From: Hanleya hanleyi
Taxonomy: Eukaryota > Mollusca > Polyplacophora > Lepidopleurida > Hanleyidae
NCBI GenBank assembly: GCA_036873755.1
Contig: JAVTVY010037093.1
Coordinates: 1 to 64,000 of the forward strand
Length of the DNA stretch: 64,000 nt
Direction of reading: 5' to 3'
The notes beneath the pieces were generated by a model. The model did not search any database. It was not told the origin of the DNA and saw only the letters and a list, made by a program, of their open reading frames with translations. Made by a program: the position numbers and the translations under genes. This document shows, one piece after another, positions 1 through 64,000 of the stretch (position 1 is the stretch's first letter; every line of letters starts with the position of its first letter).

Positions 1-60
1 TGTGAGATATAATATTCCATGATATAATATCTGAGTATACTGAGATTGGCTCCACAGCTG

Positions 61-225
61 AGTTTATCATACCTGATGTAAATTCGTAATGTTTTCATCG
101 GTTGAGAGTCATTCTACACAACCGTGATGTTCATTGATGACGTAGTCATATCTTGCCTTATCGTTGAATAAATGTCATGTACCACGGCAGAGCGTTGAAC
201 ATTACTGTTATTCAACGCACATGTT
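61..225 (+). repeat. Dispersed repeat, copy A, left segment
   Basis: This stretch aligns with 36893-37065: the shared blocks include GTAATGTTTTC, GTCATATCTTGCC and a long run around GTACCACGGCAGAGCGTTGA. In the other copy it is followed almost directly by the segment that here lies at about 1785. Copy A therefore carries about 1.55 kb of extra DNA (226-1784), or copy B has lost it. No coding content is recognised in this piece. Confidence 0.7.
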
Positions 226-1784
226 CCGCGCTGAACGAAGAGTTGCTTCGCTGAACGAAGAGTTGCTTCCCATATATATATAGCGCGCCAGCATACTCTC
301 CAAAACGAAGATTAATGTGTTTTTTCGTCAGACCGTCGGTGATAGAAATTAGTAAATGTGATTTGGTAATTGACTGAAATAAATATGGCATCTTTTGAAA
401 AGGTACGCAAGATCACGGAGAACGTTACTCTTCAAATCACGTGACAAACAAACAAAGGTGGAACAGTCGATCCGCCAATATAAACCTTCCCTACCCAATT
501 ATAACCTCATGTTTCTTCAGCAAAATAACTCGAAAAACTATTATTCAATAAATTGTACTGGTTCCGCTGCTAACACACGGCACTTTTCAAATCAACAACT
601 GTCGCGCAGTGTTGTTCACCGTCGTGACATCCTCATTCACGTGATTCTATGACATTCGGTATAATAAAATAAGTACCGGTATTGCATGTTGTAGCGTGGG
701 ACATGACGATTTGTCAGCTGCGCGCTCGTTGTACATCACCTTTTCTTGAGCTGACAAATCGCCATGTCCAACGCTATTACATGCAATATTTGTATATTGT
801 TCATCATGGTTCAAAGTATAACTGTGCCTTTCGCGCTTTTAACACAAAATGCACAATGGTTCTGCTTGCATGACGTCCGGACTAAATCGGAAGCCATTAT
901 AGTAGGCAATAACAGGCAATTGTATGGCCAAATGGCCCACTTGAGCCAAAGGCGAATAGCCCACTTAGGCTAGTATATCCCACGTGGGCTATTGTATACC
1001 TCTTGGGCTATATGGTCAACTTGATCTATTGTTCATCACATGTTGAACCGCTTGCAGTTACACAAGTTTACTGACACTTTCGAACCAGCGCATACGTATA
1101 CAAATACCTTGTACATCGGAGTGAATAGGATACAAGCATGACAAATGTGTTAAGAAATTGCACTATCATTTAGTTAAACTCGGAACAACGCATGTCAGCT
1201 GAACAACTTCCGTCTTGGCTTCAAACCCTGCCCGTAATTGATATATCGTTAACTCTCAGCGCCGAGATTACTCAGCTTATATAAACCTTCCCCTACCCAA
1301 TTATAACATCATGTTTCTTCAGAAAAATAACTCGAAAAACTATTATTCAATAAATAAACGCATCCTCGCTAAACCCAGGGGTATCTCTATCCTGGATATC
1401 TGGGACACTTTTGGGCACTGTATCGTGTTCAACGAATACACAGCTGTAAAGCAACATCCTGCATATATTGACCAATCAGATGCCATGGCGACCGTGACAA
1501 GAGATTCTAAAACACCATGATAGCTTGTGGGATACCCTGTGGCAGATAAACACACACATTTTTAACAACCACGAACATTAATAACTATAAAGGAAAGGTA
1601 GTTTAAACAAGAAAAAATATACCCATTCATCTATCATCAAATATCCAACAACCAGGCAATTGTAGGGAATGTCTATAAAATTTTACTGATCTAGTCTTAA
1701 TATTTTATTGGTATGTATGCTTGGTTTAAATATTTTACATTCGGTATCAGCGAATAGTTTAACACAGAACGTAAAACCCTAACG
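226..1784. other. Extra segment within dispersed repeat copy A
   Basis: No gene is supported. It holds a 20-bp tandem duplication (231-250, 251-270), then a TATATATATA run at 274-283. A direct repeat of about 75 bp lies at 479-553 and 1280-1354 (shared core CCTACCCAATTATAAC). A palindrome is at 681-787. An ATG at 385 is followed after six codons by a donor-like AG/GTACGC, which could be a tiny first exon but cannot be shown to be used. Confidence 0.4.
681..787. mobile_element. Palindromic MITE-like hairpin, copy 1
   Basis: The two halves are reverse complements with few mismatches: ATTGCATGTTGTAGCG at the left end and CGCTATTACATGCAAT at the right end, with GACGATTTGTCAGCT facing AGCTGACAAATCGCC inside. 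A related palindrome lies at 37761-37904. Both are preceded by CATTCGGTATAATAAAA, so this is a dispersed family and not a chance hairpin. No coding capacity. Confidence 0.65.
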
Positions 1785-2165
1785 TATTTTGCCATCAGCG
1801 CAGTTTTTCTCATTTGCGTACACTTCGCCATCCATAAGATGGCTTGCGAATCGTGTGTCTCCATTATCGCGGAGCGATATCCAGTGCTTTACCGGATTCT
1901 GTTCGGCCTTCATCCGGCGGAGAACAGACCCGAGAAATCTGATAAATTACAGGTTTTCATACGACTTCTGAAACAGATATTGCCTGGGCTTACAGAATAT
2001 ATAGGTATGTATAACTTTCGTATCATCCAAGAGGTGTGGTGGATCTGAAATTTTGAACAAGTATTTCATCACATGACTCGAAAATGGCGAGTTACGTTGG
2101 GGTTACGTCGGTAGACTTTAGCTGATTGGCTGACGAAGTCACGCGGTATTGATTGATGGAAATTC
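1785..2165 (+). repeat. Dispersed repeat, copy A, segment left of the 10.7-kb insertion
   Basis: Nearly identical to about 37097-37450. It continues on the far side of the inserted element at 12913-13006, which matches 37451-37546. The last six bases (2160-2165, AAATTC) are the left copy of the target duplication of the 10.7-kb element. The segment includes the exon-like reading frame at 1839-2004. Confidence 0.85.
1839..2004 (+). CDS. Exon-like ORF of unknown function in a dispersed repeat, copy A
   Basis: The reading frame begins at an ATG in good context (AAGATGG) and runs about 55 codons to a strong donor (AG/GTATGT at 2005-2010), which it would leave in phase 1. The product begins MACESCVSII and is otherwise unremarkable: no domain, no membrane segment. 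The second copy at 37124-37289 keeps the ATG, frame and donor but differs by several amino-acid changes and no stops. It may be the first exon of a repeat-encoded protein or of a multicopy host gene, and I do not recognise it. The 10.7-kb element is inserted about 160 bp downstream, inside what would be the intron. Low confidence that it is expressed. Confidence 0.3.
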
Positions 2166-2212
2166 TATGATGGCCGATAGGGTCCATCGCTGCGTGCGTT
2201 TATTTTGTGGCA

Positions 2213-2867
2213 TGCGAAGGGGCGAAGGGGCGAAGGGGCGAAGGGGCTATGCGAAGGGGCGAAGGGGCTATGCGAAGGGGCGAAGGCGCGATGCGATGCA
2301 AAAATAGCGATGCGAAGCGGCTATGCGAAGGGGCGAAGGGGCTATGCGAAGGGGCGAAGGCGCGATGCGAAGGGGCGAAGGCGCGATGCGAAGGGGCGAA
2401 GGCGCGATGCGAAGGGGCGAAGGCGCGATGCGATGCAAAAATAGCGGCTATGCGAAGGGGCGAAGGGGCTATGCGAAGGGGCGAAGGGGCTATGCGAAGG
2501 GACGAAGGGGCTATGCGAAGGGGCGAAGGGGCTATGCGAAGGGGCGAAGGGGCGATGGAGCGATGGAGCGATGGAGCGAAGGGGCGATGGAGCGATGGAG
2601 CGAAGGCGCGATGGAGCGAAGGGGCGATGGAGCGAAGGGGCGATGTAATACGTCACTAGACTTGGATTTGCGCATGTCTGAATGCGAAACCGGAAGGCGA
2701 AGGGGCGAAGGCGCGATGGAGCGAAGGCGCGAAGGGGCGATGGAGCGATGGAGCGAAGGGGCGATGGAGCGAAGGGGCGATGGGGCGAAGGGGCGATGGA
2801 GCGAAGGGGCGATGGAGCGAAGGGGCGATGGAGCGAAGGGGCGAAGGGGCGATGGAGCGAAGGGGCG
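2213..2867 (+). repeat. GCGAAGGGG/GCGATGGAG satellite, left arm
   Basis: Nine-base units (GCGAAGGGG, GCGATGGAG, GCGAAGGCG, GCTATGCGA variants) fill 2213-2644 and 2693-2867. A unique spacer (about 2645-2692) is itself repeated after the second block: both spacers contain GGATTTGCGCATGT. Long open frames across it (for example a 194-codon one) are translations of a stop-free 9-mer and should not be called genes. Confidence 0.9.
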
Positions 2868-2939
2868 ATGTGACGTCACTGACCTGGATTTGCGCATGTT
2901 TGAATGACAACGAGGGTTATTTGGTCCGTGTAACACTTG

Positions 2940-3080
2940 ACAATTCAGCTTTTCATCTTGCAAAATTGAAAGTAGAAAGATGGAAAGCTCTACATCGCTC
3001 TCCGTGTTCGAGCTTTCCATCTCGCAAAATTGAAAGTAGAAAGATGGATAGCTCAACATCGCTCCCGTATTCCAGCTTTC
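2940..3080 (+). repeat. Two-copy ~62-bp tandem repeat (mirrored at ~12030-12150)
   Basis: The unit containing GCAAAATTGAAAGTAGAAAG occurs twice in a row, ending with ACATCGCTC. The same pair is present in reverse complement in the right arm. Confidence 0.7.
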
Positions 3081-3619
3081 CAAAATGAGTTTATGTCATA
3101 TAGAAATACGAGAGCGATACTTTATTAAAATTGATCTGGTTTCTCCAAACTTACAACATTTGCATTTACGACAAATGTATGCGTGCACCTTGCACAGTTC
3201 AATTTTCGTGTGTTTTTTTTGGTTTCGCAAAATCAAAAATTGAAATTTGATCGTCAATGAGATTACAAAAACAAAAAACGAAAATTGAAATTTGTCAGTC
3301 AATTTTCAATTTTCGTTTATGTTTGTTTGATTGTTTGTTTGTTCGTTTATTCACCAGATAAAACATATGTACAGTAAAGTTGAAATTTATACACATACAT
3401 CATGGAAATCTGTCGGGATGAAAACCCCAAAGGGCTTGTAATGTCCCAAGTAATATAAAAATGAATATTTAAAGACAGATTTATACTGGATTTAGATAAA
3501 CAAAACTGGGTGAAGATTAAGTATAAATTCGGTGAATAAACAGAAATCATAAATGAACGATGTGCATTTGTTTGCCATCATATTCCTGAGTCGGTGAGAG
3601 CCTTATACATTAAGTAAAT

Positions 3620-4075
3620 ATTCTTTCAGTTTTGATTTGAATAGTGATATGGATTGACATGACTTTATGGCTGACGGCATCTTGTTCCATTCTTTTGGAG
3701 CAATTCTTTTGGAGCAATGATTTTAGGAGTATGTAAAGAAAGATTTGTCCGATAGAAAGGTCGATATAAATTATACAAATGACCACGCGTAGGGTAGGCG
3801 TGTACCTGGAACTGTCTCGTAAAATAATTTTGAAATCGAACTGGAAACAAACTCGAATTTAGAAGAAATTTATGGGCAAACTGGAGAGTGATCATGAGGT
3901 AAAGGTTCAGTTCTGACAATCTCAGGATCTTGTAGGAGGCAAACAAAGGCGCAGTGTGCTCAAGTCTAGAGCTCAGTGAAATAATTCTGACGACTCTCTT
4001 CTGCAGTCAAACAAGTGTATGAAGATGACTCGGATAAGTATTAGACCATACCACATTGCAATAGGATATATACGG
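3620..4075 (-). pseudogene. Non-LTR retrotransposon (LINE) RT C-terminal fragment, left arm
   Basis: Read on the minus strand, the translation shows features typical of the C-terminal end of LINE reverse transcriptases: LQKRVVRIISL, then HTAPLFASYKILRL, then NYFTRQFQVHAYPTRGHLYN and TPKIIAPKE. The frame is broken near the end, where AATTCTTTTGGAGC is duplicated (about 3695-3718) and shifts the reading. The RT catalytic part is absent. It is a passenger inside the palindromic element, mirrored at 11058-11496. Which LINE clade cannot be decided from this tail. Confidence 0.75.
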
Positions 4076-4762
4076 ATAAATCAAAGAATAATAAAGAATT
4101 TTGCTTCACGCAAAAATGAAAATCAAATATTGAAAATTGCCTCGATTTGTCCGTTTTTCGTTTTTTGATTTTAACTTCGACTTATCCATGCTAAGTTCGC
4201 ACGTGGAAGGGTTATGATGTAACTTCCGTTACGACGAGTAGAATAGAAAACGCAAATCGTGTCGTATAAGAGGTGTGGAGCGTGAGAGGCATGTGACCCA
4301 CCAGGCCATCCTCGGGAGACAGTGTATCGATCGATTTGTTAGGGTATCTATACACTGCCTTGGTTAGTTGCCCACAGTAGTTCTGGATAAAAATAGATCA
4401 AGGAGAGTAGTATACAGACGGCATATTGACTCTCATTGACCTGGCGTAAGAATCTGGCGTAGAGGTCAAATGCATTATAGTACCGGCAAAAACCGGCAAA
4501 GGTGTGCGCCGTCTCAAAAAGGACGCCGTCTCATGTGGAGGTCATGTGGAGGTCACGTGATGGTCAAGTGCATGAGGCGTGTATTCCTCTGCAGTTATGT
4601 GGTCTGGCGGTGATGCGGTCTGCCTCCGCGGACAGAAAGTAGTCCCAAACACGTGGGTTTTCGTGAGAATGTTCGGCAATCTTCAGGGCCGGGAGGGGCC
4701 CGTAGTAGACTGATTGGATCGAGTGAGGTGTCAAAGTGAAGCGCTCCTCCAGGACCATCCAG

Positions 4763-5172
4763 TCATGGGTGCATGTAAAATTAGGATTTGTCCCGAAAAT
4801 ATAAAAAGCGGAACACGAACTTTATTCCTACACTAGGGGAAACCCCTATCAACCCTATCCCAAAGGGCTAATATCGGTCCCTGGCTTATCGGGGCCTGCT
4901 GAGAGAGTGGGGGAGTGGGTGTATGTAAAATGAGGATTTGTCCCGAAAATATAAAGGCGGAATACGGACTTTACCGCTACAATAGGGGAAAACCGCTATC
5001 AGCACTATCCTCAAGGGCGAATATAGGTCCCCCGGGCTTATCGGGGCCTGCTGAGAGAGGTAGGGTGGGTGAGTGGGTGCATGTAAATTGAGGATTTGTC
5101 CCGAAATTTAAAAAGCCGAACACGGATTTACCCCTACAATAGGAGAAATCTCCTATCAACCCTATCCCAAGG
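4763..5172 (-). repeat. ~150-bp tandem repeat, ~3 copies, left arm
   Basis: Each unit runs through GGATTTGTCCCGAAA, CTACAATAGGGGAAA, CTATCCCAAAGGGC and TATCGGGGCCTGCTGAGAGA. Three copies are present, the last partial. The matching array in the right arm is longer. Confidence 0.85.
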
Positions 5173-5395
5173 TATAGTCACAGGATATTCATTCACATTG
5201 ACCTTTGACCTCTTGGGGTCAATGGGCGTCAATATACTCTTTAAGTACACAAAAGTCAATGAGTGCAAGCGTACTACTCGGTATCTGGGGTTAGGATGCG
5301 TAGGTGTATGGCGTCACTTCCGGTAGGCGTGAATCGGGCGTGACCCTGGGGAACATGTTTAGACCTGTCTGACCTACATCCGGGTACTTTCCTGT

Positions 5396-5552
5396 GAGTG
5401 AGTGAGTGAGTGAGTGAGTGAATGAGTGTGAGTGAGTGAGTGAGTGAGTGAGTGAGTGAGTGAGGCGTGCCCAACGCCCGTCTTAACGCATGGGCGCACT
5501 AACGATGGTGAGTGAGGGAGTGAGTGAGTGAGTGAATGAGTGAGTGGGATCC
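5396..5552 (+). repeat. (TGAG)n microsatellite, left arm (mirrored at ~8720-8830)
   Basis: A GTGAGTGAGTGAG run at 5396-5465 and a second block at 5506-5552 flank the unique stretch with CGTGCCCAACGCCCG. In the right arm the same blocks are CTCACTCA runs and are shorter. Confidence 0.9.
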
Positions 5553-5759
5553 GGCTGGACTAATGTATTGTCCGTTTTCATGATTTTGCGCATGCGCAGT
5601 CTGGTTGTAGTATAGAAAGCAGGCATTTTGTGGATTCGTGGAGGTTTGTTGAGTGATTGAGGGACCATACCTGGTCAAATGGACCGTGTGGGGTATCAGT
5701 TTTACATCCAGGTCCTCATCTTACATTTAGGAGTAGTATAGAACGCCACAATTTTGGGG

Positions 5760-5890
5760 CCACGAGCTCCGAGCTTCGAGCTCCCGCCTACCTCATCCCC
5801 GAGCTCCGAGCTCCCGACTACTCCATCTCCGAGCTCCGAGCTCCCGTCGTTACGCCTTAACACCTGTCGTTACGCCTTAACGCCCTAGCA
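5760..5890 (+). repeat. GAGCTCCGAGCTC repeat followed by CGTTACGCCTTAACGCC repeats (mirrored at 8385-8510)
   Basis: Short GAGCTCCGAGCTCCC units are followed by copies of a CGTTACGCCTTAACGCC motif. The second motif recurs at the centre of the palindrome (6786-7340). Confidence 0.7.
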
Positions 5891-6209
5891 TAACGCCGTG
5901 ACGCCATGATATACACAGATGAAAGAAAAACAACAACAACAAGGATGAGAGATGAGTGAACAACAACAACAACATGGTTTTTTTCATATGGTTTATTCTC
6001 ACCTCCAGAATATCATACCCACGCAGGGGGAGCCGCGTTGGGTATGTTTACAATTCAAGAAGACTCTTGTCCAATCAGAGGCCGCCATTTGGCGCTGTAT
6101 CAGTCATATTCGTTCTTGCCCGTTACTGCGTTAGATGTATTCTCGGCTGCTCTTGTCCAATCTGAAGTCGCCGTTTCAGAAACTTTCACCTTTGCTCGGT
6201 GTGACCTAA

Positions 6210-6723
6210 TCGTCGTCGGACAGGGCTGGATATTGTTCGGGCAGCATGTCCTGAAAGAGTTGTTTGCGCATCCTGATCGCATTTTCCAGGGCCTCAGTGG
6301 GTGGCAGCCCCATATCCTGTTCCAAGTGACCCTTGATCTTCATGATGGACCTGTGCGTGGGTCGCCTTTCATTTCAAGCGATAGTAAGGTATACTGTTCA
6401 TAGATCGCCATGGCTATTTTCCTGATGTAGGGGCGCATTTGGGTGTACGCCTGTTGTAAGTTATCCTGTCCGGCGTTCTCGATCGCTGCAGCATGAGTAT
6501 TGATAGCTGCTGTCACAATACGATCCCAGAAGGTAGGTTCTGCCTCACTTTCCTGGGATGTAGGCTAATTATCTGAGGTCAAGCTCTCCGTATCAGTGGA
6601 TAGACTCTCATCAATCTCTGTATCGGCTTCTTGTGCCTCGGAGTCTTCAATCCCATGTATATTTTTCTCGTGTCGCATCATATCGTAACGTCTGGTGAAC
6701 GTGCGTTGGCAAGTATAAGCCAT
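6210..6723 (-). pseudogene. Small C2H2 zinc-finger protein, left-arm copy (broken)
   Basis: On the minus strand an ATG at 6723-6721 lies about 45 bp after a TATA box. The product begins MAYTC and continues into TFTRRYDMMRHEKNIHG, a C2H2 finger in which both His are kept. A 9-base in-frame deletion removed the second Cys. An acidic Ser/Thr/Glu stretch (ESLSTDTESLTSD) follows, then a stop at 6565. Beyond it the frame resumes in degraded form (IRKIAMAIYEQYTLL) until a one-base deletion near 6353 shifts it. The C-terminal part has a basic/acidic helical look. The lesions differ from those in the right arm. A nuclear DNA-binding role is only inferred from the finger. Confidence 0.65.
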
Positions 6724-6768
6724 ATTGACGGTTGAACGTCCACCGTGCGTGTTTTGGCAATACACTTG

Positions 6769-6776
6769 TTTTTATA
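6769..6776 (-). promoter_or_regulatory. TATA box of the left-arm zinc-finger gene
   Basis: On the minus strand this reads TATAAAAA and lies 46 bp before the ATG at 6723. With 7441-7448 it makes a pair of divergent promoters facing away from the palindrome centre. Confidence 0.55.
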
Positions 6777-7440
6777 GACAGTAACGTCCGTCAACGCTTA
6801 GCTTAACGCTTCAACACCCTGGTGAACTAACTCAGAAGCCCTGATTTTCACCAATACATCGAAATGCAGTGACGCCCGTCAACGCCCGTCGCTACGCCTT
6901 AACGCCCGTCTCAACGCCCGTCAACATCCGTCGTTACGCCTTAACGCCCGTCACAATCACTTAACGCCCTATCTTTACGCCTCAACGCCCGTCCCAGTGC
7001 CTTAACGAGCGATAAAGGGGTTTTGGAAGACGATTAACCTTTGAACAGGTTCAACGGTCACTTTCGGTCACGTGGTCAAACGTCACTTCCGGTCACGTGA
7101 CCGAAAGTGCAGTCAGAGTTCAAAGGTTAATTGTCCTCCAAAACCCATTTATCGCTCGTTATGGCGCTGAGACGGGCGTTAAGACGTAAAGATAGGGCGT
7201 TAAGGCGTAAAGATAGGGCGTTAAGGCGTAAAGATAGGGCGTTAAGGCATTGAGACGGGCGTTAAGGTGTAACGACGGGTGTTGACGGGCGTTGAGATGG
7301 GCGTTAAGGCGTAACGACGGGCGTTGACGGGCGTCACTGCATTTCGATGTATTGGTGGCAATTCCATGAAAATCAGGACTTCTGAGCTAGTTCACCAGGG
7401 CGTTGAAGCGTTAAGCTAAGCGTTGACGGGCGTTACTGTG
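6777..7440. repeat. Palindrome centre with ACGCCCGT-type repeats
   Basis: Between the two divergent TATA boxes lie many copies of CGTTAAGGCGTAACGACGGGCG-like motifs (read from the right side) and their complement on the left. At the very centre GGTCACGTG and CACGTGACC flank a 19-nt loop (7075-7093). CACGTG E-box-like cores occur on both sides. Repeat number differs between sides. Confidence 0.75.
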
Positions 7441-7448
7441 TATAAAAG
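7441..7448 (+). promoter_or_regulatory. TATA box of the right-arm zinc-finger gene
   Basis: TATAAAAG lies 46 bp before the ATG at 7494, which allows a short leader. The mirrored box is kept in the left arm, although the rest of the gene has decayed in both. Confidence 0.6.
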
Positions 7449-7493
7449 CAAGTGTATTGCCAAAACACGCACAGTGGACGTTCAACCGTCAAT

Positions 7494-8072
7494 ATGGCTT
7501 ATACTTGCTCTGAGTGCGAACGCACGTTCACCAGACGTTACGATATGGTGCGATACGAGAAAAATATACATGGGGTTGAAGACACCGAGGCACAAGAAGC
7601 CGATACAGAGAGTGATGAGAGTCTATCTACTGATACGGAGAGCTTGACCTCAGATAGTCTGCCTACATCCCAGGAAAGTGAGATTGCTGAGAGTCTATAT
7701 ACTGATACGGAGAGCTTGACCTCAGATAGTCAGATTACATATCAGGAAAGTGAGGCAGAACCTACCTTCTGGGATCGTATTGTGACAGCAGCTGTCAATA
7801 CTCATGCTGCAGCGATCGAGGACGCCGGAGAGGATAACTTACTACAGGCGTACACCTAAATGCGCCCCTGCGTCAGGAAAACAGCCATGGCGATCTGTGA
7901 ACGGTATACCTTACTACCGCTTGAAATGAAAGACGATCCCACGCACAGGTCCATCATGAAGACCAAGCGTCACAAGGAAGAGGATATGTGGCTACCACAC
8001 ACTGAGGCCCTGGAAAATGTGATCAGGATGCACAAACAACTCTTTCTGGACATGCTGCCTGACGACGATTAG
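7494..8072 (+). pseudogene. Small C2H2 zinc-finger protein, right-arm copy (split by a stop)
   Basis: The ATG at 7494 follows a TATAAAAG box by 46 bp. Residues 1-30 hold the finger: Cys5 and Cys8 are present, but the first His position is Tyr (MVRYEKNIHG). An acidic region has two tandem copies of ES-L-x-TDTESLTSDS (about residues 35-80), followed by a segment with FWDRIVTAAVNTHAAA. The frame stops at TAA 7857-7859 and continues directly in the same frame to 8072. The left arm has CAA at the equivalent codon, so this is a nonsense mutation and not two genes. The C-terminal segment (EALENVIRMHKQLFLDML) is probably helical. I recall mollusc and cnidarian predicted proteins of similar layout but cannot name the family. 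Confidence 0.7.
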
Positions 8073-9068
8073 GTCTCATCGAGCAAAGGTGAAAGTTTCT
8101 GAAACGGCGACTTCTGATTGGACAACAGTAGCCGAGAATACATATAACGCAGTTACGGGCAAGAACGAATATGACTGATACAGCGCCAAAGGGCGGCCTC
8201 TGATTGGACAAGAGTCTTCTTGAATTGCAAACATACCCAACACAGCTCCCCCGGCGTGGGTATGATGTACTGGAGGGGAGAATAAACCATATGAAAAAAG
8301 CATGTTGTTGTTGTTGTTATTCTCTCATCTCTCATCCTTCTTGTTTTTGTTTTTCTTTCATATGTGTATATCATGACGTCAAGGCGTTATGCTAGGGTGC
8401 TAAGGCGTAACGACAGGCGTTAAGGCGTAACGACGGGAGCTCGGAGCTCGGGGATGAGGCAGGCGGGAACTCGGAGCTCGGAGCTCGGAGCTCGGAGCCC
8501 CAAAATTGTTGCTTTCTATACTACTCCTAAATGTAAGATGAGGACCCGGATGTAAAAGTGATACCCCACACGGTCCATTCGACCAGGTATGATCCCTCAA
8601 TCACTCAACAAACCACCACGAATCCCCAAGATGCCTGCTTTCTATACTACGACCAGACTGCGCATGCGCAAAATGATGAAAACGGACGATACATTAGTCC
8701 AGTCGGATCTCACCTACTCACTCACTAACCATCGTTAGTGCGTCCATGCGATAAGACGGGCGTTGGGCACGCCTCACTCACTCACTCATTCACTCAATCA
8801 CACTGACACTCACTCACACACTCTCTCACAGGAAAGTACCCCAATGTAGTTCAGACAGGTATAAACATGTTCCCCAGGGTCACGCCCGATTCACGCCTAC
8901 CGGAAGTGACGTCATGCACCTACGCATCCTAACTCCAGATACAGAGTAGTACCTTTGTGCACTTAAAGAGCATATTGACGCTCATTGACCCCAATAGGTC
9001 AAAGCTCAATGTGAATGAATATCCTGTGACTATACTTTGGGATAGGGTTGATAGGAGTTTTCCCCTAT

Positions 9069-9711
9069 GGTGGTCCTCCACAGTTTCGTAGTAATGGCCC
9101 CTAATTTCATAATACGATAGACTGCCCGTGTTCTGCTGCATCATAATTCTTCTTGTCTTCTTAATAGCTTATATCTATAATACCATCCTATTCAGCATTA
9201 TCAACGCTTCAAACGAGCACGAGCAGATCGATGGCTGGCTTCGTCTACACGGTGATCGGGATCATGGAGTAAATTTTGTCCTGCCTCAGTTATGCCCCTT
9301 GGGTGTACCTAAAAATCCGTACTCATTTACGGGAAGAAAATCTGACAAAAAATGGGCAGGTTGACCCCCACATTTTTTTGCCTTTTTAAGTTGAGACCGG
9401 GCATGGTAACGTGAGTAAGAAGTTTAATTGAAATCGCTCTTACAGATTTTTCTGGAAATTGAGCCAAATTTGGCCATTTTTCGACATTTTAAGGGGGTTT
9501 CTAGGAAAAATGAAGAAAGCTTGGAGGGGAATGTTTGAGATTCATTTTTATATATCATAGCAGTGCTACATCTTAAAATAATAGCTTAATCTTGCTCTTT
9601 CAGAAAATATATACATATAAGTGACTTGGGTTGAAGAGTTTACGACAACTGGTGGCCGAAAAACGGACCAATGGTCTAATCCTTGCTCAATGGAAGAATC
9701 CCTGGAGTGCA
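9069..9711. mobile_element. 643-bp insertion in the right arm only
   Basis: Absent from the equivalent site in the left arm (about 5143). It is flanked on both sides by CCCTAT (9063-9068 and 9712-9717), while the left arm has a single copy of this site. The six-base duplication marks it as a transposition event younger than the palindrome. I see no clear terminal inverted repeat. A 78-codon frame inside (9128-9364) has no recognisable similarity. Confidence 0.75.
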
Positions 9712-10395
9712 CCCTATTGTAGGGGTAAAGTCCGTGCTCCGCTTTTTATATTTTCATGACAAATCCTCAATTTACATGCACCCACTCACCCACCCTACCT
9801 CTCTCAGCAGGCCCCGATAAGCCCGGGGGACCGATATTCGCCCTTTGGGATAGGGTTGATAGAGGTTTTTCCCTATTGTAGGGGTAACGTCCGTATTCCG
9901 CCTTTTATATTTTCGGGACAAATCCTCATTTTACATACACCCACTCCCCAACTCTCCCAGCAGGCCCCGATAAGCCAGGGACCGATATTAGCCATTTGAG
10001 TTAGGGTTGATAGGGGTTTTCCCCTAGTGTAGGGGTAAAGTCCGTGTTCCGCTTTTATATCTTTTCTGGAGAAACTTTTACATGCACCCACCCATGCACA
10101 CAGAACCCGATAAGCCCGGGGACCGATATTCGCCCTTTGGGATAGGGCTGATAGGGGTTTTCCTCTATTGTAGGGGTAACGTCCGTATTCCGCCTTTTAT
10201 ATTTTCGGGACAAATCCTCATTTTACATAATCCCACTCCCCAACTCTCTCAGCAGGCCCCGATAAGCCAGGGACCGATATTAGCCATTTGAGTTAGGGTT
10301 GATATTGGTTTTCCCCTAGTGTAGGGGTGAAGTCCGTGTTCCGCTTTTTATATTTTCGGGACAAATCCTAATTTCACATGCACCCACCCATGACT
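9712..10395 (+). repeat. ~150-bp tandem repeat, 4-5 copies, right arm
   Basis: Reverse complement of the 4763-5172 array with additional units. CCCTATTGTAGGGG-type and GCCCCGATAAGCC-type motifs recur about every 150 bp. The extra units explain part of the arm-length difference. Confidence 0.85.
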
Positions 10396-11057
10396 GGATG
10401 GTCCTGGAGGAGCGCTTCACTTTGACACCTCACTCGATCCAATCAGTCCACTACGGGCCCCTCCCGCTCGTGAAGATTGCCGAACATTCCCACGAAAACC
10501 CACGTATTTGGAGGCAGACCGCATCACCGCCAGACTGCATCACTGCGGAGGAATACATGTCCCATGCACTTGACCATCACGTGACCTCCACATGACCTCC
10601 ACATGAGACGGCGCACACCTTTGCCGGTTTTTGCCGGTACTATAATGCACTTGACCTCTGCGCCAGATTCTTACGCCAGGTCAATGAGAGTCAATATGCC
10701 GAGTATACTACTCTCCTTGATCTATTTTTATCCAGAACTACCGTGGGCAACTAACCAAGGCAGTGTATAGATACCCTAACAAATCGATCGATACACTGTC
10801 TCCCGAGGATGGCCTGGTGGGTCACATGCCTCTCACGCTCCACACCTCTTATACGACACGATTTGCGTTTTCTATTCTACTCGTCGTAACGGAAGTTACA
10901 TCATAACCCTTCCACGTGCGAACTTAGCATTGATAAGTCGAAGCTAAAATCAAAAAAACGAAAAATGGACAAGTCGAGGCAATTTTCAATATTTGATTTT
11001 CATTTTTGCGTGAAGCAAAATTCTTTATTATTCTTTGATTTATCCATATATATCTTA

Positions 11058-11496
11058 TTGCAATGTGGTATGGTCTAATACTTAGCCGAGTCATCTTCAT
11101 ACACTTGTTTTACTGCAGAAGAGGGTCGTTAGATTTATTTCACTGAGCTCTAGACTTGAGCACACTGCGCCTTTGTTCGCCTCCTACAAGATCCTGTGAT
11201 TGTCAGTACTGAACCTTTACCTCAGGATCACTCTCCAGTTTGCCCATAAGTTTCTTCATAAATTCGAGTTTGTTCCAGTTCGATTTCAAAATTATTTTAC
11301 GAAGCAGTTCCAGGTACACGCCTACCTTACGCGTGGTCATTTGTATAATTTATATCGACCTTTCTATCGGACAAATCTTTCTTTACATACCCCTAAAATC
11401 ATTGCTCCAAAAGAATGGAACAAGGTGCCGTCAACCTTAAAGTCATGTGAATCCATATCACTATATCAAATCAAAACTGAAAGAATATTTACTTAA
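11058..11496 (+). pseudogene. LINE RT C-terminal fragment, right arm
   Basis: Mirror copy of 3620-4075. The frame 11200-11496 runs through to the natural end: it reads TPKIIAPKEWNKVPSTL and finishes with a Lys/Glu-rich tail, the classical WN-x-L/V-P motif at the end of LINE ORF2. The upstream part (11058-11200) has stops and shifts relative to the left arm. No catalytic motifs are present. It is the better of the two copies for family assignment. Confidence 0.8.
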
Positions 11497-12242
11497 TGTA
11501 TAAGGCTCTCACCGACCCAGGAATATGTTATATGGCAAACAAATGCACATCGTTCATTTATGATTTCTGTTTATTCACCGAATCTATACTTAATCTTCAC
11601 CCAGTCTTGTTTATCTAAATCCAGTATAAATCTGTCTTTAAATATTCATTTTTATATTACTTGGGGCATTACAAGGCCTTTGGGGTTTTCATCCCGCCAG
11701 ATTTCCATGATGTATGTGTATAAATTTCAACTTTACTGTACATATGTTTTATCTGGTGAATAAACGAACAAACAAACAATCAAACAAACATAAACGAAAA
11801 TTGAAAATTGACTGACAAATTTCAATTTTCGTTTTTTGTTTTTGTAATCTCATTGACGATCAAATTTCAATTTTTGATTTTGCGAAACCAAAAAAAACAC
11901 ACGAAAATTGAACTGTGCAAGGTGCACGCATACATTTGTCGTAAATGCAAATGCTGTAGGTTTGGAGAAACCAGATCAATTTTAATAAAGTATCGCTCTC
12001 GTATTTCTATATGACATAAACTCATTTTGGAAAGCTGGAATACGGGAGCGATGTTGAGCTATCCATCTTTCTACTTTCAATTTTGCGAGATGGAAAGCTC
12101 GAACACGGGAGCGATGTAGAGCTTTCCATCTTTCTACTTTCAATTTTGCAAGATGAAAAGCTGAATTGTCAAGTGTTACACCGACCAAATAACCCTCGTT
12201 GTCATTCAAACATGCGCAAATCCAGGTCAGTGACGTCACATC

Positions 12243-12857
12243 GCCCCTTCGCTCCATCGCCCCTTCGCTCCATCGCCCCTTCGCTCCATCGCCCCTTCGC
12301 CCCATCGCCCCTTCCCTCCATCGCCCCTTCGCCCCATCGCTCCATCGCCCCTTCGCGCCTTCGCTCCATCGCGCCTTCGCCCCTTCGCCCCTTCGCCCCT
12401 TCGCCTTCCGGTTTCGCATTCAGACATGCGCAAATCCAAGTCTAGTGACGTATTACATCGCCCCTTCGCTCCATCGCCCCTTCGCTCCATCGCGCCTTCG
12501 CTCCATCGCTCCATCGCCCCTTCGCTCCATCGCTCCATCGCCCCTTCGCCCCTTCGCCCCTTCGCATAGCCCCTTCGCCCCTTCGCATAGCCCCTTCGTC
12601 CCTTCGCATAGCCCCTTCGCCCCTTCGCATAGCCCCTTCGCCCCTTCGCATAGCCGCTATTTTTGCATCGCATCGCGCCTTCGCCCCTTCGCATCGCGCC
12701 TTCGCCCCTTCGCATCGCGCCTTCGCCCCTTCGCATAGCCCCTTCGCCCCTTCGCATAGCCGCTTCGCATCGCTATTTTTGCATCGCATCGCGCCTTCGC
12801 CCCTTCGCATAGCCCCTTCGCCCCTTCGCATAGCCCCTTCGCCCCTTCGCCCCTTCG
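12243..12857 (-). repeat. CCCCTTCGC satellite, right arm
   Basis: Mirror of the left-arm satellite: blocks at 12243-12404 and 12455-12857 separated by the same unique spacer in reverse complement. Block lengths differ slightly from the left arm, showing independent copy-number drift after the palindrome formed. Confidence 0.9.
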
Positions 12858-12906
12858 CATGCCACAAAATAAACGCACGCAGCGATGGACCCTATCGGCC
12901 ATCATA

Positions 12907-13006
12907 AAATACCCTCCTGCAGTTGCCGGAATTAGGCTGAACATGGATACACACGATCCCAGGGTCAGTCTTACCGCGTATAGATGACCGAGATGGTTAC
13001 AGGTTG
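12907..13006 (+). repeat. Dispersed repeat copy A, segment right of the insertion
   Basis: Begins with the right target duplication AAATAC (12907-12912). From CCTCCTGCAG onward it matches 37451-37546 almost base for base until the copies diverge after GGTTACAGGTTG. Confidence 0.9.
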
Positions 13007-13139
13007 AGTTTTTCTAAGTCAAGAGATCACGTGACTGGAATGACTGCTGAAAGTGGGCGGAACGCCGTCTGCTATACAAGATGGCCAAGGTTAATGGTCG
13101 ATACTTCATGTAAGGAAGCACGAGAAATCTCTGGGACCA

Positions 13140-16100
13140 TACTTTTCTGAAGAGGTGGAATGAAGACGGCACTTTGGGTATAATACTTTCTCACAGCGGT
13201 AGACTGAAGTATCATCAGCGGTGAAATGAAGACGGTAGTTTCAATATTATACTTTTGCTCAGCGGTAGATACGGCACTTTGGAATTGATAGCCTTGTCCT
13301 TTTCCTCAGCGGTGGAATGCAGACGGTGGTTTGAATAGTCTCCCTTGCTTTAATTAATGGTGTGCTATTTGGGACCACTTGATTCATGAGCTGAGGAGGA
13401 TTGAAGATGGCTGTTTGGAGGTCATCATTTGTATAAAGCTTATCAAGAGAATAGATTGCTTACTTTTTCATCAGCGGTGAAATGAAGACGGTAGTTTGAA
13501 TATTATACTTTTGCTCAGCGGTACATACGGCACTTTGGATAGTGTTATTATATAGCGGCAGATTGAGACGGTGGTTTCATAGCCTTCTCCTTTTCCTCAG
13601 CGGTGGAATGGAGCTGGTGGATTGAATAGTCTCCCTTGCTTTGAAGCACTTTTTCATCAGCGATGGAATGAAGACGGTAGTTTGAATATTACACTTTTGC
13701 TCAGCGGTACATACGGCAGTTTGGATAGTGTTATTTTTTTTAGCGGTAGATTGAGACGGCGGTTTGATAGCCTCCTTTTTCTCAGCGGTGGAATGGAGAC
13801 GGTGGTTTGAATTGTCTCCCTTGCTTTGAAGCAGTTTTTCTTCAGCGGTGCAATGAAGACGGTAGTTTGAATATTATACCTTTGCTCAGTGGTACATGTA
13901 GATACGGCAGTTTGGATAGTATTATATTATTTAGCGGCAGATTGAGACGGTGGTTTGATAGCCTTCTCCTTTTCTTCAGCGCTGGAATGGAGGCGGTGGT
14001 TTGAATAGTCTCCCTTGCTTTGAATCACTTTTTCCTCAGCGGTGGAATGAAGACGGTAGTTTGAATATTATACCTTTGCTCAGTGGTACATGTAGATACG
14101 GCACTTTGGATAGTATTATATTATTTAGCGGCAGATTGAGACGGTGTTTTGATATAGCTTTCTCCTTTTCCTCAGCACTGGAATGGAGACGGTGGTTTGA
14201 ATAGTCTCCCTTGCTTTGAAGCAGTTTTTCCTCAGCGGTGGAATGAAGACGGTAGTTTGAGTATTATATTTTTACTCAGCGGTAGATACCCCACTTTGGA
14301 TAGTATTAATTAGTTAGCGGCAGATTGAGACGGTGGTTTGATAGCCTTCTCTTTTTCCTCAACGGTGGAATGGAGACGGTGGATTGAATCGTCTCCCTTG
14401 CTTTGAAGCAGTTTTTCCTCAGCGGTGGAATGAAGACGGTAGTTTGAATATTATATTTTTGCTCAGCAGTAGATACGCCACTTTGGATAGTATTATTAGT
14501 TAGCGGCAGATTGAGACGGTGGTTTGATAGCCTTCTCCTTTTCCTCAGCGGTGGAATGGAGACGGTGGATTGAATCGTCTCCCTTGCTTTGAAGCAGTTT
14601 TTCCTCAGCGGTGGAATGAAGACGGTAGTTTGAATATTATACTTTTGCTCAGCGGTAGATACGGCACTTTGGATAGTATTATTAGTTAGCGGCAGATTGA
14701 GACGGCGGTTTGATAGCCTCCTCCTTTTTCTCAGCGGTGGAATGGAGACGGTGGTTTGAATCGTCTCCCTTGCTTTGAAGCAGTTTTTCCTCAGCGGTGG
14801 AATGAAGACGGTAGTTTGAATATTATATTTTTGCTCAGCGGTAGATACGGCACTTTGGATAGTATTATTAGTTAGCGGCAGATTGAGACGGCGGTTTGAT
14901 AGCCTCCTCCTTTTTCTCAGCGGTGGAATGGAGACGGTGGTTTGAATCGTCTCCCTTGCTTTGAAGCAGTTTTTCCTCAGCGGTGGAATGAAGACGGTAG
15001 TTTGAATATTATATTTTTGCCCAGCGGTAGATACGGCACTTTGGATAGTATTATTAGTTAGCGACAGATTGAGACGGTGGTTTGATAGCCTTCTCCTTTT
15101 CCTCAGCGGTGGAATGGAGACGGTGGATTGAATCGTCGTCTGCCTTGCTTTGAAGCAGTTTTTCCTCAGCGGTGGAATGAAGACGGTAGTTTGAATATTA
15201 TACTTTTGCTCAGCGGTAGATACGGCACTTTGGATAGTATTATTAGTTAGCAGCAGATTGAGACGGCGGTTTGATAGCCTTCTCCTTTTCCTCAGCGGTG
15301 GAATGGAGACGGTGGTTTGAATAGTCTCCCTTGCTTTGAAGCACTTTTTCCTAAGCGGTGGAATGAAGACGGTAGTTTGAATATTATACCTTTGCTCAGC
15401 GGTAGATACGGCACTTTGGATAGTATATTATTTAGCGGCAGATTGAGACGGTGGTTTGATAGCCTTCTCCTTTTCCTCAGCGGTGGAATGGAGCTGGTGG
15501 ATTGAAGAGTCTCCCTTGCTTTTAAGCACTTTTTCATCAGCGGTGGATTGAAGACGGTAGTTTGAATATTATACTTTTGCTGCGCGGTACATACGGCTCT
15601 TTGGATAGTGTTATTATTTAGCGGTAGATTGAGACGGCGGTTTGATAGCCTCCTCCTTTTTCTCAGCGGTGGAATGGAGACGGTGGTTTGAATCGTCTCC
15701 CTTGCTTTGAATCAGTTTTCCTCAGCGTTGGAATGAAGACGGTAGTTTGAATATTATATTTTTGCTCAGCGGTAGATACAGCACTTTGGATAGTATTATT
15801 AGTTAGCGGCAGATTGAGACGGCGGTTTGATAGCCTTCTCCTTTTCCTCAGCGGTGGAATGGAGACGGTGGTTTGAATAGTCTCCCTTGCTTTGAAGCAC
15901 TTTTTCCTAAGCGGTGGAATGAAGACGGTAGTTTGAATATTATACCTTTGCTCAGCGGTAGATACGGCACTTTGGATAGTATATTATTTAGCGGCAGATT
16001 GAGACGGTGGTTTGATAGCCTTCTCCTTTTCCTCAGCGGTGGAATGGAGCTGGTGGATTGAAGAGTCTCCCTTGCTTTTTAGCACTTTTTCATCAGCGGT

Positions 16101-16735
16101 GGATTGAAGACGGTAGTTTGAATATTATACTTTTGCTGAGCGGTACATACGGCTCTTTGGATAGTGTTATTATTTAGCGGTAGATTGAGACGGCGGTTTG
16201 ATAGGCTCCTCCTTTTTCTCAGCGGTGGAATGGAGACGGTGGTTTGAATCGTCTCCCTTGCTTTGAATCAGTTTTTCCTCAGCGGTGGAATGAAGACGGT
16301 AGTTTGAATATTATATTTTTGCTCAGCGGTAGATACAGCACTTTGGATAGTATTATTAGTTAGCGGCAGATTGAGACGGCGGTCTGATAGCCTTCTCCTT
16401 TTCCTCAGCGGTGGAATGGAGACGGTGGTTTGAATATTATACCTTTGCTCAGCGGTAGATACGGCACTTTGGATAGTATTATTATTTAGCGGCAGATTGA
16501 GACGGTGGTTTGATAGCCTTCTCCTTTTCCTCAGCGCTGGAATGGAGACGATGGTTTGAATAATCTCCCTTGCTTTGAAACACTTTTTCCTCAGTGGTGG
16601 AATGAAGACAGTAGTTTGAATATTATACCTTTGCTCAGCGGCAGATACGGCACTTTGGATAGTATTATATTATTTAGCGACAGATTGAGACGATGGTTTG
16701 ATAGCCTTCTCCTTTTCCTGAGCGGTGGTACAGTC
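13140..16735 (+). repeat. 185-197-bp satellite, about 18 copies
   Basis: GAATGGAGACGGTGG recurs every 185-197 bp. Each monomer is made of four sub-units of about 45-60 bp, each starting with a form of CAGCGGTGGA (CAGCGGTGGAATGGAG, CAGCGGTGGAATGAAG, CAGCGGTAGATACGGC, TAGCGGCAGATTGAG). It is therefore a higher-order repeat that grew from a shorter ancestor. The 60-67-codon frames that recur (starting MNSLPCFEALF) are a by-product of monomers whose length is near a multiple of three. Confidence 0.95.
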
Positions 16736-18510
16736 CTCCCTAACACCGCTTTGACACTCGGCTACACGTACATTCCTCCCTAACACCGTTTTGACACTCG
16801 TCTAAACATACAGCCCTCCGTAACCCTGCTTTGACACTCGACTTCACGTACATTCCTCCCTAACACCGCTTTGACACTCGTCTTCACATTGACGTACATT
16901 ACTTCCTGACATCGCCCTGACACTCGACTTCACATACATTCCTTCCTAACACCGCTTTGACACTCAACTTCCCATACATTCATCCCTAACACGACTTTGA
17001 CAGTCAACTTGATATACATTCCTCCCTAACGCCGCTTTGACACTCGACTTCACGTACATTTGTCCCTAACACCGCTTTGACACTCGACTTCACGTACATT
17101 TGTCCCTAACACCGCTTTGACACTCGAATTCTCGTACATTCCTCCCTAACCCAGATTTGACAAACTACAGACTTTGGTGGAGAAATATTTTTTTTACAGC
17201 TGAAACGAAGCTGAACTTGATAGTTATGAAAGTTACCTAACCCTAAGTCCTAAACCCGCTTTGACACTCGACTTCAGGTACAGTCCTCCCTAACAGCGCT
17301 TCGACACTCGGCTACACGTACATTCCTCCCTAACACCGCTTTGACGCTCATCTTCACATACAACCCTCCCTAACCCTGCTTTGACACTCGACTTCACATA
17401 CATTCCTCCCTAACACCGCTTTGACACTCAACTTCACGTACATTTGTCCCTAACACCGCTTTGACACTCGAATTCATGTACATTCCTCCCTAACTTCGAT
17501 TTGACAAACTACAGACTTTGGTGGAGAAATATTTTTTTTTATAGCTGAAACGAACCTGAACTTGATAGTTATGAAAGTTACCTAACCCTTGACACTCGTC
17601 TAAACATACAACCCTCCGTAACCCGCTTTGACACTCGACTTCACGTACATTCCTCCCTAACACCGCTTTGACACTCAACTTCACGTACATTCCTCCCTAA
17701 CACCGCTTTGACACTCGTCTTCACATTGACGTACATTACTTCCTGACATCGCCTTGACACTCGACTTCACATACATTCCTTCCTAACACCGCTTTGACAC
17801 TCAACTTCCCATACATTCATCCCTAACACGACTTTGACAGTCAACTTGATATACATTCCTCCCTAACATCGCTTTGACACTCGACTTCACGTACATTTGT
17901 CCCTAACACTGCTTTGACACTCGCATTCACGTACATTCATCCCTAACCCTGATTTGACAAACTACAGACTTTGGTAAAGAAATAATTTTTTTTATAGCTG
18001 AACTTGATAGTTATGAAAGTTACCTAACCCTAAGTCCTAAACCCGCTTTGGCACTCGACTTCAGGTACAGTCCTCCCTAACACCGCTTTGACACTCGGCT
18101 ACACGTACATTCCTCCCTAACACCGCTTTGACACTCGGCTACACGTACATTCCTCCCTAACCCCGATTTGACAAACTACAGACTTTGGTAAAGAAATAAT
18201 TTTTTTTATAACTGAAACGAACCTGAACTTGATAGTTATGAAAGTTACCTAACCGTTAGTCGTAAACCCGCTTTGACACTCGACTTACCCGCTTTGACAC
18301 TCGACTTCAGGTACAGTCCTCCCTAACACCGCTTTGACACTCGGCTACACGTACATTCCTCCGTAACACCGCTTTGACACTCGTCTTCACATACAACCCT
18401 CCCTAACCCTGCTTTGACACTGGACTTCACGTACATTCCTCCCTAACACCGTTTTGACACTCGACTTCACGTACATTCCTCCCTAACACCGCTTTGACAC
18501 TCGGCTACGC
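16736..18510 (+). repeat. 40-bp minisatellite with higher-order spacers
   Basis: The unit CCTCCCTAACACCGCTTTGA followed by CACTCGACTTCACGTACATT repeats with about 40-bp spacing. Every several units it is interrupted by a longer spacer containing AACTACAGACTTTGGT and GAACTTGATAGTTATGAAAG (near 17160, 17505, 17955 and 18170), giving a second level of repetition. Confidence 0.95.
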
Positions 18511-19325
18511 ATGTATGCCTACATGATAAAGAGTTATATTTATATTTTTAAAGTTACTAATATAATTTTTGGATTGGACGAAGAACTTGGAAGTGGACTA
18601 GGTTATCGTGGAATCTGCCCTATGGTTCATATAATACAGGCTATTTTGCTGCAACAGCATGCTATTTTCTATATTTGAATAAGACGTTTTTAAAATGGTT
18701 GTGAAGTTTGCAAATTTTTGTGTTAGCTAATATACAAGATCTTACTTTTGACAAAAACATTTCCTCAACATTTCTTTTCAACAGCACTGTAAAATTACCA
18801 AACATGTGGTTTTTTTAATAATTTTCAAAATATGCATATCTGATGAAGAAGTTATTGCAAAATCCGTTGTCGAGGACATAGGATCTCCGACTTGTATCAG
18901 CTCAAGTCCGCTGTATAGACATCGACAATTGAAATATCCAAACACATCATATCCAACCAAGAGTTATAACCCGTTCTTGCCATATTTACAAGGAAGATTT
19001 ATTCTGTTGGAGCAATGCCGCAAAGCAGCTGTGTAGGTAGGAATTGCCAATCTGCAAACTACCAAGACTGCAACGCCAATGTTTAAAATTGAAAGTTCGA
19101 AAAGACATAGGCCTATATACAAATTCTTTCTCAAATATAACCCCCACCAGTCGTCCCATATTTCTGATAAGTGTTATTTATCTACTTATATGGTGTTCGC
19201 TATCGCGGAGTCCCTTACATGAATTATGGACCAGATATGTGCACTAAGTTTGCAGACTTATACCAGACGAAGTGTGCTGGCGTACTGATTTTCCATCAGC
19301 TCATGTATCAAGCGGTCCCAAATAG
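18511..19325. other. Non-repetitive core of the foldback region
   Basis: AT-rich sequence without a supported gene; short frames on both strands have no recognisable similarity. At 19205-19235 a piece resembling the element end (CTTACATGAATTATGGACCAGA) appears a third time. Confidence 0.4.
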
Positions 19326-19329
19326 CAGT

Positions 19330-20040
19330 CAATTGCTTCAAAGCAAGGGAGACTATTGAAACCATCGTCTCCATTCCACCGCTGAGGAAAATGAGAATGC
19401 TATCAAACCGCCCGCTCGATTTGCCGCTAAATAATAATACTATCCAAAGTGCCGTATCTACCGCTGAGCAAAAGTATAATATTCAAACTACCGTCTTCAT
19501 TCCACCGCTGATGAAAAAGTGCTTGAAAGCAAGGGAGACTATTCAAACCACCGTCTTCATTCCAACGCTGATGAAAAAGTAAGCAGTCGATTGCTTCAAA
19601 GCAAGGGAGATTATTCAAACTACCGTCTCCATTCCACCGCCGAGGAAAAGGAGAAAACCATCAAACCGCCAAAAGTATAATATTCAAACTACCGCCTTTA
19701 CTCCACCATTGATGAGAAAGTGCTTCTAAGCAAGGGAGACTATCCAAACCACCGTCTCCATTCCATCGCTGAGAAAAAGGAGAAGGCTATCAAACCGCCG
19801 TCTCAATCTGCCGCTAAATAATAATACAATCCAAAGTGCCGTATCTACCGCTGAGCAAAAGTATAACATTCAAACTACCGTCTTCATTCCACCACCGATG
19901 AGAAAGTGCTTCTAAGCAAGGGAGACTATTCAAACCACCGTCTCCATTCCACCGCCGAGGAAAAGGAGAATACCATCAAACCGCCGTCTCAATCTGCCGT
20001 TAAATAATAATACTATCCCAAAGTGCCGTATCTACCGCTA
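19330..20040 (-). repeat. 185-197-bp satellite, inverted block
   Basis: About 3.5 monomers of the 13140-16735 satellite in reverse complement (CCACCGTCTCCATTCCACCG, CAAAGTGCCGTATCTACCGC). Some units are truncated or rearranged. It can pair with the long forward array. Confidence 0.9.
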
Positions 20041-20070
20041 GATGGACAATGAACTGTTAAATGCCGCAAC

Positions 20071-20441
20071 GTCATTTCTCTGAAAAGATACAGCATACAG
20101 ACAGCTAGGATGATTACCACTCTCAGCCCCGACCACCCACCCCTTATGAAAATGTTTCAAACGCCGCTACGCGGCCTTTAAAACAGAAGGCATGCCTTAA
20201 CAGTGGGAAGTCTATCTCTCTCGTGCTCCATTACATGAAGTATGGACCAGGTTTGGTCGCATTTCTCTGAAAAGATACAGCATACAGACAGCTAGGATGA
20301 TTACCACTCTCAGCCCCGACCACCCACCCCTTATGAAAATGTTTCAAACGCCGCTACGCGGCCTTTAAAACAGAAGGCATGCCTTAATAGTGGGAAGTCT
20401 ATCTCTCTCGTGCTCACTTACATGAAGTATGGACCAGGTTT
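20071..20441 (+). repeat. 184-bp tandem duplication
   Basis: 20071-20254 and 20256-20441 are almost identical. Both contain AAAAGATACAGCATACAGAC and end with CATGAAGTATGGACCAGGTTT, so the end segment of the foldback region has been duplicated in tandem. Confidence 0.9.
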
Positions 20442-20945
20442 CGCCTTTGGCTCAAAGTGAAACCTTGAAGTTGTGAAGATACTGCTAACGAGGCTACACC
20501 CTTGATGTTTTTGGGTGTTTCTGATGAATAAATCTGGTATCGAACTGCTTTAGTATGGGATCAGTATGATCTTGTCTACTGACCGTGTAAGGGTGACAGC
20601 TTCACAAGTGAACGCTGAACGTAAATCAAAGCGATGTGTTCCAATTAATTGTTTTAAATATGCTAATTTCTATATGCAGTTATGATCGCTGTCATTCCAG
20701 GCAAGTTTGGGAATAAAAGAAATTAACCTATCGCTTTTCGTCCAGTTATGTCATAACATCTACATCGTTTGACGTATGGAAACTCCAATTTGGCTGACTT
20801 GAAATTGATCGACCTGGCCAATCAAAGGTGTTTTGAACACTACATCATGATACGTGTTCCACTGGCGAATACTCAACTGAGGTCAGTGATAAGATTGTCA
20901 TTTAGCCAGCTGCAGTAATCCTAGATACTCGTATTATGGACTATT
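20442..20945. other. Region without recognised features
   Basis: No reading frame, repeat or RNA gene could be supported here. Confidence 0.4.
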
Positions 20946-21243
20946 TTCGGTCAATCCAAATTATACGCAATGTTGAATAAGCTCATACAAAATACAGAAA
21001 AAGAAAGGTTACCATTCAAATATCGGTAAGGGCTATTCATTTTTAGCCGAATGGTTGACAATAAATTTTAAACAATTTCCCAAATTTAACTTTGTTCGCT
21101 GGTATATGAAATAAATTTGAGAAATTGTTTAACATTCATTGTCAACAATTCGGTTAAAAATGAATCGCCCTTGCCGATATTTGCATGGTACCTTTTCTTT
21201 TTCTGTATTTTGCAGGCGCTTATTATAATTTGGATGAACAGAA
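20946..21243. mobile_element. ~300-bp palindromic MITE, copy 1
   Basis: The inverted halves begin GAATAAGCTCATACAAAATA and end TATTTTGCAGGCGCTTATT. The inside carries GAATGGTTGACAATAAATTT facing its complement. Outer palindromy extends into CGGTCAATCCAAATTATACG. A close copy is at 27265-27514. Confidence 0.85.
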
Positions 21244-21272
21244 AGTGACACAGCCTAACTGTAAGGTTTTCG

Positions 21273-21822
21273 CTTTATTGTTGGGTTACATGCTTACACA
21301 CTATTTTACCTTTACACAAGTCCAGGAACTAAGTGCACTACACATGCGATGCCATTTTCCTTAGGCATATGCTTCTCAGCAATTTTCAACAACAACACTC
21401 CATTCACTAACTAACCTGCATGGTATAGAAACTTGCCACAGAGAAGAAGCATTTGAAAGACAACCAAGATAATCCGCTTGCCTTTATATAATAGCACGTT
21501 ACAAATGTCAAAAATGTAACGTGCGTTATATTATAGGAAGTGACACATGTTCCTATGTCAAAAGTAACGTGCGTTAAAAAAATGTATGCGTTTTATTTTG
21601 GTATCTATACACATAATATGTCCGATAGAGAAATGCTCCTTGGGTGATACAACACAAGCGATTTGCAATGGAGTTGATAAACCTCACGTACTAGTGATAT
21701 ATTATTTAGCACAACAATGATATTCATGAATATATTTGCACAAAATGAATTATGATGTTCAATATCACCATCACTGTACTGCAGAGATCCGACAATTTTG
21801 GGGCTCCCAAGTCATCTACGCA
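21273..21822 (+). repeat. Dispersed direct repeat C, copy 1, left part
   Basis: Aligns in the same orientation with 30323 to about 30918, including CGTTTTATTTTGGTATCTAT and GACACATGT. The match resumes at 25375 after an inserted element. The last bases before the insertion, TCTACGCA (21815-21822), are the left target duplication. Confidence 0.85.
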
Positions 21823-22787
21823 GCGCGGGGGGCAAGGGGTATTTTCGTACTCCGTTTTGGGGTAATTTTCATTATCCATTCTCAGTTCTGAGGAAAACTA
21901 ATTTTGCGTACACACGTTCTGGACATATTCCACGTTCACCGTATTTTCCTATTTTTAATTCTCTGTTCTCTGTTCCACCAAGTTATAATTTTGCGTTCCT
22001 CGTTTTGTGAGATTCGTTATTTACGTTCCCGTTCACACCGTCACTCTCGTATGCCATTCGCAACTTCTCGGGGATCTCCGGTTTGAGATGTCCCTCGAAG
22101 GCCATTGACGCCATATTGGACTAGAGCGTGGTCACGTGTGTTTCGGTCTGTTAGGGAACTGTCAGTGACGTCACGGGAATTATATCTTGCCAATACGTGG
22201 CGTGTGTACCATTTAAACTGATGGTTTTCTATTGAAACGTGCTTCGAATGAAAAGAATAAACAGTTTTTAGAATATCTGACGTAAATCAGAGACTCGCAG
22301 GGAAATATTTGCTGGTCGGGGATTAAGGCTTCCGCGAGAGTGATTGGGCTTCGGAGCCATGCGTATTAAACCGTTCCGGCGCGTCACATCTGGAGATTCA
22401 TAGGAAATTCATGTTGTCGTCCCCCGAGTGTAGAATCAGTCCCCTTCGTAGATTTCCGCTCGGGAGTTCCGAATGTCTCGTATGCTTGTCTGCAAGAGGG
22501 GACGCAACTCTAGCGGATTCAGCTCTTCTGTGTGCGTCGAAACAACCCTGTTGTGGAAAATGACGTGATTATGAGTGCAACAACTACTTTCTTCTTTCGT
22601 TGGTTGGCTCGTTTATGACACGTGCTAAAGAAATCCCCACAAATCCTCTTCTTCGATTCCGTGGTCCAATTTTGAAATTCCAATGGCGACATAGGCCTAC
22701 AATTTTTTTTATAAATCCACATCCGAAAACCGTCCTTAAATATCACTCAAGTTACTTATATGGGTTATTTTGTTTACAGTTTTGGAG

Positions 22788-24002
22788 CAAGGGCGGATCT
22801 ACGGGGGGGTCAGGGGGGTCCGGACCTCCCCCCCCCTCCCATGAAACCTAAACAAATTTTTTTTTTTTTGGAGGGATCAGCGAACCCTGAGATTCCATGT
22901 AGAAATAATGTCTTGAAATGATATGTAAATTAAATGAATGTGGATTATGTAATTAGAGTATCTATAAGTGTATTAAACAGACCATCATCTATTCATGTAG
23001 TTTGTGAGTGTACTATTTAAGTTGGAGTTTCAATATGTATCTAAAATCAGATATTATCGCCGGGAGCGCACCACGTGTAGTGGGGTGTTATAGGCCAGTA
23101 GGCCTGTTTTGTTTGTGTTAAACCAGGAAGTCAAAAGTTGGCAGGCATATTCTTCAATATCGATGCGTGTTTATGCGAAACAAATGTGAAAATAGAACAA
23201 TAAATCTACCTACATTGTGTTCAGATTTATTTCCGGGAAACGCGTAAAACGCATCTCCCGCAACCTGGAACCCCGGAGCTTCCGGGGCCTAGGCGGCCCC
23301 TGGACCCTCGTCTGTCAGGCTGTGAGGATCGCTTATTTTAGCTTTGTGTAAATGAATCGGTATCATATTGGTTCTAATGTTCCATGATGTAAAAGTCATC
23401 GCTTTTTTATCTGTTAAATATAACTAGAAAGTCAAATGGATTCAGGCATGAAGTATGTTTTTTTCAATATCGATGCGTGCTTATAAATGAGAAACAAACG
23501 TGAAAATAGAACCATAAATCTGCATACATCATGTTCGAATTTATTTTCTGGAAAATGCTTAGAACGCATCTCCGGATATCTAGGAATTCGGAGCTTCTGG
23601 GGCCTAGGCGGCCCCTGCACCCTCACATGTTGGGCTATGAGGATTTCCTTGTTTTATCTTCTTGTGAATGAACCGTATCGGTAGGCATCTTTGTTTCCCT
23701 TCCATGAACTAAATGCCATCGTTTTGTATGTTTTAAATATAACTAGAAAGTCAAATAGATGCAGGCATGAGGTGCGATTTTTTCAATATCGATGCGTGCT
23801 TATAATTGCGAGAAAATCGTGAAAATAGAACCATAAATCTGCATACATTATGATCAGTTTTATTTCCGGAAAATGCTCAGAACGCATCTCCGGCGATGTA
23901 GGACCCCGGAGCTTCCGGGGCCTAGGCGGCCCCTGGACCCTCCCCTGTTGGGCTGTGATAGTCGACCCCTCCCCCTATGAATTTTGGCTGGATCCGCCCT
24001 TG
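22788..24002. mobile_element. Non-autonomous element with 12-bp TIR CAAGGGCGGATC
   Basis: Perfect 12-bp inverted ends: CAAGGGCGGATC at 22788-22799 and GATCCGCCCTTG at 23991-24002. The terminal sequence is reminiscent of hAT-type MITEs, but a target duplication is not evident. Inside are three tandem copies of a unit of about 305 bp (23110-23960), each with GGGGCCTAGGCGGCCCCTGG and TTTTTCAATATCGATGCGTG. A diverged relative in reverse orientation is at 44430-44815. Confidence 0.7.
23110..23960 (+). repeat. ~305-bp tandem repeat, ~3 copies
   Basis: Units begin near 23110, 23420 and 23735. Each has the order AACTAGAAAGTCAAA, ATCGATGCGTG, AATAGAACCATAAATCTGC, then the GC-rich GGCCTAGGCGGCCCCTG hairpin. 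Confidence 0.85.
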
Positions 24003-24087
24003 TGAAGTATATAATGAAATATGTTCTCAACTGTGGACAATTGCCAACGTTTTCCGATGTTTACTCCGCTGCATGTACTGACATTAA

Positions 24088-25192
24088 CCCTCTCAGGGCC
24101 GAATTAATTCTACCGGAAGAAAAAATCTGATATTATGAGAAAATGATCCCCTTGGCCAAATATAATCAATTTCACAATTTTTTTTTCACCTGCTGCCCGC
24201 AAAGGATTCTGGGAACGTTGCAAATTTGCAACGTTAGCCATAAAGGTCAGCTATACATCAAAGGCAAAAAGTGTTAATGATCTCCAAAAATGAAAAATAC
24301 AGTTTTCTATGTCTTTATAAATAAGTCATTTGATATGAAAGTTGCTATAAAGACGAAACAGGTCTGAAATTCGTGTTGTGTGGGATCAAAATCTCCCTTT
24401 ACAGCAGTTAGACCACCTTTTTGGCACCACATAAAATGGACATAAACTAATGTATAGATAAAGTAATAAAAGCTTTTTTGGCTGATTTACTAATTGTTCT
24501 AATTTATTTATTTTATTTTTCTCCTTTATTTATGTATTTGATGTTTTACAATGAGACCAGGGTTGTTTCATTTATATATGAGCATTCATAATTCATAAGA
24601 TAACTTCTTCAGCAGTAATGTGGCGAAACATCTCTATTTGAAGCTTATGTAATGCCAAAATACCCCAAAGTAATAAATAGAACACGAAGAAAAGAAATAT
24701 ACATTTATAATATGTTTGTTCAAAGAAATCAAAAAAATTTCAGTCCGTACAACTGGGCAAATGTTGCAAATATGCAACAACTACATCAACACAAATAGGA
24801 CACCTGAGGTCAAACGTTGCAAATTCGCAACAACAGAAAAAAACAATGGGGAAATAACTATGAACAATTTTACTTATTATACAGCATCTACTGTATCTAT
24901 ACTAATTCCTCTTATTACCTATGCGGTACAATATTGATTATGACAGAGGGTTCTTGTGGTATTTACCTCAATTCGGCAAGTGCACAACCAGATTTCTTCT
25001 CACATGGAAGCTGCCATATTGAAAGGATGCTATACGCCACCTGGTGAGCTAGGTATGAACTCTAGGTTGCAAAAGTACAACAGTGTCCTTCAGTGTTACC
25101 TAAATACATATAACATGAAAAACCATATTCATGGGTAAATAGCTGATTGGCTAATGAGCTGTTGCTAATTTGCAACGCGTGCCTGGAGAGGG
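24088..25192. mobile_element. 1.1-kb TTAA-flanked (piggyBac-like) non-autonomous element
   Basis: TTAA at 24084-24087 and 25193-25196 directly border inverted ends CCCTCTC...GAGAGGG (left CCCTCTCAGGGCC, right complement CCCTCTCCAGGCA). A TTAA duplication with CCC-starting ends is the signature of piggyBac-type elements; Kolobok elements also use TTAA. The interior is AT-rich and has several TTGCAAATTTGCAA-type palindromes, including a perfect 22-bp one at 24214-24235. No transposase frame. Confidence 0.75.
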
Positions 25193-25374
25193 TTAACAAC
25201 ACTATTAAACAGCGTGGTAGCTAATAAAGACACACTTGAGTTCTTCACAATTGTTTTTTCTTCGTTCTCCGTATTTGGATTATTTTTTTCTTTTTTCTCC
25301 GTGCTAGAGATATTTTTTGTTTACGTTCACACGATCGCTTACCCCCCCTTGCCCCCGGCCCTCCCCCCCCCCCC

Positions 25375-25640
25375 CCTACGCAAAGAGACTTTAATATAAG
25401 ACAGTCTCGAGATCGAACTCTCTAGCCTCAAAAGACGAGGTGCGACATCACCACTCAAGTCATCTTGACGTTACACTCAGATTAGGCAACGAACCATTTC
25501 TGTACATGGGCAAAGCAGTATTGTTTTATTACGAATACTTACAATCCATACCTTGGGTTGACAAATGCCTATTTAACACAGAGAAATTAACATATTCAAA
25601 GTTGTTTGATTTTTCAGTATTTTGAAAGACGCTATGATAC
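25375..25640 (+). repeat. Dispersed direct repeat C, copy 1, right part
   Basis: Continues the alignment with copy 2 at 30917-31158: GACAGTCTCGAG, GAACTCTCTAG, AGATTAGGCAACGAACCATT and TTTTGAAAGACGCTATG are shared. With 21273-21822 it forms one repeat unit split by the 3.55-kb insertion. Confidence 0.85.
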
Positions 25641-26033
25641 AAAGCTGTCAGTAGCTGGAGTGTTCCTCGCTTGACCTCACCAGCCAGTTCCCGCGGAAAA
25701 CAGCAGGGGTTATGAAAGTCACGGTCGGTGAGTTTGGTAACAATCCGGTTTTCATCGGCATTTATGTTTCCCTCTCAGTTCAAGTGAGCTTACCGTTTTG
25801 TTAACGTCATAATAGGCTATACAATTTTATTAAGTGTTTAGGACAAATCAGCCACTCGTCAAGTAAAAAACAGTTCAAGAGAAGGTCGATATATGTGACC
25901 GCGTGAGTGAAATTGAGCCCACATATACCATTTCATCTCATCAGTGGAGCAGTGAAACTTTCCGTTCCGATATATTCACATTTGGTGGCACATTTTCCCT
26001 GTTGAAAGTTGAAGAGTTGAAGGTCATAGCAGA

Positions 26034-27071
26034 ATGTCGTTGCTGCGGTACGTGGTCCTGATTTTGTGGATGTACCGATACCACTCTATGTACACAGAAG
26101 GCCAACGGACGGATACCAGACCTTCTGTGAGAATTTCTGACTTTACCATAAACACTGATCTACCATTTCAAGATACAGTTTATGAGGTTGGGGATTATGC
26201 TTGCGGAAGAGCAAATTTCTGCAATTCTTCTGTCGCCAAATACCCATACGAATATTGCTTTGACTGCAAACCCTGCAAATGCGACGAGAATTGTTTTCAT
26301 TTCGGCGATTGTTGCCCAGATTTGCTGTTCCGAGATTCTGTTCAAGAGAGTAGGCCCACACTCAATTTCCCGCACGTGTCATGTGAGAAACGTTATCCCA
26401 GATGGCGGGAATCTAGGCAAGAGCCTTATTTGTTCATGGTGACAAAATGTCCGAATGATTTTGCAGCAGACAACAGTGTGAAAACTAAATGTGAGAAAGC
26501 CATAGTTTCGGATTTTGAACAAGCACAGCCAGTGTCAGGTGTCCAATCTCAGCTGACCTATCGGAATAAATTCTGCGCAGTTTGTCATGGTCGCTTATAC
26601 CAATCATGGAGAGTTCAAGTTGAATGCAGAAATACTGATTCGCTAAATTCGGCTCCAGGTAAAAACGAGTTATGGAAAATGGTTTTGAACGACCATACGT
26701 GTACAATTAAAAACTTTCCTCCGAACGATGTGAATATAAGGAACTGTTTTGGGGATCCGATCGGACGTTGCAATGTTTCTGGGAGATGGGAAGCAAAAAA
26801 TGAATATATTGAGACATTATGTGGAATGTATAGCCACCCAGTGGAATATGACAGCTCTCTTTACAAAAACGTATTTTGCGCAGTTTGTAACGGGCAAAAC
26901 CTTAATAGGGACGAAGAATGCAGTTTTCATCCAGTTGATCGGGCCGAAAGGACTTACCCTCTCAATGTGCTGATTGATTTCAATCCCAAACCCAAACCTC
27001 TGGATCAAGTTGAAACTCTGTCGGAAATAGGGAAGAATTGCAATGTTACAGAAATATACAACCCATTTTCG
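26034..27071 (+). CDS. SMB-domain family B GPCR, exon 1 (ectodomain)
   Basis: This exon encodes residues 1-346 of an adhesion/Methuselah-like receptor. The ATG opens a hydrophobic signal peptide (about residues 1-20, with LLRYVVLILW). Residues 57-94 form a Cys-rich somatomedin-B-like module with the hallmark CKCDENCFHFGDCCPDL. Further paired Cys motifs follow: LTYRNKFCAVCHG (about residue 180) and YKNVFCAVCNG (about 280). Several N-x-S/T sites are present. The exon ends at a consensus donor, TCG/GTAAGT, after a whole codon (phase 0). Reading on would add about 20 residues and stop at 27131. The paralogue at 50291 shares all these motifs. The ligand is unknown; the protein should sit in the plasma membrane with this part outside. 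Confidence 0.9.
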
Positions 27072-27264
27072 GTAAGTTCTGGTCCACTGGTAACATATAA
27101 GTGCATGTTAGAGAGTTTAGATTCATACTGAGTATTTGGCGAATTGCTGGAAAGCGTATAGCTGAAGAAAATGACATAGCATGCCTGTGCAGTGAATTCG
27201 TGGACTTGTTTGAATGTTAAATATTGAGCGTAACCCAACACTAAAGTGGAAACCTTACCCCGTG

Positions 27265-27514
27265 GAATAAGCTCCTACAAAATACAGAAAAAGGAAAGGT
27301 TGCCATTCAAATATTGGCAAGGTCGATTCATTTTTAGCCGAATGGTTGACAATAAATTTTAAACAATTTCTCAAATTTAACTTTGTTCACTGGTACATGA
27401 AATAAATTTGAAAAATTGTTTAAAATTCACTGTCAACTATTCGGTTAAAAATGACTCGCCCTTACCGATATTTGGCATGGTACCAGTTCTTTTTCTGTAT
27501 TTTGCAGGCGCTTA
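27265..27514. mobile_element. Palindromic MITE, copy 2 (in receptor 1 intron)
   Basis: Close copy of 20975-21224 with the same inverted ends (GAATAAGCTCCTACAAAATA ... TATTTTGCAGGCGCTTA). Its right flank, TTTGGATTGACCGAAGTGAC, also matches the right flank of copy 1, so the repeated unit is longer than the hairpin. It contains AATAAA at 27351. Confidence 0.85.
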
Positions 27515-27759
27515 GTCCGTATTGCGTAAAATTTGGATTGACCGAAGTGACACAGCCTAATTGTAAGTTTTTACCCCTCAGCCTATTAGGCTGCGGGGTC
27601 TTGTCGTCGGCATGTACGTCAGGTCGTCCGGTCGAACGGTCGAACAGTCGTCCGGTCGTCAACAATTCTTGTGACCGGCCTAGAAGCCAAACCGTTGCTT
27701 CTAGAGACTTCAAATTTGGTATACAGGATTGTTGGGTGGTCAACCACAAGCCTATTGAA

Positions 27760-28990
27760 TCTGGACCCGATTGGGTGGAAACTTTGGCGGCCATCTTTAA
27801 TTTATGCGAAACCATGAATCTTGTTTATCTCGGAAACCATTTCGCTGTTCAGTGTGAAACTTGGTATAGATTATCGATACATCAAGAAACTTTAAAGGAA
27901 TGACCAAACCAGTTTCCCTGATTGGGTGAAAGCCTTGGCGGCCATCTTTAATTTATGCAGAATCTTTAATGATGTATTTCTCTGATACCATTGAAGTGCT
28001 CTATACGAAACTTGGTATAAAGCATCGATGTATCAAGAGACTTACAATGAATAACCACATCAGTTCTTCTGAGAGGCGGGAAGGATGGCCGGCCATTTTT
28101 AATTTATGCAAAATCATTAATGATCTCCATCTCTGATACCGTTCAAGTGCTCGATGTAAAATTTGGTAAACATCATCGATGCATCAAGAGACTTATGATG
28201 AATGACAGAACTGGTTTCTCTGATTGGGCGGAAATCTTGGCGGCCATCTTTAATTTATGCACAATTTTAATGATGTATATCTCTGAAGTGTTCTATATGA
28301 AACTTGGTATACAGCATCGATGTATCAAAAGACTCGCAATGAATAATCACATCAGTTCCTCTGAATGACGGGAAGGATAGGCAGCCATCTTTAATTTATG
28401 CAAAATCATTAATGATCTCTATCTCTGATACCATTCAAGTGCTCGATGTAAAATTTGATATACATCATCATTGCATCAAGAGACTTACGATGAATGACAG
28501 CACTGGTTTCTCTGATTGGGCGGAAATCTTGACGACCATTTTAATTTATGCAAAATCATTAATGATCTTTTTCTGATACAATTTTAGTGCTTCATATGAA
28601 ACTATAAATCATCGATACATCAAGAAACTTACAATTAATGACAACCAGTTTCTCTGATTAGGTGAAAAACGTGATTGCCATCTTTGATTTATGCAAAATC
28701 TATACCTCTGGTACTGTTCAAGTGTTTCATGCAAGACTTTGTATACATCATCAATACATCAAAAGACTAAAAATGATTGACTAAACTGTTTTCTCTGATT
28801 GGATGGAAACCTTGGCAGCCGTTTTCAATTTATGTAAAATCATTGATGATCTATATATCCTTTGATACTGTTCAAGTGTTCAGTATGATGCTTGGTATAC
28901 ATCATAGATAGATCAAGAGACAAGTAATGACTGCCGGTATCTCTGATTGGACAGAAAACTTTGCGGCCATTTCTGATGGCAAGTTTTTTG
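27760..28990 (+). repeat. ~148-bp tandem repeat, about 9 copies
   Basis: GGCCATCTTTAATTTATGC and variants recur near 27788, 27939, 28089, 28240, 28384, 28535, 28677, 28819 and 28960. Alternate copies resemble each other more, suggesting growth as a dimer. Divergence increases toward the right end. No coding potential. Confidence 0.9.
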
Positions 28991-29375
28991 ATAATCTGTA
29001 TATTTGTCACTTGACTGCTTCATGTTCCTGATGTTTTCAAAGTAGTGTGGTTCAAAGGATATGGTATTGTAAGGCGGGGTTTTTGCCCACAGCCAGCTGA
29101 CTCATAGGAATGTACATTTCTTCTCTCCATCTGTCAATCACAATGCAATGTACAACTTGTCGTCGGCGGCAACTGTCAATCAACGGAGCGACTCATCGTT
29201 CGATTTCAACGTTTGACTAGCCCGTAATGTCCACACGGTATCGTGCCATCGGTAATCAATATTTATTTTCCTGTTAATTGGTTCATAATGATAGCCTAAA
29301 ATCTTATTTCAGATATACTGAATGCATTTTTTTTTTTAAAAATGAGAAAGATTGAAATAATTGTCGACGTCACAC

Positions 29376-29458
29376 ATGTTGCCCTCCTGGGATTCGAACT
29401 CGGTAAAAGAAAATTTCGAAGCGCCCTCAACGTGCGTATCCACTACACCACGACATAC
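29376..29458 (-). other. tRNA-like A/B-box segment (SINE head or tRNA pseudogene)
   Basis: On the minus strand TGGTGTAGTGG matches a pol III box A and GAGTTCGAATCCC matches box B at about the spacing found in tRNAs. The acceptor stem cannot be paired, so it is not an intact tRNA gene. Confidence 0.5.
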
Positions 29459-29545
29459 GAACAACTGTAACAGGCTATTTTGTCACTTTAATCTACTTAC
29501 GAAAACTTCAAACGTTATGAATAATAACTTTTCATTTTTTAGTAT

Positions 29546-29642
29546 GAAGGACTCCTTGGACCAAAACGATCTTCCAGCAGTGGGGATATAATGTTACAAC
29601 ACAACATCAGTTTAAATGGCGTTTTGGTCCAAGGGGTCCTTC
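29546..29642. repeat. Short perfect-stem hairpin
   Basis: GAAGGACTCCTTGGACCAAA at the left and TTTGGTCCAAGGGGTCCTTC at the right form a 23-bp stem with one mismatch around a loop of about 50 nt. Confidence 0.75.
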
Positions 29643-30322
29643 GCGTCTAAATGCGTGTCTGAAGGACTCGATTTAGACACATTTTTCACGAAATAGCACA
29701 AGCTGTGGATTTCAGTTTCATGTGATAACTATAATCATAACGCAATCGCACTAAAACTTTCACATATTGTGTACTTATATTTTATCTTGCTGTTACATTA
29801 AAACATAAGTATTTTTAGGACATTTCATTTTTTCGATTTCAACCGCACCACGTATAGGCCAAAATCCCGCCTTATCGTACCATCACCTTTAATAGATTGG
29901 GAATGGCTGGCACCCAGAGCCGAGGGGTTTTAGATGCGCAGCTTCGTATTCCTATCAAAAACTCTGCATTACTTGGCTCCCACTGAAAATCGGAAGACTT
30001 CTATTATTGTTCAGATTATTATTAGGGTTCAAAGCAAGAATGGCTTGAAGCCTTTTGTTTTTGTTCAGAATGTTTTTGTTCTTCCGCCATATGTTTTGCA
30101 CATGATATGTCAAATTATTTATTATAGTTCTCCAATGCATCCAACATCACACAGTGAATTTATCATATTTTAATCTTGTACAAGCCACTGCTAAAGCATC
30201 TTCTGCATTCAACCAAATCTTTCAGGCTTTATATATGCATTTTCCATTCATTGTGTGCCAATATATACTGACTAAAACTATCTGGCTGATTGTTGCACCT
30301 TTTAGGTGCTGCCTCATGTTTA

Positions 30323-31158
30323 CTTTATATTTGGGTTACGTGCTTAAACGCTCAATGTTTTATCTTTACACAATTCCAGGTACTAAGTGCACTTAACATG
30401 GAATGTCATTTCTTCAGGTATACGCTTTTCAGCAATTTCCAAAGTACTCTGTAACAACAACAACACTCGGTGGGAAGAATTTTGCCACAGTGAACCATTT
30501 GAAACACAACTGAGAACCTTGTCTTCATATTATAGGACGTGACACATGTCAAATTTTCAACGGGCGTTATATTATAGGAAGTGACACATGATCCAATGTC
30601 AAAAGTTACGTGGGTTAAAAAACGTATGCGTTTTATTTTGGTATCTATATACATAATATGTCCTATACAGAAATGTTCCTTGGGTGATATACATACAACA
30701 CAACATATTCTGCATGTACAAAACGAATAGTAGGTTTATATTTTCGTGGCCTGTCTCCAGAAAGTCACGAGGCAGCAGTAAGCGATTTGCAATGCAGTTG
30801 TTAAACCCCACGTATATTCATATTAATTCATTTTTACAAAATGAATTATTATGTTCGATATCACTATCACTGCACTGCAGAGATCGGAGAATTTTGGGGC
30901 TCCCAGGTCATCTACGCAAAGCGACTTCAATATAGGACAGTCTCGAGGTCGAACTCTCTAGTCTCAATTGACCGGAAGCGACATCATCGCTCATCGAGAT
31001 TAGGCAACGAACCATTTCTGTAAATGGGCAAAGCTGTATTACTTCATTAAGAACATTTACAATCGATGCCTTGTATTGGCAAATGCTTATTTTACCCCGA
31101 GAAAATAACATCTTCAAAGTTGTTTGATTTTTCGGTATTTTGAAAGACGCTATGTTAC
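30323..31158 (+). repeat. Dispersed direct repeat C, copy 2 (uninterrupted)
   Basis: Matches 21273-21822 joined to 25375-25640. It serves as the empty site for the 3.55-kb element. It contains a short internal addition near 30690-30780 compared with copy 1. No open reading frame is conserved between the copies. Confidence 0.85.
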
Positions 31159-31204
31159 ATATATTTGCTACTTTTAAGTTAAAGCTTTGTCCGGTGCTTA
31201 ACCT

Positions 31205-31480
31205 TGGCTCGACGGAGGGCCCTCGGTGGTCGAGTGGTCCGAGTCGCTTAGATAGCCTCACACCGCCGAACCGACACGGGTTCGATCCCTGCGGTTGCAT
31301 TTGTAAAAGTTTGCCAGTTACTGGTCGACGAGCGGTGGTTCTCTCCAGGTACTCCGGCTTTCTCCACCATTCAAACTGGCTGTAACAATATGGGTGAAAT
31401 AGCTCTCTAGATTTGTATCTAATACCGCTTATGCCGGTGCTAGGGGCCGTGTGATCATGTCATCCAAGTTGCCACATGAA
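31205..31480 (+). mobile_element. tRNA-derived SINE
   Basis: The head has box A TGGTCGAGTGG and box B GGGTTCGATCCC with tRNA-like spacing. The body carries GGTGGTTCTCTCCAGGTACT followed by CCGGCTTTCTCCACC, a motif that resembles a central domain shared by many invertebrate and vertebrate SINEs. The element lies in the sense orientation in the last part of the receptor intron, about 550 bp before the acceptor. The 3' end is not sharply defined. Confidence 0.7.
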
Positions 31481-32034
31481 CAGGTATGAATAAAAGCGTA
31501 TACCCGAGATACAACACATATCGCGAATCGTTAGATTCTTGATATGTGATTTAGAATATAGGTTAACCAGAAGACTATACTTTGAAGTCATGTGGCTCTG
31601 TCAGTATGTCGGCACCTCTTCCCACTTCCCTTATATGAGTTGTAATTAAACCAAATTCCCCCCTTTTGGCCTGACCTCACGTGTGCAATGACGTCGTTTC
31701 GCGCTTTTCACGGCGAGGAGTTCAATCTCGTGATCTTAGTTGCAAAAAAAAACCATTGCGGCGCAAGGTGTACACAAACAAGATGTACAACTAAAGCTGT
31801 ACACCATTTGTGAGTTTGTAAAATTAAAAAAAACTCCCGTTATTCGAACAGTGTTAAAATCACACCTTGACATATTTGGAGATCAAAGCAGGCTTGAGAA
31901 TTCAGGTAAAACTTGTGTCAAGGTAAAGAATGGAACTTTAGTGTAGTGTTCAACTTGATATGTGAAGATGTGACGGTGCAGACTGATAATGTACTATACC
32001 TGTTTAATAATGTCATATATTTTCTTTCACCCAG

Positions 32035-33705
32035 AGCCAGTGCGAGAAGTTGAAGTGCTCCCCACGAAGAATTCTATCGGATGGGGTCTGCGAGACGTTT
32101 TACGCCTCCACTAAAAGTCTCGGACACTCCTTCTCAATTGTTGTGAAATTTTCCGAGAATCTAATTCCGTCTGATTGGTACAAGCTAACTGATCAGTATC
32201 AGGAAAGACTTCGCCAAGAGTTTGCAATGTATCGCCCGTTCGTTTTCTCTTTATTGGAGATGACGAGCTATAGAAGATCTCTTCAAGTCAAGGACGACAC
32301 AGGACTACTTTTAGTCACAGAAGAGATAACGGGAATGAAGGTCAGTGTCAGAATGGTATCAGCATCGGCTCACCCTTTGGCCGACATGGAAGAGAGTATC
32401 AAGGCAGTCCAGTCAATCTCTTTCCCTATTCAGGTCGGGTCAAATACCGTGACCTTGACCTCAATACCTGTCGTCTGCGCAGACAGTCGAGAAGGACTTC
32501 CAGAAGGCGAGCCTGGGATGGGATTCGTTATCGCTGGACTCCCAGATGAGCTTAACTGCTTCTCTGGCGATTGTCTTACTGATGTGATCTACGAACCCGT
32601 TCAAAACACGCTAGACTATCCCTATTTAGAATTCAACCTCACAACCTCAAATTTCACTTTCCATGTCGAGAATTCAAGTTTAGTGTTTAAAAACCAAACT
32701 ATGAACCTGAATTCGTCAGGCTACGTGATTTGTGAAGACAATATAAAATTGAGTTCAACAGTTTTACAGCATGTACACAAGGAAATCGCAGGTTTCCTTT
32801 CCAGATGTACTGTTCCTGAAGAGGGCGCCACTACGGCCCTAACTATCGTATCCATAGTATGCATCGCGTTGTCCCAGCTATGTCTTCTGATCACTTTTCT
32901 CATTTACTGTATTCTTCCGCAACTGCGAACACTACCAGGTAAGAATACGATGACGTTAATTTTTCATTTGTTTTGTGCACAGCTTTTCTTCCAGGTTGGC
33001 ATTCGAATGACGTACAATGAAACTGTGTGCAGGGCCATGGGTGTCCTTATTCACTATCTCTGGATGTCATCGTTTGCCTGGATGGCCATGTGTGCCTATC
33101 ATATGTACGCTGTGTTCACGCAAATTGCTACAAACAGATTTTTCAACAGAGAAAATGAAATGAAACAGATCATACGCTTTATAGTGGGATGCAACGGGTC
33201 AGCTTCAGTTGTAGTGCTTGCCTGTATTGTATACCATCTAGGAACCACTCAAGGAGAACAAATAGGATACGGCGGAAGAATTTGTTTCCTTAATGAACCA
33301 ATTGACATCGGTATTTTCTTCGCCTCTCCGCTAGGTGTCGTGCTGATATTTAATACGTTTTGTTTCGTTCGAACTGTAATGGCGATAAGAAGTGTTCCCG
33401 ATATGAAAAATGCCAAAAACAAGGACAACAGAAACCACATGCTGGTGTATATCCGCTTGTCTGCTCTCCTGGGATTCACTTGGATATTTGGGTTTATCGC
33501 CGCAGCTATCCAAAGTGAACCATTATGGTATGTTTTCGTCATCCTTAATGGATTACAGGGAGTGTTCATATTCATTGCATACTGCGTTAATAGAAGGACT
33601 TGGGATATGGTGACCAAGCGCTTTGGCAGCAAGCGCTCTGCAAAGTATACGGACGGGGATAGACGTAGAAGCTCCGCTTCGAACACAATCTCAACCACCC
33701 TTTAG
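32035..33705 (+). CDS. SMB-domain family B GPCR, exon 2 (7TM)
   Basis: Encodes residues 347-902. There is no ATG at its start (codon 32050 is TTG), consistent with an internal exon. After an ectodomain stalk (SQCEKLKC) a 7TM region begins with ALTIVSIVCIALSQLCLLIT. Family B marks follow: LPGKNTMTL after TM1, HYLWMSSFAWMAMCAYHMY in TM3, LLGFTWIFGF in TM6 and NGLQGVFIFIAY in TM7. The C-terminal tail is short, basic and Ser-rich. No convincing GPS cleavage motif precedes TM1, unlike classical adhesion receptors but like Methuselah-type ones. The stop codon TAG lies in the first unit of a minisatellite. It signals presumably through heterotrimeric G proteins; the ligand is unknown. Confidence 0.93.
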   Translation, partial: SQCEKLKCSPRRILSDGVCETFYASTKSLGHSFSIVVKFSENLIPSDWYKLTDQYQERLRQEFAMYRPFVFSLLEMTSYRRSLQVKDDTGLLLVTEEITGMKVSVRMVSASAHPLADMEESIKAVQSISFPIQVGSNTVTLTSIPVVCADSREGLPEGEPGMGFVIAGLPDELNCFSGDCLTDVIYEPVQNTLDYPYLEFNLTTSNFTFHVENSSLVFKNQTMNLNSSGYVICEDNIKLSSTVLQHVHKEIAGFLSRCTVPEEGATTALTIVSIVCIALSQLCLLITFLIYCILPQLRTLPGKNTMTLIFHLFCAQLFFQVGIRMTYNETVCRAMGVLIHYLWMSSFAWMAMCAYHMYAVFTQIATNRFFNRENEMKQIIRFIVGCNGSASVVVLACIVYHLGTTQGEQIGYGGRICFLNEPIDIGIFFASPLGVVLIFNTFCFVRTVMAIRSVPDMKNAKNKDNRNHMLVYIRLSALLGFTWIFGFIAAAIQSEPLWYVFVILNGLQGVFIFIAYCVNRRTWDMVTKRFGSKRSAKYTDGDRRRSSASNTISTTL

Positions 33706-34620
33706 ACTGAGACACGGATCTTATATTTTCACGTAGCCTCAACCACCGTTTAAAGTGAGATACGGATCTTATGTTTTTCGCATAGCCTCAACCACTCTTT
33801 AGACTGAGATACGGATCTGATCTTTTCACCTAGTCTTCACCACCCTTAGACTGAGATACGATCCTATTTTCTTTCACATAGCCTCAGCTACCCTCAAGAA
33901 GCTTTATTTCATGTCGGCACAATAATTAAATATAAAACTTTGGCTTGCACAAGCTATTTCACCGACCAACATAGATAAAAATATAACTGTAAGATACAGA
34001 TATATACAAACCAGTAATACATGTACCACATTCACATGGTAATACGTGATACTTACCATGGTAGATGTGAGAATTAGATAAATTTCTATTTATTTCAACA
34101 TTATATATATTATAGGATATAAATGTACATCAAATCGACAATATCAGAAGCGGTAAGATGTGCTCACGGATGTTGGTAGTCATTCACATGCTGCAGTTAC
34201 ACGTAGGCCCTTCCCAGATACGGAACTGAACATAGAACACGTACACGGAGGCACGGATCTTATTGTTTCAGAAAGCATTCACCACCCTATAGTAAATACT
34301 GATTATATTTTCACGTATCCTGAACCGCCGCTAGACGAAGGCACGGATCTTATCATTCCACATAGCCGTTTCAGAGGCAATAATGAACCCATCTTTTCAC
34401 ATAGCCACAACCACCCTTTAGACTTGCATACGGGTATTATATTCTCACACAACCTCATTCACCCTTTAGACAGAGATACTGATATACCCGAACCACCATG
34501 TAGACATAGAGACTGATCTGATCTTTTCACACAGATCCAACCACATTTTAATGTTAGATACGGATCTTATCTTTTAACAGTGCTTCATCCACCCTTCAGA
34601 CGCAGAGACTGTTCTTTTCT
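33688..34620 (+). repeat. ~58-bp minisatellite overlapping the receptor 1 stop and 3' UTR
   Basis: Units such as CCTCAACCACCCTTTAGACT followed by GAGATACGGATCTTATCTTT recur at 33688, 33738, 33788 and about 33838, and in degraded form at 34230-34620. The first unit contributes the last four codons and the stop of the receptor. The 118-codon frame at 34160-34516 is translated repeat and not a gene. Confidence 0.85.
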
Positions 34621-34809
34621 GTCCAAAAGCAGCTACCTGGTATTAATGAGAAATTTGCAGAATCTAGCTCTCTATTTATACTACACAACGCCGTCTTCAA
34701 TTGGGTAGTTTTATTTGAATTGTAACAAGGTCAGCGATTTGCTGCAAATATAGAAAATACGACAGCAATAATACAACACTGTTTATAATGTCAGATTTGT
34801 TAAATGAGA

Positions 34810-34816
34810 ATAAAAT
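34810..34816 (+). promoter_or_regulatory. Candidate polyadenylation signal for receptor 1
   Basis: AATAAAA at about 34810 is the first canonical hexamer found after the stop at 33705. It would imply a 3' UTR of about 1.1 kb through the minisatellite. ATTAAA at 33926 is an earlier alternative. Confidence 0.35.
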
Positions 34817-35003
34817 AATACATTTTAAAATAACATACTTTGTGTTTGTTCATCATGGATTATGACGCGTTGCACTAATATTCATTGATGTAATTCATTC
34901 TTCAGGAACCGGACTCGCATGACTTAAATCTCCAGAACTAGGTCAATCTCATTATTCTGAGCATAGTCTGAGTGTACTCAGCATACGTTAGTACAGAACA
35001 ATG

Positions 35004-36808
35004 CCCTTACCAAAGACAACCACAAAGATTGTGGTACTTTTGTACGTGGAATACATTCAGAATACAAAGAATGTATTCGAATTGTGGTCGATTGTGGTCA
35101 AGGCACTTTGTCTTCAAGATGAGGAACTGAGGAATACAATCATTGTGGTTCGCTTTGTATTCAGAAAATCAGGAATACAAAGATTGTGGTTTGATTACGA
35201 AGGTTATTCATTCAATAACCTTCATAATCAAACCACAATCTTTGTATTCAAGAAGACGTCACACAATCACGCGATCTCGGCGCCAAAATTCAAAGAGCAG
35301 ACGCTCAAAGCCAAACTCACTGGTGTGCAGATCAGTTCCATGCACTGTTGATTGCAGGACATTTTGAATTGTTTTCCTTGCAACTTAAAATCTGTTGACA
35401 GGTATGGATATTTGCTCATTTGTTTTAAGTGCCAAGCACCCAAACTTGAGTGTTTCTGCTGTACCCATTTGAAAAGAAATAGGTTTATGAAATTGCCGCT
35501 TGCGTAGCAAGAACAACATCACCGCGTGTCCAGTTTCCGTTTTTTCAACAACAACATTTTCGTTGATCATCCAAAATCCTAGAAAATGTGTGAGGCTGGC
35601 ATGATCTTTATAAACATGAAATAATTTTGAAGCTATACAAAATTTATAGGAAGTGATGTATCCATAGAATGCAAAAGACTTCTTGATCCTGTTGTTATAA
35701 AGCGGACAACATCGTTGTTGTTGTTGTTGTTGGAATGGCTTCCTTTCACTGTTGATCTATTATAGTATTACTGAGGGAGAGAGAGAAAAAATATACAATT
35801 TCTTCAAATCACTAAATGGTATGGATTATCTAAAACCCAGTTAAAGTTGATAGGTTATTGAGATCAGTATTTTTCTCACAGAAATTGATACTGGTAGGCC
35901 TAGACCAGTATATTGTGATTGTAGATTTAGGCCATCTTCAAAACTATTTTTAAAAAGGTCATTTGGCCTATTTAGATTTATATTCTCACAAAATTGAAGT
36001 TATTCGATCTTGTGAGAAAGTTAAGCATAACCCGCATATTGTATACAAAGAAATAGTTAATAAACTTATTCAAACAATATGACCATTGAGTGAGTGTGAT
36101 TTAATGTTGCTTTAATCCAACAATCATCACGTCATATCATGACGTTTGGGTCCTATTACTTTTCACACTGGGAACACGTTTCTTGTGCATAAATCCTGTA
36201 CATCAGATGCAGTACACTCGTCACTCAAAAAACCCGCTCACAGTTATCGTTGATTTATTACTGAAAAGTTATATCAAATACTGGTCATCAAACTTAATTC
36301 TCCCAAACAATTCGCCAGATTACGTGAGAGGAAAATGTTAATAATCTAGTCTATATCTGAAAATGAATAAATTTTCGTTTGTATGTTTAAAAATCGTTAC
36401 TGCATGCATGCCTTGATGATGTTTTGCCCTGCAGGCTATATATTTCAGTTGCATGGTATTGTATTACTATTCAGTCATTGTATTCGAAATACATCCCATT
36501 AGTATTCGAATACAATATCATGCAATTGATTCATCGATCTGGATTGTGGTTCTGCATTGTGGTTCAACCGGCTATATAAGCCTTCGAATACAAATCTAAT
36601 TTAAATATTTCGGCGCATATACACACAGTCGGAATACAATCGTGTGTTCGAAGACATTCCGAATACAATGAGTCCCAACAGTCCAACATGAGAACAAATC
36701 AAAAACATTGTATTCACAATGCATTATGACCACAAAACTACCATAAAACTACCACAAAACAATGTTATATTCGGAAGACAAATATAATGTATTCGTCTTT
36801 GGTAAGGG
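35004..36808. mobile_element. 1.8-kb TIR element rich in GTATTCGAA and GATTGTGG motifs
   Basis: Inverted ends CCCTTACCAAAGAC at 35004 and GTCTTTGGTAAGGG ending at 36808. Near the ends are clusters of GAATACAAAGATTGTGG and of GTATTCGAATACAAT-type motifs in both orientations. A long hairpin lies at 35173-35249. The middle (35400-36450) has no recognisable gene. No clear target duplication. Confidence 0.65.
35173..35249. repeat. Near-perfect hairpin, stem ~37 bp
   Basis: GAATACAAAGATTGTGGTTT on the left pairs with AAACCACAATCTTTGTATTC on the right and the stem continues through GAAGGTTATT/AATAACCTTC with a 1-bp mismatch and a tiny loop. Confidence 0.9.
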
Positions 36809-36892
36809 TGATCACCGATGATTACTTTATGTAGTAACAGCAGAAACTACAGATTGTCGTCAAAAGACATCCGCCAAGCAATAAAAGGCATT

Positions 36893-37546
36893 ATTATACC
36901 TCATGTAAATTAGTAATGTTTTCCATTGGTTGACGGCCTGTCACGTGTCATTCTACAAATAGTGATGTTCAGTTATGATGCAGTCATATCTTGCCTTACC
37001 GTTGAATAAATGTCATGTACCACGGCAGAGCGTTGAACATGTCATTTGTTCCACGGCGACATCTGCTGGTCCAGCCAGGAGTAACGTCCCATTTGCATTT
37101 GCGTACACTTCGCCATCCATAAGATGGCTTGCGAATCGTGTGTCTCCATTATCGCGGAGCGATATCCAGTACTTTATCGGATTCTGTTCGGCCTTCATCC
37201 GGCGGAGAACAGACCCGCGAAATCTGATAAATTACAGGTTTTCGTGCCACTTCTGAAACAGATATTGCCTGGGCTTATAGAATATATAGGTATGTATAAC
37301 TTTCGTATCATCCAAGAGGTGTGGTGAATTTGGAATTTTGAACAAGTAGTTCATCACATGACTCGAAAATGGCGAGTTACGTTGGGGTTACGTCGGTGGA
37401 CTTTAGCTGATTGGCTGACGAAGTCACGTGGTATTGATTCATGGAAATTCCCTCCTGCAGTTGCCGAAAGTAGGCTGAACATGGATACACACGATCCCAG
37501 GGTCAGTCTTACCGCGTATAGATGACCGAGATGGTTACAGGTTGGT
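36893..37546 (+). repeat. Dispersed repeat copy B (empty site of the 10.7-kb element)
   Basis: Corresponds to 61-225, 1785-2165 and 12913-13006. At 37445-37450 a single AAATTC joins the sequences that in copy A are separated by 10.7 kb. It also lacks the 1.55-kb segment present at 226-1784. Confidence 0.9.
37124..37289 (+). CDS. Exon-like ORF of unknown function, copy B
   Basis: Same ATG context, frame and donor (ATAG/GTATGT at 37290) as 1839-2004. Between copies several residues differ (for example NRPEKSDK against NRPAKSDK), and all differences leave the frame open. Retention of an open frame in two diverged copies is mild support for coding, but 55 codons is short. No function can be given. 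Confidence 0.3.
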
Positions 37547-37760
37547 CCCATTTGTTTCTCGGGGCCAGCGTACCCATGGTAACAGGCCGATTCAGGTCGT
37601 CTGCCAGTGCGGATGCTCTGTCGCATCGAAACTGTTTCGACTACAGATGTCGCTGGCAAACGGGAGCGTTTCAATATTATGAATATTATGACCGATACAG
37701 AACTAGAATTAGTGTTACCGTACGTACTAAAAATAAAACATTCGGTATAATAAAACAACT

Positions 37761-37904
37761 ACTGCCTGTTATAGAGTGGGACATCACGATTTTTCAGCTC
37801 TCGACCTGTAATGTACAACTCGCGCTCCGCGCTCTCCGCGCTCCTTGTACATCACTTGTCTCGAGCTGACAAATCGTATTATCTCCCACTCTATAAGATG
37901 CAAT
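37761..37904. mobile_element. Palindromic MITE-like hairpin, copy 2
   Basis: Left ATAGAGTGGGACATCACGAT pairs with right TCGTATTATCTCCCACTCTAT. Inside, CGCGCTCCGCGCTCTCCGCG forms the tip. Related to 681-787 in sequence and in its upstream flank. Confidence 0.6.
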
Positions 37905-38160
37905 AATTGTACATGAGCAGTGTGACTAACGTCACAGGACCTACGAAGTAGAGTAGGCATTAGGACTCGAACGCGAACTCAACCCTTGGAAATCCCCACC
38001 CACAGTTGAAATCCTGCCTATATTAAGATGGGCACCGCCCAAGTCAGAATCCCCAGTGATTTTCATCAAAAATCACCAGGAATTTTCATCAAAAGTAGGT
38101 CAGCTCAGAACTTGTTGGTAACAGTCTTCTAATGCGCCTTCATTTTAACTAAAAGAAACA
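37905..38160 (-). repeat. Fragment of the 40673-42378 element family
   Basis: Reverse complement of about 41640-41895: TAACGTCACAGGACCTACGA and GAAAATCACTGG-type motifs are shared, with a G/C homopolymer in the middle. Confidence 0.7.
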
Positions 38161-40670
38161 GACTGAATAATAAAGGTTCAGTAGATTTCAAGCTTTACGT
38201 GTGAAAATACATTTACATCTCTTTAATGGTTTTCAGTGCCCTTGTCCAGGATCAAAACAACGTTTTGAATCACATTATTTTCCCAACAATACAACATATT
38301 TTTATATATAGTACTATAGTAGAAAGGTTGCATTTATGTAGTTTACGGTAGTTCAACTCAAGACCAACACCTTCTCTGCACAAGATAATAATGATTCTAT
38401 GTCATTCTCCTGAGCATAACCGGTACAAAGACGAACAAATAGCGTCTCTACATCACGTTGTTATCTAGATATATGAGACAACACATTTTGGGTATCGGCA
38501 ATCTGATGAATGTACTATTCCGGTTTTCTTGTTTCACATTATATTCTATGGCGGTTGATCGGTGAATTTCTTCATTGATAAACGTTAAACCACCTCAGCT
38601 TCGTTGTGTGAATCGGAATTGCATTGCTGTGACACACCAACACACTCCGTGGCAGTGATTCTGTATCCCCTAATAAAGGAATCAAAATGGATCAAGATTT
38701 GAAATGACAAGAAAAATTTAGACATATTTTGTTTACACATGTAATTTTTTGTTTAAATTATATCCAAGTGTGATATATAGGCCTAGTCAATAGACAAGAG
38801 GTACAAAAAAAACTCAAGTTATCATATTTCCACATCATGATCAAAGTTACTTTATCTAGTTAAATTCTACCAAAAGAAGACCCTTTAAACATGCCGTCAT
38901 GGCTTTGTTTCGCCCTCAGTAAACTGTTATCATTGTCCCTCACACAGACTAATCTGAAGGATGATAACACATCTTTCCTTCTTCTGCTGGGTTATTGCAC
39001 CACGCTGACTTAATTGGTTGATGTAGGATATTTCACCATCAGTGAGTAATCAGACCTGAATTTGAAGCCTGCTGTGGTCAGTGATGAAATGTTTGGATGT
39101 GAAATAGGATGCACGTTAAAGGCCACAGTTTACATGTATCTATAACAATATACTGAATTGTGTGTATTAAGGCTGGCATAGCGGTGTAGATAAATGCACT
39201 AACAAATGATGGAAAATTAGCATTTCCTATTTCATATACGAAATAGGGTTTGATATAATTTAAGTGTGTACTCGGGAGATGACTTGCATTGGGGGCCCTG
39301 TGTGCTACCATGAGAGAATTTATATAGCATCTCTAAATTGACAGTGGGAACTATTAACTTTTCCAGATGTCATCGCTGGTGAGTCGTTAGCATAGCAACT
39401 ATTATCACCCTCAGTTTCTATTACCCTGGACACTGATCAGCCCAGCAGTACAGCACGAGGTGTTGGGAGGAGAGTCCGAGAGAGCGGGGCACCCTCCCCC
39501 CCTCTTCTCGGAATTAGGAGATTATTTTTAATTAGCGTAGGGAATGGTGCTCTGTCAGAGCAGTTGAGAAGTAAATGTTTCAAGTCCCAAAATAAGACCG
39601 GAAACTGGAAAAGAAACACAAATTTGAAGTGAGAACGGTCAAGATCAGAGATTTGTTAGAATGCAAGAATCAAAAGAGAGCCATTCTCCATGGATATATT
39701 TATTTGGCATTCAACTTCAAGATACCTCATCTGAAGAGAGTACATAATAATAATCAATGAACAATAAAGCACACACGAAAAAAATAAACAACTGGTTATA
39801 GGTTACTGAATTTAAAACACAACGATGATTTTATTATTGATCTATTCAGTAATAACAGATAATAGGGTCATTGTTGTGTTTAAATTTAGTAATTTCTCTC
39901 ATAAAATCCAGTAATTTTTTATTTCTTTTTGAGGTAGAACATTTTTTAACTAATGACTGAACTGAAGAAATTATGCAATGTTGTATAGGCTGGATATATA
40001 AAACGCGCAGTATAATATGCCTTCAACGGAATTCCAAGACCAGCAAATGAGTGAAAACGGATATCATCGGAATGTGTGTCAACATTACAGTGAGGCTAAA
40101 AATAGATTACTTATGAATCTCCAGTTTAATACTAGATTCAAGTGTACTGTTCAACTAGCCATATTATAGATATCTCATAGTACATGTAGATCTAATAGAC
40201 TGATTACGACGTACGAGCGAGCGCACACATGCATGTGTGCTTTTAATATAGATATAATTAAAATATTTTTTGGAAGCTGACGTTTTAGAACAACAACAAC
40301 GACCACCGAAAGCCAACAAATATCCTGACGCTTCTGTGAGAAGAAGTTTTTCAAGGTTGCTTGGCGCTTCTGACAATGATTTATAAAAAACATGTAAAGT
40401 GATACTCGTGGCTCGGTAAAACTTCGCAGCAGACGAAATAACAACCTCCATTCTCCGATAAAATGATTTGCTTCCTTCATGCATCGTGGCATATACAGCT
40501 CGGGAAGCGTGGCGTGGACTATTAGGGAAAACATGGCGGAGCTACCTGGAAACGTATAATGCCGACATATTTTGGCAAGTACCATTAAAGTTACTGATAT
40601 TTTCGAGTGCTGGGCGCATCATTTTTTTTTTTTTTGCTTTAGTGCTGGGCGGCCGAAGTTAGTCCCAGAC
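38161..40670. other. Intergenic, no gene supported
   Basis: Non-coding in appearance: AT-rich, with short frames on both strands that show no recognisable similarity. The two overlapping minus-strand frames of about 106 and 136 codons near 40164-40585 have no domain or signal peptide, and I do not support them. Confidence 0.4.
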
Positions 40671-40672
40671 GC

Positions 40673-42378
40673 TTAAAAGTCACAGTGAAGCATACAGTCA
40701 AGGGTTCCCGATGGGCATGACAGTGCACTCGAGTCATCAATAAATAATAAAAAATTAATTATAAATTAAATTTTCATCAGAATTCGATCAGCTCAGAACT
40801 TGCTGGTAACAATGCCCTAATGCACGTTCATGCCAAAAATCAAGGTTCTAATGTTAACGGTTCTCCTTATTTTGCCGACGAAAGGATTCGGATGGACTGA
40901 CTGACTCACTCACTCACTCATTACCGGACAATTTGCGATCTGTAGCCTACTTCGTAGGAATAATGTCTCACTTATAATTTTCATGACTATTACCAAGCTA
41001 TTTGGAATATGTATTGATAGCCTACCAGTAACTGCCAACCCATTTTATATTGCTATGGAAAGTAAATTATTCCGCGAGTTACCTTGATATTACCTGGACA
41101 AGAATGTGATCTATGTATGTCGATTGACATAGGTAGGGGCCCAACGATATGGTAAAAATGATCAGAAAGAGACAAAGTTTCGAAGTTGTACGGAAAACTA
41201 TAAACCGAGATATATATATATATGACCGGGACAAGAGTTTAGTACGTGTACGACGGACATGTAAGGACCATAAATGTGGGTCATTCTTTCATGTAAGCAG
41301 TCCCGAGAGAGCTGGTGCATACATGTACATGGAGATGGCAAGCCAGGGGCCTTATTCTCAAAGGCTTCGTGAGGCCTAAGAGACACATAACCCATACTTA
41401 GTCATCTTCACATACTACACTAACGTTCCAACACGTGTAGTGTTAGACTTGGGTAAGCGAAGATGATACTTAGTGTCCTCGTAGGGAAAAGGTTGCTATT
41501 GACGAACACCTCGGAATTTGACTCTCAAGTTAGGGGAGGTCTGTACCTCCCGTAAACCGCTCTTAACACTAACAGACGTCTCTTGCGTGGACTGTTTGCT
41601 CGCGTTATTATCTGTATACTAATAAATATTCATAAAAATGACTTACGGCAAAATAAGGAGAACCGTTGACATTAGAACCTTGATTTTTGGCATGAAGGTG
41701 CATTATGGGACTGTTCTGAGCTGACCTACTTATGATAAAAATTTCTGGTGATTTTTGATGAAAATCACTGGTGATTCTGACTTGGGAACTGGGGGGGGGG
41801 GGATTTCCAAGAGTTCAGTTCACGTCGGAGTCCTAAAGCCTACCCTACTTCGTAGGTCCTGTGACGTTAGTCACACTGCTCATGTGGTATTACACATCTT
41901 CCAATATCATTCACTTAAAATATAATACTAGATTGTGCCCTTAATATAATCGTAATCATGACAATAAATGCCAAGGTACCTCACTTTCTACATGTACTTC
42001 TAGCTTCACTGACATACATGGCCACATGTATGCTTAGTAGTTCAATAACAGGTCAGTGGTGACCCACGATGGTTCTATATATTGTTCCTACGAAGTAGGC
42101 TCTCATTTGCAAATTGTCCGGTAATGAGTGAGTCAGTGAGTGAGTGAGTCAGTCCATCCGAATCCTTTCGTCGGCAAACTAAGGAGAACCGTTGACATTA
42201 GAACCTTGATTTTTAGGCTGAACGTGCATTAGGGGACTGCTACCAGCAAGTTCTGAGCTGACCGAATTCTGATGAAAATTTGATTTATAATTATTTTTAT
42301 TATTTATTGATGGCTCAGCGAGTGCGCTGTCATGCCCATCGGGAACCCTTGGTTGTATGTTTCATTGTGACTTTTGAA
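40673..42378. mobile_element. 1.7-kb element with ~290-bp terminal inverted repeats
   Basis: 40673-40965 and 42085-42378 are inverted copies. The outer ends are AAAAGTCACAGTGAAGCATA and the complement of AAAAGTCACAATGAAACATA. Shared inner blocks include CAAGGGTTCCCGATGGGCAT, GAATTCGGTCAGCTCAGAAC-like and CATCCGAATCCTTTCGTCGG. The interior has no transposase. At 41640-41720 an inner copy of the same sequence in the right-arm orientation shows that parts of the family have been duplicated internally. Confidence 0.8.
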
Positions 42379-42879
42379 GGTTCCCTGATACCAGGAAGCC
42401 TGGTCCATTCGAGATTCAGACCATCTGAGAATGGTTATCGTTGGGTGGAATCCCCCAATCCCCATATATTCTGGGAGCTTACATGATGCTACACTTATTC
42501 AACCTATGTAATACCCTCGGGAGGATTTCCCCACCCCTGGGGCAGACCTACTTAGGTGACCTATAAACCTCGAGTCAGCACCTGCGTCCTAGTGGCACAT
42601 ACTCCAGAACGTCTATATATTAATCTATATATTTCTCCCATCTATCTATCCAAGGAAAAACCCCGTCATTGACGCTGGAATTTGGTCCTCTTCAGTATGT
42701 GAACGTCGACACTCAATCTGACTGAATGACTAGACTTACTACAACTCGGGAGTACCATTACAAAATCCGTTCCGTCTGATTCACCAAACGCTATATAGCC
42801 GATCTCCTAGCTTTGGAAAATCACTGTATTGGCGACGCTGTGAAGCATATATGTCCCTTCACTCCCCCATTCCAATGAA

Positions 42880-43315
42880 ACAAGTGATGGTCCAGATGGA
42901 ACGTCTTAGCGTTGGACACACCGGTTCTCGTCAGATCACCGAAGATAAGCTCGGTCAATATTTGGATGAGTGACCGAGTGCTGCACTGGCTGGGCTGATC
43001 AGTGGGTTCATACTCCATGTAATTGTAAGAATCACGAGACAATGCATACAATAGCCAAGCCTGGGGACAACAATGTGCAATCCTAATTGATTGTACCGGG
43101 GTATATTAATATGTACTCCGTCAGGAGGTGCCTCTCTCAAAGGGGGAAATTACGAACCGAACTTGAACTTGAACTTGTGCCTAGAATTGAGCCTTTTCAG
43201 CGACACAAAGAGTCAGACAATAGCTCCCTACCGATCAGTGTCCAGGGCACATGTAGACACCGTCGTGATATGACCGAAACAAGATTCAAAACGACGTTAA
43301 ACCCTACTACTCACT
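42880..43315 (+). mobile_element. 5S-rRNA-derived SINE (SINE3 type)
   Basis: The head at about 42895-42995 follows 5S rRNA: TTCTCGTCAGATCACCGAAG, AAGCTCGGTCA, ATATTTGGATGAGTGACCG. This covers the internal pol III promoter of 5S genes. The tail CGTCGTGATATGACCGAAAC, AACGACGTTAAACCCTACTA, then CTCACTCA is like the tails of abundant gastropod SINEs. It is not a functional 5S gene because the first part is altered and the sequence runs on into the SINE body. Confidence 0.75.
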
Positions 43316-44429
43316 CACCCCATTCCTTCAAGGAACTGATCATGACAGACTTTGGCTTGCCAAGTGGCAATGCACAGGCAGTGACAGTCTTTCGCGAAAT
43401 TTAGCCAGTTTTTGTGAAAGCTGTCACAGTAGGTTAAGTACCTGGGAAATGTGTGCCTTATACCAAATATACTCTTCTATTTGCTTCGACATTCAACAGA
43501 TACTGGTCGATCACTTTGACTTTTGCCTTTCTTCGGCATTCGACACACTGGATTGTTTCAATTTCTCTAAACTCCTTGTCAGATACCGGGGTACTTCAGT
43601 TTGATTGTTCTCTTTTTTTGCTTCGACATTCGACAAATACGACACTTTGACTTTTCTATTTCTACTGAGATGTTCGACACACTGGATTGCCTCCTTTTTA
43701 TTCTACTGCTCGACACCTGTTACACTTTACACTTTTTTCTGCTTCGACATGCCACACATTGAATTGCCCCGCCTTCTGCCACCCCTCGACAGATACACCA
43801 GTTTTAATTTTTCTCTGTTTCTGCTTCGACGTTCGAGACATTGGATTGCTTCTCTTTCTGCCACCCATCGACAGATATGATTGGCTGACTATATTATATT
43901 ATTTTGTTTCTACGTTCGACACATTGGATTGCTTCTCTTTCTGCCACCCATCGACAGATATGATTGGCTGACTATATTATATTATTTTGTTTCTACGTTC
44001 GACACATTGGATTGCTTCCCTTTCTGCAACGCCTCGATAGATATGACAGTCTGCCTATATTCTCTTTCCTTTTGCTTCAACACATTGGATTGCTTCCCTT
44101 TCTGCAACGCCTCGATAGATATGACAGTCTGCCTATATTCTCTTTCCTTTTGCTTCAACACATTGGATTGCTTCCCTTTCTGTAGCCCCCCCCCCCCCCT
44201 CCACGACTGATATGAAATTCTGACTACATTCTCTTTTTTTTTTGCTTCAACATTGAACAGATTGGATTGTTCCATTTCTGTAATCCCTCTTTTTTTTCTA
44301 CTTTCGACAGATACGACACTTTGACTTTACCATGTATGCTTCGACGTTCGACACATTAGATTGCCCCCCTTCTGCTACCGCTCAGCATATACCAGTTTGA
44401 CTTTTCTTTTTTAGCTAGCTGCAACATTC

Positions 44430-44815
44430 CAGTGGCGTTGGGGCCGCCTAGGCCGCGAAAGCTCCGGGGTTCTAGATCGCCGGAGATGCGTTCTGAGCGT
44501 TTTCCCGGAAATAAAACTGATCATACTGCATGCAGATTTATGGTTCTATTTTCACGATGTTTTCGCAATTATAAGCACGCATCGATATTGAAAACATCAT
44601 ATCTCATGCCTGCATCCATTTGAATTTCTAGTTATAAAAACACAAAAAACATACAAAACGATGACTTTTAGTTCTTGGAAGGGAAACCAATATGCCTACC
44701 GATACGATTCATTCACACAAAGATGAAACAAGGAAATCCTCACAGCCCAACAGGCGAGGATCCAGGGGCCGCCTAGGTCCCGGAAGCCCCAAAGTTCCCC
44801 GAAAAGTGAGGGGGG
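44430..44815 (-). mobile_element. Fragment related to the 305-bp units of 22788-24002
   Basis: Reverse-complement similarity: GGGGCCGCCTAGG, GCATCGATATTGAAAA, GCATGCAGATTTATGGTTCT. One and a part units are present, with a second GCC-rich block at 44760-44790, followed by a poly-G run. Confidence 0.75.
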
Positions 44816-45332
44816 GGGGGGGATTGCTACCCTTTCTCCGAACTCCTCGACAGATGTTCTAGTTTTCTCTTTTTTTTGACTTCGAGACTCGACAGATACG
44901 ATACTTTGACTTTTTGTTTATGTTTTGACGTTCGACACGTTGCATTGCCTCCTTTAATGCCACCGCTTGGCAGATACAGCAGTTGATTTTTCCATTTTTT
45001 TTTAGCTTCGACTGTCGCGACACTTTGAGTTTTCTGTTTCCGGTGCGATGTTTGACACACTGGATTGTCCCCCTTTGCTTCCCTTTGCAGAAAAAAGAGA
45101 ACAGTCAAACTCATTATCTGTCGAGAGGTTACAGACAGGGATGAATACCAATGTGTCGAATGTCGACTAAAAACAGAGAAGTCAAACTGTCATCATCTGT
45201 CGAGGCATAACAAGTGAAGCAACCCAATGTGTCGAATGTCGAAGCAAAAATAAAGGGTTGTGAATCTGTCGTATATGTTTTTGAGTCACTGAAATCGAAC
45301 TGTAGAATGGGAAGCAATCCAATGTAACGACT

Positions 45333-45368
45333 GCAAAAAAAAAGAAAAAAGAAAAAAAAAAAAAAAAA
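45333..45368. repeat. A-rich homopolymer tract
   Basis: Long run of A with a few G (AAAAAAAAAAGAAAAAAGAA). Sequence accuracy may be low here. Confidence 0.8.
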
Positions 45369-45654
45369 GGAAAAGTCTGTCATATACGTCGAGAGCTTTA
45401 TAGACTACAGACAGAGAAGCGAGCCAATGTGTCAAATGTCGAAGGAAACGAAAAGGGGAAAAATCATGTATGTGGAGGGGGATAAAAACAGAGAAAGGTC
45501 AAACTGGCTAACAGAAGGCCTGGTTACATTAAGTGGGAATAATCCAAGTAAGCTGGTTCTTGTTGTCATTTAGATACATGCATGGTCTCAGCAATGCTCA
45601 AGGGTGTTGCTAGGGGGACGGTCGTCGAATCCTAACGGGTGACTAATTTCACTT

Positions 45655-45755
45655 TCCCCGGGGCTAGGGGCCGTTCGAATATCATGTGTTTTACATCTCC
45701 ATGATGCTGAAATGAACAGTCACAATCAAAGCGTGATTGAGCTACATACAGACAG
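45655..45755 (+). pseudogene. Short Penelope-like element remnant
   Basis: Similar to the + strand copy at about 59671-59760: CCCGGGGCTAGG against CCCGAGGCTAGG, then ATGAACAGTCACAATCAAAG against ATGAATAGTCACAATCAATG. Only about 100 bp; no catalytic part. Confidence 0.5.
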
Positions 45756-45759
45756 AGAA

Positions 45760-48700
45760 GCGGGGCGCGAAAATGATGATTCCTTCATGGGGATAAAATT
45801 TTACAAAAAACGAGTAGATCGACCCCCTCTCGGTTTTGTCTTTCTGTGCTGTTTTTTAAAAAGCTGCGAAGAGAGAGTAATAGGTTTAAACTGGCCGGTT
45901 ACCCCCCAGAAGTGATGTGTAGCACGTGATAAAACAAGATCTGTGACACTGGCTGAGCTGGAAAGCAGAGTTCCCACATCACTGTTTTATGACGGCTGAT
46001 TTAACCACCAAACACGATCAAGAGAGACAGAGAGATATATAATTAGATTTTACGTTGCGATCAGCAATATTTCAACTACATGTGTTGGTGAAAGACACTA
46101 AAAGAATAATCTGGCAGCTTCACCGTTCAATCTCTCCACATAAATCAGGCCTAATCTGAATTCATGTCCACGTCAGTTGGTATAATCAAGATCTATGTTA
46201 TAATCAAGTCAATGGATCGGATGTCAGAGCAAAAGCCAATAATGATAATGCATGTTCGTTTATTAAAGTGCATACTGACCCATCAAATTCTCAGTACAGT
46301 TTTGACAATGAAATTGGTTAACTGTCTCCAAACTAAAATATGCTCACCAGACAGTGCAGTTACACAACCTTGCAATTTAAAACCATATAGACTGAAGTTA
46401 TATAACTGTTTCTCACAAATAACTGTGTACATTGATGTTTTACAATACCTGACTTCTAAGGTCATGGGATGGAATATCGTCAATAGATTTGTCAAAACAA
46501 ACTAGCACTGAAAATTAGAACACATTATAATATATATATGTAGTGTAACATTTAAAAGCGGCTAAAAAGTCGGTACTTTATACAATGTGACTTTATATTG
46601 ATGAACTGTTCATTTTTCATACCAGTGCAGCACTTTGCCCAGTGCAGCACTTTGCAGGTTGCTAAGCTGGCCCATGTTGATTAATTTGTGATATGGTGCC
46701 ATTCCCAATGCACTTTATTATAGACTACAGGAATGTTTATAAAAATTGTCATATATTCAGTTTCCGGAAAATGGGGTATGTGTATTTGAACTAGCGTAAC
46801 ATTCACAGTTGATGGCCGGTCTAGAACAGTTAAGTGCTAAATGTTGCACCATATACACAGGATATACACGGGAATAGATATCGCATTTTATCAAAATATG
46901 TACATTTGTGTTCCTAGCATCTCATTCGTACAGTAGGTGTTCTGTGCTGTTCCGTTGAGCAGATTAGGTGTGAAAATGGTCAAGAAACACTTAAAAATGC
47001 TTCCTGGTAATTATTATATTAAACAATGGTATACAGGTTTGGTCAGTGTTATAAGGCTTCCAATTTCATTTGTTTAAATCGAATTTCTAACTTCACAACT
47101 AGTGTCGGTATGATACATATGACACCTGGTCTTAGTGAGAATGCATTACAATTAACGGTTCGTTATTTATGTATCCTGTACATAATCATAGACCTGGGGA
47201 CCAACTCCAAATTACGACCGAAAACTTTTAAAATTCGGCGGATGACTTGCTTAAATCATGCAATTAGAATTAGTTTTAGGAGGATATGCTTCAGAAGTTG
47301 TAGGCGGCTCCTTCGCCTTTACGGATATTCCAATCACTTCATGTGTAAGTCCGTTATACGTTACACGGATATCAGGTACACGATATTCAACAGATTGGAG
47401 AGAATCACCTGTCTAAAATGGAGGTTAAAATGGTCGTTTTTGTCCAATAAATTCAAGAATATATCGAACGAAGAGACAGTCCCCATGAACGAGCATGGAC
47501 ATAAAATTGGTATTGGAAAAGCAGATTGTCATCTATCTAATTTGCATGAGAATAGACGATATGTTTCGTTCTCTACTAACAATTAGACTGCACACTGTCA
47601 CAGGAAAACCACTGTTACGACATGTAACAATATATAAGATTCTATTACTTGAGATTCCAACTGTTCAGCTGTGCATAATCCTCTTGTGGATATTGTTACC
47701 GGTATTTCCGAAACCAAATCGTTCTAAAGGTCTGTACTAAATTACACATCATCTAGTCTTTTCTTACTGCGCTTTCATTAAATGCCCAGTGCCGTTGACA
47801 TTGAATTGACATTGACATTGAATCGGATATATCTCGCAATATTTCATGGGACAGCTAACCGCTGAAATTCGAAATTTAAACACGATATATTGTTGGAGTT
47901 CCCATTGATTTTGAGTTCGAATGGGTTCGAAGTATTTCGCTTCATGGTGACACAAATTAATAGCACCAATGATACCGAGTATAACAACATCGTTGCAGTC
48001 TAAGATGTGTTTTCTACAAAAAGAAAATCATACTTGCAACCAACACGGGCGAAGAACCATCAACAGGATAACAGACTTGAAAATGATATCTGTATTTCAT
48101 GAAATAAAAAACAGATGCACCGAGACTATACGTTTGTTGCAATGGCGTACACATGAATAGAACATTAATTGTTGAGGTGTAAGATGGATTGATATGGGTG
48201 AAGGTTGAAGGAAGGGGCATCGTGGCTTAAAGTAAGTATCTTTGACGTATTAAAGCGCAAACCACGGAGATTAGAATGTTATCTCCTGTTTAGATTCTGA
48301 AGACATGTCATTCAGAGTTATCCCGCTGTACCTCATTTGTCAGTATACAAGAAGGTTCAGATCCGTTTCAAGAAAGATTGAACAAGACAAACTTCACTAA
48401 AGCATTTGAAAATGTTAGTCTGCAAGACTCATCAAGAATTGGAATCTCTGCGTGTCCATGCCGTCTTGACTGATCAATGACCGTAGGTTGCGAGATCATA
48501 ACCACAATGCATGTCCCTGGTACAGGATATGCTTATTTATTGTGACACCGAACAATGGGTCCTAAGTAAAACAAACTTGTACAAACAGTTGACAGATGGA
48601 TTAAATTGTTTCTATTAATATGCGATAAATCCTGTAATTGTCAGGCATTTGGAAAACAATGGGAATCGACCTCAATAGCTCCTGAAGTATGGAAAGTTGT

Positions 48701-50290
48701 AAGTACATTTAGAGTATTTCCCTGCCACAAAGCATCGGAACAGTCTTTATTCCTCACCAAATACTTTCCTGGTATTCTAGCAGCTTTTGTGGAGAAAATT
48801 ACATGTCCCAAAAACCGATCGATAAAATGTCGGAGACCGCCTAATTTGGTATCAGATGTCACTGGGATGTCATCAAGGCATGTTCTGGTAGACCTTGACA
48901 TATATATATATTTTGCACCTTGACTGACATAATTGATTGACTGATGTACCTCTATACATGTGGTTAGTCTTATTTTCGTATAAAAAAATGAGTAATTCGG
49001 CCCCAATATCGAGCTATGCCATTGGACTATTACCCAGATTTACTTCTGCGAGAATCAGGTTAGCGTCACCAGAGGACTGATTTATGAGAAGACCTCTACA
49101 AATCACTCTGGATATGGTAGAAAATGGAATTTCATAAAATCTTTGTTGTACGTCGAAAAATATAGTATTAAAATTTGTACCGAACCAAACCAAAGAGAGC
49201 GAATATTTGTTTCAAGCCTATTCCATTTTACTCTGTAGGGTTTTTGGCGTATATACCCGATGCATTCTGCATAGTTTTTTATTTCTTTAATTTCATAGAA
49301 TAGGTGATTTATAAACCATTAGTTTGCGAGTGCCTAAGTGACAAGGCAATGCAAAAAAATATTAACGTATTGCAAATCTCTTCCATTAGTAATGAATTGC
49401 CGTAAAGCCATACAAACGAACGAACGTGTCCAGATTAAACAAGATTTGCACGAATCTTACATTCAATAATTCTCAGTGAAAGCAAGAAAACTATACCATT
49501 CGGACCATACCCATGGATTCATTTATTTATTTGTTTATTTTTTGCACAGTATTGCACATGAACGGAAATAATTGTATATTGCAGCGCTCCGCTTGCCATA
49601 AAACATCGGTGCCAAATCATTCATGAAATCTCTACACAATATCAGCATACTGAGATAATTTCACGTCCATTATTAACGATATGGTACTCAACTGCCTAAA
49701 TCGCTGGTTTACTGGTTAAGTTCGTATCGTCTCATCGTTATACTGGGTAATTTGGCACCGGTTAAACATCGTTAGGGGATTAGTCATAGGAGCAGCTTGA
49801 TACATTTTTCCAATTATCGTTTAATTAAGAGAAAGTTAATTGGAGTAAATTACCCAGATGACCATTTACTGGGAGGGTGGTGTGTAAACAGCTGAAACCA
49901 ATAAAATTCCTATCGCAGACGTATATCACGGCATACGTGCTGCATTAGAGAGGCTTTTCTAAACATTCGCTGCAGCCTAGAAACAAGTCCTGTACTAGTA
50001 TTTGACGCAAAGACTGCATTGTATATACATTTTCAGACATCTTGTGATGAATCGATCCACAGTTTTGTTTAGAATTATATCAAGATGGATGACCCGTGCT
50101 ACCATGTATAAGTTCTTCACGTTGAAGTAACAGGACTTATCTTGCTGCGGGAATTCTATTGGTTGCTGATTGAATTTGAGAAGGAAAACTCCTTTGGCGT
50201 TCAGATGTTTCCCACGAAGTCATTCCTAGGTCACCAGTGCTGAAATGTTACGCAATGTTTTGAGGTATAGCTAGAGTCTTTTCAAACGGC
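45760..50290. other. Intergenic, little recognisable
   Basis: Upstream region of receptor 2. A 17-bp unit (CAGTGCAGCACTTTGCC) is duplicated at 46623-46656. Frames at 46164-46505 and 47026-47586 have no recognisable similarity; the second is listed separately. No RNA gene or promoter motif could be supported. Confidence 0.4.
47026..47586 (+). CDS. Unrecognised 186-codon ORF (doubtful)
   Basis: An ATG-initiated frame of 186 codons in AT-rich DNA, longer than most chance frames here and not made of repeats. The product is basic (Arg/Lys/Ile-rich, with RISFRRICFRSCRR) and has scattered Cys but no paired-Cys pattern like the receptors. No signal peptide, membrane segment or domain is seen. It lies about 2.7 kb before receptor 2. 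I think chance or decay is more likely than a real gene. Confidence 0.15.
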   Translation: MVYRFGQCYKASNFICLNRISNFTTSVGMIHMTPGLSENALQLTVRYLCILYIIIDLGTNSKLRPKTFKIRRMTCLNHAIRISFRRICFRSCRRLLRLYGYSNHFMCKSVIRYTDIRYTIFNRLERITCLKWRLKWSFLSNKFKNISNEETVPMNEHGHKIGIGKADCHLSNLHENRRYVSFSTNN

Positions 50291-51343
50291 ATGGATAACA
50301 CCGTAATTGTGTACATTGTCTCGTTCCTGCTGCAGCATTATCATACCACAATGCCAAGCAAATCCCCATACATGTATCTCACAAAAGAAACTTTAAAAGC
50401 AAGTGTGTACGACGGGTTTGGAATAGTTCATTTGGACGCTGCAATTCAGCAGTCTGATTATGCCTGTGGAAATTCAGTTTTCTGTGACTCTTCCGTCGGA
50501 AAGTATAACTCGAGCGCTTCATGCGTTAGCTGTGCTCCATGCTATTGTGACGAAAGCTGTCGCATATTCGGAGACTGCTGTGTAGATTTGGCATTGATGA
50601 GTTCTCCAACAACCCAGCCTACTGCGTCCCCGTACATGGGCTGCATAAAGCAACATCCGCACAGCAATGAGCAGTCGCGTGTTTACATGATCTCTGAATG
50701 TCCGCTTAGCTCCACTAGTCCTACCCACTTGATAAGAAAGTGCGAACAGCCCGAGTTGGGAGATTTTCGCCAGGTTACGCCGGTGTCAGAAGTGGGATCT
50801 AACCTGACATACAGGAACATCTTCTGTGCCAGGTGCCATGGTGTCCGACATTTTGTTGCCTGGGCGACTCGTGCGGACTGTCAGGTGGGCACTCTGGCCA
50901 GGAGCACCTTTAGTGCTGATCAGTTGTGGAAACTGGTTCTGGCAACTCCGGAATGCGATGTTAAAAACTATCCTCCCGACAGCATATCTTTACGTGTCGC
51001 CGAGAGGCCGTGTGTAGGTGGAGTCGTCATTGACAAATGCAACACAACTGGAGATTGGAAGGAATTCAACGCAACGTTGGAAAACTTGTGTCAAACTGTT
51101 CACAGCCCAATCGAGCACAAGAAGGAGTCCAAGACATATAAGAATGTATTTTGTAGCATATGCAATGAAATGGAAATCCACAGAGATGAGTTCTGTAGAG
51201 TCGTTACGGTCTACCATGCAGTCGCGTCTTTCCCTCTTAGCGTTGTGATTGACTTCAATCCTGAAAGTGAACATTGGCAAAACGGTGTGGCGTCAGAGGA
51301 CGGACACGTTTGTTCACCCGAGGAGGAGTATACGGCTTTATCG
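50291..51343 (+). CDS. SMB-domain family B GPCR 2, exon 1 (ectodomain; rest outside window)
   Basis: Paralogue of the 26034 exon, 351 codons. A hydrophobic N-terminus (VIVYIVSFLL) serves as a signal peptide. The SMB-like module reads SDYACGNSVFC, then CYCDESCRIFGDCCVDL. Later motifs are LTYRNIFCARCHG, YKNVFCSICN and PLSVVIDFNP, aligned one-to-one with receptor 1. The donor TCG/GTGAGT falls after Ser in phase 0, exactly as in receptor 1. Reading into the intron gives a stop at 51451. No 7TM exon follows within the window, so the intron exceeds 12.6 kb or the gene is truncated. Same strand and exon layout imply tandem duplication. Confidence 0.85.
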
Positions 51344-51545
51344 GTGAGTAGATTTTTTTCATATATGCACAAAAGGAAGTGTAGTGCTGGAGTGGCTGAT
51401 GTGAAAGGAAACCTGGTCCGCTACGAATTTAAGTCCGCTTTCTATGTTTAACCCAGCTAAGATTTGTTTTCCTATAACACACGAATTGGGAATAGAACAA
51501 TATCTCCAATGGAAATGTTCTAGGACTGTGATTCCTCTCACACTA

Positions 51546-52636
51546 CACTCTAAAAACGCAAATGTTAGAATTAACATCTAGAGGGTTGGAGGACGGAAAG
51601 CATTTAGAAAGTGTTGTATTCACCACTTTTAACTGTTAAATGCAACATTTTAAAGGTGAAATGCAAAGGTAATAAAAGTAAGAAAAAAGCATTTCCCTCT
51701 CCTTTTTATGATGATAATAAATTATACAGCCATCAATGAACGAAATCCGGTGATAAGTTTTATTTTTTAAAGAGAAATAAAACACGTATATGATCAGCGG
51801 CTTGAAACTAGTGCATCGCTTATCTCCCCTTGATTCGAAGCTCTTCCACCAGGGGCTATGCCGTCATAGTTGAACCACACTAAAAAAATGGCGGCTAACA
51901 CGAATGTAGATAGCGACAGCGATGCGGAGGAATTTTCTTACACTTCTTCCTCTTCTTCTGAAGAGGAATTGAGAAGAATTCACGGCAATGGTTAGTGCAG
52001 TGGTGCCCCTGCCTTACCAACACGAACCTATTGTGAACAAAGAACCAGCAGACAGCGATAGGATCAGCGACACTGCAGGGGCCGTGGGCGACATAGGCCT
52101 ACCGAGAGAATCGGAAATACAGATTGGTAAATTCCGACTTTTTCTTTTATTCCCCGTAGCGAATGATGACCAACCTGTTAGTGCGTTTCAGTGAACGTGA
52201 ATGACACAAGCAAGGGCTTCGTGAGCAATAGCCTAGCTTATCTATGTGAGCTATTTCCATACAATGCAATGCAGCTACATCATGTTGTGCGACCATGTTG
52301 TGAAGACTGTGCTGGTTCCACTGCTACGTCACGTATCGCAGCGCCCCCAGGGGGAGGTAATCATGTACGGATCGGAATTTCGTAAATAATATAGCGTTAC
52401 ATTTTTTAGTTTTTAACTTTATTAGGCTTAAGCAAATGTTTTAAAACTGAAAGGAAATTAATATACACATTATTTCTCCAATCTTACTGCAAATATCAAG
52501 TGATTTAGACAAACCTTTGCATTTCACCTTTAAGCTGTTGCATCCAACACTCAAAAGTGGTGAAACAACACTTTCTATATGCTTTCCGTCCTCCAGCCCT
52601 CTAGATGTTAATTCTAACATTTGCGTTTTAAGAGTG
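51546..52636. mobile_element. 1.1-kb TA-flanked TIR element (Tc1/mariner-like ends)
   Basis: Inverted ends CACTCTAAAAACGCAAATGT and (complement) CACTCTTAAAACGCAAATGT, followed by a long shared stretch with GAATTAACATCTAGAGGG and GGAGGACGGAAAGCAT. A TA dinucleotide borders both ends (51544-51545 and 52637-52638), as in Tc1/mariner insertions. No transposase. The interior has a gene-like fragment at 51888-52190. It starts about 200 bp inside the receptor 2 intron. Confidence 0.8.
51888..52196 (+). pseudogene. Gene-like fragment carried by the TA-flanked element
   Basis: An ATG in strong context (AAAAAATGGCGG) opens MAANTNVDSDSDAEEFSYTS followed by a Ser/Glu run, stopping at 51995. In the +1 frame a second piece continues at 51988 (VVPLPYQHEPIVNKEP) to 52194. 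The acidic start followed by a PYxxEP motif resembles the beginning of P2X7-C-terminus-like zinc-binding proteins of invertebrates, but this is from memory and weak. A captured host exon or remnant of an element gene are both possible. A one-base shift separates the pieces. Confidence 0.3.
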
Positions 52637-52654
52637 TAGGACATAGCTATTTAG

Positions 52655-53095
52655 CACACTATTGTATCGCTATTTGGCGAAGTTTTTTAACACACTACTG
52701 GATCACTATAAGACAATACGTTTTAACACACTACTGGGACACTACAGGACAAGGATTTTAACCTACTACTGGATCACCATAGGACAACGCCTTTTAACAC
52801 ACTACTGGATCACTATAGGACAACGCCTTTTAACTCACTACTGGATAACTATAGGACAAACCTTTGTAACACACTACTGGATCACTATAGGACATAGCTT
52901 TTTAACACATTACTGGGTCACTATAGAACAAAGATTTTTAACACACTACTGGATCACTATAGGACAAACCTTTGTGACACACTACTGGATCACTATGGTA
53001 CAAAGCTATATTCATCACACTATTGGATCACTTATTCCTTTTACGCTATATAAGACAAAGTTTTTAAACACACTACTGCATCACTTATTTCACGA
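52655..53095 (+). repeat. 38-40-bp minisatellite
   Basis: The unit AACACACTACTGGATCACTA followed by TAGGACAAAGCTTTT-like text is repeated about 11 times. It starts immediately after the TA-flanked element. The 150-codon frame over it (YWITIGQRLLTH repeats) is repeat translation. Confidence 0.9.
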
Positions 53096-53465
53096 AGCCC
53101 AAATGATGGACTGACTCAGGATAAATTACTTTCAGGAGCATTGGTGTCATGGATCTCCATTATGATGGATACATGAGCGAACATTTTCGCAGTGTTTCGT
53201 GTTGTATGAACGGGCTAAATTGAATGAAAGTTCGACCAAATTCCTTTAAATCCGGCTTTTTTGCTAGCTAATATCCTTTTGTAATCCGTGGGAACATTTA
53301 TAAGATATCTGATGGTATTGTAGTACATAGCAGCCGTACTACAAGTATTACATGCATCAACAAATTAAGTATCTGCCAAAGTTACCAAATTCGTAATGAC
53401 CGCTTCATCAGGCATCAAGAATGGAGGTGATGAATGCTTTCTTCCTCGCATTAATGCACATTTCA

Positions 53466-53570
53466 TGTCATTGATACACTCTCCTTGTCATTGATACACT
53501 CTCCTTGTCATTGATACACTCTCCTTGTCATTGATACACTCTCCTTGTCATTGATGCATTCTCCATATCA
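53466..53570 (+). repeat. 21-bp tandem repeat, ~5 copies
   Basis: TCATTGATACACTCTCCTTG repeated head to tail, flanked by diverged forms with ATGCACA. Confidence 0.95.
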
Positions 53571-54169
53571 CGAATGCACACTTCATGCCATGACTGCACT
53601 TTTCGGTCCGTGGGTGTGTGCCCAGTGAAATTGCCGAATGATAAATCGCACAAACCTCTATGATCGTACACGGCATTATTGACCGTTGTTCCAGTTAACA
53701 CGAATAAATTATGACAACTTCCTATGTAACTGCGCCCCAGTACATGAAACATCAGTACTGGACTTAATTATAAAGTTATTTCAAGCGTTATATATTATCA
53801 ATTTTGCGGAGCAATGGTAGCCATTTTGTATAGTTCAGCCGTTATACACGGTGCAAAAACAAGGCAGTTGATGCAGAGTTAACTATTGCGCTCAAAATTA
53901 AACGATCATCAAAATGAAGAGACATTAGTCGTGTTCATAGCACTTCACGAAAACAACAGTTGTCCAACTCTTTTCCATTCAGTTGTTTTTTAAATGCATC
54001 CATAGATTACAGAAGGTTATCAGAGAATTAAAAACAATTCAGTACGGCATCCAGTAAGATTTGTTTTGTCTCAGTCACAGTCTTTGGTGCTAGCTTTTCG
54101 CTGGAGTATATCTAAATATGGTATGATTGGACTTTGTGGTATGGATGAGGCATGGTTAACATGGCGATG

Positions 54170-54420
54170 CGACTGCAGGTGAACAACTGCACTTCCAGGT
54201 GTATTTCAAATTACCGTATATATGAAATGCCAAAAAAATTATTTTTGTAAAATATGACGTCTTTGTGACGTCATCAACGCGGCCATCTTGGATTTTTTTT
54301 ACATTTCCCGGTAGGCTTTGATCCCAAGTTATATTGTCGTAGTTTCAGACTCCTGTAGTGCATGGGCCAGAGTCGAAACTAGTACCCCTGAGATGACCAA
54401 TTCTAGTGATGTTTTAAGAG
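54170..54420 (+). mobile_element. Fragment of the 55750-57120 palindromic family
   Basis: Shares GTGACGTCATCAACGCGGCC, ATCTTGGATTTTTT and ACATTTCCCGGTAG with the left arm of the 55.8-57.1 kb element. Single arm only. Confidence 0.65.
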
Positions 54421-54841
54421 GTATATGTCATCCGTATACGATAATCGTTACAGATCGTTAGATTAGGGGTAGTATACCACGCTTTTTAAACCCGACGGAA
54501 AATTCTGAATTCAAACTTGGGTAGAAATCCAAACTTGAGGGAAGGGGTATGATCCCTCGGATATATTTCTTTTGCTCCCTCTAGAAGTCTGGAAATTCGC
54601 ATGTTTTTGGCTTAGTTGCTCGTGTATTGACACAATCATGTATTGACACAATCAGTTGATGACATCACAGTGAGGTACATGTGTGATCACTTAGTGAGGC
54701 ATTTATTGTCGGCTGTTTGTCCATTTTCAATTTTTTTAAAAAAATTTTAATGGTACCACCGGCCATGGCAGATTCGATTCATGTTTATGTAGATGTTACC
54801 CATTTGTGATCACAGTTACATATCGGTAAGTTATGTATATA

Positions 54842-54978
54842 CTAATAGGTTGTTGAATCCATATCAGTATATAATAATTATTTGTTGAATTCATATCAAG
54901 GCGAGTATCAGATCATAAAGGCCATATGTTCTACTACCTGATACGAGCTTTGATATCAATTCAACAACCTATTATTAT
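54842..54978. repeat. Imperfect palindrome
   Basis: CTAATAGGTTGTTGAAT at the left faces ATTCAACAACCTATTATT at the right; inner GAGTATCAGATCATAAAGGCC is also self-complementary with TACTACCTGATACGAGC. Confidence 0.7.
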
Positions 54979-55039
54979 GTTTATCACCTGTGTACTGCAT
55001 GTGATATGCCATGTTTTGAAGATAAATATAGATACAAAC

Positions 55040-55745
55040 GTGTAGTCTGACATTCAATATTCAGCCGTTGTCCATAGAATTTCCGCGTCCATAATCCAAA
55101 AACTTAATTCATATAATAACATTAGCACCAAATTTAAAGGATAATTTTCTGCAAGACAGAAGCGGTCAACAGTTTTCAATGATGCCAGCAAGACATCATG
55201 ACGTTCCAAAATTATCAAATCCGTATCGCTGATCAATATCCTTAATCCATATGATATAAGTTGTAAAGTCGTTATCTAGAGTATAATGTACCTCAGTCAC
55301 GCTTTGATTTTGACTGTTCATATGAACACTTTAAAGATCTTGAAATACATAGGTTCATACGGCTCATAGCCTCGGGTTTAGCGGGATTAACAGACACAAG
55401 TTACGAAACGTACCGCCATAGATCTTGCACGCTACGCTCGTATTTTCCATTAGCATGCGATATGTTTCGCCAAATTTGAGAAACATAGAGTGGAGGCGCT
55501 TGGTGATATAGCCCTGTTTTACAAGTTTCTGCCATAATGTTCTGTGACGTTGATTAAAATCGGTACATTTAACACAGGATCTAGCAAATGCTACCAGGCG
55601 AGATATGTATACGCCATATGCAGGTCCCTCTGGTATATTACCGTCCAGATAGAGATAGCTAGTTTACGAGGTCGAAATTGCAATTATCCCTTTTGTCGTA
55701 AAGTCGACGAGAGAGAAGGCCCGCTTTATTTTTAGAGATACACGT
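55040..55745 (-). pseudogene. Penelope-like element 3' part, copy 1
   Basis: On the minus strand the translation begins RRLYDKRDNCNFDLVN and then breaks by frameshifts and stops. Homology to the other copies continues through the post-RT region to the 3' terminus near 55040. It corresponds to the segment after the YIDD motif. Neighbouring left-arm sequence of a palindromic element follows at 55750. Confidence 0.75.
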
Positions 55746-55749
55746 CTAA

Positions 55750-57120
55750 ATAAGAATTGCCGCTACCGCCATCTGTAGTTTCCTTCAAATCCAGTGAAGG
55801 TGGATAGATACTCTTCACATAACCCCCGAGCAGAGGACCATGGGTAAATTCAAGATGGCGGCCACGTGGTGTACCAGAAAAGTGATGTTTTTGTCATGTT
55901 TCTTCAATAGTTCTGCTTTTCCGCGAGGAAAAGTGGGCAAAACCTATTTTATTTCACATCACATTAATATTTACTAATTTATCATACAGTTTTTGCGGAG
56001 AAATTGCATAGATAAGAAATTCGAAAAATCTGACCGGAAAATGGACCAAAAAATGCCGTTTTCAAAAATGACGTCGCTGTGACGTCATCAAAGCGGCCAT
56101 CTGGGATTTTTTACATTTCCTGGTAGAGCTTGACGCAACGGTATATTGTGGTAAGTTTCAGCACCCTAGCTCAAGGGGTAAGAACCCTACCCCCCCCCCC
56201 CAGGCCTGGACAGGTCCCAAAAAGCCCAGAGCAGATAGGGTTAACGAACTAAGACAGACAATAATGTCTCGATGAGGGATTGTAGTATAGAGAGTCGAGA
56301 AATTCCCTGTGGATACATGTCTGTACGGTACGTGACCTTTAGCATCAAGTTCTTCTCTAAGATATTTTGAGTTTTTCAATATCCACATGCATTCAATGCC
56401 AGGGTTCTTGGAAATAGTGGTGCAATACCTTTCCCAAAATGCTTTCATTTGCTGAAGGGCCCCCGTCAACAGGGTTGAAAGAAGCTTGGTGATGTAGCTT
56501 CTAGAACCAGCTATGAATCTAGCTTTGTGTGGTGATTTATGCATTTTCGGAAGCCAGTAAACTTTCGGTATATCGTTATGAGTGGTTGGAAGTCATAGCT
56601 CTTTCCTTGAGAAAGGTTTTGTGGCTGTTAGCCCTATCTATTCTGGGCCTTTTTGGACCTGTTAAGCCCGGGGGGGGGGGGGGCGCCCCCTAATTATTTT
56701 TTTTACCCCTTGAGCTACGGGGTTGAAACTTACTTGCCACACTATACCCTTGGATCAAGCTCTACAAGAAAATGTAAAAAATACAACATGGCCGCTTTGA
56801 TGACGCAACATTGACGTCATCTTCAAAAACGGCGTTTTGGGTTGATTTTTCGAATTTTTTATTTATACAACTTCTCCGCAAAAAGTGCACGATAAATTAG
56901 TAAATATTATTGTGAAGTGAAATAAAATAATTTTTGCCCATTTTTTATCGCGCAACAGCAGAAATTTTGAAGAAAGATAACAAAAACATCACTTTACTGG
57001 TACAGCATGTGGCCGCCATCTTGAATTTACTCATGACCATCTCCTCGGGGGGTTATGCAAGTAGGCTTAAAATAACCCTAATATAATAGACTATAAAGTC
57101 ACGGAGTGTCAGCCCTAATT
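55750..57120. mobile_element. Palindromic element interrupted by a Penelope RT fragment
   Basis: Arms at about 55818-56242 and 56619-57058 are reverse complements: AAATTCAAGATGGCGGCCAC faces its complement, and GACGTCATC and GGTCCAAAAAGGCC-type motifs face theirs near the centre. Both arms have G/C homopolymers at mirrored positions. The right outer sequence (ACTCCGTGACTTTATAG in reverse) recurs at 58525-58560 and 61060-61090. A 375-bp Penelope RT piece sits at the centre. Confidence 0.75.
56232..56618 (-). pseudogene. Penelope-like RT core fragment (motif A region)
   Basis: The minus-strand frame reads IPKVYWLPKMHKSPHKARF, then SRSYITKLLSTLLTGAL, then FSTLYTTIPH. These are the fingers and motif A of Penelope-like reverse transcriptases. 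The residue before FSTLYT is Asn where the catalytic Asp is expected, so it is dead. The frame then runs out into palindrome sequence. It is framed exactly by the two arms of the 55750-57120 element. Confidence 0.8.
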
Positions 57121-57341
57121 TTTTTGTCGTTTCGGAGATAGCGCAGTTTGGTAGGGCAGCCACCCCCCCCCAGGCCTGGTAGGGTTGAATAAATCTTCCA
57201 AAGTAAATGCTGTTTGGGAATAAGTAGACGTATTCGGTGATGGTGTGCTTATACTCAATTCCTTAATCAGCAACTGGTAATAGTAATATTTACATATGAA
57301 TATTATATTATTTGCAGTTTTGCCTGCTGCGACTATGATGA

Positions 57342-57680
57342 CTAATTACTTTGATGATTTGCTAGAACTTCTTGCGAACTGAGGTTTCTCAGTACTTGTT
57401 GTGATTGTGGAAGAGTAATACTGTCAATATGGCGGATTGTTTCAACGACCTTGTTCTTGGTGAGGTCCAGCCAGTCAGCGAGTTCTGTAGGTTCAACTTT
57501 TTCTCGCTTTGACCACTCAATAACATATTTTTCCAGTGCAGTCAGGATTATCTTCTGGTCCACCTTCAGGTTTATTTTTCTCGGCTCCCTATATTTAGGT
57601 CCCTTCACCAGGAGTGTTTTTAGATCCTCATCACTCACTTTATCAAGATCACGAGTCACAACATGCTTGCGTGGTGTTTA
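57342..57680 (-). pseudogene. Penelope-like element N-terminal fragment
   Basis: From the in-frame stop at 57680 the minus-strand frame reads TPRKHVVTRDLDKVSDEDL, then LLVKGPKYREPRKIN, a conserved stretch found upstream of RT in invertebrate Penelope-like elements. A helical region (ILTALEKYVIEWSKREK) follows, ending at 57342. There is no ATG at its start; the first possible start codon is GTG. It is likely the 5' part of the same copy as 56232-56618, with about 720 bp of palindrome sequence in place of the link. Confidence 0.75.
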
Positions 57681-58524
57681 GATAAAGTTCGATGATTCAC
57701 AATCACAACTATAGCCTCCACACGTGTATAAGTAAAAGTGAAACTCCCTGACAGCATTAGATATTTTGGAGGCTATAGATTTATATACTTATATGAAATG
57801 CAAAGAGGTTCGGTGAACTTAAAATAGTTTGATACAGCGTTGCATATACCATAGATGTTTTAATTAAAATAATTGTGTTAACTTAGAAAGTTTAGTTTTA
57901 AATCTAGCTATGACAAATATTGATATGGTATAAGGGAAATATGGACTGATGATACAGCCATGGTAAACATTTACTCCAGTTCAATCGAATTTTAGAGCAG
58001 ACTAATTCGAAAAAATACCAAAATAAGAAATAACAGTTGGAGAGGAAAAGCTCCTCACACTCCAGTTATCTGGATTCTCCCCTGTAACTGTGTAAGGGAA
58101 ATTGCTATTATACAGGAGAGTATACTTCAAGTTGCCTGGAACATCGGACATTGGGCCCTCGGCCAGACGTACGTACGAAAGTATTATTCCGTCCAAACTT
58201 TCTTTCATTTCTTGAAGTTTAATATATCTGTAGCGTTATAATTTAGAGAGATAACTTTTTACCGAATCATATCATCACATCAATCATGTGAAATCTTGTA
58301 AAATCGGAGTCAGATGTTGACGCTTACGTTGGGAGCAGGTGAACCATCGCCGCTGTCGTACCGCCGACGTCAACTTGCCTCAAATTCTCCCACCCCCTCT
58401 CATACTGAGAGAAAATTATTGAAGAAAATATTAGTCAGGCAACCAACACCGAACAATGGGCCTAACCGTAAAGTTGCGTACAAATGCGATTGTCTGTCTA
58501 CATTATTACGAAAATGAAAACAAT

Positions 58525-58690
58525 TAAGACCTTACACTCCGAGACTTTATAGGAAACCTTATTGGGCTTATTTTCAACCAATTTGCATACCTCCCCGAAC
58601 AGAGAAACATCGGTAAATTCAATATGGCGGAAATGAGGGTGTAACTGAGTTGTGTTTTCCTCATTTTTCTTTAAAAGTCTTGCATTTTTA
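58525..58690 (+). mobile_element. Fragment of the 55750-57120 palindromic family
   Basis: Matches the outer part of the right arm in reverse: ACACTCCGAGACTTTATAG, then TTTGCATACCTCCCCGA, then GTAAATTCAATATGGCGG. Confidence 0.6.
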
Positions 58691-58944
58691 CTCATAGAAG
58701 TACATCAAAATACATCCCTTGTCAGTGATCACCATAACATATCATTGATAGAACTACATGAAAGTGGCAAAAAATTGAACGACTATTCCATATATTACAA
58801 ATATATACTGCATAAATATTCATTAAAATTAGATATTATATCAAGTAAGGTGATTTTAAGGTCTTTCAATCTTATCCTTCCTGGACAGTGAGGTGTTCCG
58901 CAGACAGGAAGGAGGAAGGGACCGATTTCTCCCCCTGAATATTC

Positions 58945-60995
58945 TTACAAAATTTTGAAGAAGAACCTTCATAATCGTCCTTCATGGTCGTTGCTTGAAT
59001 TTCTCATTGATAATATCTATGTGAAATTTGCCAAAACAATACATCAACAGCATATGGGTATTTCAATGTGTACAAATTGTGCACCCCCTTTGGCCGACCT
59101 ATATCTCTTATGAATACGACTATATGCAGGTGCCTTCAAAAACAGATCGTTTCAAAGCCCGTTCCTTCTCATTCACCAAACGCTATATAGACGATCTTCT
59201 CGTGGTTGGTAATCGCTATTTAAATGACGTGGGGAAGGATAAATATCCATCTTCATTGGATTTGAAGAAATCTTCAGATGGTCCTAACGGCACATCATAT
59301 TTAGACTTATATCTCTATAAAAATGAAGTGAGTCTTTCTCTTGTGGATTTTTGCGACAAAAGAGATGATTATAATTTCGACATCCTAAACTATCGCTACT
59401 TGGACATTAATGTTCCAGTGGAACCTGCATATGCCGTATACATATCTCGCCTGGTAGCATTTGCAAGCTCCTGTGTTAAATGTGACGAATTTAATCAAGG
59501 TCACAAAACATATCGCAGAAACTTATAAAACAGGGCTATACCACCAAACGCATCCACTCAAAGTTTCTCAAATTTGGCAATGCTTGTCGCATACTGACAG
59601 AAAGATACGAGCGCAGCGAGCAAGATTTATGGTGCTACGTTTCGTAACTTGTGTCTAATTCATCTTAACCCGAGGCTAGGGTTCGTATGAACCCATGTAT
59701 TACAAGATACTCATAGTGTTCATATGAATAGTCACAATCAATGCATGACTGAGATACACCATCGGTCTAACCGCAAATGCCTGGGGGTTTATGTGGCTAC
59801 AAAATGTGGCTACTACATTTCCCTATAGAGAGTGTAGCCACATTTCAGATAATGCCTTTTTGATGATAAATAACAAACTGAAATGGCTCGGCAAACAAGA
59901 ATAGGCTGTAAATGTAGCCACTTTCCATGCAGACGAAAAAGACACAAGAAAAAGATCGGTATTTGTCCAGGCCTTGTACTCACCTCAGATTTACCGATCG
60001 ATGTTGGATTTATCGGAATTCACAGGCTTGTCGCAGAATTAGTATATGATTATGATAGTATTACATCCTATAGCATCGACTTTTTATTAAAAAAACCCTG
60101 TATGGCTGGAAACTATTCACGAATATAAATCCTTCGCGTGCCGTTATTTCGTCGTTGTTGTACAAATAAGGCCGCGCCCCCGCAAACGAGGTTAGCGACT
60201 GGCTATCCGCTTGGTACAAGCGTGGTTTTGATGAAGCAACTCGGCCAATCACAGCTCGCTTAACAAATGTCGAGTCCTCTGTATTTCGCCTCTTTGAAGA
60301 TGGCGGAATATTCGTCGGCGATTTAGACCAAGTTTTAGATAAATCCTAAGCGATTTATATAACAAATAGTTCCCATCCATACTTGTCTAACTAAACAGTG
60401 AACTAGAACAAACCATGTTTTCATGGAGTGCAGTGCACATGCCGAGGTAAGTTCCTGTTTTGAACTGAACGACCGCGAGTAACTTTACTTTTCTGTGCAT
60501 ATCATGATTTTCGATATTTGTAAAGAAGTTTGAATGTGACTACAATTGTGGCCTTTCAAATGATTTTGTCAACGCTTCCAGCAGTTTATTAAGACAGTGA
60601 AATGTTTTCAATTAAAAGCGGCTACAGTCTCTATAAAAAATGTAGCCACATTTACAAAATCCGGCTACATTTTCCTGTAGAGAGTGTAGCCACAAAAACC
60701 CCGGCATTTACGGTTAGGCCACATCATCTTCTAGATAACTACTTTACAAAGAAAATCATATGGATTAAGAATACTGATCAGCGATACGGTTTTGATATTA
60801 TTGGAACATCATGATGTCTTGCCGGCATCATTGAAAACTATTGATCGCTTCTCTCTTGCAGGAAACTAACCTATTTGTATGTATACTATGACTTATTCTT
60901 TTAATTTTTTACTGGTGTTATTATTTGAATTGGGTCTTTGGATTATGGACGCGGAAATTCTTTAATGGACGACGGCTGAATATTGAATGCCGGAC
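58945..60995 (+). pseudogene. Penelope-like element, RT C-half and 3' region (interrupted)
   Basis: The translation starts near LHNRPSWSLLEFLIDNIYVK, then HQQHMGISMCTNCAP. A one-base shift near 59111 moves the frame to YEYDYMQ, and from there it is open to 59528. Motif C is intact as KRYIDDLLVVGNRYL. LSLVDFCDKRDDYNFDI and EPAYAVYISRLVAFA follow. The post-RT region continues with shifts to 59763, is interrupted by a 957-bp TIR element, and resumes at 60729. The 3' terminus lies at about 60995 near GAATGCCGGACTAG. No GIY-YIG endonuclease domain could be read. Part of the best-preserved Penelope copy here. Confidence 0.8.
59764..60720. mobile_element. 957-bp TIR element inserted in the Penelope copy
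   Basis: Inverted ends GGTCTAACCGCAAATGCCTG and (complement) GGCCTAACCGTAAATGCCGG, followed by TGTGGCTACA. Target duplication of 8 bp: ACACCATC at 59756-59763 and ACATCATC at 60721-60728, one mismatch. Removing the insert restores the GAGATACATCAT...CTAGAT sequence seen in the copy at 61347-62090. Eight-bp duplications fit hAT or related families. Its 81-codon frame (59883-60128) has no recognised domain. The middle includes a CCAATC-containing GC-rich stretch that could be promoter-derived. Confidence 0.85.
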
Positions 60996-61089
60996 TAGAC
61001 GCTTGTATTTTGAATTTAATCATACTCAGCCCGAGGGTTATGCAAGTAGGATCGAAATGATACCAATATAAACGCTACAAAGTTTCAGC

Positions 61090-61346
61090 TTTCAAGTCTG
61101 CGTCAAATGTGCTATGGGCCAACACATTCACTACCCATTTAAATTTCCTATTTTTGCTTCAAAAGCGTGCCATAAGAGTAATAAAGTTATCACGAAAACG
61201 AAATCATACATCACCATTATTCACAGAATTGAACATTTTGCAGATACATAAGCTCAACTTGCATTCCTGTTTACTAATCGTTCATAAATTTGTCCATCAT
61301 CTAGTTTCACAATTGTTAGATTTTCAGATATATTTCAGAATTACAA
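61090..61346 (+). pseudogene. LINE RT fragment, part 1
   Basis: The frame reads LWANTFTTHLNFLFLLQKRA, then IRVIKLSRKRNHTSPLF, then TELNILQIHKLNL: the thumb-side end of a non-LTR RT, related in motif order to the 11058-11496 fragment but a different family. It is cut off at 61346 by a Penelope-like insertion in the opposite orientation; the likely continuation is at 62935. Confidence 0.7.
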
Positions 61347-62090
61347 GCATCTAGTCCGTCATTCATAATTCAGCCGTCGTCCATTAAAGAATATCCGCGT
61401 CCATATCCTAAGACGTATTCCATATAACAGTATTAGCACCAAATTCAAAAAGACAATCATAGTATATATAAACATAGGCTAGTTTCCTGCAAGAGAGAAG
61501 CGGTCAACAGTTTTCAATGAGGCCGACAAGACATCATGATGTTCCAAAAAATAAAATCCGTATCGCTGATCAGTATTCTTAATCCATAATAATCGTTGTA
61601 AAGTCGTCATCTAGAGAATGATGTATCTCAGTCACGGTTTGATTGTGAGTGTTCATATGAGCACCATCAGGAACTTGAAGTACATGAGTTCATACGGCCC
61701 CTAGCCCCAGGTTAAGCGGAATTAGACATAAGTTACGAAACGTAACGCCATAGATCTTACACGCTACGCTCGTATTTTGCTATCAGCATGCAATATGTAT
61801 CGCCAAATTTGAGAAACTTTGAGTGGAGGCGCTTGGTGGAATAGCCCTGTTTTATGAGTTTCTGCAACAATGTTTTGTGACGTTGATTAAAATCGTCACA
61901 TTTAACACAGGATCTAGCAAATACTACTAGGCGAGATATGTATACGCCATGTGCAGGTTCCACTGGAATATTACTGTCCAGAAAGGGATAGTTTACGATG
62001 TCGAAATTGTAATCATCTCTTTTGTCATAAAGTCGACGAGAGAGAATGCCCGCTTCGTGTTTATACAGACAGGCAGGAACACCCAAAGGA
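61347..62090 (-). pseudogene. Penelope-like element 3' part, copy 3
   Basis: On the minus strand the frame is open from 62086 to 61757: RRLYDKRDDYNFDIVNYPFL, then EPAHGVYISRLVVFARSCVK, then RLHSKFLKFGDTYCML. This is the longest intact post-motif-C stretch of the three copies. The 3' terminus at 61347 (complement of ...CCGGACTAGA) abuts LINE sequence. It is 5'-truncated, as expected of incomplete reverse transcription. Confidence 0.8.
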
Positions 62091-62122
62091 GCCGCAGTGA
62101 TTAAATAAGATAGGGAGATTGC

Positions 62123-62340
62123 GTGCCCTTTCTATACTACTCACCGCGCCCCACTCATCGCACATGCGCAGTCGACCCATTCTACTGTAGGGTGCAAGCC
62201 TGGCCCATGGAATCTCAGGTAGTGAACATCCCAGGTCTCTCGCCCTACCCTATCCCGCGCCACACCTATTCGACCCGCTGTGCCCTTTCTATACTACTCA
62301 TCACGCATGCGCAGTCGACCCATTCTACTGAAGGGTGACC
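62123..62340 (+). repeat. Two-copy repeat with GCATGCGCAG core
   Basis: GCCCTTTCTATACTACTCA and GCATGCGCAGTCGACCCATT occur at 62123-62180 and again at 62281-62325. The combination of TTTCTATACTAC with GCGCATGCGCA also occurs in the palindromic element (8640-8670 and its mirror at 5580-5620). GCGCATGCGC is an NRF-1-like palindrome. Confidence 0.6.
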
Positions 62341-62354
62341 AAGGGATCTCATGA

Positions 62355-62810
62355 AGTAGGAGGAGGAGGATTCGGACACGCCACAAATTAAGAAGTGAAA
62401 CCCACATGTCTCTTGCCTCCCTGGCCGGCTTCTTTAATAGTATGAGTAAAGCGGAGTAGGAGGAGGAGGAGGCATCTTCGCTTACCCAAGTCTAACACAA
62501 CACGTGTTGCCTTGGCTGAACGTAACGAAGTGCAATGTATGACCTCTTTAAAATTCCAAGGGAATTAACATCAATACACCCGCCACTTGCCATATTTGGA
62601 GATCACACGGGCAGACATCAAAGAAAATCCTAGCTGCACGGTGTTGGCAAGCTCCTATCTTGATTGGCTATATTACATCACGTGTGTTTCCCGGATTGAA
62701 CCGTTTACTCTATTCAGTAAGTCAAGGTAAATGACGGAACGTTAGTGTAGTATTTAACTTGAAAAATGTGAAGATGAGGAGGAGGAGGAGGAGTAGGAGG
62801 AGGAATAGGA
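62355..62810 (+). repeat. (GGA)n microsatellite blocks
   Basis: GGAGGAGGA runs at 62359-62370, 62458-62471 and 62776-62808. The region between, 62570-62770, resembles 31850-31975 (ATATTTGGAGATCA, GTCAAGGTAAA, TTAGTGTAGT). Confidence 0.7.
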
Positions 62811-62934
62811 CACGCCACGGATTATACTAGGGAGATATAGATCTAAATATGATGTGCCTGTAGGGCTATTTGTAGTTTCCTTCAAATTCAGTGAAGGTGG
62901 ATATATATAGACAGTCTGATGTACATAGGGGGGT

Positions 62935-63082
62935 AGTTTTTAATCTATATCAAATCTTTCATTTTATTCTCACAAAATTAGAGGATCTCGGGATTGGAAC
63001 AAGTTACTTCAATCCATTAAATGTATCAAGTCTATCTCATTATTTAAATCCAAAGTAAAACAACATCTGATTGAGAACTGAC
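62935..63082 (+). pseudogene. LINE RT C-terminal tail, part 2
   Basis: Reads DWNKLLQSIKCIKSISLFKS then KVKQHLIEN and a stop, the WN-x-L ... FK-x-K-x-K-x-x-L ending of non-LTR ORF2. It is probably the continuation of 61090-61346 after the intervening insertions. Confidence 0.7.
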
Positions 63083-63131
63083 CTGTTCTCACAATTATTA
63101 TTCGAGAAGTTAAGAATGACCCTATTAAACG

Positions 63132-63277
63132 AGCTGAACTTGTTACTTGTTACTTTGTCTAGGATATTGTTGCTAATGTATAAATTTGTCTAGGGTATTG
63201 TTGCTAATGTAATATTGTTGCTAATGTATACATTAGCAACAATACCCTAGACAAAGTAAAAGGTAACAAGTTCAGCC
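63132..63277. repeat. Long hairpin with duplicated arm
   Basis: GCTGAACTTGTTACTTGTTA and TTTGTCTAGGATATTGTTGC on the left face ACATTAGCAACAATACCCTA and AGGTAACAAGTTCAGC on the right. The left arm contains the GGTATTGTTGCTAATGT unit more than once, so alternative pairings exist. Confidence 0.85.
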
Positions 63278-64000
63278 CCGTTAATCGGCTCATTCGTAAC
63301 TTCTCGTTGATCTCCGGTAGCAGTAATCGGGTCCCTTCGTAGATACCGCCAGTACCGAATGGTAATCGGCTCATTGCATAATCTCCTAAAACAGGATATA
63401 TATTATATTTTCACTGAAGGAAGATATCGGGAGACAAAATCATTTTCGCGAATGTCCAACCATCGTTGTACAGACGTGGTTGAAGTAATCTTGTAGAAAG
63501 GAAATATTTTGAACTTGTCTTTGCCACATTTGTGGATATGCTTGCATACAAACATATTTCTCAAAGTGGGAGTCAGTATTAGTTGTGTATGCACTCGGAC
63601 GCGACCTCTAAGATACGTTGTCTGTTTGCATCGCATCAACTACTTTTAATAAAATAAATCACATTCCTAGAATCAAAACTCGTGTTTTCCTTTACCTTGA
63701 AGACACTACTCGAATTCTTCAATGAAAATCATTAGCCTTCAGTCAGGTATTCACATGTACTGCGTCGAGAATCTGTGACTTTAGGAGTGCTGGGATTTTC
63801 TACATATGTGGAACGGGTTAGGATTTTTTTTTCAAATTAGGAGAATGTCTCTGGCTTTAAATGAGTTTTTCATCTTTTAGAAAATTTTGCATTTCAGGAA
63901 TCTCGTGCAGTATATTCATATTTTGAACACTTGTGGAATATATGTCTGCGTTATGTGGATTATATGTGTTTACGAACGCCAAGATTTGTTCGTTGATTTC
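63278..64000. other. Right edge, no gene supported
   Basis: 63283-63370 contains CATTCGTAACTTCTCG, ATCTCCGG and TCCCTTCGTAGAT, modules also found at 22050-22080 and 22440-22470 inside the 3.55-kb element, so it is probably a related repeat. The rest is AT-rich with no recognisable frame. Confidence 0.4.

What the first reader, a model, noticed from the sequence alone, without database searches (positions are those of the whole stretch)
2160..12912. A 10.7-kb almost completely palindromic mobile element with a proven empty site
The whole element, not just its ends, is an inverted duplication around a 19-nt loop, with 6-bp target duplications (AAATTC/AAATAC). The same window holds the unoccupied target at 37445-37450. 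It has no recognisable transposase but carries a promoter-driven zinc-finger frame on each arm. Whole-element palindromes of this size are unusual, and I know of no named family with this content.
Basis: partly seen in the sequence, partly recalled or inferred. Interest (0 to 1): 0.9.

Follow-up and report, generated by a model that had tools for sequence, protein, structure and literature searches.

The report
Palindromic jumping DNA with twin genes
A 10.7-kb piece of mobile DNA in a large animal-like genome reads almost the same in both directions, has spread as such a palindrome, and appears to belong to a wider set of palindromic elements that carry the same kind of zinc-finger gene once on each arm.

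Summary
Bases 2166-12906 (10,741 bp) form a near-complete palindrome (arms 95.1% identical over 4,720 aligned columns, 19-nt loop) with a 6-bp duplication (AAATTC/AAATAC); a related empty site lies at 37096-37544. The 27-bp end occurs 107 times exactly in the 2.48-Gb genome (reversed control 0). Copies range from 54 bp to 15.7 kb; 14 of 17 with both ends read show a 6-bp duplication at five or six positions. Left-type and right-type arms are distinct lineages shared between insertions, so the palindrome spread as a unit. No transposase was seen. TA..TA ends plus a 6-bp duplication fit IS3EU/GingerRoot; Maverick integrase is the rival. Both zinc-finger genes are broken here, and the right-arm defects are shared by eight other fetched stretches, so this subfamily spread with a dead gene. 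Proteins of this zinc-finger family have tens of thousands of first-look candidates here; where two listed best matches share a contig they point away from each other (30 of 30 contigs for one type, 15 of 16 for the other). Two such loci read have Maverick end motifs and 6-bp duplications; one was read through and is a palindrome. I read this as a class of gene-bearing palindromic hitch-hikers: a new variant of a known kind.

The parts
2160..2165 (.). left target-site duplication AAATTC
   Evidence: same 6-mer at 37445-37450 in the related empty site
12907..12912 (.). right target-site duplication AAATAC (one mismatch)
2166..7074 (+). left arm (A-type arm)
   Evidence: A-arm clade
7094..12906 (-). 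right arm (B-type arm), inverted copy with extra blocks, the largest 293 and 649 bp
7075..7093 (.). 19-nt loop, inner stem 16 bp perfect
2166..2192 (+). 27-bp end TATGATGGCCGATAGGGTCCATCGCTG, 107 exact copies in the genome
12880..12906 (-). 27-bp end, right
2216..2876 (+). subterminal GCGAAGGGGC/GATGGAGC repeats (mirrored at about 12235-12856); limits by eye
   Evidence: (sequence)
3668..4006 (-). remnant that resembles the C-terminal part of a non-LTR retrotransposon protein (resemblance recalled; Pfam gave no match), present in both arms
11200..11496 (+). mirrored copy of the same remnant
6230..6723 (-). zinc-finger gene, left arm, broken (lost Cys, stop, frameshift)
7494..8072 (+). zinc-finger gene, right arm, broken (stop at codon 122, zinc-binding His to Tyr); the same two defects occur in eight other fetched stretches
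37096..37544 (+). related empty target site (96-97% identical to both flanks)

Best explanation
It is one copy of a non-autonomous, foldback-like DNA transposon family that moves as a complete palindrome. An integrase-type DDE transposase made elsewhere in the genome recognises a short end and inserts the element with a 6-bp stagger; the TA..TA ends make an IS3EU/GingerRoot-type enzyme the best candidate. The palindrome is old: a single arm (end, subterminal repeats, a dead retrotransposon-like piece, a zinc-finger gene) was inverted-duplicated once or a few times, most simply by snap-back copying or end-to-end fusion of two copies, which gives a one-ended piece two good ends. The unit then spread while its two arms drifted apart. 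Internal deletions yield shorter versions down to 54 bp. The layout 'one zinc-finger gene per arm, reading outward from the centre' is shared with at least one other palindrome type that has Maverick-type ends. SHOWN: palindrome, ends, 6-bp duplications, multicopy, A and B arms shared between sites, size series, diverging gene pairs, Maverick-like ends at two loci of the second type (one of them read through as a palindrome). INFERRED: the enzyme, the way the palindrome formed, the order of events, and any role of the zinc-finger protein; for this subfamily the protein is not needed from the element itself, since the right-arm gene was already dead when the copies spread.
For: Arms 95.1% identical, 94% of the element self-inverted. 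107 exact 27-bp ends, 0 in the control. 6-bp duplication at >=5 of 6 positions in 14 of 17 copies with both ends read (9 perfect), against 8 of 272 mismatched left/right pairs. A second empty site: the 130-bp copy of C15134 sits inside an arm of another copy, and its joined flanks match the uninterrupted arms of the window element at 4238-4292 and 10826-10880, 55 of 60 bases at 100%. Arm tree of 28 rows: 12 A-arm rows form a clade (98/96); window, L011, L012, L015 and L021 each hold one A and one B arm. Minimal copies with duplications: 54 bp, 106-199 bp. IS3EU: always TA..TA, usually 6-bp TSD; GingerRoot: mostly TA..TA, 6 bp (PMC10045372, passages). Zinc-finger pairs diverge on 30 of 30 contigs with two listed rows and 15 of 16. 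Second type: C39109:827-6384, palindrome 95.2% over 5.41 kb inside L077, two open 297-aa frames, ends AGTAGT..ACTACT, TSD TATACC; C18739, TSD CATCTA.
Against: No enzyme-bearing copy was found: 66 stretches (window, 25 others end sites) list no transposase-like frame of 110 aa or more by eye (of the 52 listed frames ten were scanned with Pfam, all without a match, and a few others). The rve_3 search listed 150 hits, many in long frames such as retroelements have, and by eye none on a contig with a listed exact end. Three of 17 copies lack a matching 6-bp duplication (C6336 and C47744 share a flank, so haplotig or chimeric assembly; C30231 has 5 bp). Five of eight long copies with a duplication have one mismatch in it, six of six short ones none; unexplained. 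The interior of the 15.7-kb copy was not read, only its outer 2.7 kb on each side. How the palindrome arose was not observed. Maverick ends were read at two independent loci only, and the exact 26-bp end of C39109 occurs just 6 times in the genome, so the ends of most zinc-finger pairs are unknown.
Confidence: 0.55

Rival explanations
1. The same palindrome, but moved by the genome's abundant Maverick/Polinton integrase; palindromes form as snap-back products of protein-primed replication, like the inverted-duplication defective genomes known from linear DNA viruses (recalled, no call).
For: A Maverick in the same genome (C6167) has 2.39-kb TIRs starting AGTAGTATAC, an integrase frame with rve above its cut-off, and weak, below-cut-off matches to a viral ATPase and the adenovirus protease. 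Its integrase has 26,885 first-look candidates, the 150 listed ones mostly open and 93-100% identical. A second zinc-finger palindrome type has (AGT)2..(ACT)2 ends and a 6-bp TSD at two loci, the end motif reported for vertebrate Mavericks (PMC8097293, passages). The window arms contain internal AGTAGTATA motifs.
Against: The window family ends are TATGATGG, not AGTAGT. The internal AGTAGTATA at 5732 is not an end in any of the 40 scored copies. The Maverick beside a TATGATGG end in L028 has its own TIRs.
Confidence: 0.22
2. An ordinary long-TIR (foldback) non-autonomous element of some other DDE superfamily with a 6-bp duplication; the zinc-finger genes are passengers and the palindrome has no role.
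For: Foldback-like Galileo, with long internally repetitive TIRs, was later placed in the P superfamily (PMC2775673, passages); the subterminal repeats here are similar in kind. Both genes are dead in the window copy, and the right-arm His-to-Tyr change and stop recur in L009, L011, L012, L013, L016, L018, L019 and L021, so the young copies spread with a dead gene. dN/dS between two open window-type genes is 0.98.
Against: Diverging gene pairs recur in two zinc-finger types. Open frames are common among listed rows (12 of 150 rows with a stop, 27 listed rows), though only best-scoring rows are listed. dN/dS is 0.54-0.56 between second-type genes of two loci.
Confidence: 0.2
3. Assembly artefact: a contig folded back on itself.
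For: Long palindromes assemble badly; some copies here have flanks shared between contigs (L011/L019, L017/L020).
Against: Arms differ by about 5% and by asymmetric blocks. A and B arms are distinct lineages found at several sites. Both flanks of the window copy match one empty-site sequence.
Confidence: 0.03

Closest known systems
IS3EU / GingerRoot DNA transposons
   Same: TA..TA termini and 6-bp target duplications (PMC10045372, passages)
   Different: no transposase seen here; whole-element palindrome; a zinc-finger gene on each arm
Maverick/Polinton
   Same: 6-bp duplication; the second type (C39109, C18739) has the (AGT)2..(ACT)2 end motif of vertebrate Mavericks (PMC8097293, passages)
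   Different: no Maverick gene seen in the window element or in C39109; the window family has other ends
Foldback-like elements such as Drosophila Galileo
   Same: very long, internally repetitive inverted repeats; non-autonomous copies
   Different: [quoted passage not shown] here the duplication is 6 bp and the inverted repeat runs to the centre and includes a gene
MITEs
   Same: short derivatives (54-199 bp) with both ends and a target duplication
   Different: derived from a gene-bearing palindrome of several kb

Membership tests
IS3EU/GingerRoot | TA..TA termini | tested here: met
   TATGATGG..CCATCATA
IS3EU/GingerRoot | 6-bp target duplication | tested here: met
   14 of 17 copies at >=5 of 6 positions
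IS3EU/GingerRoot | IS3-like DDE transposase in the element or in an autonomous partner with the same ends | tested here: inconclusive
   none noticed in the 66 stretches; the rve_3 search gave no hit tied to this end
Maverick/Polinton | (AGT)2 or (AG)3 end motif | tested here: not met
   window family ends TATGATGG; met at two loci of the second type
Maverick/Polinton | 6-bp target duplication | tested here: met
Maverick/Polinton | polymerase, integrase, ATPase and capsid genes | tested here: not met
   no such frame in the window element
Foldback-like | long, internally repetitive inverted repeats | tested here: met
Drosophila FB / MULE | target duplication of about 8-11 bp (recalled) | tested here: not met
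   6 bp

The most novel reading that the evidence does not exclude
Gene-bearing whole-element palindromes are a distinct class of hitch-hikers. A zinc-finger cassette, kept in two diverging copies by the palindrome, has attached itself to the ends of at least two different integrase systems (an IS3EU-like one and Maverick) and has multiplied to very high copy number. Inverted duplication is its way of turning a one-ended fragment into a mobile unit, and the zinc-finger protein, made in trans by intact copies, is an active helper.
Probability: 0.25. Interest if true: 0.82.

Novelty: new variant of a known kind. Interest (0 to 1): 0.6.

Why it matters
Long palindromes are thought to be hard for cells to keep (recalled), yet here palindromes of 2 to more than 10 kb spread as units. 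The family offers a natural size series from 54 bp to 15.7 kb for asking how little of an end an integrase needs and how palindromes form. A search of the held papers for six phrases meaning non-autonomous or miniature Maverick/Polinton found none, so Maverick-ended palindromes with a gene on each arm may be new, with the limit that most subscription papers are not held.

Tried and rejected
Rejected: that the Maverick in L028/L029 is the autonomous partner of the window family. It has its own 2.39-kb TIRs and sits beside a 677-bp remnant of the palindrome family. Rejected: that the inner core (5732-8525) is a nested Maverick-ended palindrome. The AGTAGTATA motif there has no target duplication, and none of the 40 scored copies begins at it. 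Largely rejected: assembly mirror.

Led nowhere: zinc-finger homologues in the 5.8-billion protein set (window type: 9 candidates, none at E<=0.001; second type: 3 unnamed proteins). The structure model of one of those (alignment of 3 sequences, mean pLDDT 60) gives an all-helical C-terminal domain at 74-91 pLDDT per ten-residue block for residues 121-220, with no PDB fold match (57 at E<=10, none at <=0.001). A search for the end with a different 18th base found 7 places, one of them already fetched and the others not followed. Paper searches showed no such element in the listings; only passages of five papers were read. The shorter end-variant pattern (TATGATGGCCGATB) and a protein-primed polymerase family search did not complete.

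Full report
OBSERVATION. Inverted repeats run almost from end to end. The arms align at 95.1% over 4,720 columns, with the right arm longer by blocks of 293, 649, 72 and 42 bp. Inverted self-matches cover 94.0% of the element. The loop is 19 nt at 7075-7093, with a perfect 16-bp stem next to it. The element proper is 2166-12906, between AAATTC and AAATAC. Both flanks match one related empty sequence at 37096-37544 (96.1% over 355 bp and 97% over 100 bp).

FAMILY. The window lies in G000, 2.48 Gb in 52,793 contigs, unnamed. A 301-bp end query gave 604 first-look candidates, of which 40 were scored. The 27-bp tip matches exactly 107 times (100 places listed), its reversed control 0 times. I read 20 stretches of up to 10 kb, eight more and 40 sites of the exact-tip list at about 1.2 kb or less. 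Of those 40, 33 continue into the same arm sequence (32 with more than 95% of the read stretch covered, one with 91%). Seven do not: six carry about 106-199 bp of the end region, five of them closed by a right end and a 6-bp duplication and one (L038) without a readable right end; one (L064) breaks off at 28 bp.

ENZYME. In 66 stretches of the family (window, 25 others, the 40 end sites) I listed frames of 110 aa or more outside the simple repeats: 52, none transposase-like by eye. They are zinc-finger frames, their antisense, the retrotransposon-like remnant and unknowns. Ten of them were scanned with Pfam, no match; one L025 frame gave a weak reverse-transcriptase match. The L028 stretch was left out of that list because it holds a Maverick.

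SIZES AND TARGET DUPLICATIONS. In 17 copies both ends could be read. Fourteen have the 6-bp duplication at five or six of six positions: nine perfect, five with one mismatch. Three do not: C6336 (0 of 6), C47744 (1 of 6) and C30231 (5-bp match only). Pairing each left flank with every other right flank gave 8 of 272 at >=5, one of them at 6. C6336 and C47744 share one flank, so haplotig or chimera. Lengths run from 54 bp (27+27 bp, TSD GTAACT) through 106-199 bp, 1.9, 3.4, 3.8, 6.1, 7.2, 7.3, 7.8 and 10.7 kb to 15.7 kb (C7186, TSD CTTTAC; only its outer 2.7 kb on each side were read). Symmetry varies: inverted self-match covers 100% of C30231, 94% of the window copy, 88% of C6336, 77% of C36434, 64% of C15582, 56% of C3516, 54% of C25091 and 20% of C43776. 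So internal deletions that strike one arm are common. The 130-bp copy in C15134 lies inside an arm of another copy; its joined flanks match the uninterrupted arms of the window element at 4238-4292 and 10826-10880 (55 of 60 bases, 100%), a second empty site.

REAL, HERITABLE PALINDROME. A tree of a 700-bp arm segment (28 rows) puts 12 left-type (A) rows in one clade (98/96). Right-type (B) rows fall outside it. Window, L011, L012, L015 and L021 each have one A and one B arm; L010 has two arms outside the A clade; L026 has two A arms in direct orientation; both arms of C7186 fall together (96/85). Only 4 of 25 inner branches are well supported. The A/B split shared across sites means that the palindrome existed before these insertions and moved as a unit. 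The same retrotransposon-like remnant sits in both arms, so it was probably there before the inverted duplication.

GENES. Each arm carries a frame with one C2H2 finger, an acidic linker and a conserved tail. In the window both are broken. The right-arm His-to-Tyr change and stop also occur in L009, L011, L012, L013, L016, L018, L019 and L021 (L011 and L019 may be one insertion), so this subfamily spread with that gene dead. In C15582 (L014) and C18409, which have the same end, a frame is open; one on C44622 is open too but 8.4 kb from the end. Pfam sees only the finger. A protein search for the window type gave 49,885 first-look candidates, 150 scored. Of 16 contigs with two listed rows, 15 have a minus row followed by a plus row; the exception is C48648, both minus. 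For the second type: 21,900 candidates, 150 scored, and 30 of 30 such contigs diverge (C39109 and C7399 are one locus seen twice). The other 90 of those 150 rows stand alone on their contig in the list and say nothing about pairing. Gaps between paired rows reach 9 kb. Twelve of the 150 rows have an internal stop; 27 listed rows do (list cut). Only best-scoring rows are listed, so intactness is overstated, and first-look candidates are not confirmed copies. dN/dS is 0.53 between the two C39109 genes (16 changes), 0.54-0.56 between them and the C17315 gene, and 0.98 between two open window-type genes. Selection is thus not shown for the window type.

SECOND TYPE. C39109:827-6384 (5,558 bp) is a palindrome (95.2% over 5.41 kb within the fetched stretch) with two open 297-aa frames reading outward. 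Its ends are AGTAGTAGATAATGC..GCATTATCTACTACT and its TSD TATACC. Its exact 26-bp end occurs 6 times in the genome, on five contigs, so most zinc-finger pairs must have other ends. C18739 has ends AGTAGTAGAGAAGC, TIRs 98.5% over 194 bp and TSD CATCTA; about 5.6 kb by its end positions, interior not read. PMC8097293 (passages) gives (AGT)2..(ACT)2 ends and 6-bp TSDs for vertebrate Mavericks. A Maverick in G000 starts with (AGT)2 (its own flanks gave no clear TSD by eye), and its integrase is very abundant and mostly open.

WHICH ENZYME MOVES THE WINDOW FAMILY. TA..TA ends and 6-bp TSD match IS3EU/GingerRoot as described in PMC10045372 (passages). The Maverick end motif is absent. No autonomous partner was found, so the family is not filed as a member: it looks like a non-autonomous IS3EU/GingerRoot family. 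Galileo (PMC2775673, passages) is a precedent for a foldback-like element that proved to belong to a known superfamily.

MECHANISM. Most likely: integrase in trans on a short end. A 54-bp copy with a perfect TSD suggests that little more than 27 bp per side is needed, unless that copy shrank after insertion. Palindrome by snap-back copying or end fusion; later deletions. These steps are inference.

VERDICT. Confirmed as a real feature, richer than described, mechanism half-resolved. New variant of a known kind, interest 0.6.

Noticed in passing
G000, target duplications of the window family: Five of eight long copies with a recognisable 6-bp duplication have exactly one mismatch in it, while all six copies under 200 bp are perfect; this seems more than the low divergence between copies predicts. 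Unexplained.
   Followed up: partly
window 13464-16436: A tandem array of about 16 copies of a 186-bp unit begins about 560 bp after the element; further arrays (40-bp and 187-bp units) follow up to 20441.
   Followed up: no
window 4406, 5732, 8517, 10704, 62133, 62290: AGTAGTATA / TATACTACT motifs like the start of the genome's Maverick, mirrored in the arms and repeated near 62 kb.
   Followed up: partly
L028 977-10000 and L029 1-5302 (C6167): A Maverick with long, 2.39-kb TIRs; integrase frame and weak ATPase- and protease-like matches; no polymerase frame noticed in the frame lists, and the polymerase family search did not complete.
   Followed up: no
L026 (C10177), L013 (C43776): L026 holds two A-type arms in direct orientation; L013 has a nearly full arm facing one of about 340 bp.
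   Followed up: no
window 32011-33702 +, 26013-27128 +, 50264-51448 +: Host-like frames: a secretin-family 7-transmembrane receptor (Pfam 7tm_2, 1.4e-20) and two frames that look alike by eye, without Pfam match.
   Followed up: no
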